DNA from: a virus
Length of the DNA: 53,806 nt
Virus record (IMG/VR): IMGVR_UViG_3300042402_003976
Location: 1 to 53,806 of that record
Direction: 5' to 3' (one strand)
Part shown: positions 1-53,806 of the stretch, in pieces
How positions within the stretch are numbered: the stretch's first letter is position 1
How the letters are laid out: each line of letters opens with the position of its first letter
The notes under the pieces: generated by a model
What the model was told of the DNA's origin: nothing
Database searches by the model: none
What the model saw: only the letters and a program-made list of their open reading frames with translations
Position numbers and translations under genes: made by a program

Positions 1-157
1 TTGGTTTGGTTGTAAATGCACTGTGATCTTGTGGGCATACCGCTCCGTTATCGTTGCCATCTGCTGTAGGATATGTTCCTGCACCACCAGACAATGTGAT
101 TACCACTTGATAAAATTCTGGTCTTAGTGACTCAGTTGAAATTTTAAATCCTGACAT
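1..157 (-). CDS. 5' part of an unrecognised late protein (runs off left edge)
   Basis: An open frame starts at the ATG at 155-157 and reads to the window edge, giving 52 residues that begin MSGFKISTESLRPEFYQ. The ATG overlaps the TAA of the upstream gene (TAATG), and AAAGGAG lies about 8 nt before it, so this is a convincing coupled start. The visible part has a beta-rich, Gly/Thr-containing stretch and one Cys. I do not recognise the family. By position it belongs to the leftward late operon downstream of gp16 and the capsid-targeted protein. Confidence 0.75.
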   Translation of the reverse strand, partial: MSGFKISTESLRPEFYQVVITLSGGAGTYPTADGNDNGAVCPQDHSAFTTKP

Positions 158-846
158 TATTTCGCTCCTTTAGCTTCTGCCAATCTTTGAAGCAGTTCTT
201 CTCGTATACTAGCACGTAGTTGTTCTTTGCTTTCGTAAGCGCCAGCTGCCATAGGATTGTCGCCGCGATATGGTTTGCCGCTGAAGCTTTTCTTAGGCTT
301 GTTTAGATCGTCACCGTCTGGGATAGCAGCGTTAATGTCTGCATACTCTGGCTCTGAATCGTTTAGTGAATTACCAAATGCTTCTTCTTTGTCTTTTTTC
401 TTCTCCATGCCATGATCATCCATGTCATGGTCACCGTCGTCATCTTGATCTAGAGTTTTGATCAAGGGTTTTTCATCTGCGTGATCTTTTTCGTGTGCAT
501 CTAGATCTCCACTATTATCATAGTCACTGTCCATGTCCGGTAGCATCTTTAATGGAGGTAGTCCGCCCATAGCACCGCCCATAGGCTTGTCCATAGGTTC
601 GATGCTGATAGAACTCATTGGTGCTGGCTGGTTAATCATGTCTGGATTAACTTTGGTCATCAACTTCATTAGTTCTTCGATGTTGTCCATGCCTTGTGCA
701 TTGAGATTTAAACTCATGCTTGGTGGCGGTGTGTCTGGTTTCTCTGGCATCGATGGCATGCTTATTGGCATGGGCGAGTCACCGCAGGCTTCTGTGGCGG
801 GCCTATCTAACTCTTGCATCTTTGCCATTAGTTCTTGAAAGTTCAT
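157..846 (-). CDS. Acidic Met/Pro-rich protein with two EF-hand-like loops
   Basis: 229 aa, not recognised as a named family. The N-terminal ~70 residues contain two amphipathic helical stretches (around 2-14 and 53-68) separated by a Met/Pro-rich linker. Residues 108-119 (DYDNSGDLDAHE) match a canonical EF-hand or dockerin-type calcium loop, with Asp at positions 1, 3 and 9, Gly at 6, Leu at 8 and Glu at 12. Residues 133-144 form a second, less perfect Asp-rich loop. The C-terminus (about 208-225) is a predicted helix rich in Glu, Arg and Leu. The start is supported by AAAGGAAA about 8 nt upstream. It sits 2 nt after the preceding gene and its stop overlaps the next ATG. A scaffold or virion role is inferred only from the operon. 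Confidence 0.8.
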   Translation of the reverse strand: MNFQELMAKMQELDRPATEACGDSPMPISMPSMPEKPDTPPPSMSLNLNAQGMDNIEELMKLMTKVNPDMINQPAPMSSISIEPMDKPMGGAMGGLPPLKMLPDMDSDYDNSGDLDAHEKDHADEKPLIKTLDQDDDGDHDMDDHGMEKKKDKEEAFGNSLNDSEPEYADINAAIPDGDDLNKPKKSFSGKPYRGDNPMAAGAYESKEQLRASIREELLQRLAEAKGAK

Positions 847-848
847 AG

Positions 849-1445
849 TTAATTTCCTTTGCGTGGATCTTGTTTGCCAGCAGTTGACATTGGACTCATA
901 GATCCAGCTTTGTCTGTTTTTTGCTTGGGTATTTTATATTCAGCAGCAAACCCATCTTTGGTTCTTTGCTTGGCTGTTTTGCTTAAATCTTTAAGAAACC
1001 CTTTGTTGAAATCATCACCAAAATAATCTTTGTGTTTGATTTTTCCTGTGCCTTTGTCTAAATCTTGTTCGTCCAACATGGCTTCACCGCTGGGTTCATC
1101 GTCTAGTAATACCTGATCTGCTTCTGTAGGCTCGCCACTGTTTCTAACACGGAAACAATCTTCATCAATGCCCATGGCTTTGACATGAGTAGCAATTTCG
1201 GGCGGTGTTGTAGGATATTCGCAGATCACTTCATATATAGTAACCTGCATGTTTTCTTTGCCTGGAAAATCCAAGGGCAATTTTTGTATAGGTGTTGTTG
1301 ACAGCTTTTCAAAGGTCATAACCTTGCAGCTGTCCAGGCGTGATTTCAACGCTTCTTGGAATTTTTCAGGAACATCGCCCGCAACTTTGATCTTAAAGCT
1401 GTAAATTTTTTTGTTTTCGACGAGATATTCTTTAAAAGTTTTCAT
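849..1445 (-). CDS. Putative internal head protein with capsid-targeting N-terminus
   Basis: 198 aa. The first residues, MKTFKEYLVE, closely resemble the capsid targeting sequence of T4 internal proteins (MKTYQEFI-E type), which directs proteins into the prohead core and is removed by the gp21 protease after an (L/I)-x-E motif. Here L-V-E at residues 8-10 is the predicted cleavage point. The rest is soluble: a mixed alpha/beta region (about 14-105), then an acidic low-complexity linker and a Lys/Gly-rich basic tail that would suit DNA contact. The family beyond the targeting peptide is unknown. There is no Shine-Dalgarno; a late promoter CATAAATA ends 5 nt before the ATG. Packaging into the head is inference from the N-terminus. 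Confidence 0.8.
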   Translation of the reverse strand: MKTFKEYLVENKKIYSFKIKVAGDVPEKFQEALKSRLDSCKVMTFEKLSTTPIQKLPLDFPGKENMQVTIYEVICEYPTTPPEIATHVKAMGIDEDCFRVRNSGEPTEADQVLLDDEPSGEAMLDEQDLDKGTGKIKHKDYFGDDFNKGFLKDLSKTAKQRTKDGFAAEYKIPKQKTDKAGSMSPMSTAGKQDPRKGN

Positions 1446-1450
1446 ATGAG

Positions 1451-1458
1451 TATTTATG
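1451..1458 (-). promoter_or_regulatory. T4-type late promoter, 5 nt before ATG
   Basis: CATAAATA on the minus strand matches the T4 late consensus TATAAATA at 7 of 8 positions, followed by CTCAT and then the ATG at 1445. With T4 geometry (element at -13 to -6) transcription would start at the A of the ATG. It overlaps the end of the gp16-like gene. Confidence 0.65.
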
Positions 1459-1924
1459 CTTTTCCGCTTAATTTTTTCAGCAGTTCGTTGCGATCTGTGA
1501 TCACATAGCCCTGTCCATTTATCACGTTGTTGGGATCTACCCCAGCATCGTTGTCTATTTTTAGTTTTTTTAGCTGTAGATCTACAGCTTTGAGTTTCTT
1601 TTCTATCTTGTTGCTTTTGGCAGTAATAGCGTTGCCCATCATTGAGCTAGCTACTTCAAATATCCTACCCGAATATCTCACTTCTACGTTCATACCGAGG
1701 TCCATGAGATCGTCGTAGGCTTGTTCTGCTTTTTTAGCAAGATTGTCTAGTTCTTGCTCATCAAGATTTTCTAGTTCTTGTATATGTGGCAATGTTTGCA
1801 CGATCTTTTGCACTGCTTGATACTGATCATCGAGACTGTTAATTTCTTCATGCACAGGCGGAGGAGGTGCTGCAGGCTCGGCTTGAGATTCTAAATCAAA
1901 TAGTTCTTCTAATTTTTTAGTCAT
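1454..1924 (-). CDS. 16: Terminase small subunit (gp16-like)
   Basis: 156 aa from the chosen start (MTKKLEELFDLES). The middle is a long helical region ending in a segment like the gp16 core helix (EVASSMMGNAITAK followed by a Lys-rich helix), and the C-terminus ends with an Asn-Gly-Gln-Gly beta strand and a short helix, the order seen in T4 gp16 (164 aa). Gp16 recognises DNA and stimulates the gp17 packaging motor. An upstream in-frame ATG at 1972 would add 16 residues inside gp4. I prefer 1924 because a late-promoter element (1929-1936) ends 4 nt before it, as at other genes here. The large subunit gp17 is not in the window. Confidence 0.7.
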   Translation of the reverse strand: MTKKLEELFDLESQAEPAAPPPPVHEEINSLDDQYQAVQKIVQTLPHIQELENLDEQELDNLAKKAEQAYDDLMDLGMNVEVRYSGRIFEVASSMMGNAITAKSNKIEKKLKAVDLQLKKLKIDNDAGVDPNNVINGQGYVITDRNELLKKLSGKA

Positions 1925-1928
1925 ATCG

Positions 1929-1936
1929 TACTTATC
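1929..1936 (-). promoter_or_regulatory. Late promoter variant GATAAGTA before gp16
   Basis: GATAAGTA followed by CGAT and the ATG at 1924. The G at position 6 departs from TATAAATA, but the identical element precedes the gene at 12939. It overlaps the 3' end of the gp4 gene. Confidence 0.45.
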
Positions 1937-2372
1937 TGCGTTTGGCACCCTGATGGAAAATATCACCTTCATTGACCACCCTGAATCTAAGGCCCTGCTG
2001 TTTGCACCAAGCTGTGGCAGCTTCCCATTTGGCCATATTTTTAATATATTGCTCTTGGTTGTATCGGCTTTTCCCCACTGATTCTCTTAGGGTTTGACTC
2101 TGCGGTTTTACTTCGACAACTTCTGCATGTTTCTTACCAGTTTTGTCCTTGTAGACCACAAAGAAATCAGGCACATATATTGTGTATTTGCCAGTCAAGG
2201 GATCTCTATACGGTATCTGTATGCTTTCGCTGGCCCAATTTTCTACACCTTGATGCTCATCCAACATGCGCATGAACACAAATTCCCATGAACTACGAGC
2301 CAACGGTATTTTCTTGCCGACATACTTGTCGGGATTTTTCATTTCAAATCGTCCCTGTGCAAATTTAGACAT
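1932..2372 (-). CDS. 4: Head completion nuclease (gp4-like)
   Basis: 146 aa, close to T4 gp4 (150 aa), which acts after packaging to finish the head so that it can join the tail. The sequence shows a PD-(D/E)XK nuclease layout of the TnsA type: Glu30 in RSSWE, Asp69 in YVPDF, and Glu87-x-Lys89 in VEVKPQ. A conserved KW-AA--WC motif follows around residues 114-123. Its ATG overlaps the stop of the preceding gene (TAATG), so translation is probably coupled. The C-terminus is basic. Assignment rests on the order of these motifs and on the T4-like neighbours. Confidence 0.85.
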   Translation of the reverse strand: MSKFAQGRFEMKNPDKYVGKKIPLARSSWEFVFMRMLDEHQGVENWASESIQIPYRDPLTGKYTIYVPDFFVVYKDKTGKKHAEVVEVKPQSQTLRESVGKSRYNQEQYIKNMAKWEAATAWCKQQGLRFRVVNEGDIFHQGAKRR

Positions 2373-2737
2373 TAGGCAGCGATATTTCTAGTCTTATTGT
2401 TATCGACGTTTTGAGTTCTATATCCCAATATAGATGTAGGCACGCGATTGTTGTTAAGTATTTCTGCAACTATCTGGCTCAATGAAACTCCTGGAAAATT
2501 CTTTAGTGTATCTAAGATTTGAAAAATAGGTGTATTGTCGAGCTTGGCCTGTCTTAGTACCACTGCTGCAGAAGTTGAGGCAGCATCAAGATCAAATCCA
2601 GCCTGTTGAAAAAAGCTCACTGCGGCAGAGACATCGTTGGAGGGAAACTCTAGAGCAGATTCGCCATAGTTTTCAAAATACAATTTGGTAGCAGCGGCGC
2701 TGTCTTCAATGGTCTGTGATGGTAAGTTTGTAGCCAT
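2372..2737 (-). CDS. Small helical protein of the tail/head operon
   Basis: 121 aa, not recognised. The sequence is mostly short amphipathic helices, with an Asp/Ser/Ala-rich middle (about 48-62) and an Asn/Arg-rich C-terminus, and has no signal peptide, membrane segment or Cys. AGGTAA lies about 8 nt before the ATG. It starts 3 nt after the stop of the gp54/gp48-like gene and its own stop overlaps the gp4 ATG, so it is co-expressed with baseplate and head-completion genes. A structural or assembly role is inferred from that context only. Confidence 0.75.
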   Translation of the reverse strand: MATNLPSQTIEDSAAATKLYFENYGESALEFPSNDVSAAVSFFQQAGFDLDAASTSAAVVLRQAKLDNTPIFQILDTLKNFPGVSLSQIVAEILNNNRVPTSILGYRTQNVDNNKTRNIAA

Positions 2738-2739
2738 GG

Positions 2740-3828
2740 TTAATTACCTGTGATATTGCGTTGTCTAGCATTAGTAGTAGCTTCTGTTGTAGCACTTTTA
2801 GGAAACACAGTTCCGACAACTCCGCTGACCTTATCAATTGCTGTTGAAATATTTCCTGGGTTACTTAGTATGTTAATGGCTTCGCTAGCCAATTGCTCTT
2901 TGCTGAGATTATTAAAATTTTTGTAGGTGTTAAAAGTTTTGGCCAAGGTGCCTATAAAACCTCCGGGCGTGTTAAAAGCAGCGCCTGTTCCAACATCACC
3001 AAAAATCTGTTCAAGCCCATCTAGCACACCACCCTCGCCCGTTAGTGTGGCAACACCTCCACCTGCCACACTCAGTGGACTTGGCACAGTGTCATAATGC
3101 AAGGTTGCAAATCCTTTAGGTGTTCCCACAGACACATTGCCTGTGCTGTATCGCACCGCTTCGTATTCCAAGGTCATGGTGCTTTCGTTGAATTCGCTGG
3201 CAGAGTAATCCATACCGCCATGGCTCCATGATTTGATTCGGGGGTTTACTAATGTGTAACCGACAAATCGTCTACGACTCATGGTATAGATAGTTACAGA
3301 TTTAAAAAAATCCACACTCTTGTCATTGTCTAGGCCATATCGAAAATTGTCTTTGTTAGTACCAGTGGCTCTATAATGATTGGATTCGTAGGCAGCGTTG
3401 GGATTATGCCTATCGCCGATGTAGTAGCCATAATACAAAGCCCACATGGCACTTATAACATTGTTGCTGTCATCGTGCATGTTGATGTTTACTGGATCAT
3501 AATTTATCTGTTTATATACGATCTTTTTTCGATTGTATTGATTCTTTATTACAGAATCAAAATTAAATTTCGGAAGATCGGCACTCTTGACCAATAACCC
3601 TGCTTCGTTCTTGTGTTTGGCACTGAACGGTGACATGCCTCGCACTGAATTATCCATTTCGAAATATACATAAAACAGGAATTTGGTTTTTGGGCTTAAT
3701 CGTAGATTGTTGTCAATAAACAATCTAGTAGCGTGGCGATAATTACTCATTTGACCTTTGGGTTTGGTCACACCCTCAATCAAGCCGGAACCGAATTCTG
3801 ATAGATATCTTGTGAATTTATTTGCCAT
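2740..3828 (-). CDS. Baseplate tail-tube protein (gp54/gp48-like)
   Basis: 362 aa. After a short N-terminus the protein has a tail-tube type beta fold (about 45-225): a strand-rich opening (TKFLFYVYFEMD), a Leu-Pro-Lys loop like that of tube proteins, and a C-terminal strand pair (SAS-FNESTMTLEYEAVRY) resembling the last strands of gp19. The final ~130 residues are Gly/Thr-rich and then helical. T4 gp48 (364 aa) and gp54 (320 aa) are tube-fold proteins that cap the baseplate and start tube assembly; length and position after gp19 fit either. The gene is preceded by a terminator and by a late promoter ending 5 nt before the ATG, with no Shine-Dalgarno, so it begins its own transcription unit. 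Confidence 0.6.
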   Translation of the reverse strand: MANKFTRYLSEFGSGLIEGVTKPKGQMSNYRHATRLFIDNNLRLSPKTKFLFYVYFEMDNSVRGMSPFSAKHKNEAGLLVKSADLPKFNFDSVIKNQYNRKKIVYKQINYDPVNINMHDDSNNVISAMWALYYGYYIGDRHNPNAAYESNHYRATGTNKDNFRYGLDNDKSVDFFKSVTIYTMSRRRFVGYTLVNPRIKSWSHGGMDYSASEFNESTMTLEYEAVRYSTGNVSVGTPKGFATLHYDTVPSPLSVAGGGVATLTGEGGVLDGLEQIFGDVGTGAAFNTPGGFIGTLAKTFNTYKNFNNLSKEQLASEAINILSNPGNISTAIDKVSGVVGTVFPKSATTEATTNARQRNITGN

Positions 3829-3833
3829 ACAAA

Positions 3834-3841
3834 TATTTATG
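3834..3841 (-). promoter_or_regulatory. T4-type late promoter, 5 nt before ATG
   Basis: CATAAATA followed by TTTGT and the ATG at 3828. It lies directly downstream of the terminator hairpin at 3846-3876, making a compact terminator-promoter-start junction. Confidence 0.7.
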
Positions 3842-3845
3842 CCAC

Positions 3846-3876
3846 AAAAAAAGCCCGATTTTTAGTCGGGCTTTTT
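3846..3876 (-). terminator. Rho-independent terminator after gp19
   Basis: On the minus strand AAAAAGCCCGA pairs with TCGGGCTTTTT across a 7-nt loop, followed by a run of seven T. It lies 16 nt after the gp19 stop and would end the sheath/tube transcript. Confidence 0.9.
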
Positions 3877-3891
3877 GAGCTAATATTACTA

Positions 3892-4542
3892 TTAACCTTG
3901 TGCTGTAGAAGCGCCTGTAGTAGCTGCACCAATAGTTCTTCCTACTGCTGCGCCAATACCACCTATTGGGCTTACTGCTGCTGCACCAGCTGCAAACTGT
4001 GATAGATTATCGTAAACAATCGACAATGCTACAGTCATATGCTCATTGGTGCTGTAGTTTGCATCACCGTAGTCTGCATTTTGAATGAAACATCCATATA
4101 GTTCAAATGTTTCTAAAGTGCTCGGCACTAACAATCCGTTGCCCCCGTCAAGAACTTCTATGCGTGTGGTAAATTTGTAGTCAATACCTGAACGTGCTGA
4201 AGCCTGTTCCATGAAGTCAAACTGTTTCTGGATCTGCTGTCCTACCATTTTCTGAACTTGACCACTAGCATCATCACGCAATGTTAATGTAATTGGTTCT
4301 AATGTGTGTCTGCCAGCCAATTTAACTTTGGAATTATAGACATCCAGCGTCATTTCTTCAAACGCCACTTTGGGTCTAGTAACATCTTGCACCTGTTTAG
4401 TAAGTTCAGTGGCTGCGGTAACTCCAAATCCCAACAGCGTAACTCTGAAGCGATATTTTAATTTTGGCATCAACAGCACTTGAGTGCTGCCAGCTGCGTT
4501 GGTAGTTGGAATACCAATGTTATTAAGCGATGTAATTGCCAT
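3892..4542 (-). CDS. 19: Tail tube protein gp19
   Basis: 216 aa. The T4 tail tube protein forms stacked hexameric rings inside the sheath. Here residues ~28-180 show the tube pattern: the opening strand LKYRFRVTLLGFG, the hydrophobic loop with VQDVTRPKVAFEEMTLDVYN, a central strand with LEPITLTLRDD, and the closing ELYGCFIQ---YGDANYST---TVALSIVYDN strands. T4 gp19 is 163 aa; the extra length is an Ala/Gly-rich C-terminal tail after about residue 182. AGGAGA precedes the ATG. It follows the sheath gene by 2 nt, the conserved 18-19 order, and is followed by a strong terminator. Confidence 0.92.
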   Translation of the reverse strand: MAITSLNNIGIPTTNAAGSTQVLLMPKLKYRFRVTLLGFGVTAATELTKQVQDVTRPKVAFEEMTLDVYNSKVKLAGRHTLEPITLTLRDDASGQVQKMVGQQIQKQFDFMEQASARSGIDYKFTTRIEVLDGGNGLLVPSTLETFELYGCFIQNADYGDANYSTNEHMTVALSIVYDNLSQFAAGAAAVSPIGGIGAAVGRTIGAATTGASTAQG

Positions 4543-4544
4543 TT

Positions 4545-7500
4545 TTAAATTTCTCCTGTGTTCTTGATACGCAATGGAATGTAAATGAACTCAATGGCTT
4601 TCACTGGCTCTATGGCGATATCAACATAAAGTTCGTTGCGATCGATACGAGACGGAGTATTATTGCTTTCATCACACACAACCGCAAAGTCGTAGATTGC
4701 TCTCAAGCCTACCAATTCCAACAATAGGCTTTCTGCCGCTTGTTTGATTTCATCTCTGGTAATCTTGTCGTTGGGTTCGAACAAATATGGACGAGCCAAC
4801 TTGTTCAACTGGCTACGTAGATATACTACCAATCGTGCTACGTTGATACGATCTAGTGCTGATGCATTTCTTGCACGAGTCTTTTGACCGTAAGCCACAA
4901 GTCCTACTCCGTTGAAGAATGGAATTGGATTGACCTTTAATTCATATAGTGTATCACGTTGGCCTTCGTTGAGTGCTACAGTTTGGAACTCACCTGTGGC
5001 AGCATCAATATAACCCACTGCTGTGGCATTTGTAATACCGCCACGACGTGTTCCTGCTGGTGCAAACCATGGGAAGCTGACATTATCGCTGAGTGCGATA
5101 GTCTTCAGCATCATGTGACTTGCTGGAACCACTGCATTAGAACCACTTAGGTCAGTGGTAAATCCATTTGGATAGTATGTAGCCAAGTATTCATCATAGG
5201 TTACAATGCCGTCATCGCCGTTATCTGTGACTAATTCTGCATTAGTTCCCCAGTTGTTCAATGATGTAGCATCTGCAGGCAATCTCAATGGAGTATCACC
5301 TATGACAAATGCTGTGATACCTCTGTCAATGTTAAGATTAACTAGATTGCTCATTGTTTCTGGATATCCTGGGCAAGCTATGATGTTGAAGTTTCTGCGT
5401 TCTTCATCACGGATCTCTTGACTTGTGTCAATCACCGACTTCAAGGCCTGTGTAACTACCTTGCGTTGTGCTTTGCGACCAAAACTGCCTGATCCGTCTT
5501 CGTTGTTGCCTGACGCTGTAACCCAACGATCTGGAAAGTATCCGTCCATGCTTAGACCTGCACCACTGACAAACGCATTACCTGCCAGTGTAGCTGTGCT
5601 GGTTCTTGGGTTGTCGCCGGCTGTGTCGATGTAGTTGTTGCTGTATTTCTTGACATTCCCACCACTGCGTCTTAGATTCCATAGCAGCATGCCTTTGGGA
5701 TACAGTGCTGGATCTGGAGCATCTGGGTCTAGGAAATTATGTGTTATCAAATCTTCTATGGTTGCTTGTGCTGAGCTTGTGCCGGTAGTATTCCAGCGAG
5801 CATCTGCAAACAACACACCTTCTTCTGTGGTTTGATCTGTTTTGTCCACTAATTCCCAACGTAGAGTTACATCGCCGATGTCACTCAAATTGCTGTTGTA
5901 TCTATAAATTGTAGGGAAGTTTTCTAAATCTGCTGTGCTGATCCACAAGTCTCCCGATACAGTTACTCCAGATACATATGGATTGCTGGCAGCTACTATT
6001 GGTAGATACCCAGTTCTTAAAGTAGTGGTAGCAGCTTCATAGTAGGGCGATGTTGCGTGTCTGTAGCCCACAAAAGTATTACCGTTGTGAACCATGATGT
6101 CAACGTCAGCAAAGTTTGGATTATACCAAAGTTGTTGATCTGCTGGTTCGTTCAATGGTGCATCTGGGCTGGCTGCAAATCTTGGACTTTCAGCAGCCAA
6201 TGGCTGATAACCTGAAGCTAGATAGTCTTGTGCAGCACCTGCAGCAAGATCTTCTGCGCCTGCAGCACCACTACCCAATGAAATATTGTAGAAGTTCTCT
6301 GTGCCTTCTCTAGTCTTGAGATTATAAGCTGTGAACAAGGTCGACAAAGGATTTCCTGTGCCGTCTGTGAGTCTAAAATCACCGCCATCGTTGTGTGTGA
6401 TAACTAACCGGCTCTGTGTTGGCGTCACAGCTACTACAGACGCTTCGATATTTGCGAATCCGGCTGCGTTGATAGCAGCAGCAAACTTGTCTGCATCACT
6501 GCTATCCCCAGTAGGCGCATTTGCTCCACTAGGATTAGTAGTGCTCAATGTAATAGTCTTAGCTGTATCTAGTGCCAACTGTCCTACTATGCTTTCAGCA
6601 AGTGTAAACTCTCTTGTAGCGCCGACAGTAAATGTACCGCTCTTGATAATGTTGGATGTGATACTGGTGCCCTGACCGATGCCAATATGTCTATACCATA
6701 CGCGGAATTCAGCTGTGTTCGGAGTAGTATCAAAACCACTGTTTTCCTGTGCATTGCTCTGTACAAACACTGTATCTGCTGAGATGTTAGCACCACCTCC
6801 ACTGCGATCTAGATAAAATAGTGCTGCGTTTGTAGAAGCATAAATTGGTGCTTCTGATGCCACCCATGACTGTGTAGCAGAACTCCATTGCTTGGCTCTC
6901 CAACGAGCGCCACGATTTGGTTCTGTGGTTTTAATCCATACAGATCCAGTAGCAGCACCTTCCACTGTGGTTACGTTGTCGGTGCGTTTGAAAGCAGGAA
7001 TATCTGTGTGAGGTGTTTGTTGCAGTCTTGGACTGATGTATTCACCTGTAGTAATACCGATAGTAGCCCATGATGCTGTGCCGTTATCTAGTTTGATGTT
7101 ACCATCCGGACCAGTAGAATCGCCAACTCCACTACCTGTTGATCTACCATCAGAATAAATGTATAACTTATTACCTAACATCTTTGCAGTTACGCCTGTG
7201 ATAGATGCTGTGTTAATGTTGGCTGCGATTTGTGTTAAAGTTCCTGCAGCAATTGAAGTGCTGTTGACAAACAATGTGCCGCTGAGTGAGCCGGTGTATG
7301 TGTTACTTACTGCTACTGGCCAGCTGGCTTTCCACGCATTGGAACCTATCAATACCCATTCGCCTGCGTCTACCTGTGTGCCGCCGCCTGCAACTGTGCC
7401 GTTGCCTGGAGACTTGTAGTAAATTCTTGCTAGATCTTCTGCTGTTCCGTAGGTGCCGTCACCTTCCACGGTTTGAAATACCACTGCGTAGTCGCCGATC

Positions 7501-8069
7501 TGACCAACTGAAGTTTTAGGAGCATTGTTTTCAATTTTAGCCGGAAAATCTGCGTCTGTTAGCACTAACGGTACTTTGTTAGTAAATTTCTGTCCGCCAG
7601 CTGTTGATGCTGCGGCACTGTTCCACTCTTGGATACCCCAAGTTGTGGCCTGGGTGTCTATCCACCATTTGCCGTTTACAGGGTTCGCTCCCGGGGCATC
7701 TACTTCTGCTGCGAGTTGGTCTAGATCTACATCAGCTCGAACAATAAATGCCGCGTTGCTTACACCTAATAAACTGTAGGCTGCTAATAGTCCATATTCG
7801 TTGCGCTCTGAACCATGGATAGGAGTTGAACTCGCTGTCTGTTCAAAGAACGGAATCCCAAAAAGATCTGTGAGATCTCTCTGACTCGTAATTTTAAATG
7901 CCTTGCCAGCATTTGCTTTGGTTGTTGCTGAAGCTGTGTTTGTTCCAGCTCCGTTTGTTTTATCTTGGGCTGTAGCTACGACGATAAGAGGAACCGTACC
8001 AGGTTCTGCTGGTGTATAAAAACTCTCGTCGATTACCGTAACTTGTACGCCTGGTGATGTTAGTGCCAT
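4545..8069 (-). CDS. 18: Tail sheath protein gp18, enlarged
   Basis: 1174 aa, against 659 in T4. The sheath wraps the tube and contracts on infection. The N-terminus (TSPGVQVTVIDESFYTPAEP) is a typical sheath start. The last ~350 residues hold the conserved part: a NFNIIACPGYPE strand, the FPWFAPAGTRRGGI loop, and the ARNASALDRINVARLVVYL helix ahead of the C-terminal beta domain that ends IEFIYIPLRIK. The extra ~500 residues form Thr/Gly/Ala-rich beta domains in the middle, probably on the outer surface. AGGAGAA precedes the ATG, and a late promoter lies at 8103-8110. It is co-transcribed with gp19. Confidence 0.92.
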   Translation of the reverse strand: MALTSPGVQVTVIDESFYTPAEPGTVPLIVVATAQDKTNGAGTNTASATTKANAGKAFKITSQRDLTDLFGIPFFEQTASSTPIHGSERNEYGLLAAYSLLGVSNAAFIVRADVDLDQLAAEVDAPGANPVNGKWWIDTQATTWGIQEWNSAAASTAGGQKFTNKVPLVLTDADFPAKIENNAPKTSVGQIGDYAVVFQTVEGDGTYGTAEDLARIYYKSPGNGTVAGGGTQVDAGEWVLIGSNAWKASWPVAVSNTYTGSLSGTLFVNSTSIAAGTLTQIAANINTASITGVTAKMLGNKLYIYSDGRSTGSGVGDSTGPDGNIKLDNGTASWATIGITTGEYISPRLQQTPHTDIPAFKRTDNVTTVEGAATGSVWIKTTEPNRGARWRAKQWSSATQSWVASEAPIYASTNAALFYLDRSGGGANISADTVFVQSNAQENSGFDTTPNTAEFRVWYRHIGIGQGTSITSNIIKSGTFTVGATREFTLAESIVGQLALDTAKTITLSTTNPSGANAPTGDSSDADKFAAAINAAGFANIEASVVAVTPTQSRLVITHNDGGDFRLTDGTGNPLSTLFTAYNLKTREGTENFYNISLGSGAAGAEDLAAGAAQDYLASGYQPLAAESPRFAASPDAPLNEPADQQLWYNPNFADVDIMVHNGNTFVGYRHATSPYYEAATTTLRTGYLPIVAASNPYVSGVTVSGDLWISTADLENFPTIYRYNSNLSDIGDVTLRWELVDKTDQTTEEGVLFADARWNTTGTSSAQATIEDLITHNFLDPDAPDPALYPKGMLLWNLRRSGGNVKKYSNNYIDTAGDNPRTSTATLAGNAFVSGAGLSMDGYFPDRWVTASGNNEDGSGSFGRKAQRKVVTQALKSVIDTSQEIRDEERRNFNIIACPGYPETMSNLVNLNIDRGITAFVIGDTPLRLPADATSLNNWGTNAELVTDNGDDGIVTYDEYLATYYPNGFTTDLSGSNAVVPASHMMLKTIALSDNVSFPWFAPAGTRRGGITNATAVGYIDAATGEFQTVALNEGQRDTLYELKVNPIPFFNGVGLVAYGQKTRARNASALDRINVARLVVYLRSQLNKLARPYLFEPNDKITRDEIKQAAESLLLELVGLRAIYDFAVVCDESNNTPSRIDRNELYVDIAIEPVKAIEFIYIPLRIKNTGEI

Positions 8070-8102
8070 ATCGCCTATTCTCCTGGTAATAGTTGCTCAT
8101 AA

Positions 8103-8110
8103 TATTTAGC
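8103..8110 (-). promoter_or_regulatory. Late promoter of the gp18-gp19 unit
   Basis: GCTAAATA on the minus strand; the predicted start near 8097 leaves a leader of about 28 nt containing AGGAG before the gp18 ATG. Confidence 0.5.
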
Positions 8111-8161
8111 ATACTATTCCAAAAACAGCAAGTTAGGCACCGAACAAAAGGGGTCTAAAAG

Positions 8162-8169
8162 GGTAAATA
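8162..8169 (+). promoter_or_regulatory. Late promoter 4 nt before ATG (rightward)
   Basis: GGTAAATA followed by TCAA and the ATG at 8174. There is no Shine-Dalgarno between element and start, matching the other promoter-abutting genes. Confidence 0.5.
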
Positions 8170-8173
8170 TCAA

Positions 8174-8512
8174 ATGCGACCACTCTGCAAGGCCTGCGCA
8201 CAGCGACCCCGAGCCATTAATTACTACAAAGACACTCGTGCCTACTATAGAACATTGTGTGAAATCTGTTTATCACACGGTGCAAGTGCTCATGTTCCAC
8301 GTTGGCAACGAGCAGGATACAAACCCAAACCCGTGTGTGAAAAATGCGGGTTTCGATCTCAACACGCCGAAGTATTTCGAGTGTTTCATGTAGATGAAAA
8401 TCTCAACAACTGCAGACCCTCAAATCTCAAAACCGTGTGCTTGAACTGCGCTGCTATCTTAGGCAAAGAGGGTATAACTTGGAGGCAAGGCGATCTTATT
8501 GCTGACTACTAG
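8174..8512 (+). CDS. Small protein with four CxxC pairs and an HNH-like segment
   Basis: 112 aa, strongly basic. Four CxxC pairs (C5/C8, C29/C32, C55/C58, C89/C92) suggest two zinc-binding treble-clef units. The second unit resembles an HNH endonuclease core: F-H72-V-D74 followed by N-N-C-R, then the S-N84-L-x-T-x-C-x-x-C motif. The usual His right after the final CxxC is absent (Ala-Ala-Ile-Leu), so nuclease activity is doubtful, and the protein may simply bind DNA or RNA. It runs opposite to its neighbours, and its last 54 bp overlap the 3' end of the dNMP kinase. Zinc binding is inferred with fair confidence; the function is unknown. Confidence 0.7.
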   Translation: MRPLCKACAQRPRAINYYKDTRAYYRTLCEICLSHGASAHVPRWQRAGYKPKPVCEKCGFRSQHAEVFRVFHVDENLNNCRPSNLKTVCLNCAAILGKEGITWRQGDLIADY

Positions 8513-9115
8513 GTTTGCACTCTGCTCGTAAAGTTCATCGATGCTGCCATTGTTGTCGATGATCTTGTCAAAATCACTGCCCAGCCATGCCCATTCCGAT
8601 GCATGTATTTTACGCATCTTCATGGCGTTTAACCCTACATTATTGCCTTGGTTAGCACTGATAGCATCGTCATACCAATCAGGCAACTCACCACGCTGCA
8701 CCCAAACAATTTGGCCGCCTGCATCTTTAATTGATTTAATTTCATTGGGGAAACGGCAGTCTGAAATTACAATATGATCTTTGCTGAGACGCAGTTTGTT
8801 TTCTAATGAAGCAATCCATATGTCGTCGTGGAACGACCTACGACAGACTTCTGTTCCCCAGTATTGTAGAACCCATCTAGGAGTTAATGTGGGCATGTCT
8901 AAACGTGCTGCCCACCAAGGATCTACTTGTTCACGCCATTCTCGAGCCTGTGCTGTGCGCCCTTCCAGCATGGTTCGATCCCAGCCAAACACGCTGGCCA
9001 CGGCATCTTTGAGTGTTGAAGCAAAACTTTCTCTGCGAAATTCGTGAAAATTAACTAGATAGTCGGCTACAGTGTCTTTGCCCGAGCCTATGAAACCGCA
9101 TACACCTATAATCAT
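8459..9115 (-). CDS. 1: Deoxynucleoside monophosphate kinase (gp1 family)
   Basis: 218 aa. This enzyme class phosphorylates dNMPs for phage DNA synthesis. The P-loop GFIGSGKDT is at residues 7-15, followed by an adenylate-kinase-like layout: VADYL after the P-loop, LQYWGTEVCR around 84-93 (the NMP-binding region of gp1 relatives), IVISDCRFPNEI around 115-126, and a late IIDNNGS-DEL strand and helix. T4 gp1 is 241 aa. AAAGGGG lies 7 nt before the ATG, and a near-consensus sigma70 promoter is present at 9136-9164, so it is probably expressed early by host polymerase although it sits among late genes. Its 3' end overlaps the opposing zinc-motif ORF. Confidence 0.85.
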   Translation of the reverse strand: MIIGVCGFIGSGKDTVADYLVNFHEFRRESFASTLKDAVASVFGWDRTMLEGRTAQAREWREQVDPWWAARLDMPTLTPRWVLQYWGTEVCRRSFHDDIWIASLENKLRLSKDHIVISDCRFPNEIKSIKDAGGQIVWVQRGELPDWYDDAISANQGNNVGLNAMKMRKIHASEWAWLGSDFDKIIDNNGSIDELYEQSANLVVSNKIALPPSYTLFA

Positions 9116-9135
9116 AAATTGTCCCCTTTAGAACA

Positions 9136-9164
9136 ATTATAATATAGATTAGTTATAAGGTCAA
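9136..9164 (-). promoter_or_regulatory. Sigma70-type promoter for dNMP kinase
   Basis: On the minus strand, TTGACC (9159-9164), a 17-nt spacer and TATAAT (9136-9141): 5/6 and 6/6 matches with ideal spacing. The -35 box overlaps the gp13 stop codon. The leader carries AAAGGGG. Confidence 0.8.
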
Positions 9165-9919
9165 CCAGTTATCCAGGTATATCCGCTGCCGCCGGGAACC
9201 AATTTCATCAGATCGTCGGTGAGTTTTTCCATCTCAGTTTGACCTTCTGTGATCAATGCTGTGCCATTGAGTTGGGTACCACCCTGCGGTCCTGCAATCT
9301 GACCAAACTTGCTTCGAGCCTGTCCTAGCATCATTTTGCAGTTGGCCAAAGCATAGTCTTTGATCCACTGTCCTGAATACACATCATCTATGATTACAAA
9401 GTCGGGTCGGCTATTGTATACCTGCAGCATCACAGATTCTTCACCGCGAGGACGTTGATGTATGATCAGCTTGTGACTCTGTGGATGCCATGTGTAGTTA
9501 ATAAATGAACCAAACATCTTGCCTACCAATTCCTGATACTGACTAAACAGTTCATAGGTTAGTAAGCCGCCCATATTCGTTGAACTCAACAAATAGGTAT
9601 TGGCATAGGCCAAGTTAAATGGCTCAAACACAGTTCCACCCGTGCCATTACCCGTTCTTGATCCCACCGATCTGCGGAATATCTGTCGAACCTGCTGTAT
9701 TTCTTTGGGCAGGATATATTCGTTGGTGCTTTCTGTGAGGGTTAAAAACGCATAACTTTCTTCCACAGCATTGTCGCTACGCTGACGGAAAACTGCTAGA
9801 GCACGATTAAGTGCTGTGTCATAGTGGATGGGATCTAGTTCTACATCTACCATACCATCGCCTAGCATGGTTTTGCAGTAGTTGTATACGGAATTTTTGG
9901 CTTGATCTGATGTGCTCAT
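9161..9919 (-). CDS. 13: Neck protein (gp13-like)
   Basis: 252 aa, against 309 in T4. Gp13 helps to close the portal after packaging and joins head to tail. The N-terminus shows the family pattern: a helix containing YNYCKTMLGDG, then VDVELDPIHYDTALNRALAVF, then a strand with NEYILPKEI and QVRQIFRR. The central part is aromatic-rich, and the C-terminus is helical with LTDDLMKL. A late promoter AATAAATA ends 5 nt before the ATG, with no Shine-Dalgarno. The divergent neighbour is the gp14-like gene, which makes the neck block bidirectional, unlike T4. The match is by motif memory, not alignment. Confidence 0.7.
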   Translation of the reverse strand: MSTSDQAKNSVYNYCKTMLGDGMVDVELDPIHYDTALNRALAVFRQRSDNAVEESYAFLTLTESTNEYILPKEIQQVRQIFRRSVGSRTGNGTGGTVFEPFNLAYANTYLLSSTNMGGLLTYELFSQYQELVGKMFGSFINYTWHPQSHKLIIHQRPRGEESVMLQVYNSRPDFVIIDDVYSGQWIKDYALANCKMMLGQARSKFGQIAGPQGGTQLNGTALITEGQTEMEKLTDDLMKLVPGGSGYTWITG

Positions 9920-9924
9920 GCTAG

Positions 9925-9932
9925 TATTTATT
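9925..9932 (-). promoter_or_regulatory. T4-type late promoter, 5 nt before gp13 ATG
   Basis: AATAAATA followed by CTAGC and the ATG at 9919. It is paired back to back with the rightward element at 9938-9945. Confidence 0.65.
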
Positions 9933-9937
9933 ACAGC

Positions 9938-9945
9938 GGTAAATA
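9938..9945 (+). promoter_or_regulatory. Rightward late promoter of the gp14-gp15 block
   Basis: GGTAAATA. With T4 geometry the start would be near 9951, so the first ATG (9947) would not be transcribed; the second (9953) would be used. Confidence 0.5.
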
Positions 9946-9952
9946 TATGACT

Positions 9953-11353
9953 ATGCCAAGACTCAGTTTATACCGGCCCGAAAAGGGCAATGATTTCCGC
10001 TTTATAGATAAATCCGCCTGGGAAATGTTCCAAGTTGGCGGCACAGATGTGCTGGTGCACAGATATATAGGTCCCGGCACAGCTATACAGGGCGATAGTC
10101 CCAGCACCCCTACCTACGCCACTGATAATGTAGCAAACATACAGGATTTATTATTTTTAGAAAATCGAGATCGCAAATATGATCCTGATGTTTATGTCAT
10201 GCGCGGTGTATACAATATATCCGATATCGATTTTAATCTCAGCCAGTTTGGCCTGTTCCTACAGAATGATACTATTTTTATCACATTCCACATCACCGAC
10301 ACTGTGGAAAAACTAGGTCGTAAAATCATAGCAGGGGATGTGATAGAACTACCGCATCTCAAAGACGAATACGCTTTGAATGATTTAACTTTTGCCTTGA
10401 AACGTTTCTTTGTGATTGAAGAAGTTAGTAGAGCAGCGGAAGGATTTTCGGCCACATGGTATCCACATTTATATCGTGCCAAGTGCAAACCATTAGTAGA
10501 CAGTCAAGAATTCAAACAAATCTTAGACGATATTGCAGACAGAGAATTTTATAAAGGCACGTATAATCCAGACATAACTTATTATCCCGGCGATGTTGTA
10601 TTAGCTGACAATGGCAAAAAATACCAAGTCATCCGAGAAGTCACTGGAATAGAGCCGCCCGGACCGGTAAACAATCCTTACTATGCACTAGCAGATACTT
10701 TGCGAGATGTGATCAGTACCTATGAAAAAGAAATGCAGATCACTGCCGCGGTGTTAGATCAAGCAGAAGCAGATGCCCCACGCAGCGGCTACGACACCAG
10801 CAAGTATTATACACTACAACGAACCGATGACGGCACAGCAGAATTAGCCAGCGTGGATGCATCGTTGGTGACTGTTGACGCAGCTACACAAGCCACTGAT
10901 GAAAATGGAGTTCCCCAATTTGACTCGGCTGGTAATGCAATATATGTTGGTCAGACTGCTAGCAGTGTAATTTTGCCTGCTGACGGTGATGGCTATGAAG
11001 GTTATCTAACCAAAGACGGTTTACCTCCTAACGGTGCTCCATTTACCGCAGGCATTTCTTTTCCAAACAATCCTGTTAATGGACAATTTGCACTGCGAAC
11101 AGATTATCTTCCTAACAGACTGTTTAGATTTGACGGAGTAAGATGGCGCAAGTTTGAAGACAATGTGCGCACGACTATGAGCAATCTTGGAGCCAGTGAT
11201 GTAGCAGCCGGCGAACCTTTTGCAGACAAAGATGTGCGTCAGACACAAAAATCTACATTCATAAACAATCCCACTGTGAACACCATAGACGGTCACACAG
11301 TTAAAGAAAAGCAGAGTCTCAGCAAGGCTCTAAGACCTGAGGCAGACCTATAA
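9953..11353 (+). CDS. 14: Neck protein (gp14-like), enlarged
   Basis: 466 aa from the second ATG (MPRLSLYRPEKG); an ATG two codons earlier probably lies upstream of the transcription start. In T4 gp14 (256 aa) forms the head-tail neck ring. The resembling part is residues ~70-190: a Tyr/Val-Met-Arg-Gly strand, the FGLFLQNDTIFITFH strands, a GDVIELPHL loop, the FFVIEEVSRA strand and a WYPHLYR motif, in the order of gp14. The rest is an extension ending with a fibre-type FPNNP---W motif and a Lys-rich tail. The stop overlaps the gp15 ATG (TAATG). The gp14 call is tentative and leans on the gp13/gp15 neighbours. Confidence 0.55.
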   Translation: MPRLSLYRPEKGNDFRFIDKSAWEMFQVGGTDVLVHRYIGPGTAIQGDSPSTPTYATDNVANIQDLLFLENRDRKYDPDVYVMRGVYNISDIDFNLSQFGLFLQNDTIFITFHITDTVEKLGRKIIAGDVIELPHLKDEYALNDLTFALKRFFVIEEVSRAAEGFSATWYPHLYRAKCKPLVDSQEFKQILDDIADREFYKGTYNPDITYYPGDVVLADNGKKYQVIREVTGIEPPGPVNNPYYALADTLRDVISTYEKEMQITAAVLDQAEADAPRSGYDTSKYYTLQRTDDGTAELASVDASLVTVDAATQATDENGVPQFDSAGNAIYVGQTASSVILPADGDGYEGYLTKDGLPPNGAPFTAGISFPNNPVNGQFALRTDYLPNRLFRFDGVRWRKFEDNVRTTMSNLGASDVAAGEPFADKDVRQTQKSTFINNPTVNTIDGHTVKEKQSLSKALRPEADL

Positions 11354-12930
11354 TGGATTTTCACTACGACGGACAGATACGACGCTATGTCACGCAGTTC
11401 ATGCGTGTGTTCATTGGATTTAAATATCAAGCAGGCGATGGCGAACAACGACAGATTCCTGTAATGTATGGCGATTTGACCAGACAGGTAGCCAGCATTA
11501 TCAAAGATAATTCTGAAAACAAAATGCCTACGGTGCCGAGAATAGCTTGTTATATCACAGGCATTGAGATGGATACTAACAGGCTCAGTGATCCCACATT
11601 CGTGTCTAAGATACATGTGAGAGAACGCAGATTCACAGACGCCAGTGGCACAAGAGAATATTCGGGCGCACAGGGCGGCAATTACACTGTTGAAAGGCTC
11701 ATGCCTACTCCATTCAAACTGACCATGAAAGCTGATATATGGACATCCAACACCGATCAAAAATTACAGTTGTTGGAACAGATATTAGTGCTGTTTAATC
11801 CCAGTTTAGAACTACAGACCACTGACAATTATATAGACTGGACCAGTCTCAGCGCCATGTATCTAACCGGCACTAATTTTTCCAGTAGGACAATACCTCA
11901 AGGAGCAGAATCAGATATAGACATCTGCAGTCTTGATTTTGAAATGCCTGTGTATATATCACCACCGGCCAAGGTCAAAAAACTAGGCATAGTTCAAAGC
12001 ATAATAGCCAATGTGTTCACAGAACAGGGCGATGTGATGGATCTTTCAGATCTAATATACAACACTTCTCAATCCAGTATGACCCTAGTTACTAAAACTT
12101 ATGGTAATTATCGAGTTTTACTGTTCAAATCTAACACAGGAACAGTCAATGATAATCAATATGATCTCACACTCGTGAATCCATTAGATGCTGTGCAGTC
12201 ATTGGGGCTGAGTCAGAAAGAATTTAAAAATGGCGAACCGGTAGAGTGGTCAAAGATTCTAGAGATACAAGGCGGCTATGTGCCGGGCAGTGAGATATGG
12301 TTCAAAAAAGCCAGTGGCTATGAGATTGTGGGCACGTTTGTGATCAATCCTCTAGACCAGACTGTTCTCACGGTGACTTTAGATGCAGACACATATCCTG
12401 CTAATGACGACATTGCCAGTAGTATCCCCGGCATAGCTGCTAGAGGCACGGTAGATGCTATCATAGATCCTTACAAGTATAATCCGTTAGAAGTCTATGG
12501 ATCATATTCGCAGATACCAGTAGGTTTGAGATTCTTGATGTTAGACGATGTCAACAACAGTGAGAATCGTGGAGGTTACATTAACCTTCCTTCTAATCCT
12601 GCAGACAGCACAAACATACCATATAGAGGTCCGCAGGCTTGGCGTGATCCTAGTAATAACGATTCATCATGGGAAAATCAAGACGGCACGGATCCTGTGA
12701 TCACAGCCAACTCTATTGTAGAGTGGACTGGGCAAACCTGGGCCACAATTTGGAATCCTGAAGATCATACATTGGAAGATGCAGCTATTGCAGGTGAAGA
12801 TTTCTCACCCACACATATTCAAAATATCCGCACAGGCATCAAATACAAATGGGATGGCACTCAATGGCTCAAAGCATTTGAAGGTGAATATCTGCCAGGA
12901 GAGTGGAACTTTAAGACAGTGGGCGGATAA
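11353..12930 (+). CDS. 15: Tail terminator / sheath stabiliser (gp15-like), enlarged
   Basis: 525 aa, against 272 in T4. Gp15 caps the finished tail and joins it to the neck. Residues ~1-215 follow T4 gp15: F-Y-x-x-x-I-R-R-Y at the start, RQIPVMYGDLTRQ, PRIACYITGIEMD, PTPFKLTMKADIWT, the Q-LEQILVLFNPSL helix, and a final EMPVYISPPAK. After that comes a ~300-residue extension of beta-rich sequence ending in two Trp-Asx-Gly-Thr/Gln-x-Trp type motifs. It is translationally coupled to gp14. The extension has no counterpart in T4 and may form an outer collar. Confidence 0.8.
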   Translation: MDFHYDGQIRRYVTQFMRVFIGFKYQAGDGEQRQIPVMYGDLTRQVASIIKDNSENKMPTVPRIACYITGIEMDTNRLSDPTFVSKIHVRERRFTDASGTREYSGAQGGNYTVERLMPTPFKLTMKADIWTSNTDQKLQLLEQILVLFNPSLELQTTDNYIDWTSLSAMYLTGTNFSSRTIPQGAESDIDICSLDFEMPVYISPPAKVKKLGIVQSIIANVFTEQGDVMDLSDLIYNTSQSSMTLVTKTYGNYRVLLFKSNTGTVNDNQYDLTLVNPLDAVQSLGLSQKEFKNGEPVEWSKILEIQGGYVPGSEIWFKKASGYEIVGTFVINPLDQTVLTVTLDADTYPANDDIASSIPGIAARGTVDAIIDPYKYNPLEVYGSYSQIPVGLRFLMLDDVNNSENRGGYINLPSNPADSTNIPYRGPQAWRDPSNNDSSWENQDGTDPVITANSIVEWTGQTWATIWNPEDHTLEDAAIAGEDFSPTHIQNIRTGIKYKWDGTQWLKAFEGEYLPGEWNFKTVGG

Positions 12931-12933
12931 GTA
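12926..12933 (+). promoter_or_regulatory. Late promoter variant, 5 nt before ATG
   Basis: GATAAGTA followed by TCTGC and the ATG at 12939. It overlaps the gp15 stop codon. The same 8-mer precedes gp16. Confidence 0.45.
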
Positions 12934-12938
12934 TCTGC

Positions 12939-13334
12939 ATGCAACAGCGTGCCGGATTGTTATTCTTAGCTAAAATCACAGGTCGCATATTTCTAATCTT
13001 AGATAATGAGCGATGGACTGTGCCGACCTTTCAACGCAATAACAGTCTTCTAGAGGATGCAGACGCATTGTTAACTCAGTATGCACAGGGGCGCATAGTT
13101 CCTATCGAACTGTATCTATCTGAAGATCGCGGGTTTGAGTATGGTACCTATGTGTGCGTGGTCGATCAAGAGTTTTTGACTATGGCGTCAAAGACTGTAT
13201 GCTGGGCTGATTTAGATTGCCTTCCCAAACAACTACACTCGGGATTGAGAACTACATTAAATAATCAAGTAATACGTGTGAAAATAGAAACCATATTGGA
13301 GTTAGAAAATGTCAAGTCTGTTACAAAAATCTAG
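12939..13334 (+). CDS. Nudix-fold protein without a Nudix box
   Basis: 131 aa. The N-terminus (RAGLLFLAKITGRIFLILDN) and the second half (YGTYVCVVDQEF, CWADLDCLPKQLHSGL, then a C-terminal helix) follow the strand and helix order of phage Nudix hydrolases. Between them, where the catalytic GX5EX7REUXEEXGU box should be, residues ~25-58 carry no such pattern: no Gly-Gly, no REXXEE. It is therefore probably a non-enzymatic relic or a binding domain. No Shine-Dalgarno; a late promoter abuts the start. It overlaps the next gene by 26 nt. Confidence 0.65.
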   Translation: MQQRAGLLFLAKITGRIFLILDNERWTVPTFQRNNSLLEDADALLTQYAQGRIVPIELYLSEDRGFEYGTYVCVVDQEFLTMASKTVCWADLDCLPKQLHSGLRTTLNNQVIRVKIETILELENVKSVTKI

Positions 13335-13587
13335 TAGATTCCAGGAAGATTATGAGCGATATCGCACAGCCATCGACACAATGCCTGATGGTGCAGCTAA
13401 ACAAGAATCTCAACAACTATTGAATAAACTTGTTGCAGAAATAAAAAAATTAGATAGCATGCATATGGAAATGATCTACAGTCGTCAGCTACCTACCATG
13501 GGCAGTGAAATGAAACAAGATATCACAGCTATAAGAAAAAAATTAGAAACCAAACTCAGAGACTGGGCACAAGCGCAGCAAAATTAA
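13309..13587 (+). CDS. Small coiled-coil protein
   Basis: 92 aa, not recognised. It is almost entirely helical with charged heptads (about 10-55 and 66-90), no Cys and no membrane segment. GGAG lies 8 nt before the ATG, inside the end of the preceding gene. It is the last gene of the rightward block; its TAA overlaps the stop of the opposing fibre gene. It could be an assembly chaperone or a virion component, but nothing in the sequence decides. Confidence 0.7.
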   Translation: MSSLLQKSSRFQEDYERYRTAIDTMPDGAAKQESQQLLNKLVAEIKKLDSMHMEMIYSRQLPTMGSEMKQDITAIRKKLETKLRDWAQAQQN

Positions 13588-15236
13588 ATACTAGCGAAGT
13601 TTTTAATTGTGATAGTACCTACCATGCTGGCGTGAGCACCGCACTGATATCTATAGTTTCCACTAATACTATCCGGAATTTTCCAATATAATGTTCCCGA
13701 ATCTTTGCCCTGTGCAGATGATCCTGTAGACACTACCCCTGCTGTAGTAACGTGAATCAGTCCAGTATCATAATTGGTTCCCGTGTTAGTCTGTATCAAG
13801 AACGGATGGCCAGTGGCCTGTAAATTAAATGCAATAGTAGTTCCATTGATGGCATATATGTTAGGGTCGTCAGTTGTTCCATATTGATCAAATCTGTATG
13901 CCGTGGCTCCATTGTTGGTCACATTAAGTCTCGTTATAGCCTGCAGATAAAATTGATCTACGGTAAGATCTGCACGATCACTTAGCCCAGTAAATGTTGT
14001 AGCGCCTGCGCTTACAGTGCTGGTAATAGTCACGGTGTCTGTGCTAGCATTAGTGGTTATTGAGATACCCGAACCTGCTGAAAGTGTCAGCGTGTCTGTG
14101 GATGAATCAGCCACTACCGAACTTTGTCCTGCTACAGCTATTGTGGCAAAACTATCTGAAGCTGTGCCTCCTCCTGAACCTGTGATAGTGACAGTGTCGG
14201 TAGTCGCATCAGTAGTAATAGTGATGCCTCCAGCACCTACCAAAGTCAGTGTGTCTGTGGCAGAATCTGCTACTACACTAGATTGCCCTGCAACAGCTAT
14301 GGTGGCAAAACTATCAGATGCTCCTCCACCAGCAACTGTAGCCCATGTGTTGTCGCCTCGAAGATATGTGGTAGCATCTCTCGTACCTGATGTGCCTAAT
14401 CTCAAAACTGGAACAGTGCCGCTGCTTAGATTAGTGGCATTTAATGCGGTGAGGTTTACGCCACTGACAGCCGGTAGTGTGGCTGGAAATTGTGCATTAG
14501 GCACAGTGCCCGATGTCAATTGAGTGGCATTGAGTGCGGTAAGATTCGCACCACTGACAGCTGGTAGTGTAGCTGGAAATCGTGCATCAGGTATAGTGCC
14601 CGATGTCAATTGAGTGGCATTGAGTGCAGTAATACTGGCTCCGCCGCCGCTAAAGTTGGTAGCAGTGAGTAGACCTGAATCATTGAGGCTGGCCGAACTG
14701 ACCTTGATAGTTGTGCCGCTAGTGCCGCTGTATCTAACTATGGCATTATCAATATAGCTACCTAACACAGAATTTACATTGCCTGAACCGCTACCGCTTG
14801 CACCGGGTGGACCTTCTGGTCCTGGTGGCCCTTGCACTGTAGCTGTAGTTTGAACAGTGTTATCTGGAAACCTCAAAGTGCCGCCTAGCACTAGATTAGG
14901 AGTTATGGTTATAGGGTTAGCATTGGTAACGTTAAGAGTTGTGTCTGCAATGGTGATATTGCCAGTAGAAGCCACGGAAGTAAAAGTTATAGTATCTGTG
15001 ACTGCACTAGTTGTGATAACAATACCAGAGCCTGCCACTAATGTCAGCGTGTCTGTAGCGGTATCTGCTACCACAGTAGATTGACCTGCAACAGCTAGAT
15101 TAGTAAAACTAGGTGAAGTTGAAAGATCATATCCGCTGCTAATAACATTCCAAGCAGTGCCGTTGTATCGCCACGATTTTTGATCAACAGTATAAACTTG
15201 ATTCAGTGTAGGATTATTAGGAAAATTTATTGGCAT
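13584..15236 (-). CDS. Fibre-type protein with collagen-like run and cupredoxin-like C-terminus
   Basis: 550 aa. Order of parts: an N-terminal FPNNP---W motif shared with other fibres here (4-30), beta-repeat units of the AVAGQS-VVAD-ATDTLTL type (about 48-68, 312-333 and 362-382), a short collagen-like Gly-Pro-Pro run (136-147), two 30-residue repeats with a partial third (LNATQLTSGT and LPAVSGANL), and a C-terminal domain (about 435-548). That last domain holds His477 in GHPF, then Cys532, His535 and Met538 in YQCGAHASMVG, the four ligands of a type 1 copper site in the right order. No enzyme motif is seen. It is expressed from a late promoter with a ~12-nt leader. The copper role is inferred. 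Confidence 0.8.
   Translation of the reverse strand: MPINFPNNPTLNQVYTVDQKSWRYNGTAWNVISSGYDLSTSPSFTNLAVAGQSTVVADTATDTLTLVAGSGIVITTSAVTDTITFTSVASTGNITIADTTLNVTNANPITITPNLVLGGTLRFPDNTVQTTATVQGPPGPEGPPGASGSGSGNVNSVLGSYIDNAIVRYSGTSGTTIKVSSASLNDSGLLTATNFSGGGASITALNATQLTSGTIPDARFPATLPAVSGANLTALNATQLTSGTVPNAQFPATLPAVSGVNLTALNATNLSSGTVPVLRLGTSGTRDATTYLRGDNTWATVAGGGASDSFATIAVAGQSSVVADSATDTLTLVGAGGITITTDATTDTVTITGSGGGTASDSFATIAVAGQSSVVADSSTDTLTLSAGSGISITTNASTDTVTITSTVSAGATTFTGLSDRADLTVDQFYLQAITRLNVTNNGATAYRFDQYGTTDDPNIYAINGTTIAFNLQATGHPFLIQTNTGTNYDTGLIHVTTAGVVSTGSSAQGKDSGTLYWKIPDSISGNYRYQCGAHASMVGTITIKNFASI
14413..14640 (-). repeat. 90-bp tandem repeats inside the fibre gene
   Basis: Two full copies start at 14413 and 14503, with a partial third from 14593, period 90 bp (30 codons), with a few third-position differences between copies. 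They encode the LNATQLTSGT / LPAVSGANL units. Confidence 0.75.
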
Positions 15237-15253
15237 ATTTTGTCTCTATGGAG

Positions 15254-15261
15254 TATTTATC
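15254..15261 (-). promoter_or_regulatory. Late promoter of the cupredoxin-like fibre gene
   Basis: GATAAATA on the minus strand, with predicted start near 15248 and a leader of about 12 nt. It overlaps the end of the subtilase gene. Confidence 0.6.
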
Positions 15262-17287
15262 AGCGATTCCATCTCAGTTTCAAGCCATTGGTAATATCAA
15301 GATTAGAAAATATATTTCTTGGACCTGGCCTAAATCTAGCATCAAATGGTCCTTGATAAAGCACTCGAGCAGCTCCCCCTTCGAGGCTTTCATAGTCTAA
15401 CCAATTTGCAGTATTTGTGGTAGTCGATTCTGTGCCAAAATAAAAATCGGCAGCATCCTGTGTTTCTAGAGATTGCAGCCATGCTTTGACTTCCACCCAG
15501 GTCCAGTCTCTGTTCCACTCTAACACTGTAGCTATAAATCCTGTGGCTACAGGACAAGCAGCACTGGTGCCGCTAAAGGCAGTGTCGGTGGCATTACCGG
15601 AATTGTAACTGAGAGCAGCATAGGTATCAGGTCTCGGCCAGTTTGTACCATAGCCTCTATTGGCAGCCAATGTGCCATCTGCAGGAGCATAAACATCTAT
15701 GCTGTTCCCCCTATCGCTGTAACCGACTTTGGCTTCTTTTGAAGTTTTATAATCATCATCTAATGCTCCAATATTGATCACAGGATAAATCACTGTGCCA
15801 TTAGAGTCTGTGAATTTTCCGCCCTGTTGTGGAAATCCTCGACGATTTGTTGTGCCAAATACCGAAATACCAAATTCGGTAAAAGTAGATGCAGCTAATG
15901 TAAGACCGTTAAAGGTGCTGATAAAATTGTTATAGTCGGGATGGTCGCTGTTCACTTGTTTTTGATTGCTGTTGCCGGATGCTGCAACAAAAATCACTCC
16001 AGCAGCAATCAGTTCATCCTGCGCTGTGGTCAGCGAATTGGTTTTCATTTCTGATTTCCAGCGGCCACTGTCACCTTGAGTGCCCATGTGACTCAGCCAA
16101 TTTATTCCTGTTTCGGTGGTGTAGGCAGTGTTGCTTGTTGTTCTATGCGTGTAATAATAAGTTGCTCCGCCTGGATCTTTGTTGGATCTGTAACCCCAGC
16201 TATTGCTTGTTATTGTGGGATTTCTAGTGCCGAAAAGAGGATTCACTGGCTTCACGGTATGGAATATTTTCATCAAATCAAAACCTTGCTCTATACCTAT
16301 CCCCAGGCTGCCATAAAGATTGAAAACCCATTTATTGGCATTATAGGCCCAGCCTTGTGATCTGCCAAAAGTCAGTGCCGCACAACAGGTGCCGTGATCG
16401 CCTTCACCTGATATTGCAGCATTAGTGCCATTGTTATTGGCTCTAGTATACGTAGCGGTAACACTTACTGTACCTGCATTTGCAAACTGTGTGCTGCGCA
16501 GGTTGCTGTTTGACCACCATGACCTCGCCACTGATTCCACAGGGACCACAGTGCCGTCCCATCTAGTGATTAGTCTTGTTGCAGGATCAGCATTGAACCA
16601 ATCAGGATCTATGTAATATGGGGCATCTAGCACTAGATCTAATAGATCACAGGTGCCGTTACCTGGTAGAACATTGCCGCCAACGTATCCGCTGGGCTTT
16701 GGCACAGCTGCAAACGGACTAGAATTAGACAGAGAATTGTTTTGAAATTCTGGATGGCCGATCCAAGTGCCGTCATCTGCAACTATAACATCTATGTTTT
16801 TGCCCGTGCCGTATTGTGGGATATTGATATTGACCACTGCATTGTCAGCCAGCGCAGCATCTACCCAAGGATCTAATTTCTGTGTGCATCTATAAAGCTG
16901 ATATCCGGTTCTATTAACATCTGAGGTATCGGGTGTTGCTGCTAGTGTGTTGGAAACAGAAAATTCTCTGTAATTTTTCACAGCAGCAGTATATCTGTTT
17001 ACTAAATCTGGTCTTACTGAATGCAGTTCGTCCGGTGGCGGGGTGAATTCAGCGTAGCGTTTGTAATCTATGTTGATGAATTTTATTCTTGGATCAGTTT
17101 TTAACAGTTCTGCTTCTTCATCTGTGAGCAGATACGTTCCGCGAATAGGACTATGTAACTGATCATCTACACAGTCTACTGTTCTGTCAGGCACATATTC
17201 ACTGACTCGGCCTAGACGGGTTAATTCTGCGTTTAGCTCATCCCATTCTGCTTCGGTGTGTGTTGCTAATTGATAATATTTTTCCAT
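15260..17287 (-). CDS. Subtilisin-like serine protease (S8 family)
   Basis: 675 aa. All parts of a subtilase active site are visible: Asp171 in VADDGTWIGHPEF, His298 in GEGDHGTCCA, the oxyanion Asn439 in VAASGNS, and Ser575 in FSGTSAACP. The first ~110 residues may be a propeptide, since they contain a helix, an IRGTYLLT strand and a FINID strand like an I9-type inhibitor domain. No signal peptide or membrane segment is seen, so it is probably cytoplasmic or virion-borne. It lies 7 nt after one cupredoxin-like fibre gene and 23 nt before another, so processing of fibres or of a host surface protein is plausible. The last ~60 residues are an unassigned extension. Confidence 0.9.
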   Translation of the reverse strand: MEKYYQLATHTEAEWDELNAELTRLGRVSEYVPDRTVDCVDDQLHSPIRGTYLLTDEEAELLKTDPRIKFINIDYKRYAEFTPPPDELHSVRPDLVNRYTAAVKNYREFSVSNTLAATPDTSDVNRTGYQLYRCTQKLDPWVDAALADNAVVNINIPQYGTGKNIDVIVADDGTWIGHPEFQNNSLSNSSPFAAVPKPSGYVGGNVLPGNGTCDLLDLVLDAPYYIDPDWFNADPATRLITRWDGTVVPVESVARSWWSNSNLRSTQFANAGTVSVTATYTRANNNGTNAAISGEGDHGTCCAALTFGRSQGWAYNANKWVFNLYGSLGIGIEQGFDLMKIFHTVKPVNPLFGTRNPTITSNSWGYRSNKDPGGATYYYTHRTTSNTAYTTETGINWLSHMGTQGDSGRWKSEMKTNSLTTAQDELIAAGVIFVAASGNSNQKQVNSDHPDYNNFISTFNGLTLAASTFTEFGISVFGTTNRRGFPQQGGKFTDSNGTVIYPVINIGALDDDYKTSKEAKVGYSDRGNSIDVYAPADGTLAANRGYGTNWPRPDTYAALSYNSGNATDTAFSGTSAACPVATGFIATVLEWNRDWTWVEVKAWLQSLETQDAADFYFGTESTTTNTANWLDYESLEGGAARVLYQGPFDARFRPGPRNIFSNLDITNGLKLRWNR

Positions 17288-17294
17288 AACAACT

Positions 17295-18794
17295 TTAATG
17301 TAAATCTACCCAAACACCATTAGCTCTGCCTTGGAATTTGTTCGAAGTTGTATTGTAAATCATGTCGCCATTAACGGGTATCAACAGATCTCTTGCTGCA
17401 GATGTAAAAGATGCCATTTTTAACGGACTTGCCGTTATTTCCACACGAGTACCAGCTGTTAATTGTATTTCATTGTCTGAAAAAAGTTCAGGTGTTCCAG
17501 ATCCCTGACTTGAAAAATTACCGGTTAATATAATATCTCTCACAGTCAATCGTGATGCAACATCGACACTGTTGTCTATCACAAGATTATTTTGAACTGT
17601 TACATCAGAATCAAAAATTACTGCAGGAGTAAATCTTATAGCAGATGAATCCGATGAATCTATAGTAGTCACAGCAAAGGTAATATTGCCTGTAGTGCCA
17701 CCCCCGATGATTGTAATATTGCCTGAGCTATCAGAGGTTGTGGTAATGCCTCCGGATCCTGTGAATCGAACTGTGCTGCCTGATGGAACTGATCTTAATG
17801 TAGAGTCGTCTGCTTCTACATTTAATGAAAATGCTGCTGCTGATACAGCTGAATTAACAAATGCCGTGGAGGCCAACCCTGTTATTGCTGAGTTTACAAA
17901 TGATGTTGTGGCTAATCCTGCCGAAGCCGGCAATGCCGCCACAGTGGAATTTACATAAGATACTGTGGCTAAATTTGTAGTATCGGGATAAGGAAATACA
18001 GGCTGTATCCACTGTTCAGAATTACCATCGTCAAAATAAACATACAGTATACCAGTATTGGTATCTAACCAAAGATTGCCTGGGCTAGGAGAACTTGGTG
18101 CTGTGTCATCTACAGATACACTAGTACCTCCGCTGCCTGATCCAGGGTCAGCGACAGCTATACTATTGCCCATGGCCAAATGATTCCAACACCAATAGTA
18201 TAACAACGCTGGAGTGGAATTAGTAACTGTGATACGCACCTGCCGTGCAGTGGCTGTGGCAAAGCTGGGGCTGTTATACACTGCCTGTGTAACACTGACA
18301 TTGTCTAGAAAATATTGCACATCTACGAGATAACTGGTGCCACCACCATTATTTCCGCTGAGATTGTCAGCGGAAAAATTCAAGGGATGTTGATTTACTG
18401 TGGTGCCGTTGGCATTGGGAAAGTAGACATTGGTAGGATTGTCCTGAACAAACACATAGGTATATCCCACTACAAAATTCAGTATAGGACGATAAACACC
18501 GTTGAGATTGTATTTGTTGCCTGTATCACCGCCTTGGGGGGCTGTGACTGTTACTTGATATGTGACTGTGGCCAGTTTAGCAACCACAGATTTTGATCTA
18601 AAATCACTGTTTGATACATTAGCAAGATCTCCTCTGGCTAAATTTAGTCCTCCGGTTGTGGACCCGTTGTAAATTCTAAGGGTATTAGCTGTTTGATCGT
18701 AAAAAATTTCACCTCTTAGCCCTGTTTTTCTGTTCAGAAATTCAGCGTCTCTAGGAATTATTCTTACTGCATCGGATACGGGTATTTTGGCCAT
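17295..18794 (-). CDS. Fibre-type protein with internal cupredoxin-like domain
   Basis: 499 aa. Residues ~1-60 form a small N-terminal domain (FYDQTANTLRIYNG). Residues ~75-215 look like a cupredoxin: paired beta strands, His136 in NQHPLNF, and Cys202, His205 and Met208 in YYWCWNHLAMG, giving the His-Cys-His-Met set of type 1 copper proteins. Then come short STVAALP / SAITGLAS repeats and a beta-rich C-terminus ending in a DMIYNTTSNKFQG--NGVW motif, a tip module found in several fibres here. A late promoter lies at 18819-18826. It is the first gene of a leftward group with the protease and the second cupredoxin-like fibre. Confidence 0.8.
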   Translation of the reverse strand: MAKIPVSDAVRIIPRDAEFLNRKTGLRGEIFYDQTANTLRIYNGSTTGGLNLARGDLANVSNSDFRSKSVVAKLATVTYQVTVTAPQGGDTGNKYNLNGVYRPILNFVVGYTYVFVQDNPTNVYFPNANGTTVNQHPLNFSADNLSGNNGGGTSYLVDVQYFLDNVSVTQAVYNSPSFATATARQVRITVTNSTPALLYYWCWNHLAMGNSIAVADPGSGSGGTSVSVDDTAPSSPSPGNLWLDTNTGILYVYFDDGNSEQWIQPVFPYPDTTNLATVSYVNSTVAALPASAGLATTSFVNSAITGLASTAFVNSAVSAAAFSLNVEADDSTLRSVPSGSTVRFTGSGGITTTSDSSGNITIIGGGTTGNITFAVTTIDSSDSSAIRFTPAVIFDSDVTVQNNLVIDNSVDVASRLTVRDIILTGNFSSQGSGTPELFSDNEIQLTAGTRVEITASPLKMASFTSAARDLLIPVNGDMIYNTTSNKFQGRANGVWVDLH

Positions 18795-18818
18795 TTGGGA
18801 TTATTGTTTGTTATCGTA

Positions 18819-18826
18819 TATTTATC
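18819..18826 (-). promoter_or_regulatory. Late promoter of the fibre-protease group
   Basis: GATAAATA on the minus strand; predicted start near 18813 with an ~18-nt leader. It lies between the halogenase stop and this gene. Confidence 0.6.
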
Positions 18827-18831
18827 CGAAA

Positions 18832-20394
18832 TTAATTGTTATAGATATCCGGCAAATGCCACTCAACCCCACGTCTCGGGATGAATTTTGGTGTTTGAGA
18901 TTTTACTATGTCAAAATATTCATCTAGATTATAGTGTGTTAATTGTGTGGTTTCTGCAAACATGGACAACCTATCCAGTCTTCTTACAGCATCATTGACC
19001 AACTCCGGAGTTAGATGTCTGGCTGCTACTTCTGAAGTTAATTGCCCAGTTCCTACTAGTATGTAGCACCAAATCAACCAATTAGCACAGCCAGGATAGA
19101 TAGGAAAATCAAATTTAGTAGGCATCTTTGTCTTGCACATGTCGCGTAGATTGGCTGCAAATTCAGTTTCTATCGCACCGCTAGAAATATATTTCCAGAA
19201 ATCACTGTCTTTTCTTCCTCCAAGATAATGAGAAACAAGAAAATCTTTAAAGTCATCAAACATGGTATTCATGCGTTTGTTGTAAAATTTCATAGCTGCG
19301 GGATTTACAGTGTCCTCCGCTGTGTTTTTTAGATATTCAAAGGTCAATGCACCTAATTGCTTGATTGTTGAGTGAATTGATGTGGCTTCTAGAGGTTCAG
19401 CAAATGCAGCACACAGTCCTATGGCTAGACAATTTTTTACCCATGTGTTTTCTAGTCTGCCAGTGTCGAATTTAAAGTGTGTTAACGGAGTTACTTTTTT
19501 ACCTAGAGTTTTTTCTATTTCTTCGTGGGCCTGGTCTGCAGTGATAAAATCATCGCAATATACATACCCGCATCCTTTTCTAGTTTGGACTCCTGCTTCC
19601 CAATACCAACCAGAAGATTGTGCCCATGCCACACTGTATGGTTTTGGAGTTTCATTTGGTTCATAGTTTTCAAAAAATGGTATGGCTGCATTCACTGGCA
19701 GATGTTTTTTGTAACTGATCCATTTTGTGCCAAGTTTATTCATTATAACTCTGCTGAATCCCGAAGCATCAATAAAAAAATCTCCAGATATTGTTTGATG
19801 GTCTTCTAGCAACAAAGAAGCCACATGTCCGTTTTCGTGTAAATTTACATCTAATATTTTTTTATCAATCAGTGAAATATTTGCTGATTTGAGAGCGGTC
19901 TTTTCTAGATACTTGGCAGTGAGTCTAGCATCCATATGAAACCCATAAGTGCTGATTTCTACCTGCTGTGTAATTCTGTTTATAGGAGAAATGTTTTTTT
20001 CATACAGATTCCCATAGAAAGAACCTAGATGCATCTTGTCAGGATGGTTGGCACACAAAAACGCAGTGATGGCATCTGGTAAATGCAATCCAGTCATTGT
20101 GCCATCGATCGGACCAAAATATTCATGTCCTTTTTTAGCAGTCCAGTCTTTGTGCAGTATTCCATATTTGGGCATGGCTGCTGTTTCTCGAAAAAATTCT
20201 TCGGGAACTATGCCAAGATCACCATATCGTCCTACCACAAGATCCATTAATTCTCCAGTCACGCCTTCACCTGCACCCAGCACTCCAATTTGCGAAGATG
20301 CAATCACAGTGACTGTGTGGCTTGGATGATTTTTTCCTATCATGAGTGCAGCTATCCAGCCGGCTGTTCCGCCACCAACCACAATAATATTCAT
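18832..20394 (-). CDS. Flavin-dependent (tryptophan-type) halogenase 1
   Basis: 520 aa, close to the usual ~510-540. Such enzymes use FADH2, O2 and halide to make hypohalous acid, which reaches the aromatic substrate through a Lys. Seen here: FAD motif GGGTAGW (7-13), GAGEGVTG (40-47), the candidate catalytic Lys76 in MPKYGI with Trp84, DASGFSR (209-215), and EPLEATSI with Glu336. The halogenase signature WxWxIP is altered to Trp263-Tyr-Trp265-Glu-Ala-Gly. AAGGGAT precedes the ATG. The base composition resembles the flanking late genes, unlike the AT-rich genes beyond it. No flavin reductase is seen nearby. The substrate is unknown. Confidence 0.9.
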   Translation of the reverse strand: MNIIVVGGGTAGWIAALMIGKNHPSHTVTVIASSQIGVLGAGEGVTGELMDLVVGRYGDLGIVPEEFFRETAAMPKYGILHKDWTAKKGHEYFGPIDGTMTGLHLPDAITAFLCANHPDKMHLGSFYGNLYEKNISPINRITQQVEISTYGFHMDARLTAKYLEKTALKSANISLIDKKILDVNLHENGHVASLLLEDHQTISGDFFIDASGFSRVIMNKLGTKWISYKKHLPVNAAIPFFENYEPNETPKPYSVAWAQSSGWYWEAGVQTRKGCGYVYCDDFITADQAHEEIEKTLGKKVTPLTHFKFDTGRLENTWVKNCLAIGLCAAFAEPLEATSIHSTIKQLGALTFEYLKNTAEDTVNPAAMKFYNKRMNTMFDDFKDFLVSHYLGGRKDSDFWKYISSGAIETEFAANLRDMCKTKMPTKFDFPIYPGCANWLIWCYILVGTGQLTSEVAARHLTPELVNDAVRRLDRLSMFAETTQLTHYNLDEYFDIVKSQTPKFIPRRGVEWHLPDIYNN

Positions 20395-20408
20395 AATTAA
20401 TCCCTTGT

Positions 20409-20416
20409 GTTAAATA
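20409..20416 (+). promoter_or_regulatory. Possible late promoter of the rightward oxygenase-halogenase pair
   Basis: GTTAAATA, with a second TCTAAATA element 10 nt further on. The predicted leader is about 25-40 nt. Weak evidence in AT-rich sequence. Confidence 0.3.
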
Positions 20417-20458
20417 TATCTAAATAGTTATCTAAAAAACTACATGTGAGCAATTATT

Positions 20459-21046
20459 ATGATGATACAAAGTATATTTTCTAGTGTATTAATCACTGAT
20501 ACAGTAACGTCGATTGACAACGAAGAATTAAAAAAATATGCTATGATGTTGAGAGAAAAGGACACTGGAGTGATAAAAAGTAATTTTTTAGGATGGCAAA
20601 GTGATACTCTCAGTATACCCAACGAACAAATTCAACTACTAGTAGATTCTATTATACAACGATTATTGGTATTAAAATCTCGGCTTGGATTCAAAGACGA
20701 TGTTAAAATTTACCTAAATAATTTATGGATTAATATAAATCAAAAATCCAGTTTTAACAGGCCACATGTTCATCCAGGATCAACACTGTCGGGAACATAC
20801 TATGTTGACTGCGATACCAACAGCGGAAATCTTGTATTCAAGCATCCTTCGATGGGACATCAATATTCAATCAAGGATGGTGCGATTGACGAGTTTACAG
20901 AATATAATGCAGCGCATTGGTCAGTGAGTCCAGAGATAGGAAAACTAATTATTTTTCCTTCTTGGCTGGAACACTACGTTGAACCAAACGTTAGTGAGCG
21001 AGAAAGAATTTCTATAGCATTTAATATTGAAATTGAAAAAGGTTAA
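20459..21046 (+). CDS. Fe(II)/2-oxoglutarate oxygenase-like protein (HxH type)
   Basis: 195 aa. It belongs to the family in which a conserved HVHPGS--SGTYY segment is followed by GNLVFKHP and a distal IIFPSWLEHYVEPN with a downstream Arg. Candidate iron ligands are His103/His105 and His172, with Arg183 for 2-oxoglutarate. The first acidic ligand of the usual HxD motif is replaced by His, as is usual in this subfamily. The length is typical (about 200 aa). It is followed after 1 nt by halogenase 2 and must be co-expressed with it. The start at 20459 is an ATG-ATG pair with only a weak GAG upstream. Hydroxylation of a side chain is the likely reaction; the substrate is unknown. Confidence 0.8.
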   Translation: MMIQSIFSSVLITDTVTSIDNEELKKYAMMLREKDTGVIKSNFLGWQSDTLSIPNEQIQLLVDSIIQRLLVLKSRLGFKDDVKIYLNNLWININQKSSFNRPHVHPGSTLSGTYYVDCDTNSGNLVFKHPSMGHQYSIKDGAIDEFTEYNAAHWSVSPEIGKLIIFPSWLEHYVEPNVSERERISIAFNIEIEKG

Positions 21047-21047
21047 T

Positions 21048-22511
21048 ATGAAAAAAAGAAAATTTGTTATTTTAGGTGGCGGCACTGCAGGATGGATTAC
21101 CTCTCATTGGATAAGAATGCTTTTTCCTGAGGATGATATCTCTGTAGTCTATAGCGAAAAACACGGAACTATAGGAGTTGGTGAAGCAACAACCCCACAA
21201 ATGGTAGAGTTTTTACAAGGTATTGGTGTAGATCTAAGACATTTTTTAAAAACAGTCGGCGGCACTATTAAGCACGGCATCAGTTTTGAAAACTGGAACG
21301 GTGATGGTAACAAATTTTTGCATCCGTATATAGAAAAAATAGTTGATTTTTCTGTGCCGCCTGTGTTTCAACACTCTGGATGGGATTTTTATAATAAATT
21401 ACTGATCAGCAAAGAATTGCCAATTAACGATTATCTGTATCAAGCCAAATTGGCCTATGAAAATAAAATTGATCTAGGTAACACTGCTTTTGCTGTTCAT
21501 TTTGATACTTATAAATTTGCAGAATATCTAAAAGAATTTGCATTAACAAAAAACATAACCATAATTGAAGGCAATTTTAAATCTGCAGATTTAAACGAAA
21601 ACGGAAATATCAAACAAATAAATCTGGAAGATCGAAGCATCGAGTGCGACTTTGTGTTCGACTGCTCTGGATTTGCAAAACTACTAGTCAAAGAGCTATA
21701 TCAAGAAGAATGGATTTCGTATAGAGAACATCTACCAATGAACAAGGCTATTAGTTTTTGGATAGATCATGACGATGATAAGATTCCGCCATATACCGCA
21801 GCAATTGCAATGAAACATGGGTGGATTTGGAAAATTCCTCTTCAAGAAAGATTTGGCTGCGGCTATGTTTATGATTCTAATTACATCGACGAACATCAAG
21901 CACAACTAGAAGCTGAAGAATTTTTTAAACAGAAATTAAATGTTAGAAAAGTCATAGACATAGATGCTGGTAGGTTACGTAACGCATGGGTAAAAAATTG
22001 TATTGCTGTAGGATTATCTTCTAATTTTATTGAACCACTTGAATCAACTTCCATATGGTTAGAACTTGCACTTTTAAACAATTTAAAACATTTTCTAAAT
22101 GAAATCGATGAGCAAAACGAAAATAGCATACAGTTATTCAACGAAATAATTGGTAATGAAGTAGATGAAAAAATGAATTTTGTTTATCTACATTACATGA
22201 CTAAAAGAAATGACAGTGAGTTTTGGAAAGAATTTCGAGAAAAACATCCGATGCCGCCGAGACTAAAAAAACTATGGCCATACATTCGCGAAAATAATCT
22301 TAGATATTATCAAGTAAACGATGCAATGTGTCCTGCAAAATTTCCCTTGATGAGCTATCTTTGGATTTGCAACGGTTTAGGATTGTTTGAAGATACAGGA
22401 GATATAACCTGTTATGACAGAGTTGAACCAAATCCGGAAATTTATAAACTAATCATCGACGATTATATAAGCAGAGCACCTGATCAAAAAACTTTTTTGT
22501 CGTCTTTATAG
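21048..22511 (+). CDS. Flavin-dependent (tryptophan-type) halogenase 2
   Basis: 487 aa from the ATG at 21048, which has AAAGG 6 nt upstream; an upstream in-frame start at 21027 would overlap the previous gene. This is the most canonical of the three halogenases: GGGTAGW (10-16), GVGEATTP (43-50), catalytic Lys75 in IKHGISFENW, the full signature Trp259-Ile-Trp261-Lys-Ile-Pro264, and FIEPLESTSIW with Glu332. Halogenases with these residues chlorinate, brominate or iodinate electron-rich aromatics; a marine viral member of the family (VirX1) is known to iodinate. It is paired with the oxygenase just upstream. Low GC, unlike halogenase 1. Confidence 0.93.
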   Translation: MKKRKFVILGGGTAGWITSHWIRMLFPEDDISVVYSEKHGTIGVGEATTPQMVEFLQGIGVDLRHFLKTVGGTIKHGISFENWNGDGNKFLHPYIEKIVDFSVPPVFQHSGWDFYNKLLISKELPINDYLYQAKLAYENKIDLGNTAFAVHFDTYKFAEYLKEFALTKNITIIEGNFKSADLNENGNIKQINLEDRSIECDFVFDCSGFAKLLVKELYQEEWISYREHLPMNKAISFWIDHDDDKIPPYTAAIAMKHGWIWKIPLQERFGCGYVYDSNYIDEHQAQLEAEEFFKQKLNVRKVIDIDAGRLRNAWVKNCIAVGLSSNFIEPLESTSIWLELALLNNLKHFLNEIDEQNENSIQLFNEIIGNEVDEKMNFVYLHYMTKRNDSEFWKEFREKHPMPPRLKKLWPYIRENNLRYYQVNDAMCPAKFPLMSYLWICNGLGLFEDTGDITCYDRVEPNPEIYKLIIDDYISRAPDQKTFLSSL

Positions 22512-22524
22512 ATTGTTAATTTGT

Positions 22525-23079
22525 TTATTGATCAAATGTAAAAACTACAACACATCTAGTTTCATTTATTTTACAAAATCGATGTGCATGCAGTGTGTTT
22601 TCAAAAGCACAGGCATGATATTTTTTTGCGTCAAATTCGTGTATGATATTATATTTTTCATCAAACAACAACGTGCTTGCTTCGACGTCATTTAGATACA
22701 TTATCCAATTCCAATGCGGCCATTCGTGGTCGTAGTGTGGGACTGAAAACTCTTTGTTATGATATCCTGTTAGATTAATACCGGCTCTGTAGACTGTTTT
22801 TGGTTTAGTGTAGTTGTTTTCTGTAAGCCATCTTAAAAATATTTCGTAAAAAAAATCATAATATTCACTGTTGATTTTTCCAGATTTATCAAGATCTAAA
22901 TTATTTCTTAAAGAAAGTGCATGACTGAAGAAAAACGTGTTTGCTACTTTATCTGCGATTTCCGGAGGTGGGATAAAATCAGTTTGAAATCCTTGTTTAT
23001 ACCACTTGAATGAGTCCGACAACACAAAACCAGAAATAAATTTTTCTTCATCGAGTGTTAGATTAACCTTGTTATACAT
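22525..23079 (-). CDS. Fe(II)/2-oxoglutarate oxygenase-like protein (HxD type)
   Basis: 184 aa from the third of three consecutive ATGs (23079; 23082 and 23085 are possible). A longer frame to 23202 would add a hydrophobic, Cys-rich N-terminus crossing the promoter region, so I rejected it. The C-terminal half has the double-stranded beta-helix pattern: His115-Tyr-Asp117 in VPHYDHEW, a WNWIMYLND strand, STLLFD, and the distal His164/His166 with Arg175 in CKINETRC. The N-terminal ~90 residues are helical. It faces halogenase 2 tail to tail with a 13-bp gap. AAAGAG lies upstream, and a sigma70-like promoter is seen at 23119-23147. Confidence 0.7.
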   Translation of the reverse strand: MYNKVNLTLDEEKFISGFVLSDSFKWYKQGFQTDFIPPPEIADKVANTFFFSHALSLRNNLDLDKSGKINSEYYDFFYEIFLRWLTENNYTKPKTVYRAGINLTGYHNKEFSVPHYDHEWPHWNWIMYLNDVEASTLLFDEKYNIIHEFDAKKYHACAFENTLHAHRFCKINETRCVVVFTFDQ

Positions 23080-23098
23080 CATCATAAATTCGGATCTC

Positions 23099-23106
23099 TT
23101 TAAATA
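23099..23106 (+). promoter_or_regulatory. Possible late promoter, rightward
   Basis: TTTAAATA matches TATAAATA at 7 of 8 positions; the leader would be about 42 nt before the ATG at 23154. AT-rich context makes chance likely. Confidence 0.3.
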
Positions 23107-23118
23107 AAAAACATACAT

Positions 23119-23147
23119 AGTATATAGTAATCTACAACAAAAGACAA
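23119..23147 (-). promoter_or_regulatory. Sigma70-like promoter, leftward
   Basis: TTGTCT (23142-23147), a 17-nt spacer and TATACT (23119-23124), i.e. 4/6 and 5/6 matches, about 30 nt before the HxD oxygenase start. Confidence 0.45.
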
Positions 23148-23153
23148 CAAAAT

Positions 23154-23789
23154 ATGAACAATATAATGAAACATGATTTGGTAAATTATGGATTTTCTTC
23201 ATGCAAATTATCAGAAGATGATATGATTCCTATCATAAACGAAATCGATGATATAAAAAAGAATTTTCATTCAGCACGCCCTGCAAATTCTTATCTCATA
23301 GGTAATATCGAAAAAGAATTTCTCATGGTAAAATCTAAAGATCACTTAGAGAAATTAGTTCTACCTTTAATAGATCATCACATTAAGAATTACGACTATT
23401 TAGATAGGATTGCAAAAAACTTTCCAGCGCATACGCAAATGTGTTTACAAAATGCGTGGGTAAATTTTCAATCTAAGTATGAATTCAATCCCTGTCATGA
23501 TCACGATGGTATATTTTCTTTTGTAATTTGGACGCATATTCCCTATGATATGGCTACTGAAAAAAATAATGCTCCTGGTAAGGATTCAAGACATAATTTA
23601 GCTGGCGCATTTGAGTTTCTGTATACAAATACATTAGGAGAAATTTTTACTCATTCGATTCATGTAGACAAATCTGTCGAAAATGTTTTAATTTTGTTTC
23701 CGTCAAAACTAAGACATTGTGTTTATCCGTTTTATACCTCGGACGACTACAGAATAAGTGTTTCTGGAAATTTTATTTTAAAAAATTAA
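23154..23789 (+). CDS. Fe(II)/2-oxoglutarate oxygenase-like protein (HxH type)
   Basis: 211 aa. It shares the pattern of the oxygenase at 20459: a strand with LQNAWVNFQ, then P-C-His115-Asp-His117-Asp118-Gly, SFVIWTHIPYD, a body strand (FEFLYTN), and a distal LILFPSKLRHCVYP with His188 and Arg200. An insertion of about 20 polar residues (135-153) separates the two metal-site halves. The start could also be the ATG four codons later. It is 17 nt upstream of the carbamoyltransferase on the same strand, so the two are probably co-transcribed. The substrate is unknown. Confidence 0.75.
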   Translation: MNNIMKHDLVNYGFSSCKLSEDDMIPIINEIDDIKKNFHSARPANSYLIGNIEKEFLMVKSKDHLEKLVLPLIDHHIKNYDYLDRIAKNFPAHTQMCLQNAWVNFQSKYEFNPCHDHDGIFSFVIWTHIPYDMATEKNNAPGKDSRHNLAGAFEFLYTNTLGEIFTHSIHVDKSVENVLILFPSKLRHCVYPFYTSDDYRISVSGNFILKN

Positions 23790-23806
23790 TAACTTAAAAA
23801 ATTATA

Positions 23807-25513
23807 ATGAAAAAAATATTAGGAATACAAAAAGATCATAATGCGGCAGCTTGTTTGTTTTATGATGATGAATTAATTTATTACAATCAAGAAGAAAGAC
23901 TTTCTAGAATAAAAAAAGACAGCGGTCTTCCTATTAAAACTATTCAAGAAATTTCAAAAATTGTTTCTGAAATAGATGTTCTTGTAATTTCTGGGTATGA
24001 TCATTTTGAATCTGAAATTTTTTCTATAATATCTAGTATTCAAAAACTTGGGTTAAAGCTCAGTTCCCAGTTTGTATATGCTCCCTATCACAAAAGTCAT
24101 CACTTGTTTCATGCTGCTAAAGCATTTTATAGTTCTGGGTTTGATACTGCTCTCGTGGTAGTTCAAGATGGAAGAGGGTCTTACTATAATTTGAATAATG
24201 GCGGGTTAGCATTTGAAACCACATCTGTGTTTTCTGTTAGTAGTGATAATAAATTTGATTTAATATATCGAAGATTTTTCACAAACTCTACTGTAAGCGA
24301 CGACACTAAAATAATCTGGGATAATAATTTTACACAACAAAAAATTGATAGGCCGACATATCTTAACAGACAATCTAAATTAGAAATAAGAAATGATTTT
24401 GATGTGGGATTTATGTATGAGGGAACTTCGAGAAGTTTTGGTTTTGACGACGAGGGTGGAAAAATGTTGGGCATGCAATCTTACGGAAAACACAATGATG
24501 CGTTGCCTCAAATCCTAGATGAAAATTTGATATTTAATATGAAAGTATTTAATTTTAGTCGACACAAAAAACATCAAGGTTTTAATCGTTCTGATTATCT
24601 TGCATTGGCTGATCGAGATGCTTGTATTGATTTTATGTTCATGGTTCAAAAAGCGTTTGAAAAAACCGGATTACATTTAATAAACAGCATGCTTGATCAA
24701 ACCAAGAAAAAAAATCTCATACTTACTGGAGGCACGGCATTAAATGTTGTTGCTAATAATTTTTATCGACGTGAATTGCCTGATGACATCGACATATACA
24801 TAGAACCCCTATGCGGTGACGAAGGCAATTGTATAGGTGCCTGCCAGCATTATTACTATGAAGAGAGAAAGTCAGCGAAGGTTAAAAAATCGTTGCCAAT
24901 ATATATTTGCGGGAATACCCCAAAATACGAGTTTTCACTTCAAGAAAACGAAGTTGAAATAGCTGGCATTGATGCAGCAGTTGTTGCTGATCTGATAAGA
25001 TGCGGCCATATTATTGCTCTATTTCAAGGCAAAGGCGAAGCGGGTCCTCGCGCATTGGGAAATCGTAGTTTGCTGTTTGATCCTAGGATAGAAAACGGTA
25101 AAGACATAGTTAATGCTGTAAAAGGTAGAGAGGCGTTTCGTCCGTTTGCCGCAGCAGTGATGTTAGAACATGTCGATGAATGGTTTAATTTAGGAAAACT
25201 ATCTCAGTCTCCGTTTATGATGTATGCAGTCGATGTAATACAAGATAAATCAGCTCTTATTCCTTCAGTGGTTCACGTTGACGGAACCTGCAGAGTGCAA
25301 ACTGTTACTGTTGATCAAAATCAAAATTTATACAACATACTGTCTGCGTTTAACAAAGTCACCGGAGTCCCAGTGTTACTTAATACTTCATTTAATCTTG
25401 CAGGCGATCCTATTGTCGAAACCATTCACGACGCTATCAATTCTCTACGTCGATCTAAGATTGAATACTTGTATTTGCCCGAAATTAATAAATTGCTTTA
25501 TATAAAGAATTAA
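23807..25513 (+). CDS. O-carbamoyltransferase (NodU/CmcH family)
   Basis: 568 aa, the usual length. The family transfers a carbamoyl group from carbamoyl phosphate, through carbamoyl-AMP, to a hydroxyl of a sugar or antibiotic. Visible motifs: KDHNAAACL and NQEERLSR near the N-terminus, SHHLFHAAKAFY with VVVQDGRG, GGKMLGMQSYGK, the Kae1-like LILTGGTALNVVANN, and in the YrdC-like C-terminal part GEAGPRALGNRSLL (about 411-424), VKGREAFRPFAAAV, HVDGTCRVQTV and PVLLNTSFN-AGDPIV. It appears complete. No clear Shine-Dalgarno precedes the ATG. A hydroxylase just upstream could make the hydroxyl that is carbamoylated, but that is inference. Confidence 0.93.
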   Translation: MKKILGIQKDHNAAACLFYDDELIYYNQEERLSRIKKDSGLPIKTIQEISKIVSEIDVLVISGYDHFESEIFSIISSIQKLGLKLSSQFVYAPYHKSHHLFHAAKAFYSSGFDTALVVVQDGRGSYYNLNNGGLAFETTSVFSVSSDNKFDLIYRRFFTNSTVSDDTKIIWDNNFTQQKIDRPTYLNRQSKLEIRNDFDVGFMYEGTSRSFGFDDEGGKMLGMQSYGKHNDALPQILDENLIFNMKVFNFSRHKKHQGFNRSDYLALADRDACIDFMFMVQKAFEKTGLHLINSMLDQTKKKNLILTGGTALNVVANNFYRRELPDDIDIYIEPLCGDEGNCIGACQHYYYEERKSAKVKKSLPIYICGNTPKYEFSLQENEVEIAGIDAAVVADLIRCGHIIALFQGKGEAGPRALGNRSLLFDPRIENGKDIVNAVKGREAFRPFAAAVMLEHVDEWFNLGKLSQSPFMMYAVDVIQDKSALIPSVVHVDGTCRVQTVTVDQNQNLYNILSAFNKVTGVPVLLNTSFNLAGDPIVETIHDAINSLRRSKIEYLYLPEINKLLYIKN

Positions 25514-25514
25514 A

Positions 25515-26237
25515 TTATTTTTTAATAAGAAAAGTATTGTTTGATAAAAATTTATTTCTAATTTCTAATTCTTTTATAGATTCATTGTAGTCTAGTATTT
25601 CTATTTCTTTTAAATTTAATTTTGCAGGAATAATTTGAAACAATGGAGTTCCGGCAGGAATAGTAAATTCTTTATTGCATTGATTGATTTTAATTATAGC
25701 ATTTATATTATAAAACTCCCCCGATTCTAACAATCCGTGAACTGCTGTAAACTCTGTTATATCAGGGTAAGGAATAGGAATGAACATTAATTGCCAACCT
25801 TTGGGTATAGACACAGACCACGGAAGTGTGATTTTAATCAATGATTGCGCTTGTTCACTAGACAGCGGAACAGCATGTGCTGGCTCTTCCCCCGAAAACC
25901 AAGAAATCAGTCGTTTATCGAAATTTCGATCTTTGAGATAGGAAAAAATTCCTTGAGGAATATGACATTCGAATCTCCCATCTCCTAGCGGCCTAATAGT
26001 TAGATCAAACCACGACTGCACGATATATCCGTGTTTCATAATTGGAAACACTCCTGGACACTTAACAATTCCGGTTATTTGTTCATACGCACCTTTTTTC
26101 GATGCCATTTCTTTAAATGCTATTGCTGATTCTCTAACCCAATTAAACTTGTAAGAGCTAGCTGGAATAATGGGATACGTCTCCTTGATTTCCGGAAGCT
26201 CACAGTAAAATTTTATTTTATCTTTTTTAAATATCAT
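25515..26237 (-). CDS. Unrecognised protein of the halogenase island, type A
   Basis: 240 aa, no family named with confidence. It is beta-rich and soluble. Notable parts are VKCPGVFPIMKHGYIVQSW (about 58-76), an IPKGWQLMFIPIPYPD segment (about 143-158), VHGLLESGEFYN and a final FTIPAGTPLFQIIP. This CPG--- / IP-G-- layout is faintly echoed by the protein at 27438, suggesting distant kinship. No catalytic triad or metal site stands out. Its ATG directly follows the stop of the oxygenase upstream (TAA-ATG), and it is the last gene of the seven-gene leftward operon. It faces the carbamoyltransferase with a 1-bp gap. Confidence 0.75.
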   Translation of the reverse strand: MIFKKDKIKFYCELPEIKETYPIIPASSYKFNWVRESAIAFKEMASKKGAYEQITGIVKCPGVFPIMKHGYIVQSWFDLTIRPLGDGRFECHIPQGIFSYLKDRNFDKRLISWFSGEEPAHAVPLSSEQAQSLIKITLPWSVSIPKGWQLMFIPIPYPDITEFTAVHGLLESGEFYNINAIIKINQCNKEFTIPAGTPLFQIIPAKLNLKEIEILDYNESIKELEIRNKFLSNNTFLIKK

Positions 26238-26822
26238 TTACCATACCCATGAAACAAAACTGTATCGAGATCCCGAAGTAATTTGAGTTACTTCATGCGG
26301 ATACATAAAATTACTAGGAAATACCAATACTGATCCTGCTTTAAGTTCAATCTTTTCTTTTTCCCACAATAAAAAATCGCCACCCTCAAAATCTTCGTTG
26401 AGTAGCCCTACGATCGATAGTATCGGAATACCTTTGCGTTCTCCATCAAAGATATCACGGATGTGGTCGCAATGTAATTTCATATTAGTATTTTTGTCGT
26501 ATTTGTGAAATTTTATTGTAGTGTAATCGTGCCAATTTCCGAACCATTGAAATTTTTTATAAAACGATGCAAAGTCAATCAGCACATACTGATGAATTAT
26601 ATTCCATAACATTTTATCTATGTGTTCTTTTTCTTCAGTGTTGGTTCTTGTTTGTAAAAAATCATCACCGACATGTATATAGTCTCCTGAAGTATTATAA
26701 AATTGATGAGTATCCCAAGAAGAAGTTTTTAACGAGTCTATTGCAGATTTACAAAACTCTTTTGAAAATACATCATGGTATACTCTTACATAGTCTTTAA
26801 TATTTGTTGGAAAATTAGTCAT
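26238..26822 (-). CDS. Prolyl-4-hydroxylase-type Fe(II)/2OG oxygenase
   Basis: 194 aa with a clear P4H-like catalytic domain: KLHCDHIRD with His117-x-Asp119, the SIVGLLNEDFEGGDFLLW strands, the AGSVLVFPS turn, His176 in MYPHEV, and Arg186 in TSGSRYSFVSWVW. These supply the two-His-one-carboxylate iron site and the 2-oxoglutarate anchor. The N-terminal ~75 residues are helical, as in PKHD-type hydroxylases. It starts 1 nt after the preceding oxygenase gene and is part of the tight leftward operon. Side-chain hydroxylation of a protein or small molecule is likely; the substrate is unknown. Confidence 0.88.
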   Translation of the reverse strand: MTNFPTNIKDYVRVYHDVFSKEFCKSAIDSLKTSSWDTHQFYNTSGDYIHVGDDFLQTRTNTEEKEHIDKMLWNIIHQYVLIDFASFYKKFQWFGNWHDYTTIKFHKYDKNTNMKLHCDHIRDIFDGERKGIPILSIVGLLNEDFEGGDFLLWEKEKIELKAGSVLVFPSNFMYPHEVTQITSGSRYSFVSWVW

Positions 26823-26823
26823 A

Positions 26824-27441
26824 TTATATAGTTAAATCTGCAGCGTATTCATTGCTACCAAACATTCCTTTAACAAACGCATTGAAGCCTAAAATAATTC
26901 TCGAACTGTTGCTTTGATTTTTATCGACCGAGTGTCTTAACCACGAGGGAAAAATTATCATATCGCCAGTTAACGGAGAATAAGACCACATGTCGGAGTT
27001 AAATTGATTGTAATTTTTTAGATCATAATTAAAAGAAAATTCATTTTTTAATGAAGATTTCTGATAAAAATTTATCTTGCCACAATTTTCCAAACTTTGC
27101 AAATATAGTACACCCGAAATAATACTATTAGGATGATGATGTATGCTATGTTCTTCTCCTGGATCTGATTTTGCTATCCAACTGTTTGTTATATAAAATG
27201 TCTGCGTTGATTGAAAAACATTATCTACAAACTGTTTTAAATGCATTTCGCAAATATCTTTATATTGTTGAAACTCAGGCTTGTCTAAAACTTTTGTATT
27301 TTTTGATACAGAATTTGTTTTTGTTTTTGTTTTTATAAATTCTAAAGTATCAATACACGACAAATTGCCATTTAATGAGTCGATTTCGTTTTTAGAGTAA
27401 TATAATGGAACTGCAAACAAAGGAGTAACATCAAAATTCAT
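26824..27441 (-). CDS. Fe(II)/2-oxoglutarate oxygenase-like protein (HxH type)
   Basis: 205 aa. It opens with PLFAVPLYY, a typical start for this subfamily, then TNSWIAKSDPGEEHSIHHHPNS with His101/His103, SGVLYLQ, a GKINFYQ strand, and the distal MIIFPSWLRHSV with His170 and Arg181 followed by ILGFNAFVKGMFG. It is the fullest match among the three HxH members. Its ATG overlaps the stop of the upstream gene as ATGA, indicating coupled translation. Substrate unknown. Confidence 0.85.
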   Translation of the reverse strand: MNFDVTPLFAVPLYYSKNEIDSLNGNLSCIDTLEFIKTKTKTNSVSKNTKVLDKPEFQQYKDICEMHLKQFVDNVFQSTQTFYITNSWIAKSDPGEEHSIHHHPNSIISGVLYLQSLENCGKINFYQKSSLKNEFSFNYDLKNYNQFNSDMWSYSPLTGDMIIFPSWLRHSVDKNQSNSSRIILGFNAFVKGMFGSNEYAADLTI

Positions 27442-28130
27442 AGTAAGTTTTCTTTTATTTCTTTAAGAATGAGTTTTTTATTTCTAAAAGCCTTGTAATA
27501 ATTTTCTAATGATCTAAGCGGTGAGTTGGTCAACCGAAACCCGTCTTTATTGTAATCTGATAGTTTTTCATTAGATCTAAATTGAACAAAATTAATTTGT
27601 TCGTCGGTGTGAATTCTCATATAAGAATAAATTTCTTCTTTTTCTATTTTAAATTCGTTGTATCTAGCTTTGAGAAAAAATGAAAACTCACTATTTCGAA
27701 ACCATTTTCCTATATTAAATTTGCCGGCAGGAATAAGACACCGTTCGGTTATATTGTTATCTTCTAAGAATGGATATTCGTAAAATGTAACATCTAATGA
27801 TGGCTCTTCAGTAAAAAATATATATCTATTATTAAAAGAAAAAAACTTTTTTTCTAAAGATCTAATAGTTATATGCTCATTAAAAAATTGTTGATTATAG
27901 CTTTCGGTCTTTAAATTACCGTCTTCAATTCTAAAATTATAGTCATATATGGATTTTAAAGCAAATAAATTTTTTAAATTTCCATTAAATGCCGGGCAAT
28001 AATTTAGCAACGATTGTGGTTCTGCATGATTAACTTTATATTTTTGATAAAATCTAGATGCAACACTTTCCGGAGGATGTGCTAGCATCCACTCATTTTC
28101 TAAACAAGCCCAGTATACAGTTATTGCCAT
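27438..28130 (-). CDS. Unrecognised protein of the halogenase island, type B
   Basis: 230 aa, not recognised. It is aromatic-rich (Phe, Tyr, Trp) and soluble, with no membrane segment. Marked parts are VYWACLENEWMLAHPPES (5-22), LLNYCPAFNGNLKN followed by a YDYNFRIEDG strand, FFTEEPSLDV, and CLIPAGKFNIGKWFR. The CPAF and IPAGKF positions recall the CPG and IPKG parts of the protein at 25515. It begins 3 nt after halogenase 3 and ends overlapping the next oxygenase, so it probably works with them, perhaps as a binding or carrier partner. That role is speculation. Confidence 0.75.
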   Translation of the reverse strand: MAITVYWACLENEWMLAHPPESVASRFYQKYKVNHAEPQSLLNYCPAFNGNLKNLFALKSIYDYNFRIEDGNLKTESYNQQFFNEHITIRSLEKKFFSFNNRYIFFTEEPSLDVTFYEYPFLEDNNITERCLIPAGKFNIGKWFRNSEFSFFLKARYNEFKIEKEEIYSYMRIHTDEQINFVQFRSNEKLSDYNKDGFRLTNSPLRSLENYYKAFRNKKLILKEIKENLL

Positions 28131-28133
28131 AAT

Positions 28134-29591
28134 TTAAAAATTATCCCTAACAAGTTTTAAAAATTCTTTATGAGAAAAAGTAATTAAATTTTTATCAATA
28201 TTAAAATGATTCAGAGCAATTTGTTCTGCCTCAGATCTTATTAACGGGTTCAATCTGGCATACTCATCTTTGATGGACTCACGATTAAACAAATTTAATC
28301 CCTCCATTACTAGTATAAAATTAGGGTCTGTAAATAACACATAATCTGATTGCTCGTTAAAATCTTCTTTAATAGGTAATTTGTTTTTCCATGTCTTTAA
28401 TTTATGTTTTAAAGTATTGGGAATCTCTATTGATTTGAGATCTTTCCAAAACATTGTATCGTCTTTGTCTGTCATATAATGTAATGCAACAAAGTCTCTA
28501 ATATTTTCCATAATATCATTGACTGACTTATTATAACTGGTAATTGTGTTATTGTCAAATTTGCTTAAACGATGCATCAATAAAAATGATTGCTGTATTG
28601 ACGTGCCGATGCTACTAGCCTCTAACGGTTCGACAAAATTTGCACTTACACCAATCGCACAGCAGTTTTTAATCCACACTTCTTCAAGACACCCGGGATC
28701 GAAATTGAATTGCTTGTTGACAACTATTTTTTTACCGAGATAGTTTTCTACTTCTTGTTGAGCTTGAGTAGCATCAATGTAATCACTGTCAAAAATATAA
28801 CCATTTCCGTGTCTTCCCCACACTGGGATTTTAAACATCCATCCGTAATCCATAGCTCGGGCCAAAGTCCACAAATTGTATTCTTCCTCATCCTCTGTCT
28901 GAAATGTTATTGCAGATTTCATTTTCAAATATTGACCATACGATTTCCATTTTCCACCCAATTTTGTAATCAACATTCTTTTAAATCCTGTGCTGTCAAT
29001 ATAGAAATCGTATTTGTAATCAAAATATTCGCCGGTGAGATTATCGATATAACCTTGACTGTCTAGATTTACTTCTTTAATTTCGTCCTCAATTATATTA
29101 ATTCCTAATTGCATTGCAATCTTAATTAAAAAATCATTTAACTTGTGTGTGTTGAAATGAAATTGATTAAAAGGATACGCTGTTGGATTATTTAGAAATC
29201 GTTTATCTATTCTATTTTTCCAAAATATTTTTGGAGTAAGCTGGGGATCGGCCTTGGCTATTTGATGTGCATATACATAATGATATTGACCAGTTTTGCT
29301 ATCTAGTGGACTTCCGATACCGTGTAGATAATCTTTTAAGCCCCAATTTTCAAACATTACACCGGATTTATATGTGGCATCAGTTTCTTTAATCAACGCA
29401 TATTGGTCAATGCCCACATATTTCATGAACTCTTTCCAGTGTTCAGTTGACCCCTCACCTACTCCTATAATTCCGATATTTTTTGAATGCACTACATCAA
29501 TTTGAATATCTAGTTTTTTCTTCAAAATTATTGCAGAAATCAAGCCGGCAGTCCCGCCTCCAACAACTAATACACTGTTCACAGATCTCAT
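28134..29591 (-). CDS. Flavin-dependent (tryptophan-type) halogenase 3, variant signature
   Basis: 485 aa from the ATG at 29591, which overlaps the upstream stop as ATGA; a longer frame to 29636 exists but lacks support. Motifs: GGGTAGL (11-17; Leu replaces the usual Trp), GVGEGSTE (43-50), candidate Lys75 in TYKSGVMFENW, the signature Trp251-Met-Phe253-Lys-Ile-Pro256 in which the second Trp is Phe, and FVEPLEASSIG with Glu324. The core is intact, so activity is plausible, but the Trp-to-Phe change could alter the site that suppresses flavin oxidation of substrate. It sits in the middle of a leftward operon with four oxygenases. Confidence 0.9.
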   Translation of the reverse strand: MRSVNSVLVVGGGTAGLISAIILKKKLDIQIDVVHSKNIGIIGVGEGSTEHWKEFMKYVGIDQYALIKETDATYKSGVMFENWGLKDYLHGIGSPLDSKTGQYHYVYAHQIAKADPQLTPKIFWKNRIDKRFLNNPTAYPFNQFHFNTHKLNDFLIKIAMQLGINIIEDEIKEVNLDSQGYIDNLTGEYFDYKYDFYIDSTGFKRMLITKLGGKWKSYGQYLKMKSAITFQTEDEEEYNLWTLARAMDYGWMFKIPVWGRHGNGYIFDSDYIDATQAQQEVENYLGKKIVVNKQFNFDPGCLEEVWIKNCCAIGVSANFVEPLEASSIGTSIQQSFLLMHRLSKFDNNTITSYNKSVNDIMENIRDFVALHYMTDKDDTMFWKDLKSIEIPNTLKHKLKTWKNKLPIKEDFNEQSDYVLFTDPNFILVMEGLNLFNRESIKDEYARLNPLIRSEAEQIALNHFNIDKNLITFSHKEFLKLVRDNF

Positions 29592-30106
29592 ATCGTTGCA
29601 TTGGTCCATTGATAAAACATAAAATTTATAAGACATCTAACTTTTTGGTCTGTACAAGTAGTTCCAGCATGAAGTATGCTATCAAATATTACTAGCCTGT
29701 TTTCTACAGAATCAATTTTAGTTCCATCTTTAAAAATGGTATAACCGTTGTTGGTGTTTATGTAAAAAATAGCAATTTTTCCGTCAAAAAAATCATGATC
29801 AAAATGATAATCGTGAATCACTTGTTCATCTGTTCGAGGCAAGAGATTGGCTTTGATTCTAACAATAGCTGACGGATTCAATATATCTATGATTGGATCC
29901 AACAAATTAATCCAATTACTACACGGACAGTTCTGTTTGTAAAATGTATGTGTAAATTGATAGTTATTTAAATTATCTAATTCTACATGTTCCGGTCTTA
30001 CAATTAGAGAATTAAATGCCCATGTGATATCTGGACCAAGCATGTTTTTTTGTATTTCTATGAATTTATCATGTGGAAGAAAATCATCGAAGATTCTATA
30101 AGTCAT
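29588..30106 (-). CDS. Fe(II)/2-oxoglutarate oxygenase-like protein (HxD type)
   Basis: 172 aa. The C-terminal half shows HDYHFDHDFFDGK with His101-Phe-Asp103, the IAIFYINTNNGYTIFKDG strands, LVIFDSILHAGT with His146, and KVRCLINFMF with Arg157. The N-terminal half has an FDDFLPHDKF opening common in this superfamily. It is one of the shortest members here, close to a minimal beta-helix domain. It begins 2 nt after the upstream oxygenase gene and overlaps halogenase 3, so the pair should be made in similar amounts. Confidence 0.8.
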   Translation of the reverse strand: MTYRIFDDFLPHDKFIEIQKNMLGPDITWAFNSLIVRPEHVELDNLNNYQFTHTFYKQNCPCSNWINLLDPIIDILNPSAIVRIKANLLPRTDEQVIHDYHFDHDFFDGKIAIFYINTNNGYTIFKDGTKIDSVENRLVIFDSILHAGTTCTDQKVRCLINFMFYQWTNATI

Positions 30107-30108
30107 GA

Positions 30109-30759
30109 TTATTTAAATTTCGGACCTAGCACCCACACAACTATAGATTTTCTTATGCCAGCTGTTACAGGAGTTACTCTATGAAGGCTCATAGAAGGAA
30201 ATACAATCACAGTTCCTTTTTTCATTGCAACTGATTCACTTTTCGCTTCATGTCCAAATTGAAAATCACCACCTTGAAAATCTTTTTCTGGTTCATTCAA
30301 TAACAAAGTCAATGACAATTTTCTTGTTTCGAAATATCCGTTAGAAAGAGAAGTACCAAATATTAAATCAGTGTGCCATGTGTAATGCCCTTGTTCTGTT
30401 CCATGATATTCTGAGTATTGGAACTGATCGTAGCCATTTATATCAAAGTTATACCAACGTTCATTTATCTGCTCTATGATATGATTTAATCTTTCAAAGA
30501 TCCATTGGTTTTTGTCGTTAAAATGATGAAACGATACTTTAGATGTTCTAACCGAATCTACAACCTGGGGTTTTACAATAGTCTTATCATTTTCATCTTC
30601 AGCTGCGATACTAGCGGCATCTAATGTGGATGTATCCATCTCGCTACAGATTTTTTCAATTTCTTCATCAGAAAATGCATTTTCCCAAAAACAATAAGGA
30701 TATGTAATTAGTGAACGTTCAGTTGGGTTGTTTGATATTCTTCTGTAATTATAGCTCAT
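30109..30759 (-). CDS. PKHD/P4H-type Fe(II)/2OG oxygenase, first gene of the operon
   Basis: 216 aa from the ATG at 30759; the frame extends upstream only to a TTG at 30789 inside a hairpin, which I rejected. Catalytic motifs: HYTWHTDLIFG with His129-x-Asp131, KLSLTLLLNEP, FQGGDFQFG, GTVIVFPSMSLHRV with His193, and AGIRKSIVVWVLGP with Arg203. This layout fits PKHD-type hydroxylases. An insertion rich in Asp/Glu/Ala (41-60) follows the first helices. It heads the seven-gene leftward operon and carries a 13-bp hairpin just before its start codon, so its translation may be controlled. Confidence 0.87.
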   Translation of the reverse strand: MSYNYRRISNNPTERSLITYPYCFWENAFSDEEIEKICSEMDTSTLDAASIAAEDENDKTIVKPQVVDSVRTSKVSFHHFNDKNQWIFERLNHIIEQINERWYNFDINGYDQFQYSEYHGTEQGHYTWHTDLIFGTSLSNGYFETRKLSLTLLLNEPEKDFQGGDFQFGHEAKSESVAMKKGTVIVFPSMSLHRVTPVTAGIRKSIVVWVLGPKFK

Positions 30760-30762
30760 AGC

Positions 30763-30796
30763 AATCTCGTTGATATCTTTACTTATCAACGAGATT
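30763..30796 (-). promoter_or_regulatory. Perfect 13-bp hairpin directly before a start codon
   Basis: AATCTCGTTGATA (30763-30775, plus strand) is exactly complementary to TATCAACGAGATT (30784-30796) across an 8-nt loop. On the minus strand the 3' arm ends 3 nt before the ATG at 30759 and contains the only Shine-Dalgarno-like bases (CGAGA). There is no T-run after it on the minus strand, so it is not an ordinary terminator for the leftward genes. Confidence 0.75.
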
Positions 30797-30799
30797 TAT

Positions 30800-30807
30800 T
30801 ACTTATA
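30800..30807 (-). promoter_or_regulatory. Late promoter variant TATAAGTA before the oxygenase-halogenase operon
   Basis: TATAAGTA (7 of 8 to consensus) would start transcription near 30794-30795, i.e. at the outer end of the hairpin at 30763-30796. Confidence 0.45.
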
Positions 30808-30819
30808 TCAGAAATGAGT

Positions 30820-31323
30820 TTACGGTCTTAATGTCCAGCTATTGGTATTTTCGTTATAATCATAAAGATTACCATCAGTTGGATATGCGGGCCTGTTGTG
30901 AACAGGAACCGCCGGAGGAGGAATTTCAACCCACTGTGAGGCCAATTGCACCCATATATAAAGTTTTCCATCTTGAGGCATAGGCACAGGAGGGTTGTAA
31001 CAGCATTTTTCTTCATCAAATATCCAATCAGAAGGACCGCCACTATCTATCCAGGCTTGCTTTCTTCGGTTTTGTGTGGCAGTTTTTTCTTCAGGACTCA
31101 TGGGATAAACATACCATACATCTTTGATCACATCTCCTACCCATTCGTAAAAAACTTCTTTGACTTCATAAGGGCCAATTTTTGGAGGAGGAACCCTAAC
31201 AAATTCAGCCCAAGAGTTTGGAAGATTGTCAAGATCCACAGATGGGTATGCAGTAAGCATATTTTCTCTCGTGATAGGATGATCAATGGGTTTGTTATCC
31301 AACAACTTGATATAGAGTTGCAT
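30820..31323 (-). CDS. Possible fibre assembly or tip protein
   Basis: 167 aa from the ATG at 31323, which overlaps the adhesin stop (TAATG). Residues ~1-65 include MQLYIKLLDNKPIDHPI and NLPNSWAEFVRV, followed by a YEWVGDVIKDVWYV strand and a helix with MSPEEKTA--NRRKQAW. The C-terminal part has two short PPVPMPQDGKLYIW and YPTDGNLYDYNENTNSW repeats of the Asp-Gly-x-x-Tyr-x-Trp kind common in fibre accessory proteins. Its place right after a glycine-rich adhesin recalls fibre chaperones of other phages, but this is inference. Confidence 0.65.
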   Translation of the reverse strand: MQLYIKLLDNKPIDHPITRENMLTAYPSVDLDNLPNSWAEFVRVPPPKIGPYEVKEVFYEWVGDVIKDVWYVYPMSPEEKTATQNRRKQAWIDSGGPSDWIFDEEKCCYNPPVPMPQDGKLYIWVQLASQWVEIPPPAVPVHNRPAYPTDGNLYDYNENTNSWTLRP

Positions 31324-32354
31324 TATAGATCTCCAGTGTTTGTGGACGGAAACGAACGGGTAATTGGAGGGGATCCGACTGTTGCAGATTGTCTTGTGCC
31401 CCAAATAACACGAACTCCGCCAGTGCCGCCGTCACCAGAGCTTGATGGCCACGACGTTCCCGGTCCACCGCCACCGCCGCCGTGTGTTCCGCCGAGGATA
31501 TTATTGGAACTTTCTCCGCTACCGCTCCACGGATTTTCACCGTAATAACCTCTAGTGCCGCCGCTGCCACCGTTGCCACCGCCCCCTGGAGATCCGGTGC
31601 CGTTCCATGGTGTATAGTGTCCGTTGCCGCTAGAACCTTGTCCTTGTAGGCCAACGCCACCACCGCCACCTGTTCCGTATGTTGACGAATATGGCGAGCC
31701 ACCTGAACCGCCGCCACCGTTTGGTGAGGTTCCGCTTTCGCCAATATTGCCGCCTCGGGCAGTATAACCACCGGCACCTCCACCTCCAGCCCAGCTTTGT
31801 GCGTCACCACCAGCTCCGCCACCGTCGCCGATATATCCGCCACCACGCCCATTACCGCTAGGGCCGCCGGTCTGACCTCCATATAACGAACCACCACCAT
31901 ATCCCGCCACAGTGCTAGTGGCTTGGAAATAACTGGTTCCGCCGTTGCTGCCGTCACCACCGCCACCACCCACTACAACAGTATACGCTGTACCGGGATT
32001 CACTGGAATATTATTTTTCCAACCAAGGCCGCCACCTGCGCCTCCGTGCTGTGCCCAATTGTTTGCGCCACCACCACCGCCACCCACCGCCACCACAGCT
32101 ACAGCCGTTACATCAGGAGGTGCTGTCCATGAATATGTTCCCGGTGAAGTATATGCTTGCTGTCCCGGTGCAAAAGTATTTGGCAACACGTCGATACGAA
32201 ACCATTCACCATTTTCATAGACTTCTGTTCTATTAGTTGTGGTGTTATGTCTAATCATTCCAGCTGCCGGAGTTCCTGGTCGTTCCGCTGTGGTGCCATT
32301 TGGCAGTCGTATAAATCCAGTGTCATTGACTGTTGTATTCTTTAAGGTTGCCAT
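31323..32354 (-). CDS. Glycine-rich fibre adhesin
   Basis: 343 aa. The N-terminus carries a shared fibre module (LPNGTTAERPGTPAAG, IRHNTTTN, then EWFRI), followed by a beta domain (TSPGTYSWTAPPDVTAVAVV). From about residue 91 to 300 it consists of Gly-rich runs of the GGGGGG / GGGSGG / GAGGDA type separated by short aromatic loops, the pattern expected of polyglycine type II helix bundles as in gp38-type adhesins. Receptor binding is the likely role. AAAGGAG precedes the ATG. A long overlapping frame of 224 codons is a by-product of the Gly codons and was not called. Confidence 0.8.
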   Translation of the reverse strand: MATLKNTTVNDTGFIRLPNGTTAERPGTPAAGMIRHNTTTNRTEVYENGEWFRIDVLPNTFAPGQQAYTSPGTYSWTAPPDVTAVAVVAVGGGGGGANNWAQHGGAGGGLGWKNNIPVNPGTAYTVVVGGGGGDGSNGGTSYFQATSTVAGYGGGSLYGGQTGGPSGNGRGGGYIGDGGGAGGDAQSWAGGGGAGGYTARGGNIGESGTSPNGGGGSGGSPYSSTYGTGGGGGVGLQGQGSSGNGHYTPWNGTGSPGGGGNGGSGGTRGYYGENPWSGSGESSNNILGGTHGGGGGGPGTSWPSSSGDGGTGGVRVIWGTRQSATVGSPPITRSFPSTNTGDL

Positions 32355-33131
32355 TTATCGCTTATCTCCTTTCAATTCCATTATCTGTGCATTTAACATT
32401 TTTACAGCTTCAACAAGATAAGCAGTAAGTTTGGTATATGTAATGCCATCTGCTTTGCCATCTTTGTAGGTTATAACATTGGGTATAATTTTTTCGACTT
32501 CTTCAGCCAACAAACCTGGCTCTGACATTCTACTGCCATCTTTTCTGTCATAGACTACTCCAGTCAGCTGTAGAATCTTTGCCAGTGCGTCCTCAATGGG
32601 ATTTATGTTTTCTTTGTAAGCAATGCTAGAAGTTTCGGTAAGGGTAACTGTTGATATTGCAGTAGAGGTCAACGTTCCTGAGCTAGGTTGAAAAGTCAGT
32701 TTTGATGAACTACGTCTTACATCGGTGATAGTAGTATCTGTGGTAGCTGTGGTCAATGTCACAAAATGAGTAGCAGCATCAACAGTGTTGTCTGCTAGAC
32801 TTAATCCAGCGGTAGCCCAACTTAAAACACCTGATCCATTAGTTGATAACAATTGTGTGTTTGAGCCGTCTGTGCCGGGCAGTGTCCAGGTTATATTTGA
32901 TGAGACTGTAGTTGGAGCTTGAAACGCTACCCAGTTTGAACTATCCGAGTCTGCAAATCTTAGATCGCCCTGAGCCTGTATCTGTGCATCGCCAGCTACT
33001 TTAAATATACCAGTTCCACTAGGATCTATGGTAATATCTAGATCGTCTGCAGCTCTCAGCGTGGTGTTATCTATATTAAAACCACCAACTCCTGAGCCGC
33101 CTGCTGTTCCTGCTGTATGTTTTCTACCCAT
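32355..33131 (-). CDS. Fibre protein with C-terminal S74 intramolecular chaperone
   Basis: 258 aa. Residues ~165-258 match the peptidase S74 chaperone of endosialidase and fibre proteins: SIAYKENINPIEDALAKI with Ser169 and Lys173 as the likely self-cleaving pair, LTGVVYD, EPGLLAEEVEKIIPNVI, and the trimeric coiled-coil end LVEAVKMLNAQIMELKG. The rest is a short beta-rich shaft (NIDNTTLRAAD, DLDITIDPSGTG). The chaperone trimerises the fibre and then normally cuts itself off. The shaft is very short, so it may act on a small fibre or in trans. AGGAG precedes the ATG. Confidence 0.9.
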   Translation of the reverse strand: MGRKHTAGTAGGSGVGGFNIDNTTLRAADDLDITIDPSGTGIFKVAGDAQIQAQGDLRFADSDSSNWVAFQAPTTVSSNITWTLPGTDGSNTQLLSTNGSGVLSWATAGLSLADNTVDAATHFVTLTTATTDTTITDVRRSSSKLTFQPSSGTLTSTAISTVTLTETSSIAYKENINPIEDALAKILQLTGVVYDRKDGSRMSEPGLLAEEVEKIIPNVITYKDGKADGITYTKLTAYLVEAVKMLNAQIMELKGDKR

Positions 33132-33144
33132 GATATTCTCCTAG

Positions 33145-33465
33145 TTACGCGGTTGCAGTTTCAATGCCGTAGACTACTGCATTAACACTAGTAGCACTGG
33201 AACGTACTACTAGCAATTTTCCTGCATCCATGACAATACCTGTGCGTTCTAACACACCTTTAGGGGATAAACTCACATCATATTCCAACCATTCTGCGTC
33301 AGTGGGTGTTGCAGAACTAGCTATTGCTATTCTTATCGTAGCGGCTGATGCACCACGATTTACCACGCTGACAGTTGCCACTGTGAATGTTGTGGCAGGT
33401 ACTGTATACAGTGTGGTATTTGTCACTGCTGCTAGATCTGCGGTTCCTAATCTTCCTGTTGCCAT
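33145..33465 (-). CDS. Small beta-sandwich structural protein
   Basis: 106 aa. The pattern (NTTLYTVPATTFTVATVSVVN, then short strands and LLVVRSSATSVNAVVYG) suggests a compact beta-sandwich. Similar layouts occur in the proteins at 47047 and 50389, so the three look like paralogues, perhaps small fibre-base or collar subunits. GGAG lies upstream, with a late-type ACTAAATA element at 33483. No catalytic motif. Confidence 0.75.
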   Translation of the reverse strand: MATGRLGTADLAAVTNTTLYTVPATTFTVATVSVVNRGASAATIRIAIASSATPTDAEWLEYDVSLSPKGVLERTGIVMDAGKLLVVRSSATSVNAVVYGIETATA

Positions 33466-33482
33466 AATTTATTTCTCCGTTG

Positions 33483-33490
33483 TATTTAGT
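33483..33490 (-). promoter_or_regulatory. Late promoter (ACTAAATA)
   Basis: ACTAAATA on the minus strand, overlapping the stop of the 2509-aa gene; the leader of ~12 nt contains ACGGAG. The same 8-mer precedes the 2509-aa gene. Confidence 0.5.
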
Positions 33491-36400
33491 TCAAAAAGTA
33501 GTTGAATGCCAAAGGTACACCTATAACACCCCCTCGGAATTCAAAGTTAGCATTTATTTTAATTGGCCCTGCTGTGGTGGTAGTTATAATGTTAGAGCTG
33601 ATAAACACGCTGCCTGCTGTGATAGAGTTCACATTTAGACTTGCACCGCCTCCGCCAATTTGACCCGCAATATAGGCCTTAATGGCTCGCTGTGTAGGCA
33701 CTATGTTGTCAGAATCTGCAGTAAAGAACGGATCTGTAGAGAATTCAGTGATTGTAGCTGATCCTCCACCCAGTGTCACATTCCCCAAATTAAGTTCTTG
33801 TAGACCTGAAATATTAAATGCATCTGCATTCAGGGTAGCAATACCAGTGCTTTGTTCAATAGCAAACAAATCGCCTACACGGAAATTGCCGTCTTGATCG
33901 GTTGAAGTAAAGAATACTCTACCTCCGCCATTGTCCACAGCTTCGTTAGCAGGTATATTAGGTTGAGTAGACACACCGGGGTAATTAGTGTCAACAAAGT
34001 TTCCTGTGCCTATGTCTAAGAAATCGTGTCCAGTTAATCTAACCTGACTGTATCTAATTCTAGTTTCAACACTAGTTCCGTCTGCCGGAGCTTCTGATCT
34101 TGTCAATTGTGGGCTAATTTGGAAGAATGCTGTATATGCACCCTCGTTTTCTCCCAAGAATGTGATCACGTTCACTAACTTGAAAGTTCTGTCAGGTAAG
34201 TGACTGAACACCACATTGGCTCCGGGCACTGGCTGAATACTGATTCTTCTCATAGCCACGAACGATCCAGGCTGGAATAGATTGGAATACCCGTCACCAA
34301 TATCTACTTCTCCGCTGCCGGTAACATAGCCTGCTCCCCTGTTAACAAAACTAGGATTAGCTAGCACACCGCTGCCGGTCCTTACTGTCACTGGAGATTC
34401 AAATGTATTATTAGGATCGGTAAATGTGATTGTTGGTGCTGTGGCATACCCCGATCCCGGCTCTGTGATATTGACTTGGAACAGCTTTTCTGCTGCCACC
34501 TTGGCACGACCTCTAGCTGTAGCACCTGTTCTAATATAAGTGGCCACTGTGCCTGTGCTGCCACCTACACCTACAAACAGGCCGTAGCGATTTCTATTAC
34601 CAAAAGTGATTGCTGAGAAACCGCTAGCTGCCGTAGAAGTAGTTCTAGTGGTCCATGTTACTCCGTCTGGCGATGTTGCTGCTGCTGTAGTTGTGCTCAC
34701 GGCAAGGAACACTCCCTGACCGTATGTAACTTTGGTCCACGATGCTGTAGCTGGTAATGTGCTAGATGACCAAGTTATACCGTCTAAACTATAGGCAGCA
34801 ACAGTGCCGCTGGTGCTCGAAATAGCAACAAATCTGTTGTTACCATAGGCGATACTGTTCCAGTTTGACGAACTCGGCAATGTGCCTGCAGTCCATGTTC
34901 CTGTAACTGTGGTTGATGTGGCATGATTGGTAACATTAGTGCCGCTCTTAATTGCAACAAATCTATTTTTACCGTAGGCTACGGCTGTGAATCCAGTTGT
35001 GGTCAATGTCCCGGTTTGGTCCCAAACTTCACCGTCGCTGCTGATTCTCACGGTGGTTACATCACTGCTGACTGCCACAAATATTTGCTTACCAAATGCA
35101 ACATCAACCCATGTAGCAGAAGTCTGCATGCTGGTTGCTGACCAGGTAATACCGTCACTACTGTATGCTCCGGTAGTATTTGCACTTGTGCCTGCTACTG
35201 CTACGAATTTGCTGACCTTGCCCACGGTGGATCCGTCATCAATCAACCCAGCGGTCATAGCTGACCAGTTCGCTCCGCTTGGCATCAAGCTGGTTCTTGT
35301 GTCCCACAACACGCCATCTTCCGAAGTTGCACCTATTTGAGATCCACTTCTTAGAGCCACATATCTGCCACCTATGCCGTAACCTGAATGATCAAAGTCT
35401 AATATAGCACCTGTGGTAGAATTTACTGCGGTAATAGTAATTATTAAATCGTTGGCAGGAGTTGTGCCGCCTAGACTATTACCTAAAATTGTTATGGTTT
35501 CTAGTCTGGTATATCCTGTGCCTGCGCTCTGTGTTGATGGTGTATATTTCCATCCATTGCGTATCACTGTGAATGTGGCTCCTACTCCTGTGCCTGCATA
35601 TGTGCCTGTGACTGTAGTATACACCGCAGCAGTTTCACCATATTTCACTGCTGTCCAGGCTCCGCTGGTTGGCAGCGTGGCAACTGTGCTGGCATATCCA
35701 GGTGCAGCAAATGTCACTCTAGGTTCAATGATATATGTTGAAGAAGCGTCTGGCGATATAATTGCGGTGCCTGCTATCAGATGGTCAAATCCTGCTGTGC
35801 CATCAGATTCTTTAATCAACCCAGCTACTTTTGTACCTGAATTATATGTGGTAATAATACCAAACTGACCAACACCTGCGCCACCAGTGAGCACTATCTT
35901 CATGCCTATGTAAGTAGAACTAGCTTCACCGTCTGTGGCAGCTATGGTTACAGAAGTCAATGTTCCACCTTGGGCAGTGTTGGAGTTTGTGATATAACCA
36001 AATCCGCCAAGATTTCCCTCAGCCTCAGGAGCATTAGTGCTGTCGTCAATTAGGTCTAACATTCGAACTTCAAACACAGCGTCATCACGGAATTCATCTG
36101 CTTCGACTATAGCTCCGGAGCCGCCGCCGGTGAGTGTGTAAGTGACTTCTGTATAGTCAATACCTGCATTTGTGAATTCTAATTGCACCAATGCTGATCC
36201 GTCAGTGATAACACGGTCGATCTCTGCGTCAAATTGCAGTCTATTATCAACTATGGCTGTGCCGGCAGTTTCAGAGTTGTCAACCCCTTCTGCTACAGAA
36301 CCAAAATCTCCGTATGAATTGTTGCCGTTTGTTCCGCGGATACGTCCGCCATTTTCAGCCAAATATCCAATGTGAGCATAGTAAGTAAACACTGAAACAA

Positions 36401-39400
36401 GTTCAGCACGACCGTTGTTAGTAATCCAAGCACCGATACCATCTGATATTACCTGGGTGAAGTCGTTGCTAACTATAGAATCATTACCACCGTTGTGCAG
36501 TGAGCCATCAATCTTTTGACCTACAGCCGCTGTGCCCAATGTGGTCAACCCCTGCACATATGGTGAACGTGTTATAATCCATGTACGATAATCCTCTGGC
36601 CCCCATCCTGGATCCAACGAAGCATATGCTCCTGCACTTACTCTAGAAGTACCGAATTCATTTTCGGCTAACAGATCACCAGTAAGTCCTTCGAGTGTTT
36701 GATCTCTTAGACCTGTGGCATCCCTGAGATAATACATGTCTTCTTCTAAACTGCCTGTTACACTATTTGCATAGTATCTAGCTGCGTATCTAGATTTGTA
36801 GTTGCCTGGATATTTTAAATCGTATTTTAGCGCATCGATATAAGTGCCAACATCTCGCAGGCACGATGCACTATTGTAATACAATGCTACTGTCATAGAT
36901 CCGGTGGCATTTGATGCAATATTAAATGCTGTGTTTGAATCTCTAGTTGTAGCAATTTTAAAAGTTGTTGAACTTACAACGTTTTGTATATAGTAGGTAG
37001 TGTCTGTGCTAATTCCGCCAAATGCAGTTCCTGTAAATCTTACTGCTGTATTACGTTTCATCCAGGAAGTGCTAGTGCAGGTAAACACATCTGTGGCTGC
37101 TGTGGCATTAGTTACTGTAGTTGTATATGTTGAATCAATGTAAGCATCAATCTCTGCAACTATATAATCTCTATTTCTCTCTAATTGCAGCACAGCATAG
37201 TCAATCATTCTGTTGCCTGTGGCACAACGACTGCCTTCATTAGTGGCGCCATAGACAATATCATCTAGCATAGTCATCAGTGTTTCAATACGAGACTGTG
37301 CAGTTGCATTACCACCCACGTTAGCTTTAGCTAAAGTTTTTACATAAGAAAAGGCATCTCGGGTAGCAGCTTTTTGATTCAATGTGAATACATCGGCAGC
37401 TGTGGCTCTCAAATACGAATATGCTGCTTCTCTAGTTTTAAAGTTGCTGTTAAGCATAAAGTCAAACATCACAGCTTCAAGAATCAATCTTACATCCCTC
37501 TCACACTTGGCGCTGTTGTAGACCAATGCAGGGAAGTTAGTAGTGATATATGTAGTAGCAGCGGTAACTATAGTTTCTTGTGCAGCATCTAAGGTCACAG
37601 CCGCTGCGATCAGCGCAGTGGTTGATGTAACAGCATTTGTAGCTGTTGGATAATCTATAACTTCTACAGGTATACTAATACTAGCACCGTTAGTGAATGT
37701 AGCTAACACTGTACCACCGTATGTGGCTGCAAGTTGGAAAGTATTTGTATTAACTGTACCTACTACCCAATACTTGACACCGTTGGTTAACCCGTTGCCA
37801 GTTTCTCTTGGAATTATCGCATCGCCTACACTTAATCCATGACTGTTGCTGGTAAGTGTGTCTGTACCAGATATAGTAGTAACTGTGATCTGTGGTGTTG
37901 TGGCCTCAGTAGAATCACCTTGTATGATATTGGTGATGATGTCTACCAATGCACCCACTGTAGCGTTAGCTGCTGCTCCACCCGTTAAATTAGTGCTGTC
38001 GGTCCATTGAGTAGCAGTGTTGCCTGTGGATTTTGTTACTGTGGTATTGGCAATGATCTGTTGCACAATAGTTTTTAGTCTACCGTAGGCAGCTGCCGTT
38101 GCGGCGATTTCTGTGCTATCAATCTGCAGTTGTGTGCTATTATCGCCGTCAAAATATGCTGTGCCAGCTACTAGTGTGGCCCAGGTTCCGCCATAGGTCA
38201 AATCATAGCTCATAGCATCAACAATAAATGCTACATCACGCTTGCATTTGGTTCTACTAAATTTTAATGTGCTATAATTTTCATTTAAGAACGCTGTGAT
38301 TTCGTCTTTGATAAATTCTTTGTTTTCAATCAGCAGCGTTCTTGCATCACCAAATCCTGATAAGAATGAACTATTATATCCTGTAGGATCTGCGGAACTC
38401 ACCATGAATGTGGAACTGATCTTGAAATCAATTTGATGCTGCATGACTCTGACCAATTGTGCTGCATCTGCTGCTTCTTCGGTGCTGGCGAATGGGAATG
38501 ATGCGCTTTGAACTGCAGTGTTGCCTGAGCTTTCTGTAACGTTGGCTCCTCGAACAATTTGGTCAACCACTGTTTGCAGTCTAGTCAATGCTCCTATGCT
38601 GTAGCCTGCATCGGATCTGTTAGTTAGACTGCCTGCAGGACCTGCATTAGTTGAACGCAGTTCGTCACCTTGGATACAAGTCTGTTCTGGAACGATAATC
38701 GGTAATGTTTCACGATACTGGCCTGTAGCTACGTTAATAAGATTGTTAGGACTGCGTCTTGCTGGAACACTAGCTATAGCTGCTGCTATCTGAGGTGCAG
38801 TAACAGCGGCTGCTCTAGCTGTAATAGCATCTGTGATAAGTGTAACACTTGCTGTTACTGTGGCCAAGGCATTGGCTTCTGCTGTGAGATCGCTGTTGAA
38901 ATATTGAGCCACTGTGGCTGTAGAATTGTCGCCGTTGTTTATTTGATAATTTATTGTTGGAGCTGTCTGTGCTAATACATTTCCAATAACTGTAAGCATG
39001 TAGTTGTAGGCAGCCACGGATTCGTCTGATTCAATGGCCAATCCAGGATATGCTTCAGTTTCGCCTTCGCTGAGGCCACCAATCAATGAATTAGCAACTC
39101 CGCGTGATTTAATGTTGCCGCCATGGCAAAGATCATAGATTATTGCATCTAGAGTAAAGCCTACATCTCGTTCACATTTAAAATCATCGTAGACGAATCC
39201 AGAGGTAAATGGTGCTAGATTACCGAGGATCTGATTTTGTATAAATTCTGTAACTTCACGCTGTATAAACACACGATTCATTTCTAGTAGATATCGTGCA
39301 TCGGGATTGCGAGGACCACGTTCTACCTGTTCACAGGCATATCGAATGGTTTTCCAAGGTTTGTCCCAGGTTCTACCGTGTATAGGTGCTGGTAAGTCAA

Positions 39401-41015
39401 CGCCTGTGGTCGCTACGAAATAGGTATGATCGATTTCACCTAGGGTAACCCATGCTGGATCTATGCCTGTGGAGGTTAACACCTGGCCTTCACGGCCAAT
39501 TGGTAATCTCTGAGGACCATTACCGCCATAAAACACTAGATCTCCACGCACTGATAACACACTGGTTTCTGTACCGACGTTTAAAATATTCCAATATGTT
39601 CCTGTGGTGTCTTGATCGGGTCTGCTATTAGCTTGACCCCCACCTGCTGCACCTACAGTAGAACCGTCGTCGCCTTCTGATCTATGTGCCAATACACAAA
39701 TAAAGGCGTTGGCACCAAATCTTACTGCATCTCCTAATACATATTCTCTGTCATCTGACCATAGACCTTGCCAGCTGATACCAGCGTTGAGTCTTGACCA
39801 GTATGCGGTATTTGGTGGTTCTGCTGACACTGTAGCAGTCATTGTGCCTGAAGCGTCTGCAGTGATGTTAAAGGTTGTGCCTCCTGGAGTCGTACTAACT
39901 GTGATGCCACCTGCTGATACAGTCTTAACATAATATCTGGCTGTGGTAAACACGTTACCAAATGTTGTGCCGGTAAATCTCACGGCCATGCCCACTACAA
40001 TTCCTGTAGTAGAGGCTATAGTAAATTGATCGGTAAATGCTGTCACTGCTGTCACAGTGTAGGTATTTGAAGGAGAATCTTGTGCTGCGAGATAAGTATA
40101 TCCGCCTACACTAACCACTTCACCTATCTTGTATGATAGAGTGTTTGACCATGCAGATTGAAATTTAAATCCTTCTGTATACAGATCCCATCTTGACGCT
40201 TGTGTTGTAGGAGTTTCTGTGACACTTCCAGCAGTATGCACAGTTTTTGCTATGTATTGATTACCACCATAAACAACAATGTCACCAGGTTGATATAGAG
40301 TTAAACTATTCCAGGTGTTTTCAAATTCAGTGCCTTCAGTAAACTGACTCCATCGACCTGCATTACTGTCAACTAGGAATAAAGCATCTGCAGTATGCTG
40401 TATTACACAGATCCATAGTCCAGCACCGTATTTTACTACATCATTGAGTTTGTATCTAACAGCAGTTGACCATGTGCCTTTGTATTCTACGCCGGGATTA
40501 AATGTATCCCATTTGGCCTGATCTGCTTCTAGACCCAATGCCGCAGTTGCTGCCGAAGTGTGATGGAGATTACACACATAGGTGTAACCACCATACTTGA
40601 CTAGATCATTTACTTTATAACGAGTCGAAGTTGTCCAACTAGGTTTCCAATCAAATCCTTCTGCGTATACAGTCCATTTGGCTTGGTCTGCTTCTAGTCC
40701 CGATGCAGTAGTAGCGGCCGACGTATGACTGTCATTACAAATATAAAGTAACCCGCCGTATTTGACCACGTCATTGAGTTTGTAGAAAGTACTAACATTC
40801 CAATCTCCAGACCAGCTTTGACCGTCGCTCATCTGATTCCATTTAGTTGGACTGTATTCTAAATCTGTGTTGAAATCTGAAGCAGAAGTATGTCCCACTG
40901 CACAGATATAGGTGCGAGCACCATACCTTACCACATCATCAATATAATAAGTGGTAGATGGGGTCCATGTGTTTTTCCAAACAAATCTAATTCTACCTAG
41001 TTTAAATTCTGCCAT
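33486..41015 (-). CDS. Giant fibre protein (2509 aa)
   Basis: 2509 aa, probably a long tail or side fibre. Order: (1) N-terminal ~440 residues with seven ~50-residue modules of the W---TxYxxxDVVxYGGxxYxCxxxHT kind, resembling carbohydrate-binding repeats of chitinase type; (2) a beta-helix region opening KPWKTIRYACEQVE; (3) four copies of a KCxRDVxxxxDAxxYDL helix near 39.15, 38.2, 37.5 and 36.8 kb; (4) a conserved LDPGWGPEDYRTWI--RSPYVQGL region and GAWITNNGRAELVSVFTYYAHIGY; (5) seven or so SxDGxxW propeller-like repeats with FVAV strands; (6) a C-terminal FSTDP--DSDNIVPTQRAIKAYI motif. Paralogue of the next gene. GGAG lies before the ATG. Confidence 0.88.
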   Translation of the reverse strand: MAEFKLGRIRFVWKNTWTPSTTYYIDDVVRYGARTYICAVGHTSASDFNTDLEYSPTKWNQMSDGQSWSGDWNVSTFYKLNDVVKYGGLLYICNDSHTSAATTASGLEADQAKWTVYAEGFDWKPSWTTSTRYKVNDLVKYGGYTYVCNLHHTSAATAALGLEADQAKWDTFNPGVEYKGTWSTAVRYKLNDVVKYGAGLWICVIQHTADALFLVDSNAGRWSQFTEGTEFENTWNSLTLYQPGDIVVYGGNQYIAKTVHTAGSVTETPTTQASRWDLYTEGFKFQSAWSNTLSYKIGEVVSVGGYTYLAAQDSPSNTYTVTAVTAFTDQFTIASTTGIVVGMAVRFTGTTFGNVFTTARYYVKTVSAGGITVSTTPGGTTFNITADASGTMTATVSAEPPNTAYWSRLNAGISWQGLWSDDREYVLGDAVRFGANAFICVLAHRSEGDDGSTVGAAGGGQANSRPDQDTTGTYWNILNVGTETSVLSVRGDLVFYGGNGPQRLPIGREGQVLTSTGIDPAWVTLGEIDHTYFVATTGVDLPAPIHGRTWDKPWKTIRYACEQVERGPRNPDARYLLEMNRVFIQREVTEFIQNQILGNLAPFTSGFVYDDFKCERDVGFTLDAIIYDLCHGGNIKSRGVANSLIGGLSEGETEAYPGLAIESDESVAAYNYMLTVIGNVLAQTAPTINYQINNGDNSTATVAQYFNSDLTAEANALATVTASVTLITDAITARAAAVTAPQIAAAIASVPARRSPNNLINVATGQYRETLPIIVPEQTCIQGDELRSTNAGPAGSLTNRSDAGYSIGALTRLQTVVDQIVRGANVTESSGNTAVQSASFPFASTEEAADAAQLVRVMQHQIDFKISSTFMVSSADPTGYNSSFLSGFGDARTLLIENKEFIKDEITAFLNENYSTLKFSRTKCKRDVAFIVDAMSYDLTYGGTWATLVAGTAYFDGDNSTQLQIDSTEIAATAAAYGRLKTIVQQIIANTTVTKSTGNTATQWTDSTNLTGGAAANATVGALVDIITNIIQGDSTEATTPQITVTTISGTDTLTSNSHGLSVGDAIIPRETGNGLTNGVKYWVVGTVNTNTFQLAATYGGTVLATFTNGASISIPVEVIDYPTATNAVTSTTALIAAAVTLDAAQETIVTAATTYITTNFPALVYNSAKCERDVRLILEAVMFDFMLNSNFKTREAAYSYLRATAADVFTLNQKAATRDAFSYVKTLAKANVGGNATAQSRIETLMTMLDDIVYGATNEGSRCATGNRMIDYAVLQLERNRDYIVAEIDAYIDSTYTTTVTNATAATDVFTCTSTSWMKRNTAVRFTGTAFGGISTDTTYYIQNVVSSTTFKIATTRDSNTAFNIASNATGSMTVALYYNSASCLRDVGTYIDALKYDLKYPGNYKSRYAARYYANSVTGSLEEDMYYLRDATGLRDQTLEGLTGDLLAENEFGTSRVSAGAYASLDPGWGPEDYRTWIITRSPYVQGLTTLGTAAVGQKIDGSLHNGGNDSIVSNDFTQVISDGIGAWITNNGRAELVSVFTYYAHIGYLAENGGRIRGTNGNNSYGDFGSVAEGVDNSETAGTAIVDNRLQFDAEIDRVITDGSALVQLEFTNAGIDYTEVTYTLTGGGSGAIVEADEFRDDAVFEVRMLDLIDDSTNAPEAEGNLGGFGYITNSNTAQGGTLTSVTIAATDGEASSTYIGMKIVLTGGAGVGQFGIITTYNSGTKVAGLIKESDGTAGFDHLIAGTAIISPDASSTYIIEPRVTFAAPGYASTVATLPTSGAWTAVKYGETAAVYTTVTGTYAGTGVGATFTVIRNGWKYTPSTQSAGTGYTRLETITILGNSLGGTTPANDLIITITAVNSTTGAILDFDHSGYGIGGRYVALRSGSQIGATSEDGVLWDTRTSLMPSGANWSAMTAGLIDDGSTVGKVSKFVAVAGTSANTTGAYSSDGITWSATSMQTSATWVDVAFGKQIFVAVSSDVTTVRISSDGEVWDQTGTLTTTGFTAVAYGKNRFVAIKSGTNVTNHATSTTVTGTWTAGTLPSSSNWNSIAYGNNRFVAISSTSGTVAAYSLDGITWSSSTLPATASWTKVTYGQGVFLAVSTTTAAATSPDGVTWTTRTTSTAASGFSAITFGNRNRYGLFVGVGGSTGTVATYIRTGATARGRAKVAAEKLFQVNITEPGSGYATAPTITFTDPNNTFESPVTVRTGSGVLANPSFVNRGAGYVTGSGEVDIGDGYSNLFQPGSFVAMRRISIQPVPGANVVFSHLPDRTFKLVNVITFLGENEGAYTAFFQISPQLTRSEAPADGTSVETRIRYSQVRLTGHDFLDIGTGNFVDTNYPGVSTQPNIPANEAVDNGGGRVFFTSTDQDGNFRVGDLFAIEQSTGIATLNADAFNISGLQELNLGNVTLGGGSATITEFSTDPFFTADSDNIVPTQRAIKAYIAGQIGGGGASLNVNSITAGSVFISSNIITTTTAGPIKINANFEFRGGVIGVPLAFNYFLN
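36800..39183 (-). repeat. Four diverged KCxRDV-type protein modules
   Basis: The Cys-x-Arg-Asp-Val ... Asp/Glu-Ala ... Tyr/Phe-Asp motif recurs at about 39119-39183, 38190-38262, 37441-37512 and 36800-36875. Only one such unit exists in the 1869-aa paralogue, so the extra ~640 residues seem to come from module duplication. Confidence 0.6.
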
Positions 41016-41033
41016 TTTCTACTCCGTATTCTA

Positions 41034-41041
41034 TATTTAGT
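41034..41041 (-). promoter_or_regulatory. Late promoter (ACTAAATA)
   Basis: ACTAAATA on the minus strand, with predicted start near 41028 and a short leader with ACGGAG before the ATG at 41015. Confidence 0.5.
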
Positions 41042-41048
41042 TTGTTCA

Positions 41049-44000
41049 TTACTTGAACGATCTGTAAAACATTGTCTGGGCCAACATGCTGCCACTTATT
41101 CCTGAATTTGCCATGTTAAATTCCGCTAATACCGGCACAATAACACGTAGTCCTGCAGTGTTATTGATTCTATCAGGTCCTACTAACACAGTTCCTGCTA
41201 TGAAACTACCTACTGCAATTTCTGATCCACCCACGCTGAGTCTGTTAGCTAGATAAGCAGCTATAGCTCGTTGGGTTGGAACAACGTTATTAGAATCTGC
41301 TATGAACAACGGATCAGTAGAAAATTCTCTAACTACTGCACCGGTGCCTCCGATTCTAATACCACCAAGTCGTAGTTCAGTAAGTCCAGAAAGATCAAAA
41401 AAATCAGAACTAATTGTCACAGTTCCTGTGGATTGTTCAACTGCAAACAACTCGCCTGCTCTAAAGTTACCACTTTGATCTGTTGAGGTATAAAACACTC
41501 TACCTCGATCTTCTTCTACTATTTCATTAAAAGGCTGTGGGTCATAAAAACCACTGTATAATTCTGGATAATTAGTTTCTTCAAAATTGCCTGTGCCTAT
41601 GTCTAAGAAATCATGACCTGTAATTCTGCACTGGCTGAATCGTGTTCTAATAGTTATTTCTGTGAGATGTTGTAAATTATCACGAGCTTTAATTTCTGGT
41701 GTTATACGTATTCTTGCTGCCAGCCCTCTGTCTGTGAGACCTAGTTCTTCGATGGTCACAAGAGTGTATGATCCGCTGAGTCCTGAAATTACTAAATTTG
41801 CTCCAGGTCCTGGATATGCATCTAAATCGTTGATAACAATAAATTTTCCTGTGGGAATCACATCTGCAAATCCGTCACCAGATACGGTTACTCTAGTAGA
41901 TAGTGTTCTATATCCCAGTCCTCGATTTAACCAACTTGGCTGTGCTAATACTCTGTCGCCGGTGCGGCATTCAATTTTTGCATCTCTATTGTTGTTGGGA
42001 TCAACAAATGTGCAGGTAGGCCCTTCGGTATATCCGGATCCCGGATCCCATAATTTCACACCGCTTATAACCCCGCTGGCAATTGTTACTCTGCCGAGTG
42101 CTCTTGCACCTGTTTGTATCTTGTTAAATTTATTTGAATTATCAATGGCAATCCATGTAGGGGTATTGTCTCCCACGGTAGAATCTCTAAGATCTACGTA
42201 TGGTGTGCCGAATGCCACTGATTGCCACACTGCTGTGCTAGCCAGTGTTCTTGAGGTCCATACTATACCATCAAAACTAGTTGCTGCAAAATTTGTTTCT
42301 CCAAAAGAAGGGTCATTTCCTACAATTCTACTTCCGGTATCTCCTACTGCAAAGAACACACCTTGTGCATATCTAATTTTCTTCCAGTTGTGTGCTGTGC
42401 TGCCGTCTTGTGACGGCATAATAGCAGGCAACCAATCATTGCCATCGAAGCTGTAGGCAACATCGCCTGTGCTGGAAATTGCGACAAATCTACCGTTGCC
42501 GTAGGCAATGCTGACCCAATCTTTGGCGCTGGAGTCTGCGACCACATCCATGATATGGCCTGTCCATGACCATGTGTTTAAGGTGGAATTGTATGTGCCT
42601 ACTGCTACTGTGTTTCCACTGTTGGCCAACACCACATATCTCTGCTTGCCATAGGCTATGTCTACCCATTGATTAAGTGTAGAATCTCCAAATGAGGGCA
42701 ACGCCAACGAACTCCAAGTTGTGCCATTGAGGCTGTAGGCTGCTGTGTTAGAGTTTGTAGCCACAGCGATAAATAAGCCGCCACCGTAGATACAGGAATT
42801 CCATTGCAGAGACACTGGCATACTTCTTGCGGTCCATGTAATACCATCTAAAGAACTTGCTGCCACAGCACTGCCTTGACGGATGGCCACAAATATATGA
42901 TTGCCTAGTGAGGGATATGTGACTCTGCCTGCGGCAAGGCATTTCCAATCTCCCGACGAAGGCATATTGAATGTGGTCCAATTAGTGCCATCTGAACTAT
43001 ACATAGCAGCACTGCCAGCGGTAGATACCACTACAAATCTACCACTGGCTGCTAGATTGTCTTCACCTGTGCCATAGGTTTTTTGTTGTGCAGCTAGTAT
43101 CGAGTTGGTACTGTCGTCACTGACAGCAGTAACTAAAATTATTAAATCATTTAGCGGAGTAGTACCGCCTAGGAGATCACCATCAATAGTTAGTAGCTGT
43201 CCGGCTTCATATCCTGCACCGCCGTTGTTGACAGCCAGTGTGTAATTTCTACCTTGTTTTACTATGTTAAATGTAGCTAACGCTGCTACAATATCTATAG
43301 TCGTACCTGTTCCTGATTCGTTGACTGCTATGTTTGTGTAAGTTTCAGTAGTGTCACCGAATACAATTTCTGACCATGTGGTGTTAGCAGGGGTGATGAT
43401 TTGTTGTGCTGAATATACAGGAGCAGAAAATATTACTCTGGGTTCTATTCTATATGTGGTGTTGGTCAACAACGGAACTGTGACTGGTTTTCCAGGCACC
43501 ACATGATCCCAGCCCGGTTGATCATCGGATTCTCTAGCCACACTCACCACTTTAGTGACGTTATCATATGCAGTAATATACCCATACTGCCCTGTGCCTG
43601 CGCCGCTGGTAAGAATTATCCGCATGCCAAGATATTCAACAATGCTGTTAGCATCATTAGTGGCTATGGTAATTGTTGTAGCATCGCCGCTTTGTGCATT
43701 ATTCTGCACTACTACATAACCACTGCCACCGATCTCTTGTGCTATTTGAGTAGTGCCTGCATTAGCATCAAGGCGCCGTGCTTCAAACACCGCGTCATCT
43801 CTAAACTCTTCAAAAATCACACTGGCATTGACACCGGCACCAGCAAACGTTGCAGTAGCCGAGGTATAATCTTGTCCAAAATTTGTCCATTCTAAGATTT
43901 GTATTTCGTCAACAAAGTCTCCAGCAAACGCAGCAGCTACAATGGCCTGCTGAGCTCTGGTGTAATTCCTTGCTGTAGCTGGAGTTTCTGAAGCATCGAT

Positions 44001-46658
44001 GCCATCTGCGATAGCGCCATAAGTTCCATAAGAACAGTTGCCGTTTGTGGCTCGTATAACCCCACCGTCTTCGGCAAAATATCCAATATGACAATAATAT
44101 GTGAACACCGAAACCAATTCTGCTCGACCGTTATTACGCACCCAAGCTCCGATTCCGTCACTTAAGACCTGTGTGAAGTCATTGCTAACAATAGATCTGT
44201 TACCTCCATTGTGCAATGCGCCGTCAATTTTTTGTCCAACACAGCCTGTGCCTATGGTGGTAACACCTTGAATATAAGGAGATCGAGTAGTGATCCAGGT
44301 ACTATTATCATTTGGGCCCCATCCTGGGTCTAGTGACACATAGGCACCCCCTAGCGGTATCTGGTATAGATCAAAGGCCACAGGCGGATTCAGCGTTGAT
44401 TCTAATCCTTTCAACGTGCAGTTGCGTATTCCTGTGGCATTTCTCACATAAAACATGTCTTCAGTATCTGTGCAACCTAGTATTTGATTTCTATAATATC
44501 TTGCTCTTAATAAAGATTTATAATTACCTGTATATATGATATCATATTTCCAAGCATCTACGTATCCTAAAATATTAGATCGCAGTAAATCTGCATCAAA
44601 CACATATGTAGGATAATTGACCTGCATGTAGGCCACAGCTTCTGCTATGATAAAATTCTTGTTGGCTTCTAACACCAACACAGTATTGGTGTATGCTGTA
44701 GAAGTCTGTGCAGTATTAGTGCCTACTACTGCAGGATTTGAACCAGAACTGTTTACATAAAAATTGATGTAGGAAATTATATCTGAGATTTTGTTTTGTA
44801 TTGCCAAAGAAGCAGCACTACTAGTATTGAGGGTTTGAATAATTGTGTTAAAAAGTGGGTCTCCAAGCTCATTGAATTGAGGCGGAACAAATGGCACTTG
44901 AACCGATTCTGTCAAAATCACTTGATTCAAAGAATTACCCACAGATTTCGCTGGACTGATTGGAGTTCCTGCTATAATCGCTTGTATTATTCCGGAAATT
45001 CTATTTAACACAGCTATATGTCGTGTGCGATCTGTAGCCGATAGCACTGGGCTCGATGGCTTTATTGTTGTGCTACGAAGTTCAGCACCTAGTATCACTG
45101 TTTTAGGTGGCACAATAATCGGAGTTAATTCCGTGTATTCACCTACAGCAACCTTGATGGTGGTATGTCCATTGTAGCCATCATTGACTTGTTCACAGGC
45201 AAATCTAATAGTTCTCCAAGGCAAGAATTGACTGGTGCCTCTTTCTGGATCGGTGTAATCATCGACACCTGTAGGATCCACGTATCTTACTCTAGCTAGG
45301 TCTCCCCAGTATGCGTAGTCAATACTGCTTTCTTGATTTGCTATAACAACTTGATTTTCTAATCCAACCGGAACACTAGTGAGACCAAATGTGCTGCCGT
45401 CGCCTACGATTGATCTTGAAAGGTCAAAGGTTAATAAATCCCCACGCTGCGACATTCCTATTTCTGAACCTGCCTGAAGCACGAGATCCCAATAATTTAT
45501 ACCCTCGCCGTTATCTCCCGGAAAATTAGCATTGGCAGCAATGTGTTCAACTGTGGCCTTATAGGTATTACCTTTGAATACCACAAGTTCGTTAAGACTA
45601 TATGATGCACCTGCAGTCCAATTACCTCTAAATGTTTGAGCTACATTAACTAGTTCCCAATTACTGGAATCTAAGTAATCTAAAGAGCTGCCATCATTTA
45701 CTGTATCAGCGATTGCTGTGTATAGATTTCCTCCACGACGAACCATTTCGCCAACTTTATAATCTACATCTGCACTCCATGTGCCCATGAAGTCAGTGGC
45801 TTTTGATAGCACTGTCCAATTTACAGTATCCTCTGAAATGCTTGCACTATTAGTGTGATTGGTAACAGAGATATATAGATATCCTCCGTATCTTACTATG
45901 TCGCCGACAGCATAATAAACTGCACTGCTCCAGTTTTGATAAAAATTAAATCCGGAAAATTCTGTAACAAAATTTTCATTGGTAATATTAGATCCTGCAA
46001 CATGTCCTGTAACACAACGTAAAATACTACCACCATATTTTACAAGATCGTTGCGTCTGTATCTAGTGGTAGCGGCCCATGTTCCTTTGTATTCTATACC
46101 TTCGTAGTATATTTGCCATAATTCGCCGACGCTGTCGTCTTCATTGTCATTATTTCCTATTTCTAAACCCAAGGATGTAGTAGATGAAGTGTGTCCTACA
46201 ATGCATCTGTAAACAATGCCGTTGTATCTAACAATGTCTCCAATGCCGTATCTAGTAGCCGGAGTCCATGCTGAGCGCCAATTATCTGCAGAAAGATACA
46301 CTGCCCAGTTTACTAAACTGTTGTCAAATATTGACACAGAAGAATGGCTGGTAATACAAATATAGATGACACCGCCATACAGTGCAAGATCACCCGGATT
46401 ATATAGAGTTGCTGAGTTCCAATTTCCTCGCCATGCATATCCGTCGGTCATCTTAATCCAGGCCGGAGTCGGTTGAGTGTCTCCAGGATTACTATAGTAA
46501 TTTTGGTCACCCGCAAAAGTGGATGCTGTGTGTTGTCTTTGGCATATCCAAGTGCTGCCTCCATACCTCACCACATCATCTTTAAAATACGTAGTTGAAT
46601 CAGCTGCCCATTCATTCTTCCACGTATATCTAATTCTACTGATCTTAAATTCTGCCAT
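41049..46658 (-). CDS. Giant fibre protein (1869 aa), paralogue
   Basis: 1869 aa with the same plan as the 2509-aa protein: seven N-terminal W/Y/GD--YGG modules (about 1-390), a beta-helix part (FLPWRTIRFACEQV and PIIVPPKTVILGAELRST), one helix unit like the KCxRDV modules, the conserved LDPGWGPNDNSTWITTRSPY and GAWVRNNGRAELVSVFTYY block, SxDGxxW repeats, and the VPTQRAIAAYL motif near the end. The C-terminal ~60 residues differ from the paralogue, suggesting a different receptor contact. Only GGAA lies before the ATG. Sugar binding by the N-terminal modules is inferred from pattern. Confidence 0.88.
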   Translation of the reverse strand: MAEFKISRIRYTWKNEWAADSTTYFKDDVVRYGGSTWICQRQHTASTFAGDQNYYSNPGDTQPTPAWIKMTDGYAWRGNWNSATLYNPGDLALYGGVIYICITSHSSVSIFDNSLVNWAVYLSADNWRSAWTPATRYGIGDIVRYNGIVYRCIVGHTSSTTSLGLEIGNNDNEDDSVGELWQIYYEGIEYKGTWAATTRYRRNDLVKYGGSILRCVTGHVAGSNITNENFVTEFSGFNFYQNWSSAVYYAVGDIVRYGGYLYISVTNHTNSASISEDTVNWTVLSKATDFMGTWSADVDYKVGEMVRRGGNLYTAIADTVNDGSSLDYLDSSNWELVNVAQTFRGNWTAGASYSLNELVVFKGNTYKATVEHIAANANFPGDNGEGINYWDLVLQAGSEIGMSQRGDLLTFDLSRSIVGDGSTFGLTSVPVGLENQVVIANQESSIDYAYWGDLARVRYVDPTGVDDYTDPERGTSQFLPWRTIRFACEQVNDGYNGHTTIKVAVGEYTELTPIIVPPKTVILGAELRSTTIKPSSPVLSATDRTRHIAVLNRISGIIQAIIAGTPISPAKSVGNSLNQVILTESVQVPFVPPQFNELGDPLFNTIIQTLNTSSAASLAIQNKISDIISYINFYVNSSGSNPAVVGTNTAQTSTAYTNTVLVLEANKNFIIAEAVAYMQVNYPTYVFDADLLRSNILGYVDAWKYDIIYTGNYKSLLRARYYRNQILGCTDTEDMFYVRNATGIRNCTLKGLESTLNPPVAFDLYQIPLGGAYVSLDPGWGPNDNSTWITTRSPYIQGVTTIGTGCVGQKIDGALHNGGNRSIVSNDFTQVLSDGIGAWVRNNGRAELVSVFTYYCHIGYFAEDGGVIRATNGNCSYGTYGAIADGIDASETPATARNYTRAQQAIVAAAFAGDFVDEIQILEWTNFGQDYTSATATFAGAGVNASVIFEEFRDDAVFEARRLDANAGTTQIAQEIGGSGYVVVQNNAQSGDATTITIATNDANSIVEYLGMRIILTSGAGTGQYGYITAYDNVTKVVSVARESDDQPGWDHVVPGKPVTVPLLTNTTYRIEPRVIFSAPVYSAQQIITPANTTWSEIVFGDTTETYTNIAVNESGTGTTIDIVAALATFNIVKQGRNYTLAVNNGGAGYEAGQLLTIDGDLLGGTTPLNDLIILVTAVSDDSTNSILAAQQKTYGTGEDNLAASGRFVVVSTAGSAAMYSSDGTNWTTFNMPSSGDWKCLAAGRVTYPSLGNHIFVAIRQGSAVAASSLDGITWTARSMPVSLQWNSCIYGGGLFIAVATNSNTAAYSLNGTTWSSLALPSFGDSTLNQWVDIAYGKQRYVVLANSGNTVAVGTYNSTLNTWSWTGHIMDVVADSSAKDWVSIAYGNGRFVAISSTGDVAYSFDGNDWLPAIMPSQDGSTAHNWKKIRYAQGVFFAVGDTGSRIVGNDPSFGETNFAATSFDGIVWTSRTLASTAVWQSVAFGTPYVDLRDSTVGDNTPTWIAIDNSNKFNKIQTGARALGRVTIASGVISGVKLWDPGSGYTEGPTCTFVDPNNNRDAKIECRTGDRVLAQPSWLNRGLGYRTLSTRVTVSGDGFADVIPTGKFIVINDLDAYPGPGANLVISGLSGSYTLVTIEELGLTDRGLAARIRITPEIKARDNLQHLTEITIRTRFSQCRITGHDFLDIGTGNFEETNYPELYSGFYDPQPFNEIVEEDRGRVFYTSTDQSGNFRAGELFAVEQSTGTVTISSDFFDLSGLTELRLGGIRIGGTGAVVREFSTDPLFIADSNNVVPTQRAIAAYLANRLSVGGSEIAVGSFIAGTVLVGPDRINNTAGLRVIVPVLAEFNMANSGISGSMLAQTMFYRSFK

Positions 46659-46671
46659 GATTTATTCCACT

Positions 46672-47037
46672 TTAACTTGAATGACCTGTGGGATAGGTGT
46701 ATCCCTGATTTATTCTCTGGGTTAATCTTCCCTGATTATCTACATAATACAACATGTTTCTGTTGTCCCAACGATATTGTGTCCAGACTAAATTGTCATA
46801 TTCTACTTCGTGATCTTGCGTGATACCATCAAAATAATCTACGCCTGGTTCAAAATCTTCAAAATTTTCTTCAGGAGCGCCTGGTAAATTTAATTCAATG
46901 CTGTCTTTGTCTTTGAGTTGATCACTTCTATACAAAAATAATTCTCCGTCGCTGTTTCTACGCAGAGCATACCAATAGCGAGGACTATCTCCTAGTGCTT
47001 CATCTGGACTTTGACCTAAATAATAATTACTTGGCAT
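46672..47037 (-). CDS. Small acidic fibre-region protein
   Basis: 121 aa, not recognised. It is rich in Asp, Glu, Tyr and Trp, with YYLGQSPDEALGDSPRYWYALRR at the start and VWTQYRWDNRNMLYYVD near the end. The WTQYRWD----YYVDNQGRL stretch resembles the short beta motifs of fibre tips. AAGGAA precedes the ATG. It lies 13 nt upstream of the 1869-aa gene and is probably co-transcribed. Structural role inferred from place only. Confidence 0.75.
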   Translation of the reverse strand: MPSNYYLGQSPDEALGDSPRYWYALRRNSDGELFLYRSDQLKDKDSIELNLPGAPEENFEDFEPGVDYFDGITQDHEVEYDNLVWTQYRWDNRNMLYYVDNQGRLTQRINQGYTYPTGHSS

Positions 47038-47046
47038 GATTTTTCC

Positions 47047-47379
47047 TTAAGATATTTCTACATAACTAACAACAACATCAATGCTGTCTTCGGTATCGCT
47101 GACTATTCGTATACCTGCGGTTTCTGGTAATATCAGTTTTTCACCTTGTGTGATAATCTTAGCTGTGCTGTTAGGAGAAATTGATAATCCTCGTATATAG
47201 TGTGCTTGAGTAGAATTTTCATCTATAATATACACGTCAACTACGGCGGTGTCATAGTCTGTGATATTAGCCAAATTCAATCCAATCACCGTAGCTCTTA
47301 CTCCCAGTGGTATCTGTATTACATCAACAGGAGTAGTTCCTATATTAGTGTTAACCGCATGTCTAAATAAGGTTGGCAT
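47047..47379 (-). CDS. Small beta-sandwich structural protein
   Basis: 110 aa. Strands GTTPVDVIQIPLGVRATVIGLNLAN, AVVDVYIID and a C-terminal IVSDTEDSIDVVVSYVE give a compact beta fold like the proteins at 33145 and 50389. AGGAT precedes the ATG. No enzyme motif. Possibly a fibre-attachment or collar subunit. Confidence 0.75.
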   Translation of the reverse strand: MPTLFRHAVNTNIGTTPVDVIQIPLGVRATVIGLNLANITDYDTAVVDVYIIDENSTQAHYIRGLSISPNSTAKIITQGEKLILPETAGIRIVSDTEDSIDVVVSYVEIS

Positions 47380-47382
47380 ATT

Positions 47383-48435
47383 TTATCCTAGTGTGAGTGC
47401 TATCTGCACTGCAATGTCGTTGGCCTGGGTAATACTCACAGCTCCTGATGATCCAGCTGGTGATGCCCAAGCAACACCGTCCCATATTTCTAATGCTTTT
47501 GAATTGGTATTGAATCTAGTCATGCCTAACACTGCATAAGCTGTAGGGCGTTGTCCGTCATCTCCTCTAGGAGGAACAAACCCATTAGTACCTTGTATTT
47601 TAAAATAGCCTGTGCCAGACTGTGCTATTTGTGTGATTGCATTTGTAGACACATTTGTAATAACGTTGTCAACAATTCTAAAATTACCTAATCTAACACC
47701 GCCTGCACCGTTGCCATCAATGTATAGATCTTGTCCAGTAGTTGTAGTAATCTCATTGTCACGGAACATCAAGTTTCCAACATCCAATGCTGGAACGTTT
47801 ATAGTATTGGTATAAAAATCATTGACATAGATAGCTCTCCAACGGAATGTGGGAGATCCTAGATCATAAAGATTATCAGTTTCTGGCACAAGGTCGCTGC
47901 GAATGCTGGCATTGATTACAATATTATCTGTAAGAGCATCACCAATAGTTATATTTCCGCCAATGACTATATTACCGGTGGCACTTACATTGCCTGTAAC
48001 TGCTAGATTTCCTGTGATATTGGTGTTGGCTATGACATTAACTGTGCCGGTTCCATTAGGGTCTATTTCTATAGAACTGTTGCTGACAGTGGTTGATATA
48101 ACATTGCCTTGCAGTTGCAGATCGTCTATCTGCAGTCTTGAGTGATAAACAGTGGCTTCGCCTGCTGCCGCTGCAAAATTTATGGTGTTGGAATCACTGG
48201 TTATAGTGTTACCAGTAAAGTGTAAGTTTCCAATATTTAATTGATTGTCTACTGTGACGTTTGTAGAACGGGTGTGTCCGTTGACATCGAGGTCAACAGT
48301 TGGGGTCGTTGTGCGTATCCCGATTCGAGAGTTCACAACATCTAGATAGAGTAAGTCCGTCTCGAATGCCAGATTTTCTCCTGCACGAAGAAGATTTGAC
48401 TTCAAGAGCTGACCGGAAATGCGACCGATAGCCAT
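47383..48435 (-). CDS. Short fibre/structural protein, tandem paralogue 1
   Basis: 350 aa. The N-terminus (ISGQLLKSNLLRAGENLAFETDLLYLDV, then RIGIRTTTPTVDLDVNG) is nearly the same as in the gene at 48567. The middle is beta-repeat shaft with GNLAVTGNVSATGN units. The C-terminus has the shared tip module: VPPRGDDGQRP, then GMTRFNTNSKALEIWDGVAW. TTGGAGAG precedes the ATG. It follows an unusually long, hairpin-rich leader with its own late promoter. Confidence 0.82.
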   Translation of the reverse strand: MAIGRISGQLLKSNLLRAGENLAFETDLLYLDVVNSRIGIRTTTPTVDLDVNGHTRSTNVTVDNQLNIGNLHFTGNTITSDSNTINFAAAAGEATVYHSRLQIDDLQLQGNVISTTVSNSSIEIDPNGTGTVNVIANTNITGNLAVTGNVSATGNIVIGGNITIGDALTDNIVINASIRSDLVPETDNLYDLGSPTFRWRAIYVNDFYTNTINVPALDVGNLMFRDNEITTTTGQDLYIDGNGAGGVRLGNFRIVDNVITNVSTNAITQIAQSGTGYFKIQGTNGFVPPRGDDGQRPTAYAVLGMTRFNTNSKALEIWDGVAWASPAGSSGAVSITQANDIAVQIALTLG

Positions 48436-48546
48436 TAGCTCTCCAATTTACCCGGTGTTACACCGTTAACCAGATTTTCAGCTCACGCTCTTTGCCGGTT
48501 TACCGCAGTCGGATCCTGCAAAAATGGTCGTTTTTGCAATTAAAAG
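48436..48546 (-). promoter_or_regulatory. Structured 5' leader with several hairpins
   Basis: About 106 nt between a late promoter and the ATG at 48435. Hairpins seen: TGCAAAAA / TTTTTGCA with 6-nt loop (48517-48538), CGGT / ACCG (48496-48505), and CGGTG / CACCG with 3-nt loop (48453-48465). Most other late leaders here are under 30 nt, so this is unusual. The first hairpin ends without a clean T-run, so it is not an evident terminator. Confidence 0.5.
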
Positions 48547-48554
48547 TATTTATC
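48547..48554 (-). promoter_or_regulatory. Late promoter (GATAAATA)
   Basis: GATAAATA on the minus strand, 7 of 8 to consensus, between the tandem paralogues; start predicted near 48541. Confidence 0.65.
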
Positions 48555-48566
48555 GATTTTTGAAAA

Positions 48567-49664
48567 TTACCCTAACATCAGGTTATAAACATGGCTGAGG
48601 TCTTCCATAATCTCAACACTAACGTCAATACCGCCACCTGTGCCGACTGCCCACACAGTGCCGTCGTAACATTCTAAATATCCTTCTTCGGTGTTCCACC
48701 GTGTTTCGCCAACTTCTGGGCTGCCTCTTCTCTGGGAATTATCTCCTGAGGGTATGACAAATGCATTGGTATCCATGAATCTCAAATATCCAATGCCTGC
48801 TGTGCTGGCAAAAATCAATGGTGTATTTAAGAGGTTGGTTATGTCATTGTTCTGCCACTGTGTGGCCTCTATGCGAGTAATGCCTGTGTCTGGCAATAAT
48901 ACTACATCGTCGTTGCTCTGCGTGGCCGATATTTTATTAATTACTCCGTTAAGGATAAGTTGATCACTAACTGTTACTGATTGCGACCGTAGTCCGCTGC
49001 CGGGCCATGCTCCGTTGGTTATATTTGTCCAGTCCGGTGCATGTATTTGACTCCAACGCCTTGCACTGCTGTCACCTGCGTCTGCACCCATAGCATAGGT
49101 CAAATCATCTCCAGGTATGATGCTTTGAGTAAAATCTGTGTTTATAGTAATCGTATCTAAAGTTTGGTCACCAAATGTCAAGGTTCCTTGACCTGATAAA
49201 TTTCCGCTGATATTGATGTTTCCACTTACTGCAAGATTACCAGCGATGTCAGTGTTGGCTCTTAACTCTACTGTTCCTGATCCGTTGGGATCTAGAACTA
49301 TGTTGCTGTTAGACAAGCTAGATATAAGATTGCCATCTAATACAAGATTGTTTGTGATCAATCGATCATGAAATATTTCGCCGTCACCGTTGATATACAC
49401 ATCAATACCACCTACACTGGTGGTAAAATTATCAGGTGAATTTATTCTTAAATTGCCTGGAGCTATCTGTGTGACTACAGTGAGATCGTTGGTTGTAAAA
49501 TTGCTGTTTACATCTAACGTATATACTGGCGTTGAATCTCTAACGCCAATACGTTGATTGTTGACATCTATATATAGTAGATTAGTTTCAAACGCAAGGT
49601 CAACGCCTGCACGTAACAGGTTGTCTGTTAATACCTGTCCACCTATGCGCCCCAATTGACTCAT
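48567..49664 (-). CDS. Short fibre/structural protein, tandem paralogue 2
   Basis: 365 aa, paralogue of the gene at 47383: the IGGQVLTDNLLRAGVDLAFETNLLYIDV start, the DPNGSGTVELRANTDIAGNLAVSGN shaft unit, and a C-terminal tip module with IPSGDNSQRRGSPEVG and TRWNTEEGYLECYDGTVW. The distal third of the shaft (IHAPDWTN and neighbours) has diverged. It starts 2 nt after the preceding gene, with no clear Shine-Dalgarno, so translation is probably coupled. Confidence 0.82.
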   Translation of the reverse strand: MSQLGRIGGQVLTDNLLRAGVDLAFETNLLYIDVNNQRIGVRDSTPVYTLDVNSNFTTNDLTVVTQIAPGNLRINSPDNFTTSVGGIDVYINGDGEIFHDRLITNNLVLDGNLISSLSNSNIVLDPNGSGTVELRANTDIAGNLAVSGNINISGNLSGQGTLTFGDQTLDTITINTDFTQSIIPGDDLTYAMGADAGDSSARRWSQIHAPDWTNITNGAWPGSGLRSQSVTVSDQLILNGVINKISATQSNDDVVLLPDTGITRIEATQWQNNDITNLLNTPLIFASTAGIGYLRFMDTNAFVIPSGDNSQRRGSPEVGETRWNTEEGYLECYDGTVWAVGTGGGIDVSVEIMEDLSHVYNLMLG

Positions 49665-49666
49665 GG

Positions 49667-50392
49667 TTAGTTGGCGTATCCGTAGTATACAGTTACGTAA
49701 ACTGGATTACCGCCTCCTCCGCTTGCTGGTACTGCTGATGTAAATGTGAGATAGTATCCAGCGATACGTACCTTACCTGATCCTGTAGGAGTCCCGCCAC
49801 TTTTTGTAAACACTGTGCCTACTGTGTTTGCACCTGCACCGAATGATGTAAATGTTGTTGACCCTACATCAGTGATCACATAACTGGTACCGTTGTTTCC
49901 GCTACTCAATGATGTGGCATTAATTTCTGCGCCTGTTCCTGTGCTTGTGGGATTTTGAACCACTGTAAAATTGGTGGTAGAAATCTGCATGACGTTTTCT
50001 ACTAATACCAACACATTATCTGCACTGGCAGCATACGATGGTGCATAGGTGCTGTTCAACGGTCCAAAAATAGTAGAAACACCGTCTCCTGGGCCTAGTG
50101 TTTGTTTGGTAATAGCAGCAGCAAATGGACTTGCTACTGTGACCCAGGCACCGCCTACATAAGCTTCTAGTGCTGGAATTGTTGTGTTATACCGAATAGT
50201 GCCGTTGGCATCTGTAGGTTGCCGAACACTGGTCAACTGTGGTCGTTGTGCAGTTGTGCCTTTGGGCAACATCATACCACCGTTGGCGTTGATCACTACT
50301 CTATTGCCAGGACCGTTGCCAGCAGGATAATAAATCAACGCACGATCGTTGATGCTAAACTGAGAAATATTTTTAGTCTTTAAGAATTTCAT
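49667..50392 (-). CDS. Fibre-type protein with shared tip module
   Basis: 241 aa from the ATG at 50392, which overlaps the upstream stop as ATGA; a longer frame to 50449 would run through the previous gene. The first ~85 residues hold FSINDRALIYYPAGNG, LPKGTTAQRP, an IRYNTTIPALEAYVGGAW motif and so the same module as in the adhesin at 31323. The rest is Thr/Gly-rich beta sequence ending VYVTVYYGYAN. Structural role inferred from its relatives. Confidence 0.75.
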   Translation of the reverse strand: MKFLKTKNISQFSINDRALIYYPAGNGPGNRVVINANGGMMLPKGTTAQRPQLTSVRQPTDANGTIRYNTTIPALEAYVGGAWVTVASPFAAAITKQTLGPGDGVSTIFGPLNSTYAPSYAASADNVLVLVENVMQISTTNFTVVQNPTSTGTGAEINATSLSSGNNGTSYVITDVGSTTFTSFGAGANTVGTVFTKSGGTPTGSGKVRIAGYYLTFTSAVPASGGGGNPVYVTVYYGYAN

Positions 50393-50790
50393 ACAGCTAA
50401 TACGCTCACAGTTACACTTAGTCTTGCGGCTTGTGAAGTGCCAACCCATATTTGGTCGCCGCTGGCCAACACTATGCGTTCTTCAGAAAAGAACACAGTT
50501 TCACCGGCAGGTATTACAAGATTGCTGACCACAAGATTACCAGCTGCATAACTTAGTCCGCTTCGAACTATATAGATATTTACTGTAACACTGTTAGTAG
50601 TTTCGTCTGCAGGATCGGGTGCTAGTGTGTTGCACAATGCTATGGTGGTCACGGCATTTTCTCTACCCGTCACTCCACCTCCAATAGGACCGCCTGTGGT
50701 TGAGCTGGTAAACACTTTAACTGGAATAGTGACATTGGTAGAATCTACCAGTGATAGTGTGCCTTCGGGATTTTCATAGTTTCTTATCAT
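50389..50790 (-). CDS. Small beta-sandwich structural protein
   Basis: 133 aa. Strands VTIPVKVFTSST, VTVNIYIVRSG, LVIPAGETVFFSEERIVLASGDQIWVG and a final LSVTVSVLAV suggest a beta-sandwich like the proteins at 33145 and 47047. AAGAGA precedes the ATG. Its stop overlaps the next ATG. No catalytic motif seen. Confidence 0.75.
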   Translation of the reverse strand: MIRNYENPEGTLSLVDSTNVTIPVKVFTSSTTGGPIGGGVTGRENAVTTIALCNTLAPDPADETTNSVTVNIYIVRSGLSYAAGNLVVSNLVIPAGETVFFSEERIVLASGDQIWVGTSQAARLSVTVSVLAV

Positions 50791-50799
50791 ATGTGTCTC

Positions 50800-51852
50800 T
50801 TAAAATAGCATGCTGAATACCAGTGCTTTGTTTTTACTTATCAACTCCCCATTTTGTTTTGCAGTTTCTGCGCTGTCGTTGACAAAATATACTCCTGTGG
50901 TGCCTGTGCCAGGCACAGCTGCATATAGCAATACATTATTTGATACATATCCGGGCACTGTGCCAATTTTTTCAAACTGCATGGCATAGTTGGTTTGAAG
51001 TTTACCAGTGCCTTGAGTTCTTACATAAATGTTTTCGTTGGTTATGCTGGCACGACTTGTAATTTCATTGCGATCCGGCCCGCCACCAATTTCTAGATCG
51101 CCTACTTCAAATCTATTTGTATAGAACTGTCCGACTAGAGCATTGTCTACTATTATCGAAACTGCACTTTCACCAAAAGTATTATAACTAGTGGTTGCTG
51201 TAAAATATGCCAACGATCCAGCTGTGCCAGCGAGATTAGGAGTAATATCTTTGTCTGCAATAACCACTCTAGTGTCTTGGCTTTGTGGTGCTACAATTTG
51301 AAATGTGGGATTATTTTGAATTGCATCGTCGACAAATTTCTTGTTGGGAATATCGTCATCATCAGTAACTTGATCTTCATAATTAATAGTGCCTGAAACT
51401 TTTACTACTCCTGTTCCTGTACCTATTAGTGTGAGATCACCTGAATCGGTAGTGCTGTTTGTTAGTATCTGTTTGAGGCGAAGACTACTGGCATCAAAAT
51501 TAAACGGCCCTGGAGCAGAACCATGCGCGATTAACCACGAGTCAGTGCTTTCGTCGTAGAGCAAGCTGGCGTTGTTCTGCGGAGTTACTGCAGAAGTATT
51601 GCCACGTTCAATTTCAACACCAGAATATATCAGGGTAACACCTGGTCCTACTTCACCAGTGTTTAGCGATATAATGTTATCTTCAATGGTTAAGTTAGTG
51701 GTACTGATATTAAAGGTATCACCTTCGACCACGAGATTACCAGTGACTCGTACTGACCCACCACTCACAGCAGGTCCAGTGTCAAGTGTTATCTTGGCAC
51801 CGTCGCCTGCTCGAATGTTGTAGTCACCGTTGACTCTGAGAAACTGTCCCAT
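50800..51852 (-). CDS. Fibre/structural protein
   Basis: 350 aa. It begins with a beta-repeat shaft (LRVNGDYNIRAGDGAKITLDTG, then VTGNLVVEGDTFNISTTNLTIEDNIISLN), has an acidic joint (EDQVTDDDDIPNKKFVDDAI) of the kind that often precedes a fibre head, and ends with strands (LLYAAVPGTGTTGVYFVND) and a helical LISKNKALVFSMLF tail. AGGAT precedes the ATG. It is the first of the many fibre genes downstream of the head genes. The exact location in the virion is unknown. Confidence 0.8.
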   Translation of the reverse strand: MGQFLRVNGDYNIRAGDGAKITLDTGPAVSGGSVRVTGNLVVEGDTFNISTTNLTIEDNIISLNTGEVGPGVTLIYSGVEIERGNTSAVTPQNNASLLYDESTDSWLIAHGSAPGPFNFDASSLRLKQILTNSTTDSGDLTLIGTGTGVVKVSGTINYEDQVTDDDDIPNKKFVDDAIQNNPTFQIVAPQSQDTRVVIADKDITPNLAGTAGSLAYFTATTSYNTFGESAVSIIVDNALVGQFYTNRFEVGDLEIGGGPDRNEITSRASITNENIYVRTQGTGKLQTNYAMQFEKIGTVPGYVSNNVLLYAAVPGTGTTGVYFVNDSAETAKQNGELISKNKALVFSMLF

Positions 51853-51865
51853 TTACAATCCTAGA

Positions 51866-52261
51866 TTATAGTGCAACTAATAAGATATCGTCAGATCCAG
51901 AATCGTCTGCCATATACCATTTATAGCGAACACCAGCTGTGTCGGTGGCAATACGTTTGTTTAATTTCATGATTCTACGACCGTTAGTAGCTTGATTTGT
52001 ATCGACTGCTACACGACCTGTCATTAACATTTCACCTGTTAATAATTCATTGCCGGCTTTGTCGACAAGTCTGCATTGTGCCGTAGCACTGTCCGACACA
52101 TCAAATACTTGATATGATCTTGAACCTTTTTGTTTGAGGATGTATACATCATCTCTGATTGTACCACCGATATTGGCAATAACTCTAATACCTACATTTG
52201 TTGATGCATAGGTTCCAAATACTTGAACACCGTTCACATCTTTTTTAACTGGACGTCCCAT
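51866..52261 (-). CDS. Small conserved structural protein near the capsid gene
   Basis: 131 aa, basic. The pattern MGRPVKKDVNGVQVFG, then GIRVIANIGGTIRDDVYILKQKGSRSYQVFD and a C-terminal NKRIATDTAGVRYKWYMADDSG---ILL, looks like a small beta protein found beside structural genes of marine T4-like phages; I do not know its function. AAAGGAGA lies before the ATG. A late promoter at 52330-52337 gives a leader of about 63 nt containing a GCGG/CCGC hairpin near 52298-52308. Confidence 0.72.
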   Translation of the reverse strand: MGRPVKKDVNGVQVFGTYASTNVGIRVIANIGGTIRDDVYILKQKGSRSYQVFDVSDSATAQCRLVDKAGNELLTGEMLMTGRVAVDTNQATNGRRIMKLNKRIATDTAGVRYKWYMADDSGSDDILLVAL

Positions 52262-52329
52262 TTGTTTCTCCTTTGTTTGACGTTCTAGGTCATACGCGGC
52301 GGGTACCGCATAATAAATTCTAGATACTT

Positions 52330-52337
52330 TATTTATC
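52330..52337 (-). promoter_or_regulatory. Late promoter (GATAAATA)
   Basis: GATAAATA on the minus strand overlaps the stop of the preceding helical-protein gene; start predicted near 52324. Confidence 0.6.
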
Positions 52338-52602
52338 CGCGGCTTAGTAGACTCATCAGTTCCATTTTTTCTACAGTGTTTAATATTGTATTGATGGCAT
52401 TGATTTCTTGTTGTGCTTTTTCTAAATATCCGCGATTTTTGGTCTGTCTATACATGACCATTATTTTACTGTGCGCAGTAATGTGTTGATTTATTATTTT
52501 TTCAATACGTTGCACATCATGAACGAACATAGGAAAGCGATTTCTCCATGCCGTAAACTGCTCACGTAGTTGTTTGAAGTCTTGTTCCGATTCCACTTTC
52601 AT
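52333..52602 (-). CDS. Small coiled-coil protein after gp23
   Basis: 89 aa from the ATG at 52602; a TTG seven codons earlier was rejected because it lies upstream of the predicted transcription start. The protein is almost all helix (KVESEQDFKQLREQFTAWRNR, then a long Ile/Gln/Asn-rich helix to LMSLLSRG). A CTTAAATA element ends 5 nt before the ATG, with no Shine-Dalgarno. It is separated from gp23 by a strong terminator, so it is independently transcribed. Function unknown. Confidence 0.7.
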   Translation of the reverse strand: MKVESEQDFKQLREQFTAWRNRFPMFVHDVQRIEKIINQHITAHSKIMVMYRQTKNRGYLEKAQQEINAINTILNTVEKMELMSLLSRG

Positions 52603-52607
52603 CTTGA

Positions 52608-52615
52608 TATTTAAG
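52608..52615 (-). promoter_or_regulatory. Late promoter, 5 nt before ATG
   Basis: CTTAAATA followed by TCAAG and the ATG at 52602. It lies 6 nt after the gp23 terminator. Confidence 0.5.
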
Positions 52616-52621
52616 TCAAAC

Positions 52622-52645
52622 AAAAAGGCTCCGAAGAGCCTTTTT
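52622..52645 (-). terminator. Rho-independent terminator after gp23 (UUCG loop)
   Basis: AAAAAGGCTC pairs with GAGCCTTTTT around a C(UUCG)G tetraloop on the minus strand, ending in a T-run. It lies 25 nt after the gp23 stop. Confidence 0.93.
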
Positions 52646-52670
52646 GAAGTTGCGTTATACGTGTTACAGA

Positions 52671-53806
52671 TTAAGCAAAACGTAGGTTAGCGGATGTTAC
52701 AGCAACAGTCGCTAAGTAATCAGCTGCGTTACCTAGAGAAGAAGCTGTGTTTGTCAACTCAACATAACCATAACGTGTCATGAATGACACGACTGGTTCG
52801 AAAGTTGCTGGGTCAAGAACAACACCACTGCTCATCAATGGAATGTATGGGCAATAGAATGCTGCTGCGTCAGATTCGCTAGAACCTTTGTAACCAACTA
52901 GAACGTTGTCGTTCTCTGCATATGTGTTAACATACACTTTCATTGCACTGTTCAATGTACCGACAAACTTGGTGTTTGTTGGAGCTTCGAATGTGCCTTC
53001 TGTTGTGCGAGCAAAAGCGGAAGTAGTAGCACTTTGCAACAATGTTAATGTTGTTGGTGATACAACTGCCCAGTTACCAGCACCACGACGTGTACGCTGA
53101 GCGATCAAGTTAGCAGCACGGTTGATCTGAACTGCCAATGCGGCATGCTCGTCACCAACGAATGTTGCTGTTCCAGATACAGCAGCTTGGTCATATGTTA
53201 ATACTGTTGAAGACAATGTAGCTAGGCTACGTAGAACTTCTTGGTCGATCTCAGCTGTGATCTCTTGTGCAAGAGCAGCCATGATCTCAGCTTCGATGTC
53301 AATGCCTTGTTGGGCTTGTGCATCTTGAGCTGCTTCGAATGTCCAGCGAGCTGACAACTTACGTGTCTTAGCTTCAACTGTTTGCTTCAAGATTTGAATG
53401 CTTAGTTTGTTACCTGCTACGCCTTCTAGTGCAGCTGTTGAAGCAGCCTTACCAGTAGTAGCACCAGCATAACCTTCAGCAATCTTGAATGGGCTTAGAG
53501 CCTCTTCACCAGCTGTAACGTTTCCACCAGTGCCGCTAAATGTATCGCTGTAGCGAACACGTAGAGTATGGATCTGACCAACTGGACCTGTCATTGGCTG
53601 TACGCCAACTAATTCATTAGCAATGACCGTAGGCATTACACGTCTGATCACAGGAAGGATCACACGATTTAGTGTTGCAACGTTACCGGCGGATGTTGCT
53701 CCAGCGGTGGCACTCTCTGCCAAATACTTGCGGGTATTTTCTAGAGTTGTTGCCATTACTGAACGCTTGTTACCTTGAAGACCTTCTAAAAGGGCGTCTT
53801 TGGTTT
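52671..53806 (-). CDS. 23: Major capsid protein gp23, 5' end outside the window
   Basis: The frame is open from the stop at 52671 to the right edge (53804), so the gene is probably cut by the window. An internal ATG at 53756 gives 361 aa, but in-frame codons upstream encode TKDALLEGLQGNKRSV, which looks like the N-terminal region of gp23 that is removed in the prohead. The LAE at residues 12-14 of the internal numbering (KYLAES) fits the gp21 cleavage rule. Core motifs: LNRVILPVIRRVMPTVIANE, VGVQPMTGPVGQI and LRVRYSD, then the KLSARWTFEAAQD and QEITAEIDQEVL helices of the HK97-type fold, and ISVY-like C-terminal strands. It is followed by a strong terminator. Confidence 0.93.
   Translation of the reverse strand, partial: TKDALLEGLQGNKRSVMATTLENTRKYLAESATAGATSAGNVATLNRVILPVIRRVMPTVIANELVGVQPMTGPVGQIHTLRVRYSDTFSGTGGNVTAGEEALSPFKIAEGYAGATTGKAASTAALEGVAGNKLSIQILKQTVEAKTRKLSARWTFEAAQDAQAQQGIDIEAEIMAALAQEITAEIDQEVLRSLATLSSTVLTYDQAAVSGTATFVGDEHAALAVQINRAANLIAQRTRRGAGNWAVVSPTTLTLLQSATTSAFARTTEGTFEAPTNTKFVGTLNSAMKVYVNTYAENDNVLVGYKGSSESDAAAFYCPYIPLMSSGVVLDPATFEPVVSFMTRYGYVELTNTASSLGNAADYLATVAVTSANLRFA

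Follow-up and report, generated by a model that had tools for sequence, protein, structure and literature searches.

What does a phage do with a block of 13 genes, 11 of them enzyme-like and predicted to add halogen, hydroxyl or carbamoyl groups, that sits among its tail-fibre genes? The window analysed here, a stretch of 53,806 nucleotides of viral DNA (IMG/VR record IMGVR_UViG_3300042402_003976), carries such an island at positions 18832-30759. For viral halogenases and for the 2OG oxygenases common in marine phages, published readings turn to auxiliary metabolism, namely antibiotic production or protection, DNA repair and nitrogen sensing (PMC9964418, PMC8940887, PMC3037559), with a phage halogenase read as antibiotic production (PMC9964418, PMC8940887) and 2OG enzymes linked to nitrogen sensing by Sullivan et al. 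(2010; PMC3037559). Mass spectrometry of S-CREM1 virions has also been published (PMC9964418). We asked what the composition, conservation and surroundings of the island suggest about its target. Its genes and their neighbours are as follows.

13584-15236, minus strand: baseplate wedge/tail-fibre connector-like protein
15260-17287, minus strand: subtilase-domain virion-associated protein, adjoining the fibre
17295-18794, minus strand: tail fibre/wedge-like protein, the proximal flank, swapped independently of the enzymes
18832-20394, minus strand: halogenase 1 (Hal1; Pfam Trp_halogenase PF04820, E 4.6e-90)
20459-21046, plus strand: 2OG-oxygenase-like a (PF13759, phrog_81; HxH...H...R)
21048-22511, plus strand: halogenase 2 (Hal2; PF04820, E 5e-103)
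22525-23085, minus strand: 2OG-oxygenase-like b (phrog_274 type, without Pfam family; HxD...H...R)
23154-23789, plus strand: 2OG-oxygenase-like c (PF13759; HxH...H...R)
23807-25513, plus strand: O-carbamoyltransferase (PF02543 and PF16861, Carbam_trans_N and C; phrog_1601)
25515-26237, minus strand: U1 (phrog_7084; dUTPase-like beta-clip fold in the AlphaFold model)
26238-26822, minus strand: 2OG-oxygenase d (PF13640, phrog_61; HxD...H)
26824-27441, minus strand: 2OG-oxygenase-like e (PF13759; HxH...H...R)
27438-28130, minus strand: U2 (phrog_17480; U1 homologue)
28134-29636, minus strand: halogenase 3 (Hal3; PF04820, E 2.2e-91)
29588-30106, minus strand: 2OG-oxygenase f (phrog_274 type, without Pfam family; HxD...H...R)
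30109-30759, minus strand: 2OG-oxygenase g (PF13640; like PKHD hydroxylase/PiuC)
30823-31326, minus strand: U3, a W- and P-rich protein that co-travels with the island and presumably resembles cyanophage fibre-assembly proteins
31323-32354, minus strand: Gly-rich adhesin-like protein (PF21722; 30.6% Gly; gp38-like), co-travelling with the island
32355-33131, minus strand: fibre with peptidase S74 chaperone domain, the distal flank of the module

Pfam and PHROGs matches, together with conserved catalytic residues, confirmed the three halogenases, one O-carbamoyltransferase and seven 2OG-like genes counted in the preliminary description. The gene at 22525 most likely starts near 23085, though its open frame extends to 23202, and the start of the gene at 30109 was placed at 30759. 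Chance open frames were rejected because the ordered gene set is conserved in other contigs (L027, L014/L005, L021, L022-L025). Intergenic gaps are almost nil, and the genes overlap or nearly abut, leaving no obvious space for a precursor peptide or a core synthase, and for that reason the idea of a RiPP precursor within the island was rejected. The T4 late promoter TATAAATA had no match in the window and a shorter form matched at chance level, so promoters offer no evidence on the timing of the island.

All three halogenases carry the FAD-binding GxGxxG motif and score with the PF04820 family, and each of them has the lysine and glutamate that in PrnA are K79 and E346, as do 60 of the 61 distinct homologues from phages. 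Hal1 has the FAD motif GGGTAGW, both catalytic residues, and WYWEAG where WxWxIP is expected; Hal2 has WIWKIP with catalytic K75 and E332; Hal3 has WMFKIP with both K and E. The FAD motif and catalytic residues are common to Hal1-3 and PrnA, PyrH and RebH, whereas alignments show that the YYxGxE...W region near the C-terminus, which reads free tryptophan in the PrnA/PyrH structures, is replaced in Hal1, Hal2 and Hal3. Because this recognition motif is absent, ‘tryptophan halogenase’ is probably the wrong label as to substrate. Phylogenetic trees assign Hal1, Hal2 and Hal3 to different groups, all three well supported and each joined by its orthologues from other islands; the groups lie among several old halogenase lineages, some of which have bacterial relatives. 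A recent tandem duplication of one halogenase was rejected on the basis of this old separation. A search of 21 related records, complete phage genomes among them, yielded no match to the flavin reductase family PF01613, which extends the earlier remark that the window holds no such gene. Because the family is missing from these records, we propose that a host flavin reductase probably serves the halogenases.

Five of the seven oxygenases matched Pfam families (PF13759 at 20459, 23154 and 26824; PF13640 at 26238 and 30109). Those at 22525 and 29588 matched only phrog_274, which is labelled ‘DNA endonuclease V’. This label looks wrong, because H-x-D...H...R is kept in 98-100% of 53 members of the type and profile comparison aligns it with the PF13640 type (hhalign 96.5%, E 7e-10). 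The HxD...H metal triad is kept in the b, d, f and g types, with a conserved Arg column in b and f; a, c and e, of the PF13759 type, have HxH...H...R where classical enzymes have HxD/E. The carbamoyltransferase has both its N- and C-terminal domains (PF02543, PF16861), and its relatives in the PDB are novobiocin carbamoyltransferase, GdmN and TobZ. O-carbamoyltransferases of this family are known to act on small molecules and sugars, and are not known to act on proteins.

The last two island genes, at first described as two unknown proteins, do lack a Pfam family, but they form one family of predicted dUTPase-like fold. U1 (25515) and U2 (27438) are mutually homologous (hhalign E 1.7e-8), and the AlphaFold model of U1 (mean pLDDT 80) resembles dUTPases and dCTP deaminase. 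In alignments, the GxVDxD-like dUTPase motif present in some relatives is lost in both window proteins, and despite the fold they are probably not active dUTPases. The search for bacterial loci with the U1 family gave 74 pattern matches, none of which was confirmed.

Near-syntenic islands are present in other IMG/VR contigs. One (L027) runs subtilase, fibre, Hal1, 2OG, Hal2, 2OG, 2OG, carbamoyltransferase, U1, 2OG, Hal3, 2OG, 2OG, U3, Gly-rich, S74, and shortened versions of the ordered set occur in L014/L005, L021 and L022-L025. In a second set (L006-L013, L016), fibre-type genes enclose 8-9 oxygenases and, in most contigs, 4-5 halogenases; islands range from 2 to 5 halogenases. The comparison of neighbourhoods that the preliminary description had called for therefore came out in its favour, with the near-syntenic contigs contradicting the possibility that the genes never co-occur. 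A relative of Hal2 (53% identity) lies on chromosomal-reading sequence in a bacterial MAG contig (L048, Burkholderiaceae), indicating that transfer has occurred. Bacterial halogenase loci proved a poor source of similar islands: weak 2OG matches, none above 30 bits, were found at 5 of 80, compared with matches at 26 of the 28 loci from phages. Because the 2OG profiles derive from phage sequences and the loci from phages are related to one another, the P value of this contrast calls for caution. U3 as a query against IMG/VR returned one weak match. The tail sheath of the window is nearest to those of the jumbo phages Atu_ph07, Phosso and PA5oct, which makes ‘T4-like’, as the phage had been called, a loose label.

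To avoid selecting on halogenases, we also sampled IMG/VR with the fibre protein alone. Beside the fibre and subtilase, the close relatives recovered in this way carry 0-5 halogenases, several oxygenases, a carbamoyltransferase and U1/U2. Seven large contigs, several of them related so that their genes are non-independent draws, together hold 18 halogenases and 63 oxygenases. All 18 of the former and 51 of the latter fall no more than 20 kb from the fibre, where random placement would put 6.9 and 20.5, and neither count was reached in any of 200,000 simulations of such placement. That the set belongs among fibre genes, as initially described, thus holds across many contigs, whose islands are tied to fibre or adhesin genes.

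Which of the neighbouring genes do the enzymes follow? Where the enzymes are orthologous (contigs L027, L014 and L022/L023), the Gly-rich adhesin is shared as well, 62-71% identical along its entire length, and so is U3, whereas the fibre trunk and subtilase are just 24-51% identical or not reached. Conversely, L140, L142, L147, L161 and L165 have a subtilase 72-90% and a fibre 59-74% identical to those of the window, but no orthologous halogenases and no BLAST match to the adhesin or U3, a result that does not always mean absence, as some of the contigs, L140 among them, stop short of the far flank. Because orthologous-enzyme contigs share the adhesin and U3 while similar-trunk contigs do not, a double dissociation, the enzyme set appears to be inherited with the Gly-rich adhesin and W-rich U3 rather than with the fibre trunk or subtilase. 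This pattern comes from a handful of contigs, and adjacency in one recombining block may be enough to explain it.

Tryptophan makes up 2.6% of the adhesin, 4.8% of U3 and 1.0% of the fibre trunk. The suggestion that Trp/Tyr-rich fibre proteins are the target is thus weakly favoured for the adhesin and U3, but the flanking fibres are not generally rich in these residues, and their enrichment was dropped as main evidence. Tryptophan is the best-kept aromatic residue of the adhesin, with 9 of 13 Trp columns invariant across five relatives. Tryptophan is usually well conserved in any protein, and the nine invariant positions are suggestive but weak support for the adhesin as substrate.

We tentatively favour the reading that the enzymes of the island tailor, as one cassette, the receptor-binding tip of the tail or a glycan on that tip, and place its likelihood somewhat short of even. 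It builds on what sequence comparison provides: the enzyme families, their retained catalytic residues, the conserved set and site, and the apparent co-inheritance with the adhesin. The tight packing of the genes and the loss of the free-tryptophan motif also count in its favour. For activity, reaction order, substrate and benefit, we infer the following. FADH2 from host flavin reductases would feed three non-redundant halogenases, which would put Cl or Br onto aromatic groups; the seven 2OG/Fe oxygenases would hydroxylate side chains or sugars, the carbamoyltransferase would cap hydroxyls with carbamoyl groups, and U1 and U2 would be accessory or binding subunits. The most likely substrate would be the Gly-rich adhesin, its W-rich neighbour U3, or a glycan attached to either. 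An exchange of the enzymes along with the adhesin would alter the chemistry of the receptor-binding surface and thereby change host range or resistance to the host's counter-measures. A bolder version, which we regard as rather unlikely, has the phage halogenating, hydroxylating and carbamoylating its own adhesin, for example at conserved tryptophans in Gly-rich loops, and swapping enzyme sets along with it.

The enzymes might instead decorate host or capsular polysaccharide or LPS, or make a halogenated, carbamoylated small molecule derived from amino acids or sugars, which we consider possible though on balance not probable. Small molecules are the substrates of those carbamoyltransferase relatives whose structures are known. 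In S-SSM7, a stretch of heptose and sugar-nucleotide genes immediately ahead of the neck genes also contains oxygenases, one halogenase and two carbamoyltransferases. The halogenase of DSL-LC01 precedes a glycosyltransferase, and Iyer et al. (2021), who described the halogenase-carbamoyltransferase-oxygenase cluster of S-SSM6a, suggested that it decorates capsular polysaccharide or makes a secondary metabolite (PMC7824862). However, within the island Pfam and PHROGs detected no gene for sugar biosynthesis, no glycosyltransferase, no PKS/NRPS and no transporter, and the tight link to fibres and to one type of adhesin points away from such a target.

The strong differences in enzyme sets between contigs with 60-74% identical fibres could also mean that a recombination hotspot by the fibres gathers unrelated auxiliary metabolic genes with separate targets, such as a chlorinated defence compound, 2OG-dependent host regulation or repair. 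The origin of the halogenases in several old lineages, bacterial relatives among them, and the abundance of 2OG enzymes elsewhere in cyanophages (PMC3037559) would fit this. Random cargo should nonetheless be more varied than the few kinds of enzyme found (halogenase, 2OG, carbamoyltransferase, U1/U2), and the halogenase sets are retained in order as orthologues, which makes the hotspot a distinctly improbable explanation. We give hardly any credence to a role in modifying nucleotides or DNA, with hypermodified bases as the product and the dUTPase-like U1 and U2 handling nucleotides. Some O-carbamoyltransferases use sugar-containing antibiotics as substrates, and the U1 fold does resemble dUTPase and dCTP deaminase, but the island sits at the fibres, contains no base-modification genes, and its U1 and U2 lack the dUTPase motif that some relatives clearly display.

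The genome evidence ties a large class of viral halogenases and marine-phage 2OG oxygenases to adhesin and fibre genes instead of auxiliary metabolism. Virion-protein halogenation, if true, would add a new layer to the way phages and hosts recognise each other and would supply protein- or glycan-modifying enzymes, and adhesin self-modification would amount to programmed chemical diversification of a virion protein. Our literature search found no paper linking flavin-dependent halogenases to phage tail fibres.

Among characterized enzymes, the cyanophage halogenase VirX1 (PDB 6QGM), which we take to come from phage Syn10, belongs to the same superfamily as Hal1-3 (Hal2 match E 4.6e-48), but Trp-5/Trp-6-type halogenases outscore it for all three, and it was studied as a lone enzyme whereas the island has three halogenases. 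The carbamoyltransferase has both domains in common with NodU/CmcH-type enzymes (TobZ, GdmN, NovN) and, unlike these, is encoded in a virion-gene neighbourhood.

Isolated phages offer closer parallels. The cyanophages syn9, S-RIM44, P-TIM40, S-WAM1, S-SZBM1 and Sf-FP1 carry one or more halogenases, often U1, and several 2OG genes directly after fibre and fibre-assembly genes, and the halogenases of these regions keep the catalytic K and E, as in the window. In syn9 the order is fibre, two fibre-assembly genes, two halogenases, U1, and oxygenases up to a gene labelled ferrochelatase. These fibre regions have 1-2 halogenases, compared with three in the window and up to five in related contigs; the stretches examined contain no carbamoyltransferase, and the phage lineage differs from that of the window. 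S-SRM01 has a halogenase between the tail fibre and the gp37-gp38 adhesin tip, and DSL-LC01 has one after fibre and collagen genes, with Asp at the catalytic Glu position. The fibre-side location of halogenases in these isolates favours the tail-tip reading. Several other halogenases lie away from fibres (S-PM2, S-MbCM6, S-B64, HTVC008M, CP21), and the catalytic Glu tends to be lost in copies outside fibre regions (the third copy of S-RIM44, S-PM2, CP21). Such placements, like the small-molecule and sugar substrates of the carbamoyltransferase family, speak against the tail-tip reading.

The earlier remark that single viral halogenases are known is true but understated, given that S-RIM44 has three in its genome and that in the table of Sullivan et al. 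(2010) individual cyanophages have as many as two halogenases and as many as three carbamoyltransferases (PMC3037559). The number of tailoring enzymes is likewise less unprecedented than first thought in light of syn9, S-RIM44, S-SSM7 and Iyer et al. (2021). The S-SSM6a cluster and the S-SSM7 block bring halogenase, carbamoyltransferase and 2OG genes together, as does the window. A HemK-like methylase, a cupin and HAD phosphatases are further members of the S-SSM6a cluster, in which one halogenase is named; Pfam and PHROGs identified none of these, nor heptose or sugar genes, among the island genes. This kind of cluster is already known from S-SSM6a and, in simpler form, from syn9 and S-RIM44, and the variant in the window is new.

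PHROG 274, which bears the database label 'DNA endonuclease V', appears from its sequence to behave as a 2OG-oxygenase family. Its members, including the window genes at 22525-23085 and 29588-30106, retain HxD...H...R, and the family profile matches PF13640 in profile comparison. Numerous 'denV' genes of this type occur in cyanophage records.

Three phage halogenases located outside fibre regions have exchanged the catalytic Glu for Gln:

L004 15001-16437, third halogenase copy of S-RIM44, Glu lost (E to Q)
L128 8244-9473, S-PM2 halogenase, Glu lost (E to Q), Lys also absent in the frame read
L139 6995-8194, CP21 halogenase, Glu lost (E to Q)

A Burkholderiaceae MAG contig (L048:1958-3460) encodes a halogenase with 53% identity to Hal2, the second halogenase of the enzyme island, and also bears ABC-transporter and regulatory genes. 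In the tree, this bacterial-contig halogenase falls among those of phages, an apparent case of phage-bacterium transfer.

Structural and neighbouring genes of the window include the following:

4545-8069, tail sheath protein, unusually long (1174 aa)
8174-8512, short HNH-endonuclease-like gene adjoining the sheath gene
15260-17287, subtilase-domain protein adjoining the tail fibre

The nearest relatives of the sheath are those of the jumbo phages Atu_ph07, Phosso and PA5oct. The subtilase-fibre adjacency is kept across many IMG/VR contigs, with the subtilase protein 88-90% identical even where the contigs' enzyme islands are wholly different.

Among cyanophages, S-SRM01 (L130, 360-10570) has a lone halogenase with tail-fibre genes on one side and the gene for a gp37-gp38 adhesin tip on the other. 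S-SSM7 (L136, 3087-13347) gathers a halogenase, oxygenases, two carbamoyltransferases, a cysteine dioxygenase and heptose/sugar-nucleotide genes into one block ahead of the neck genes.
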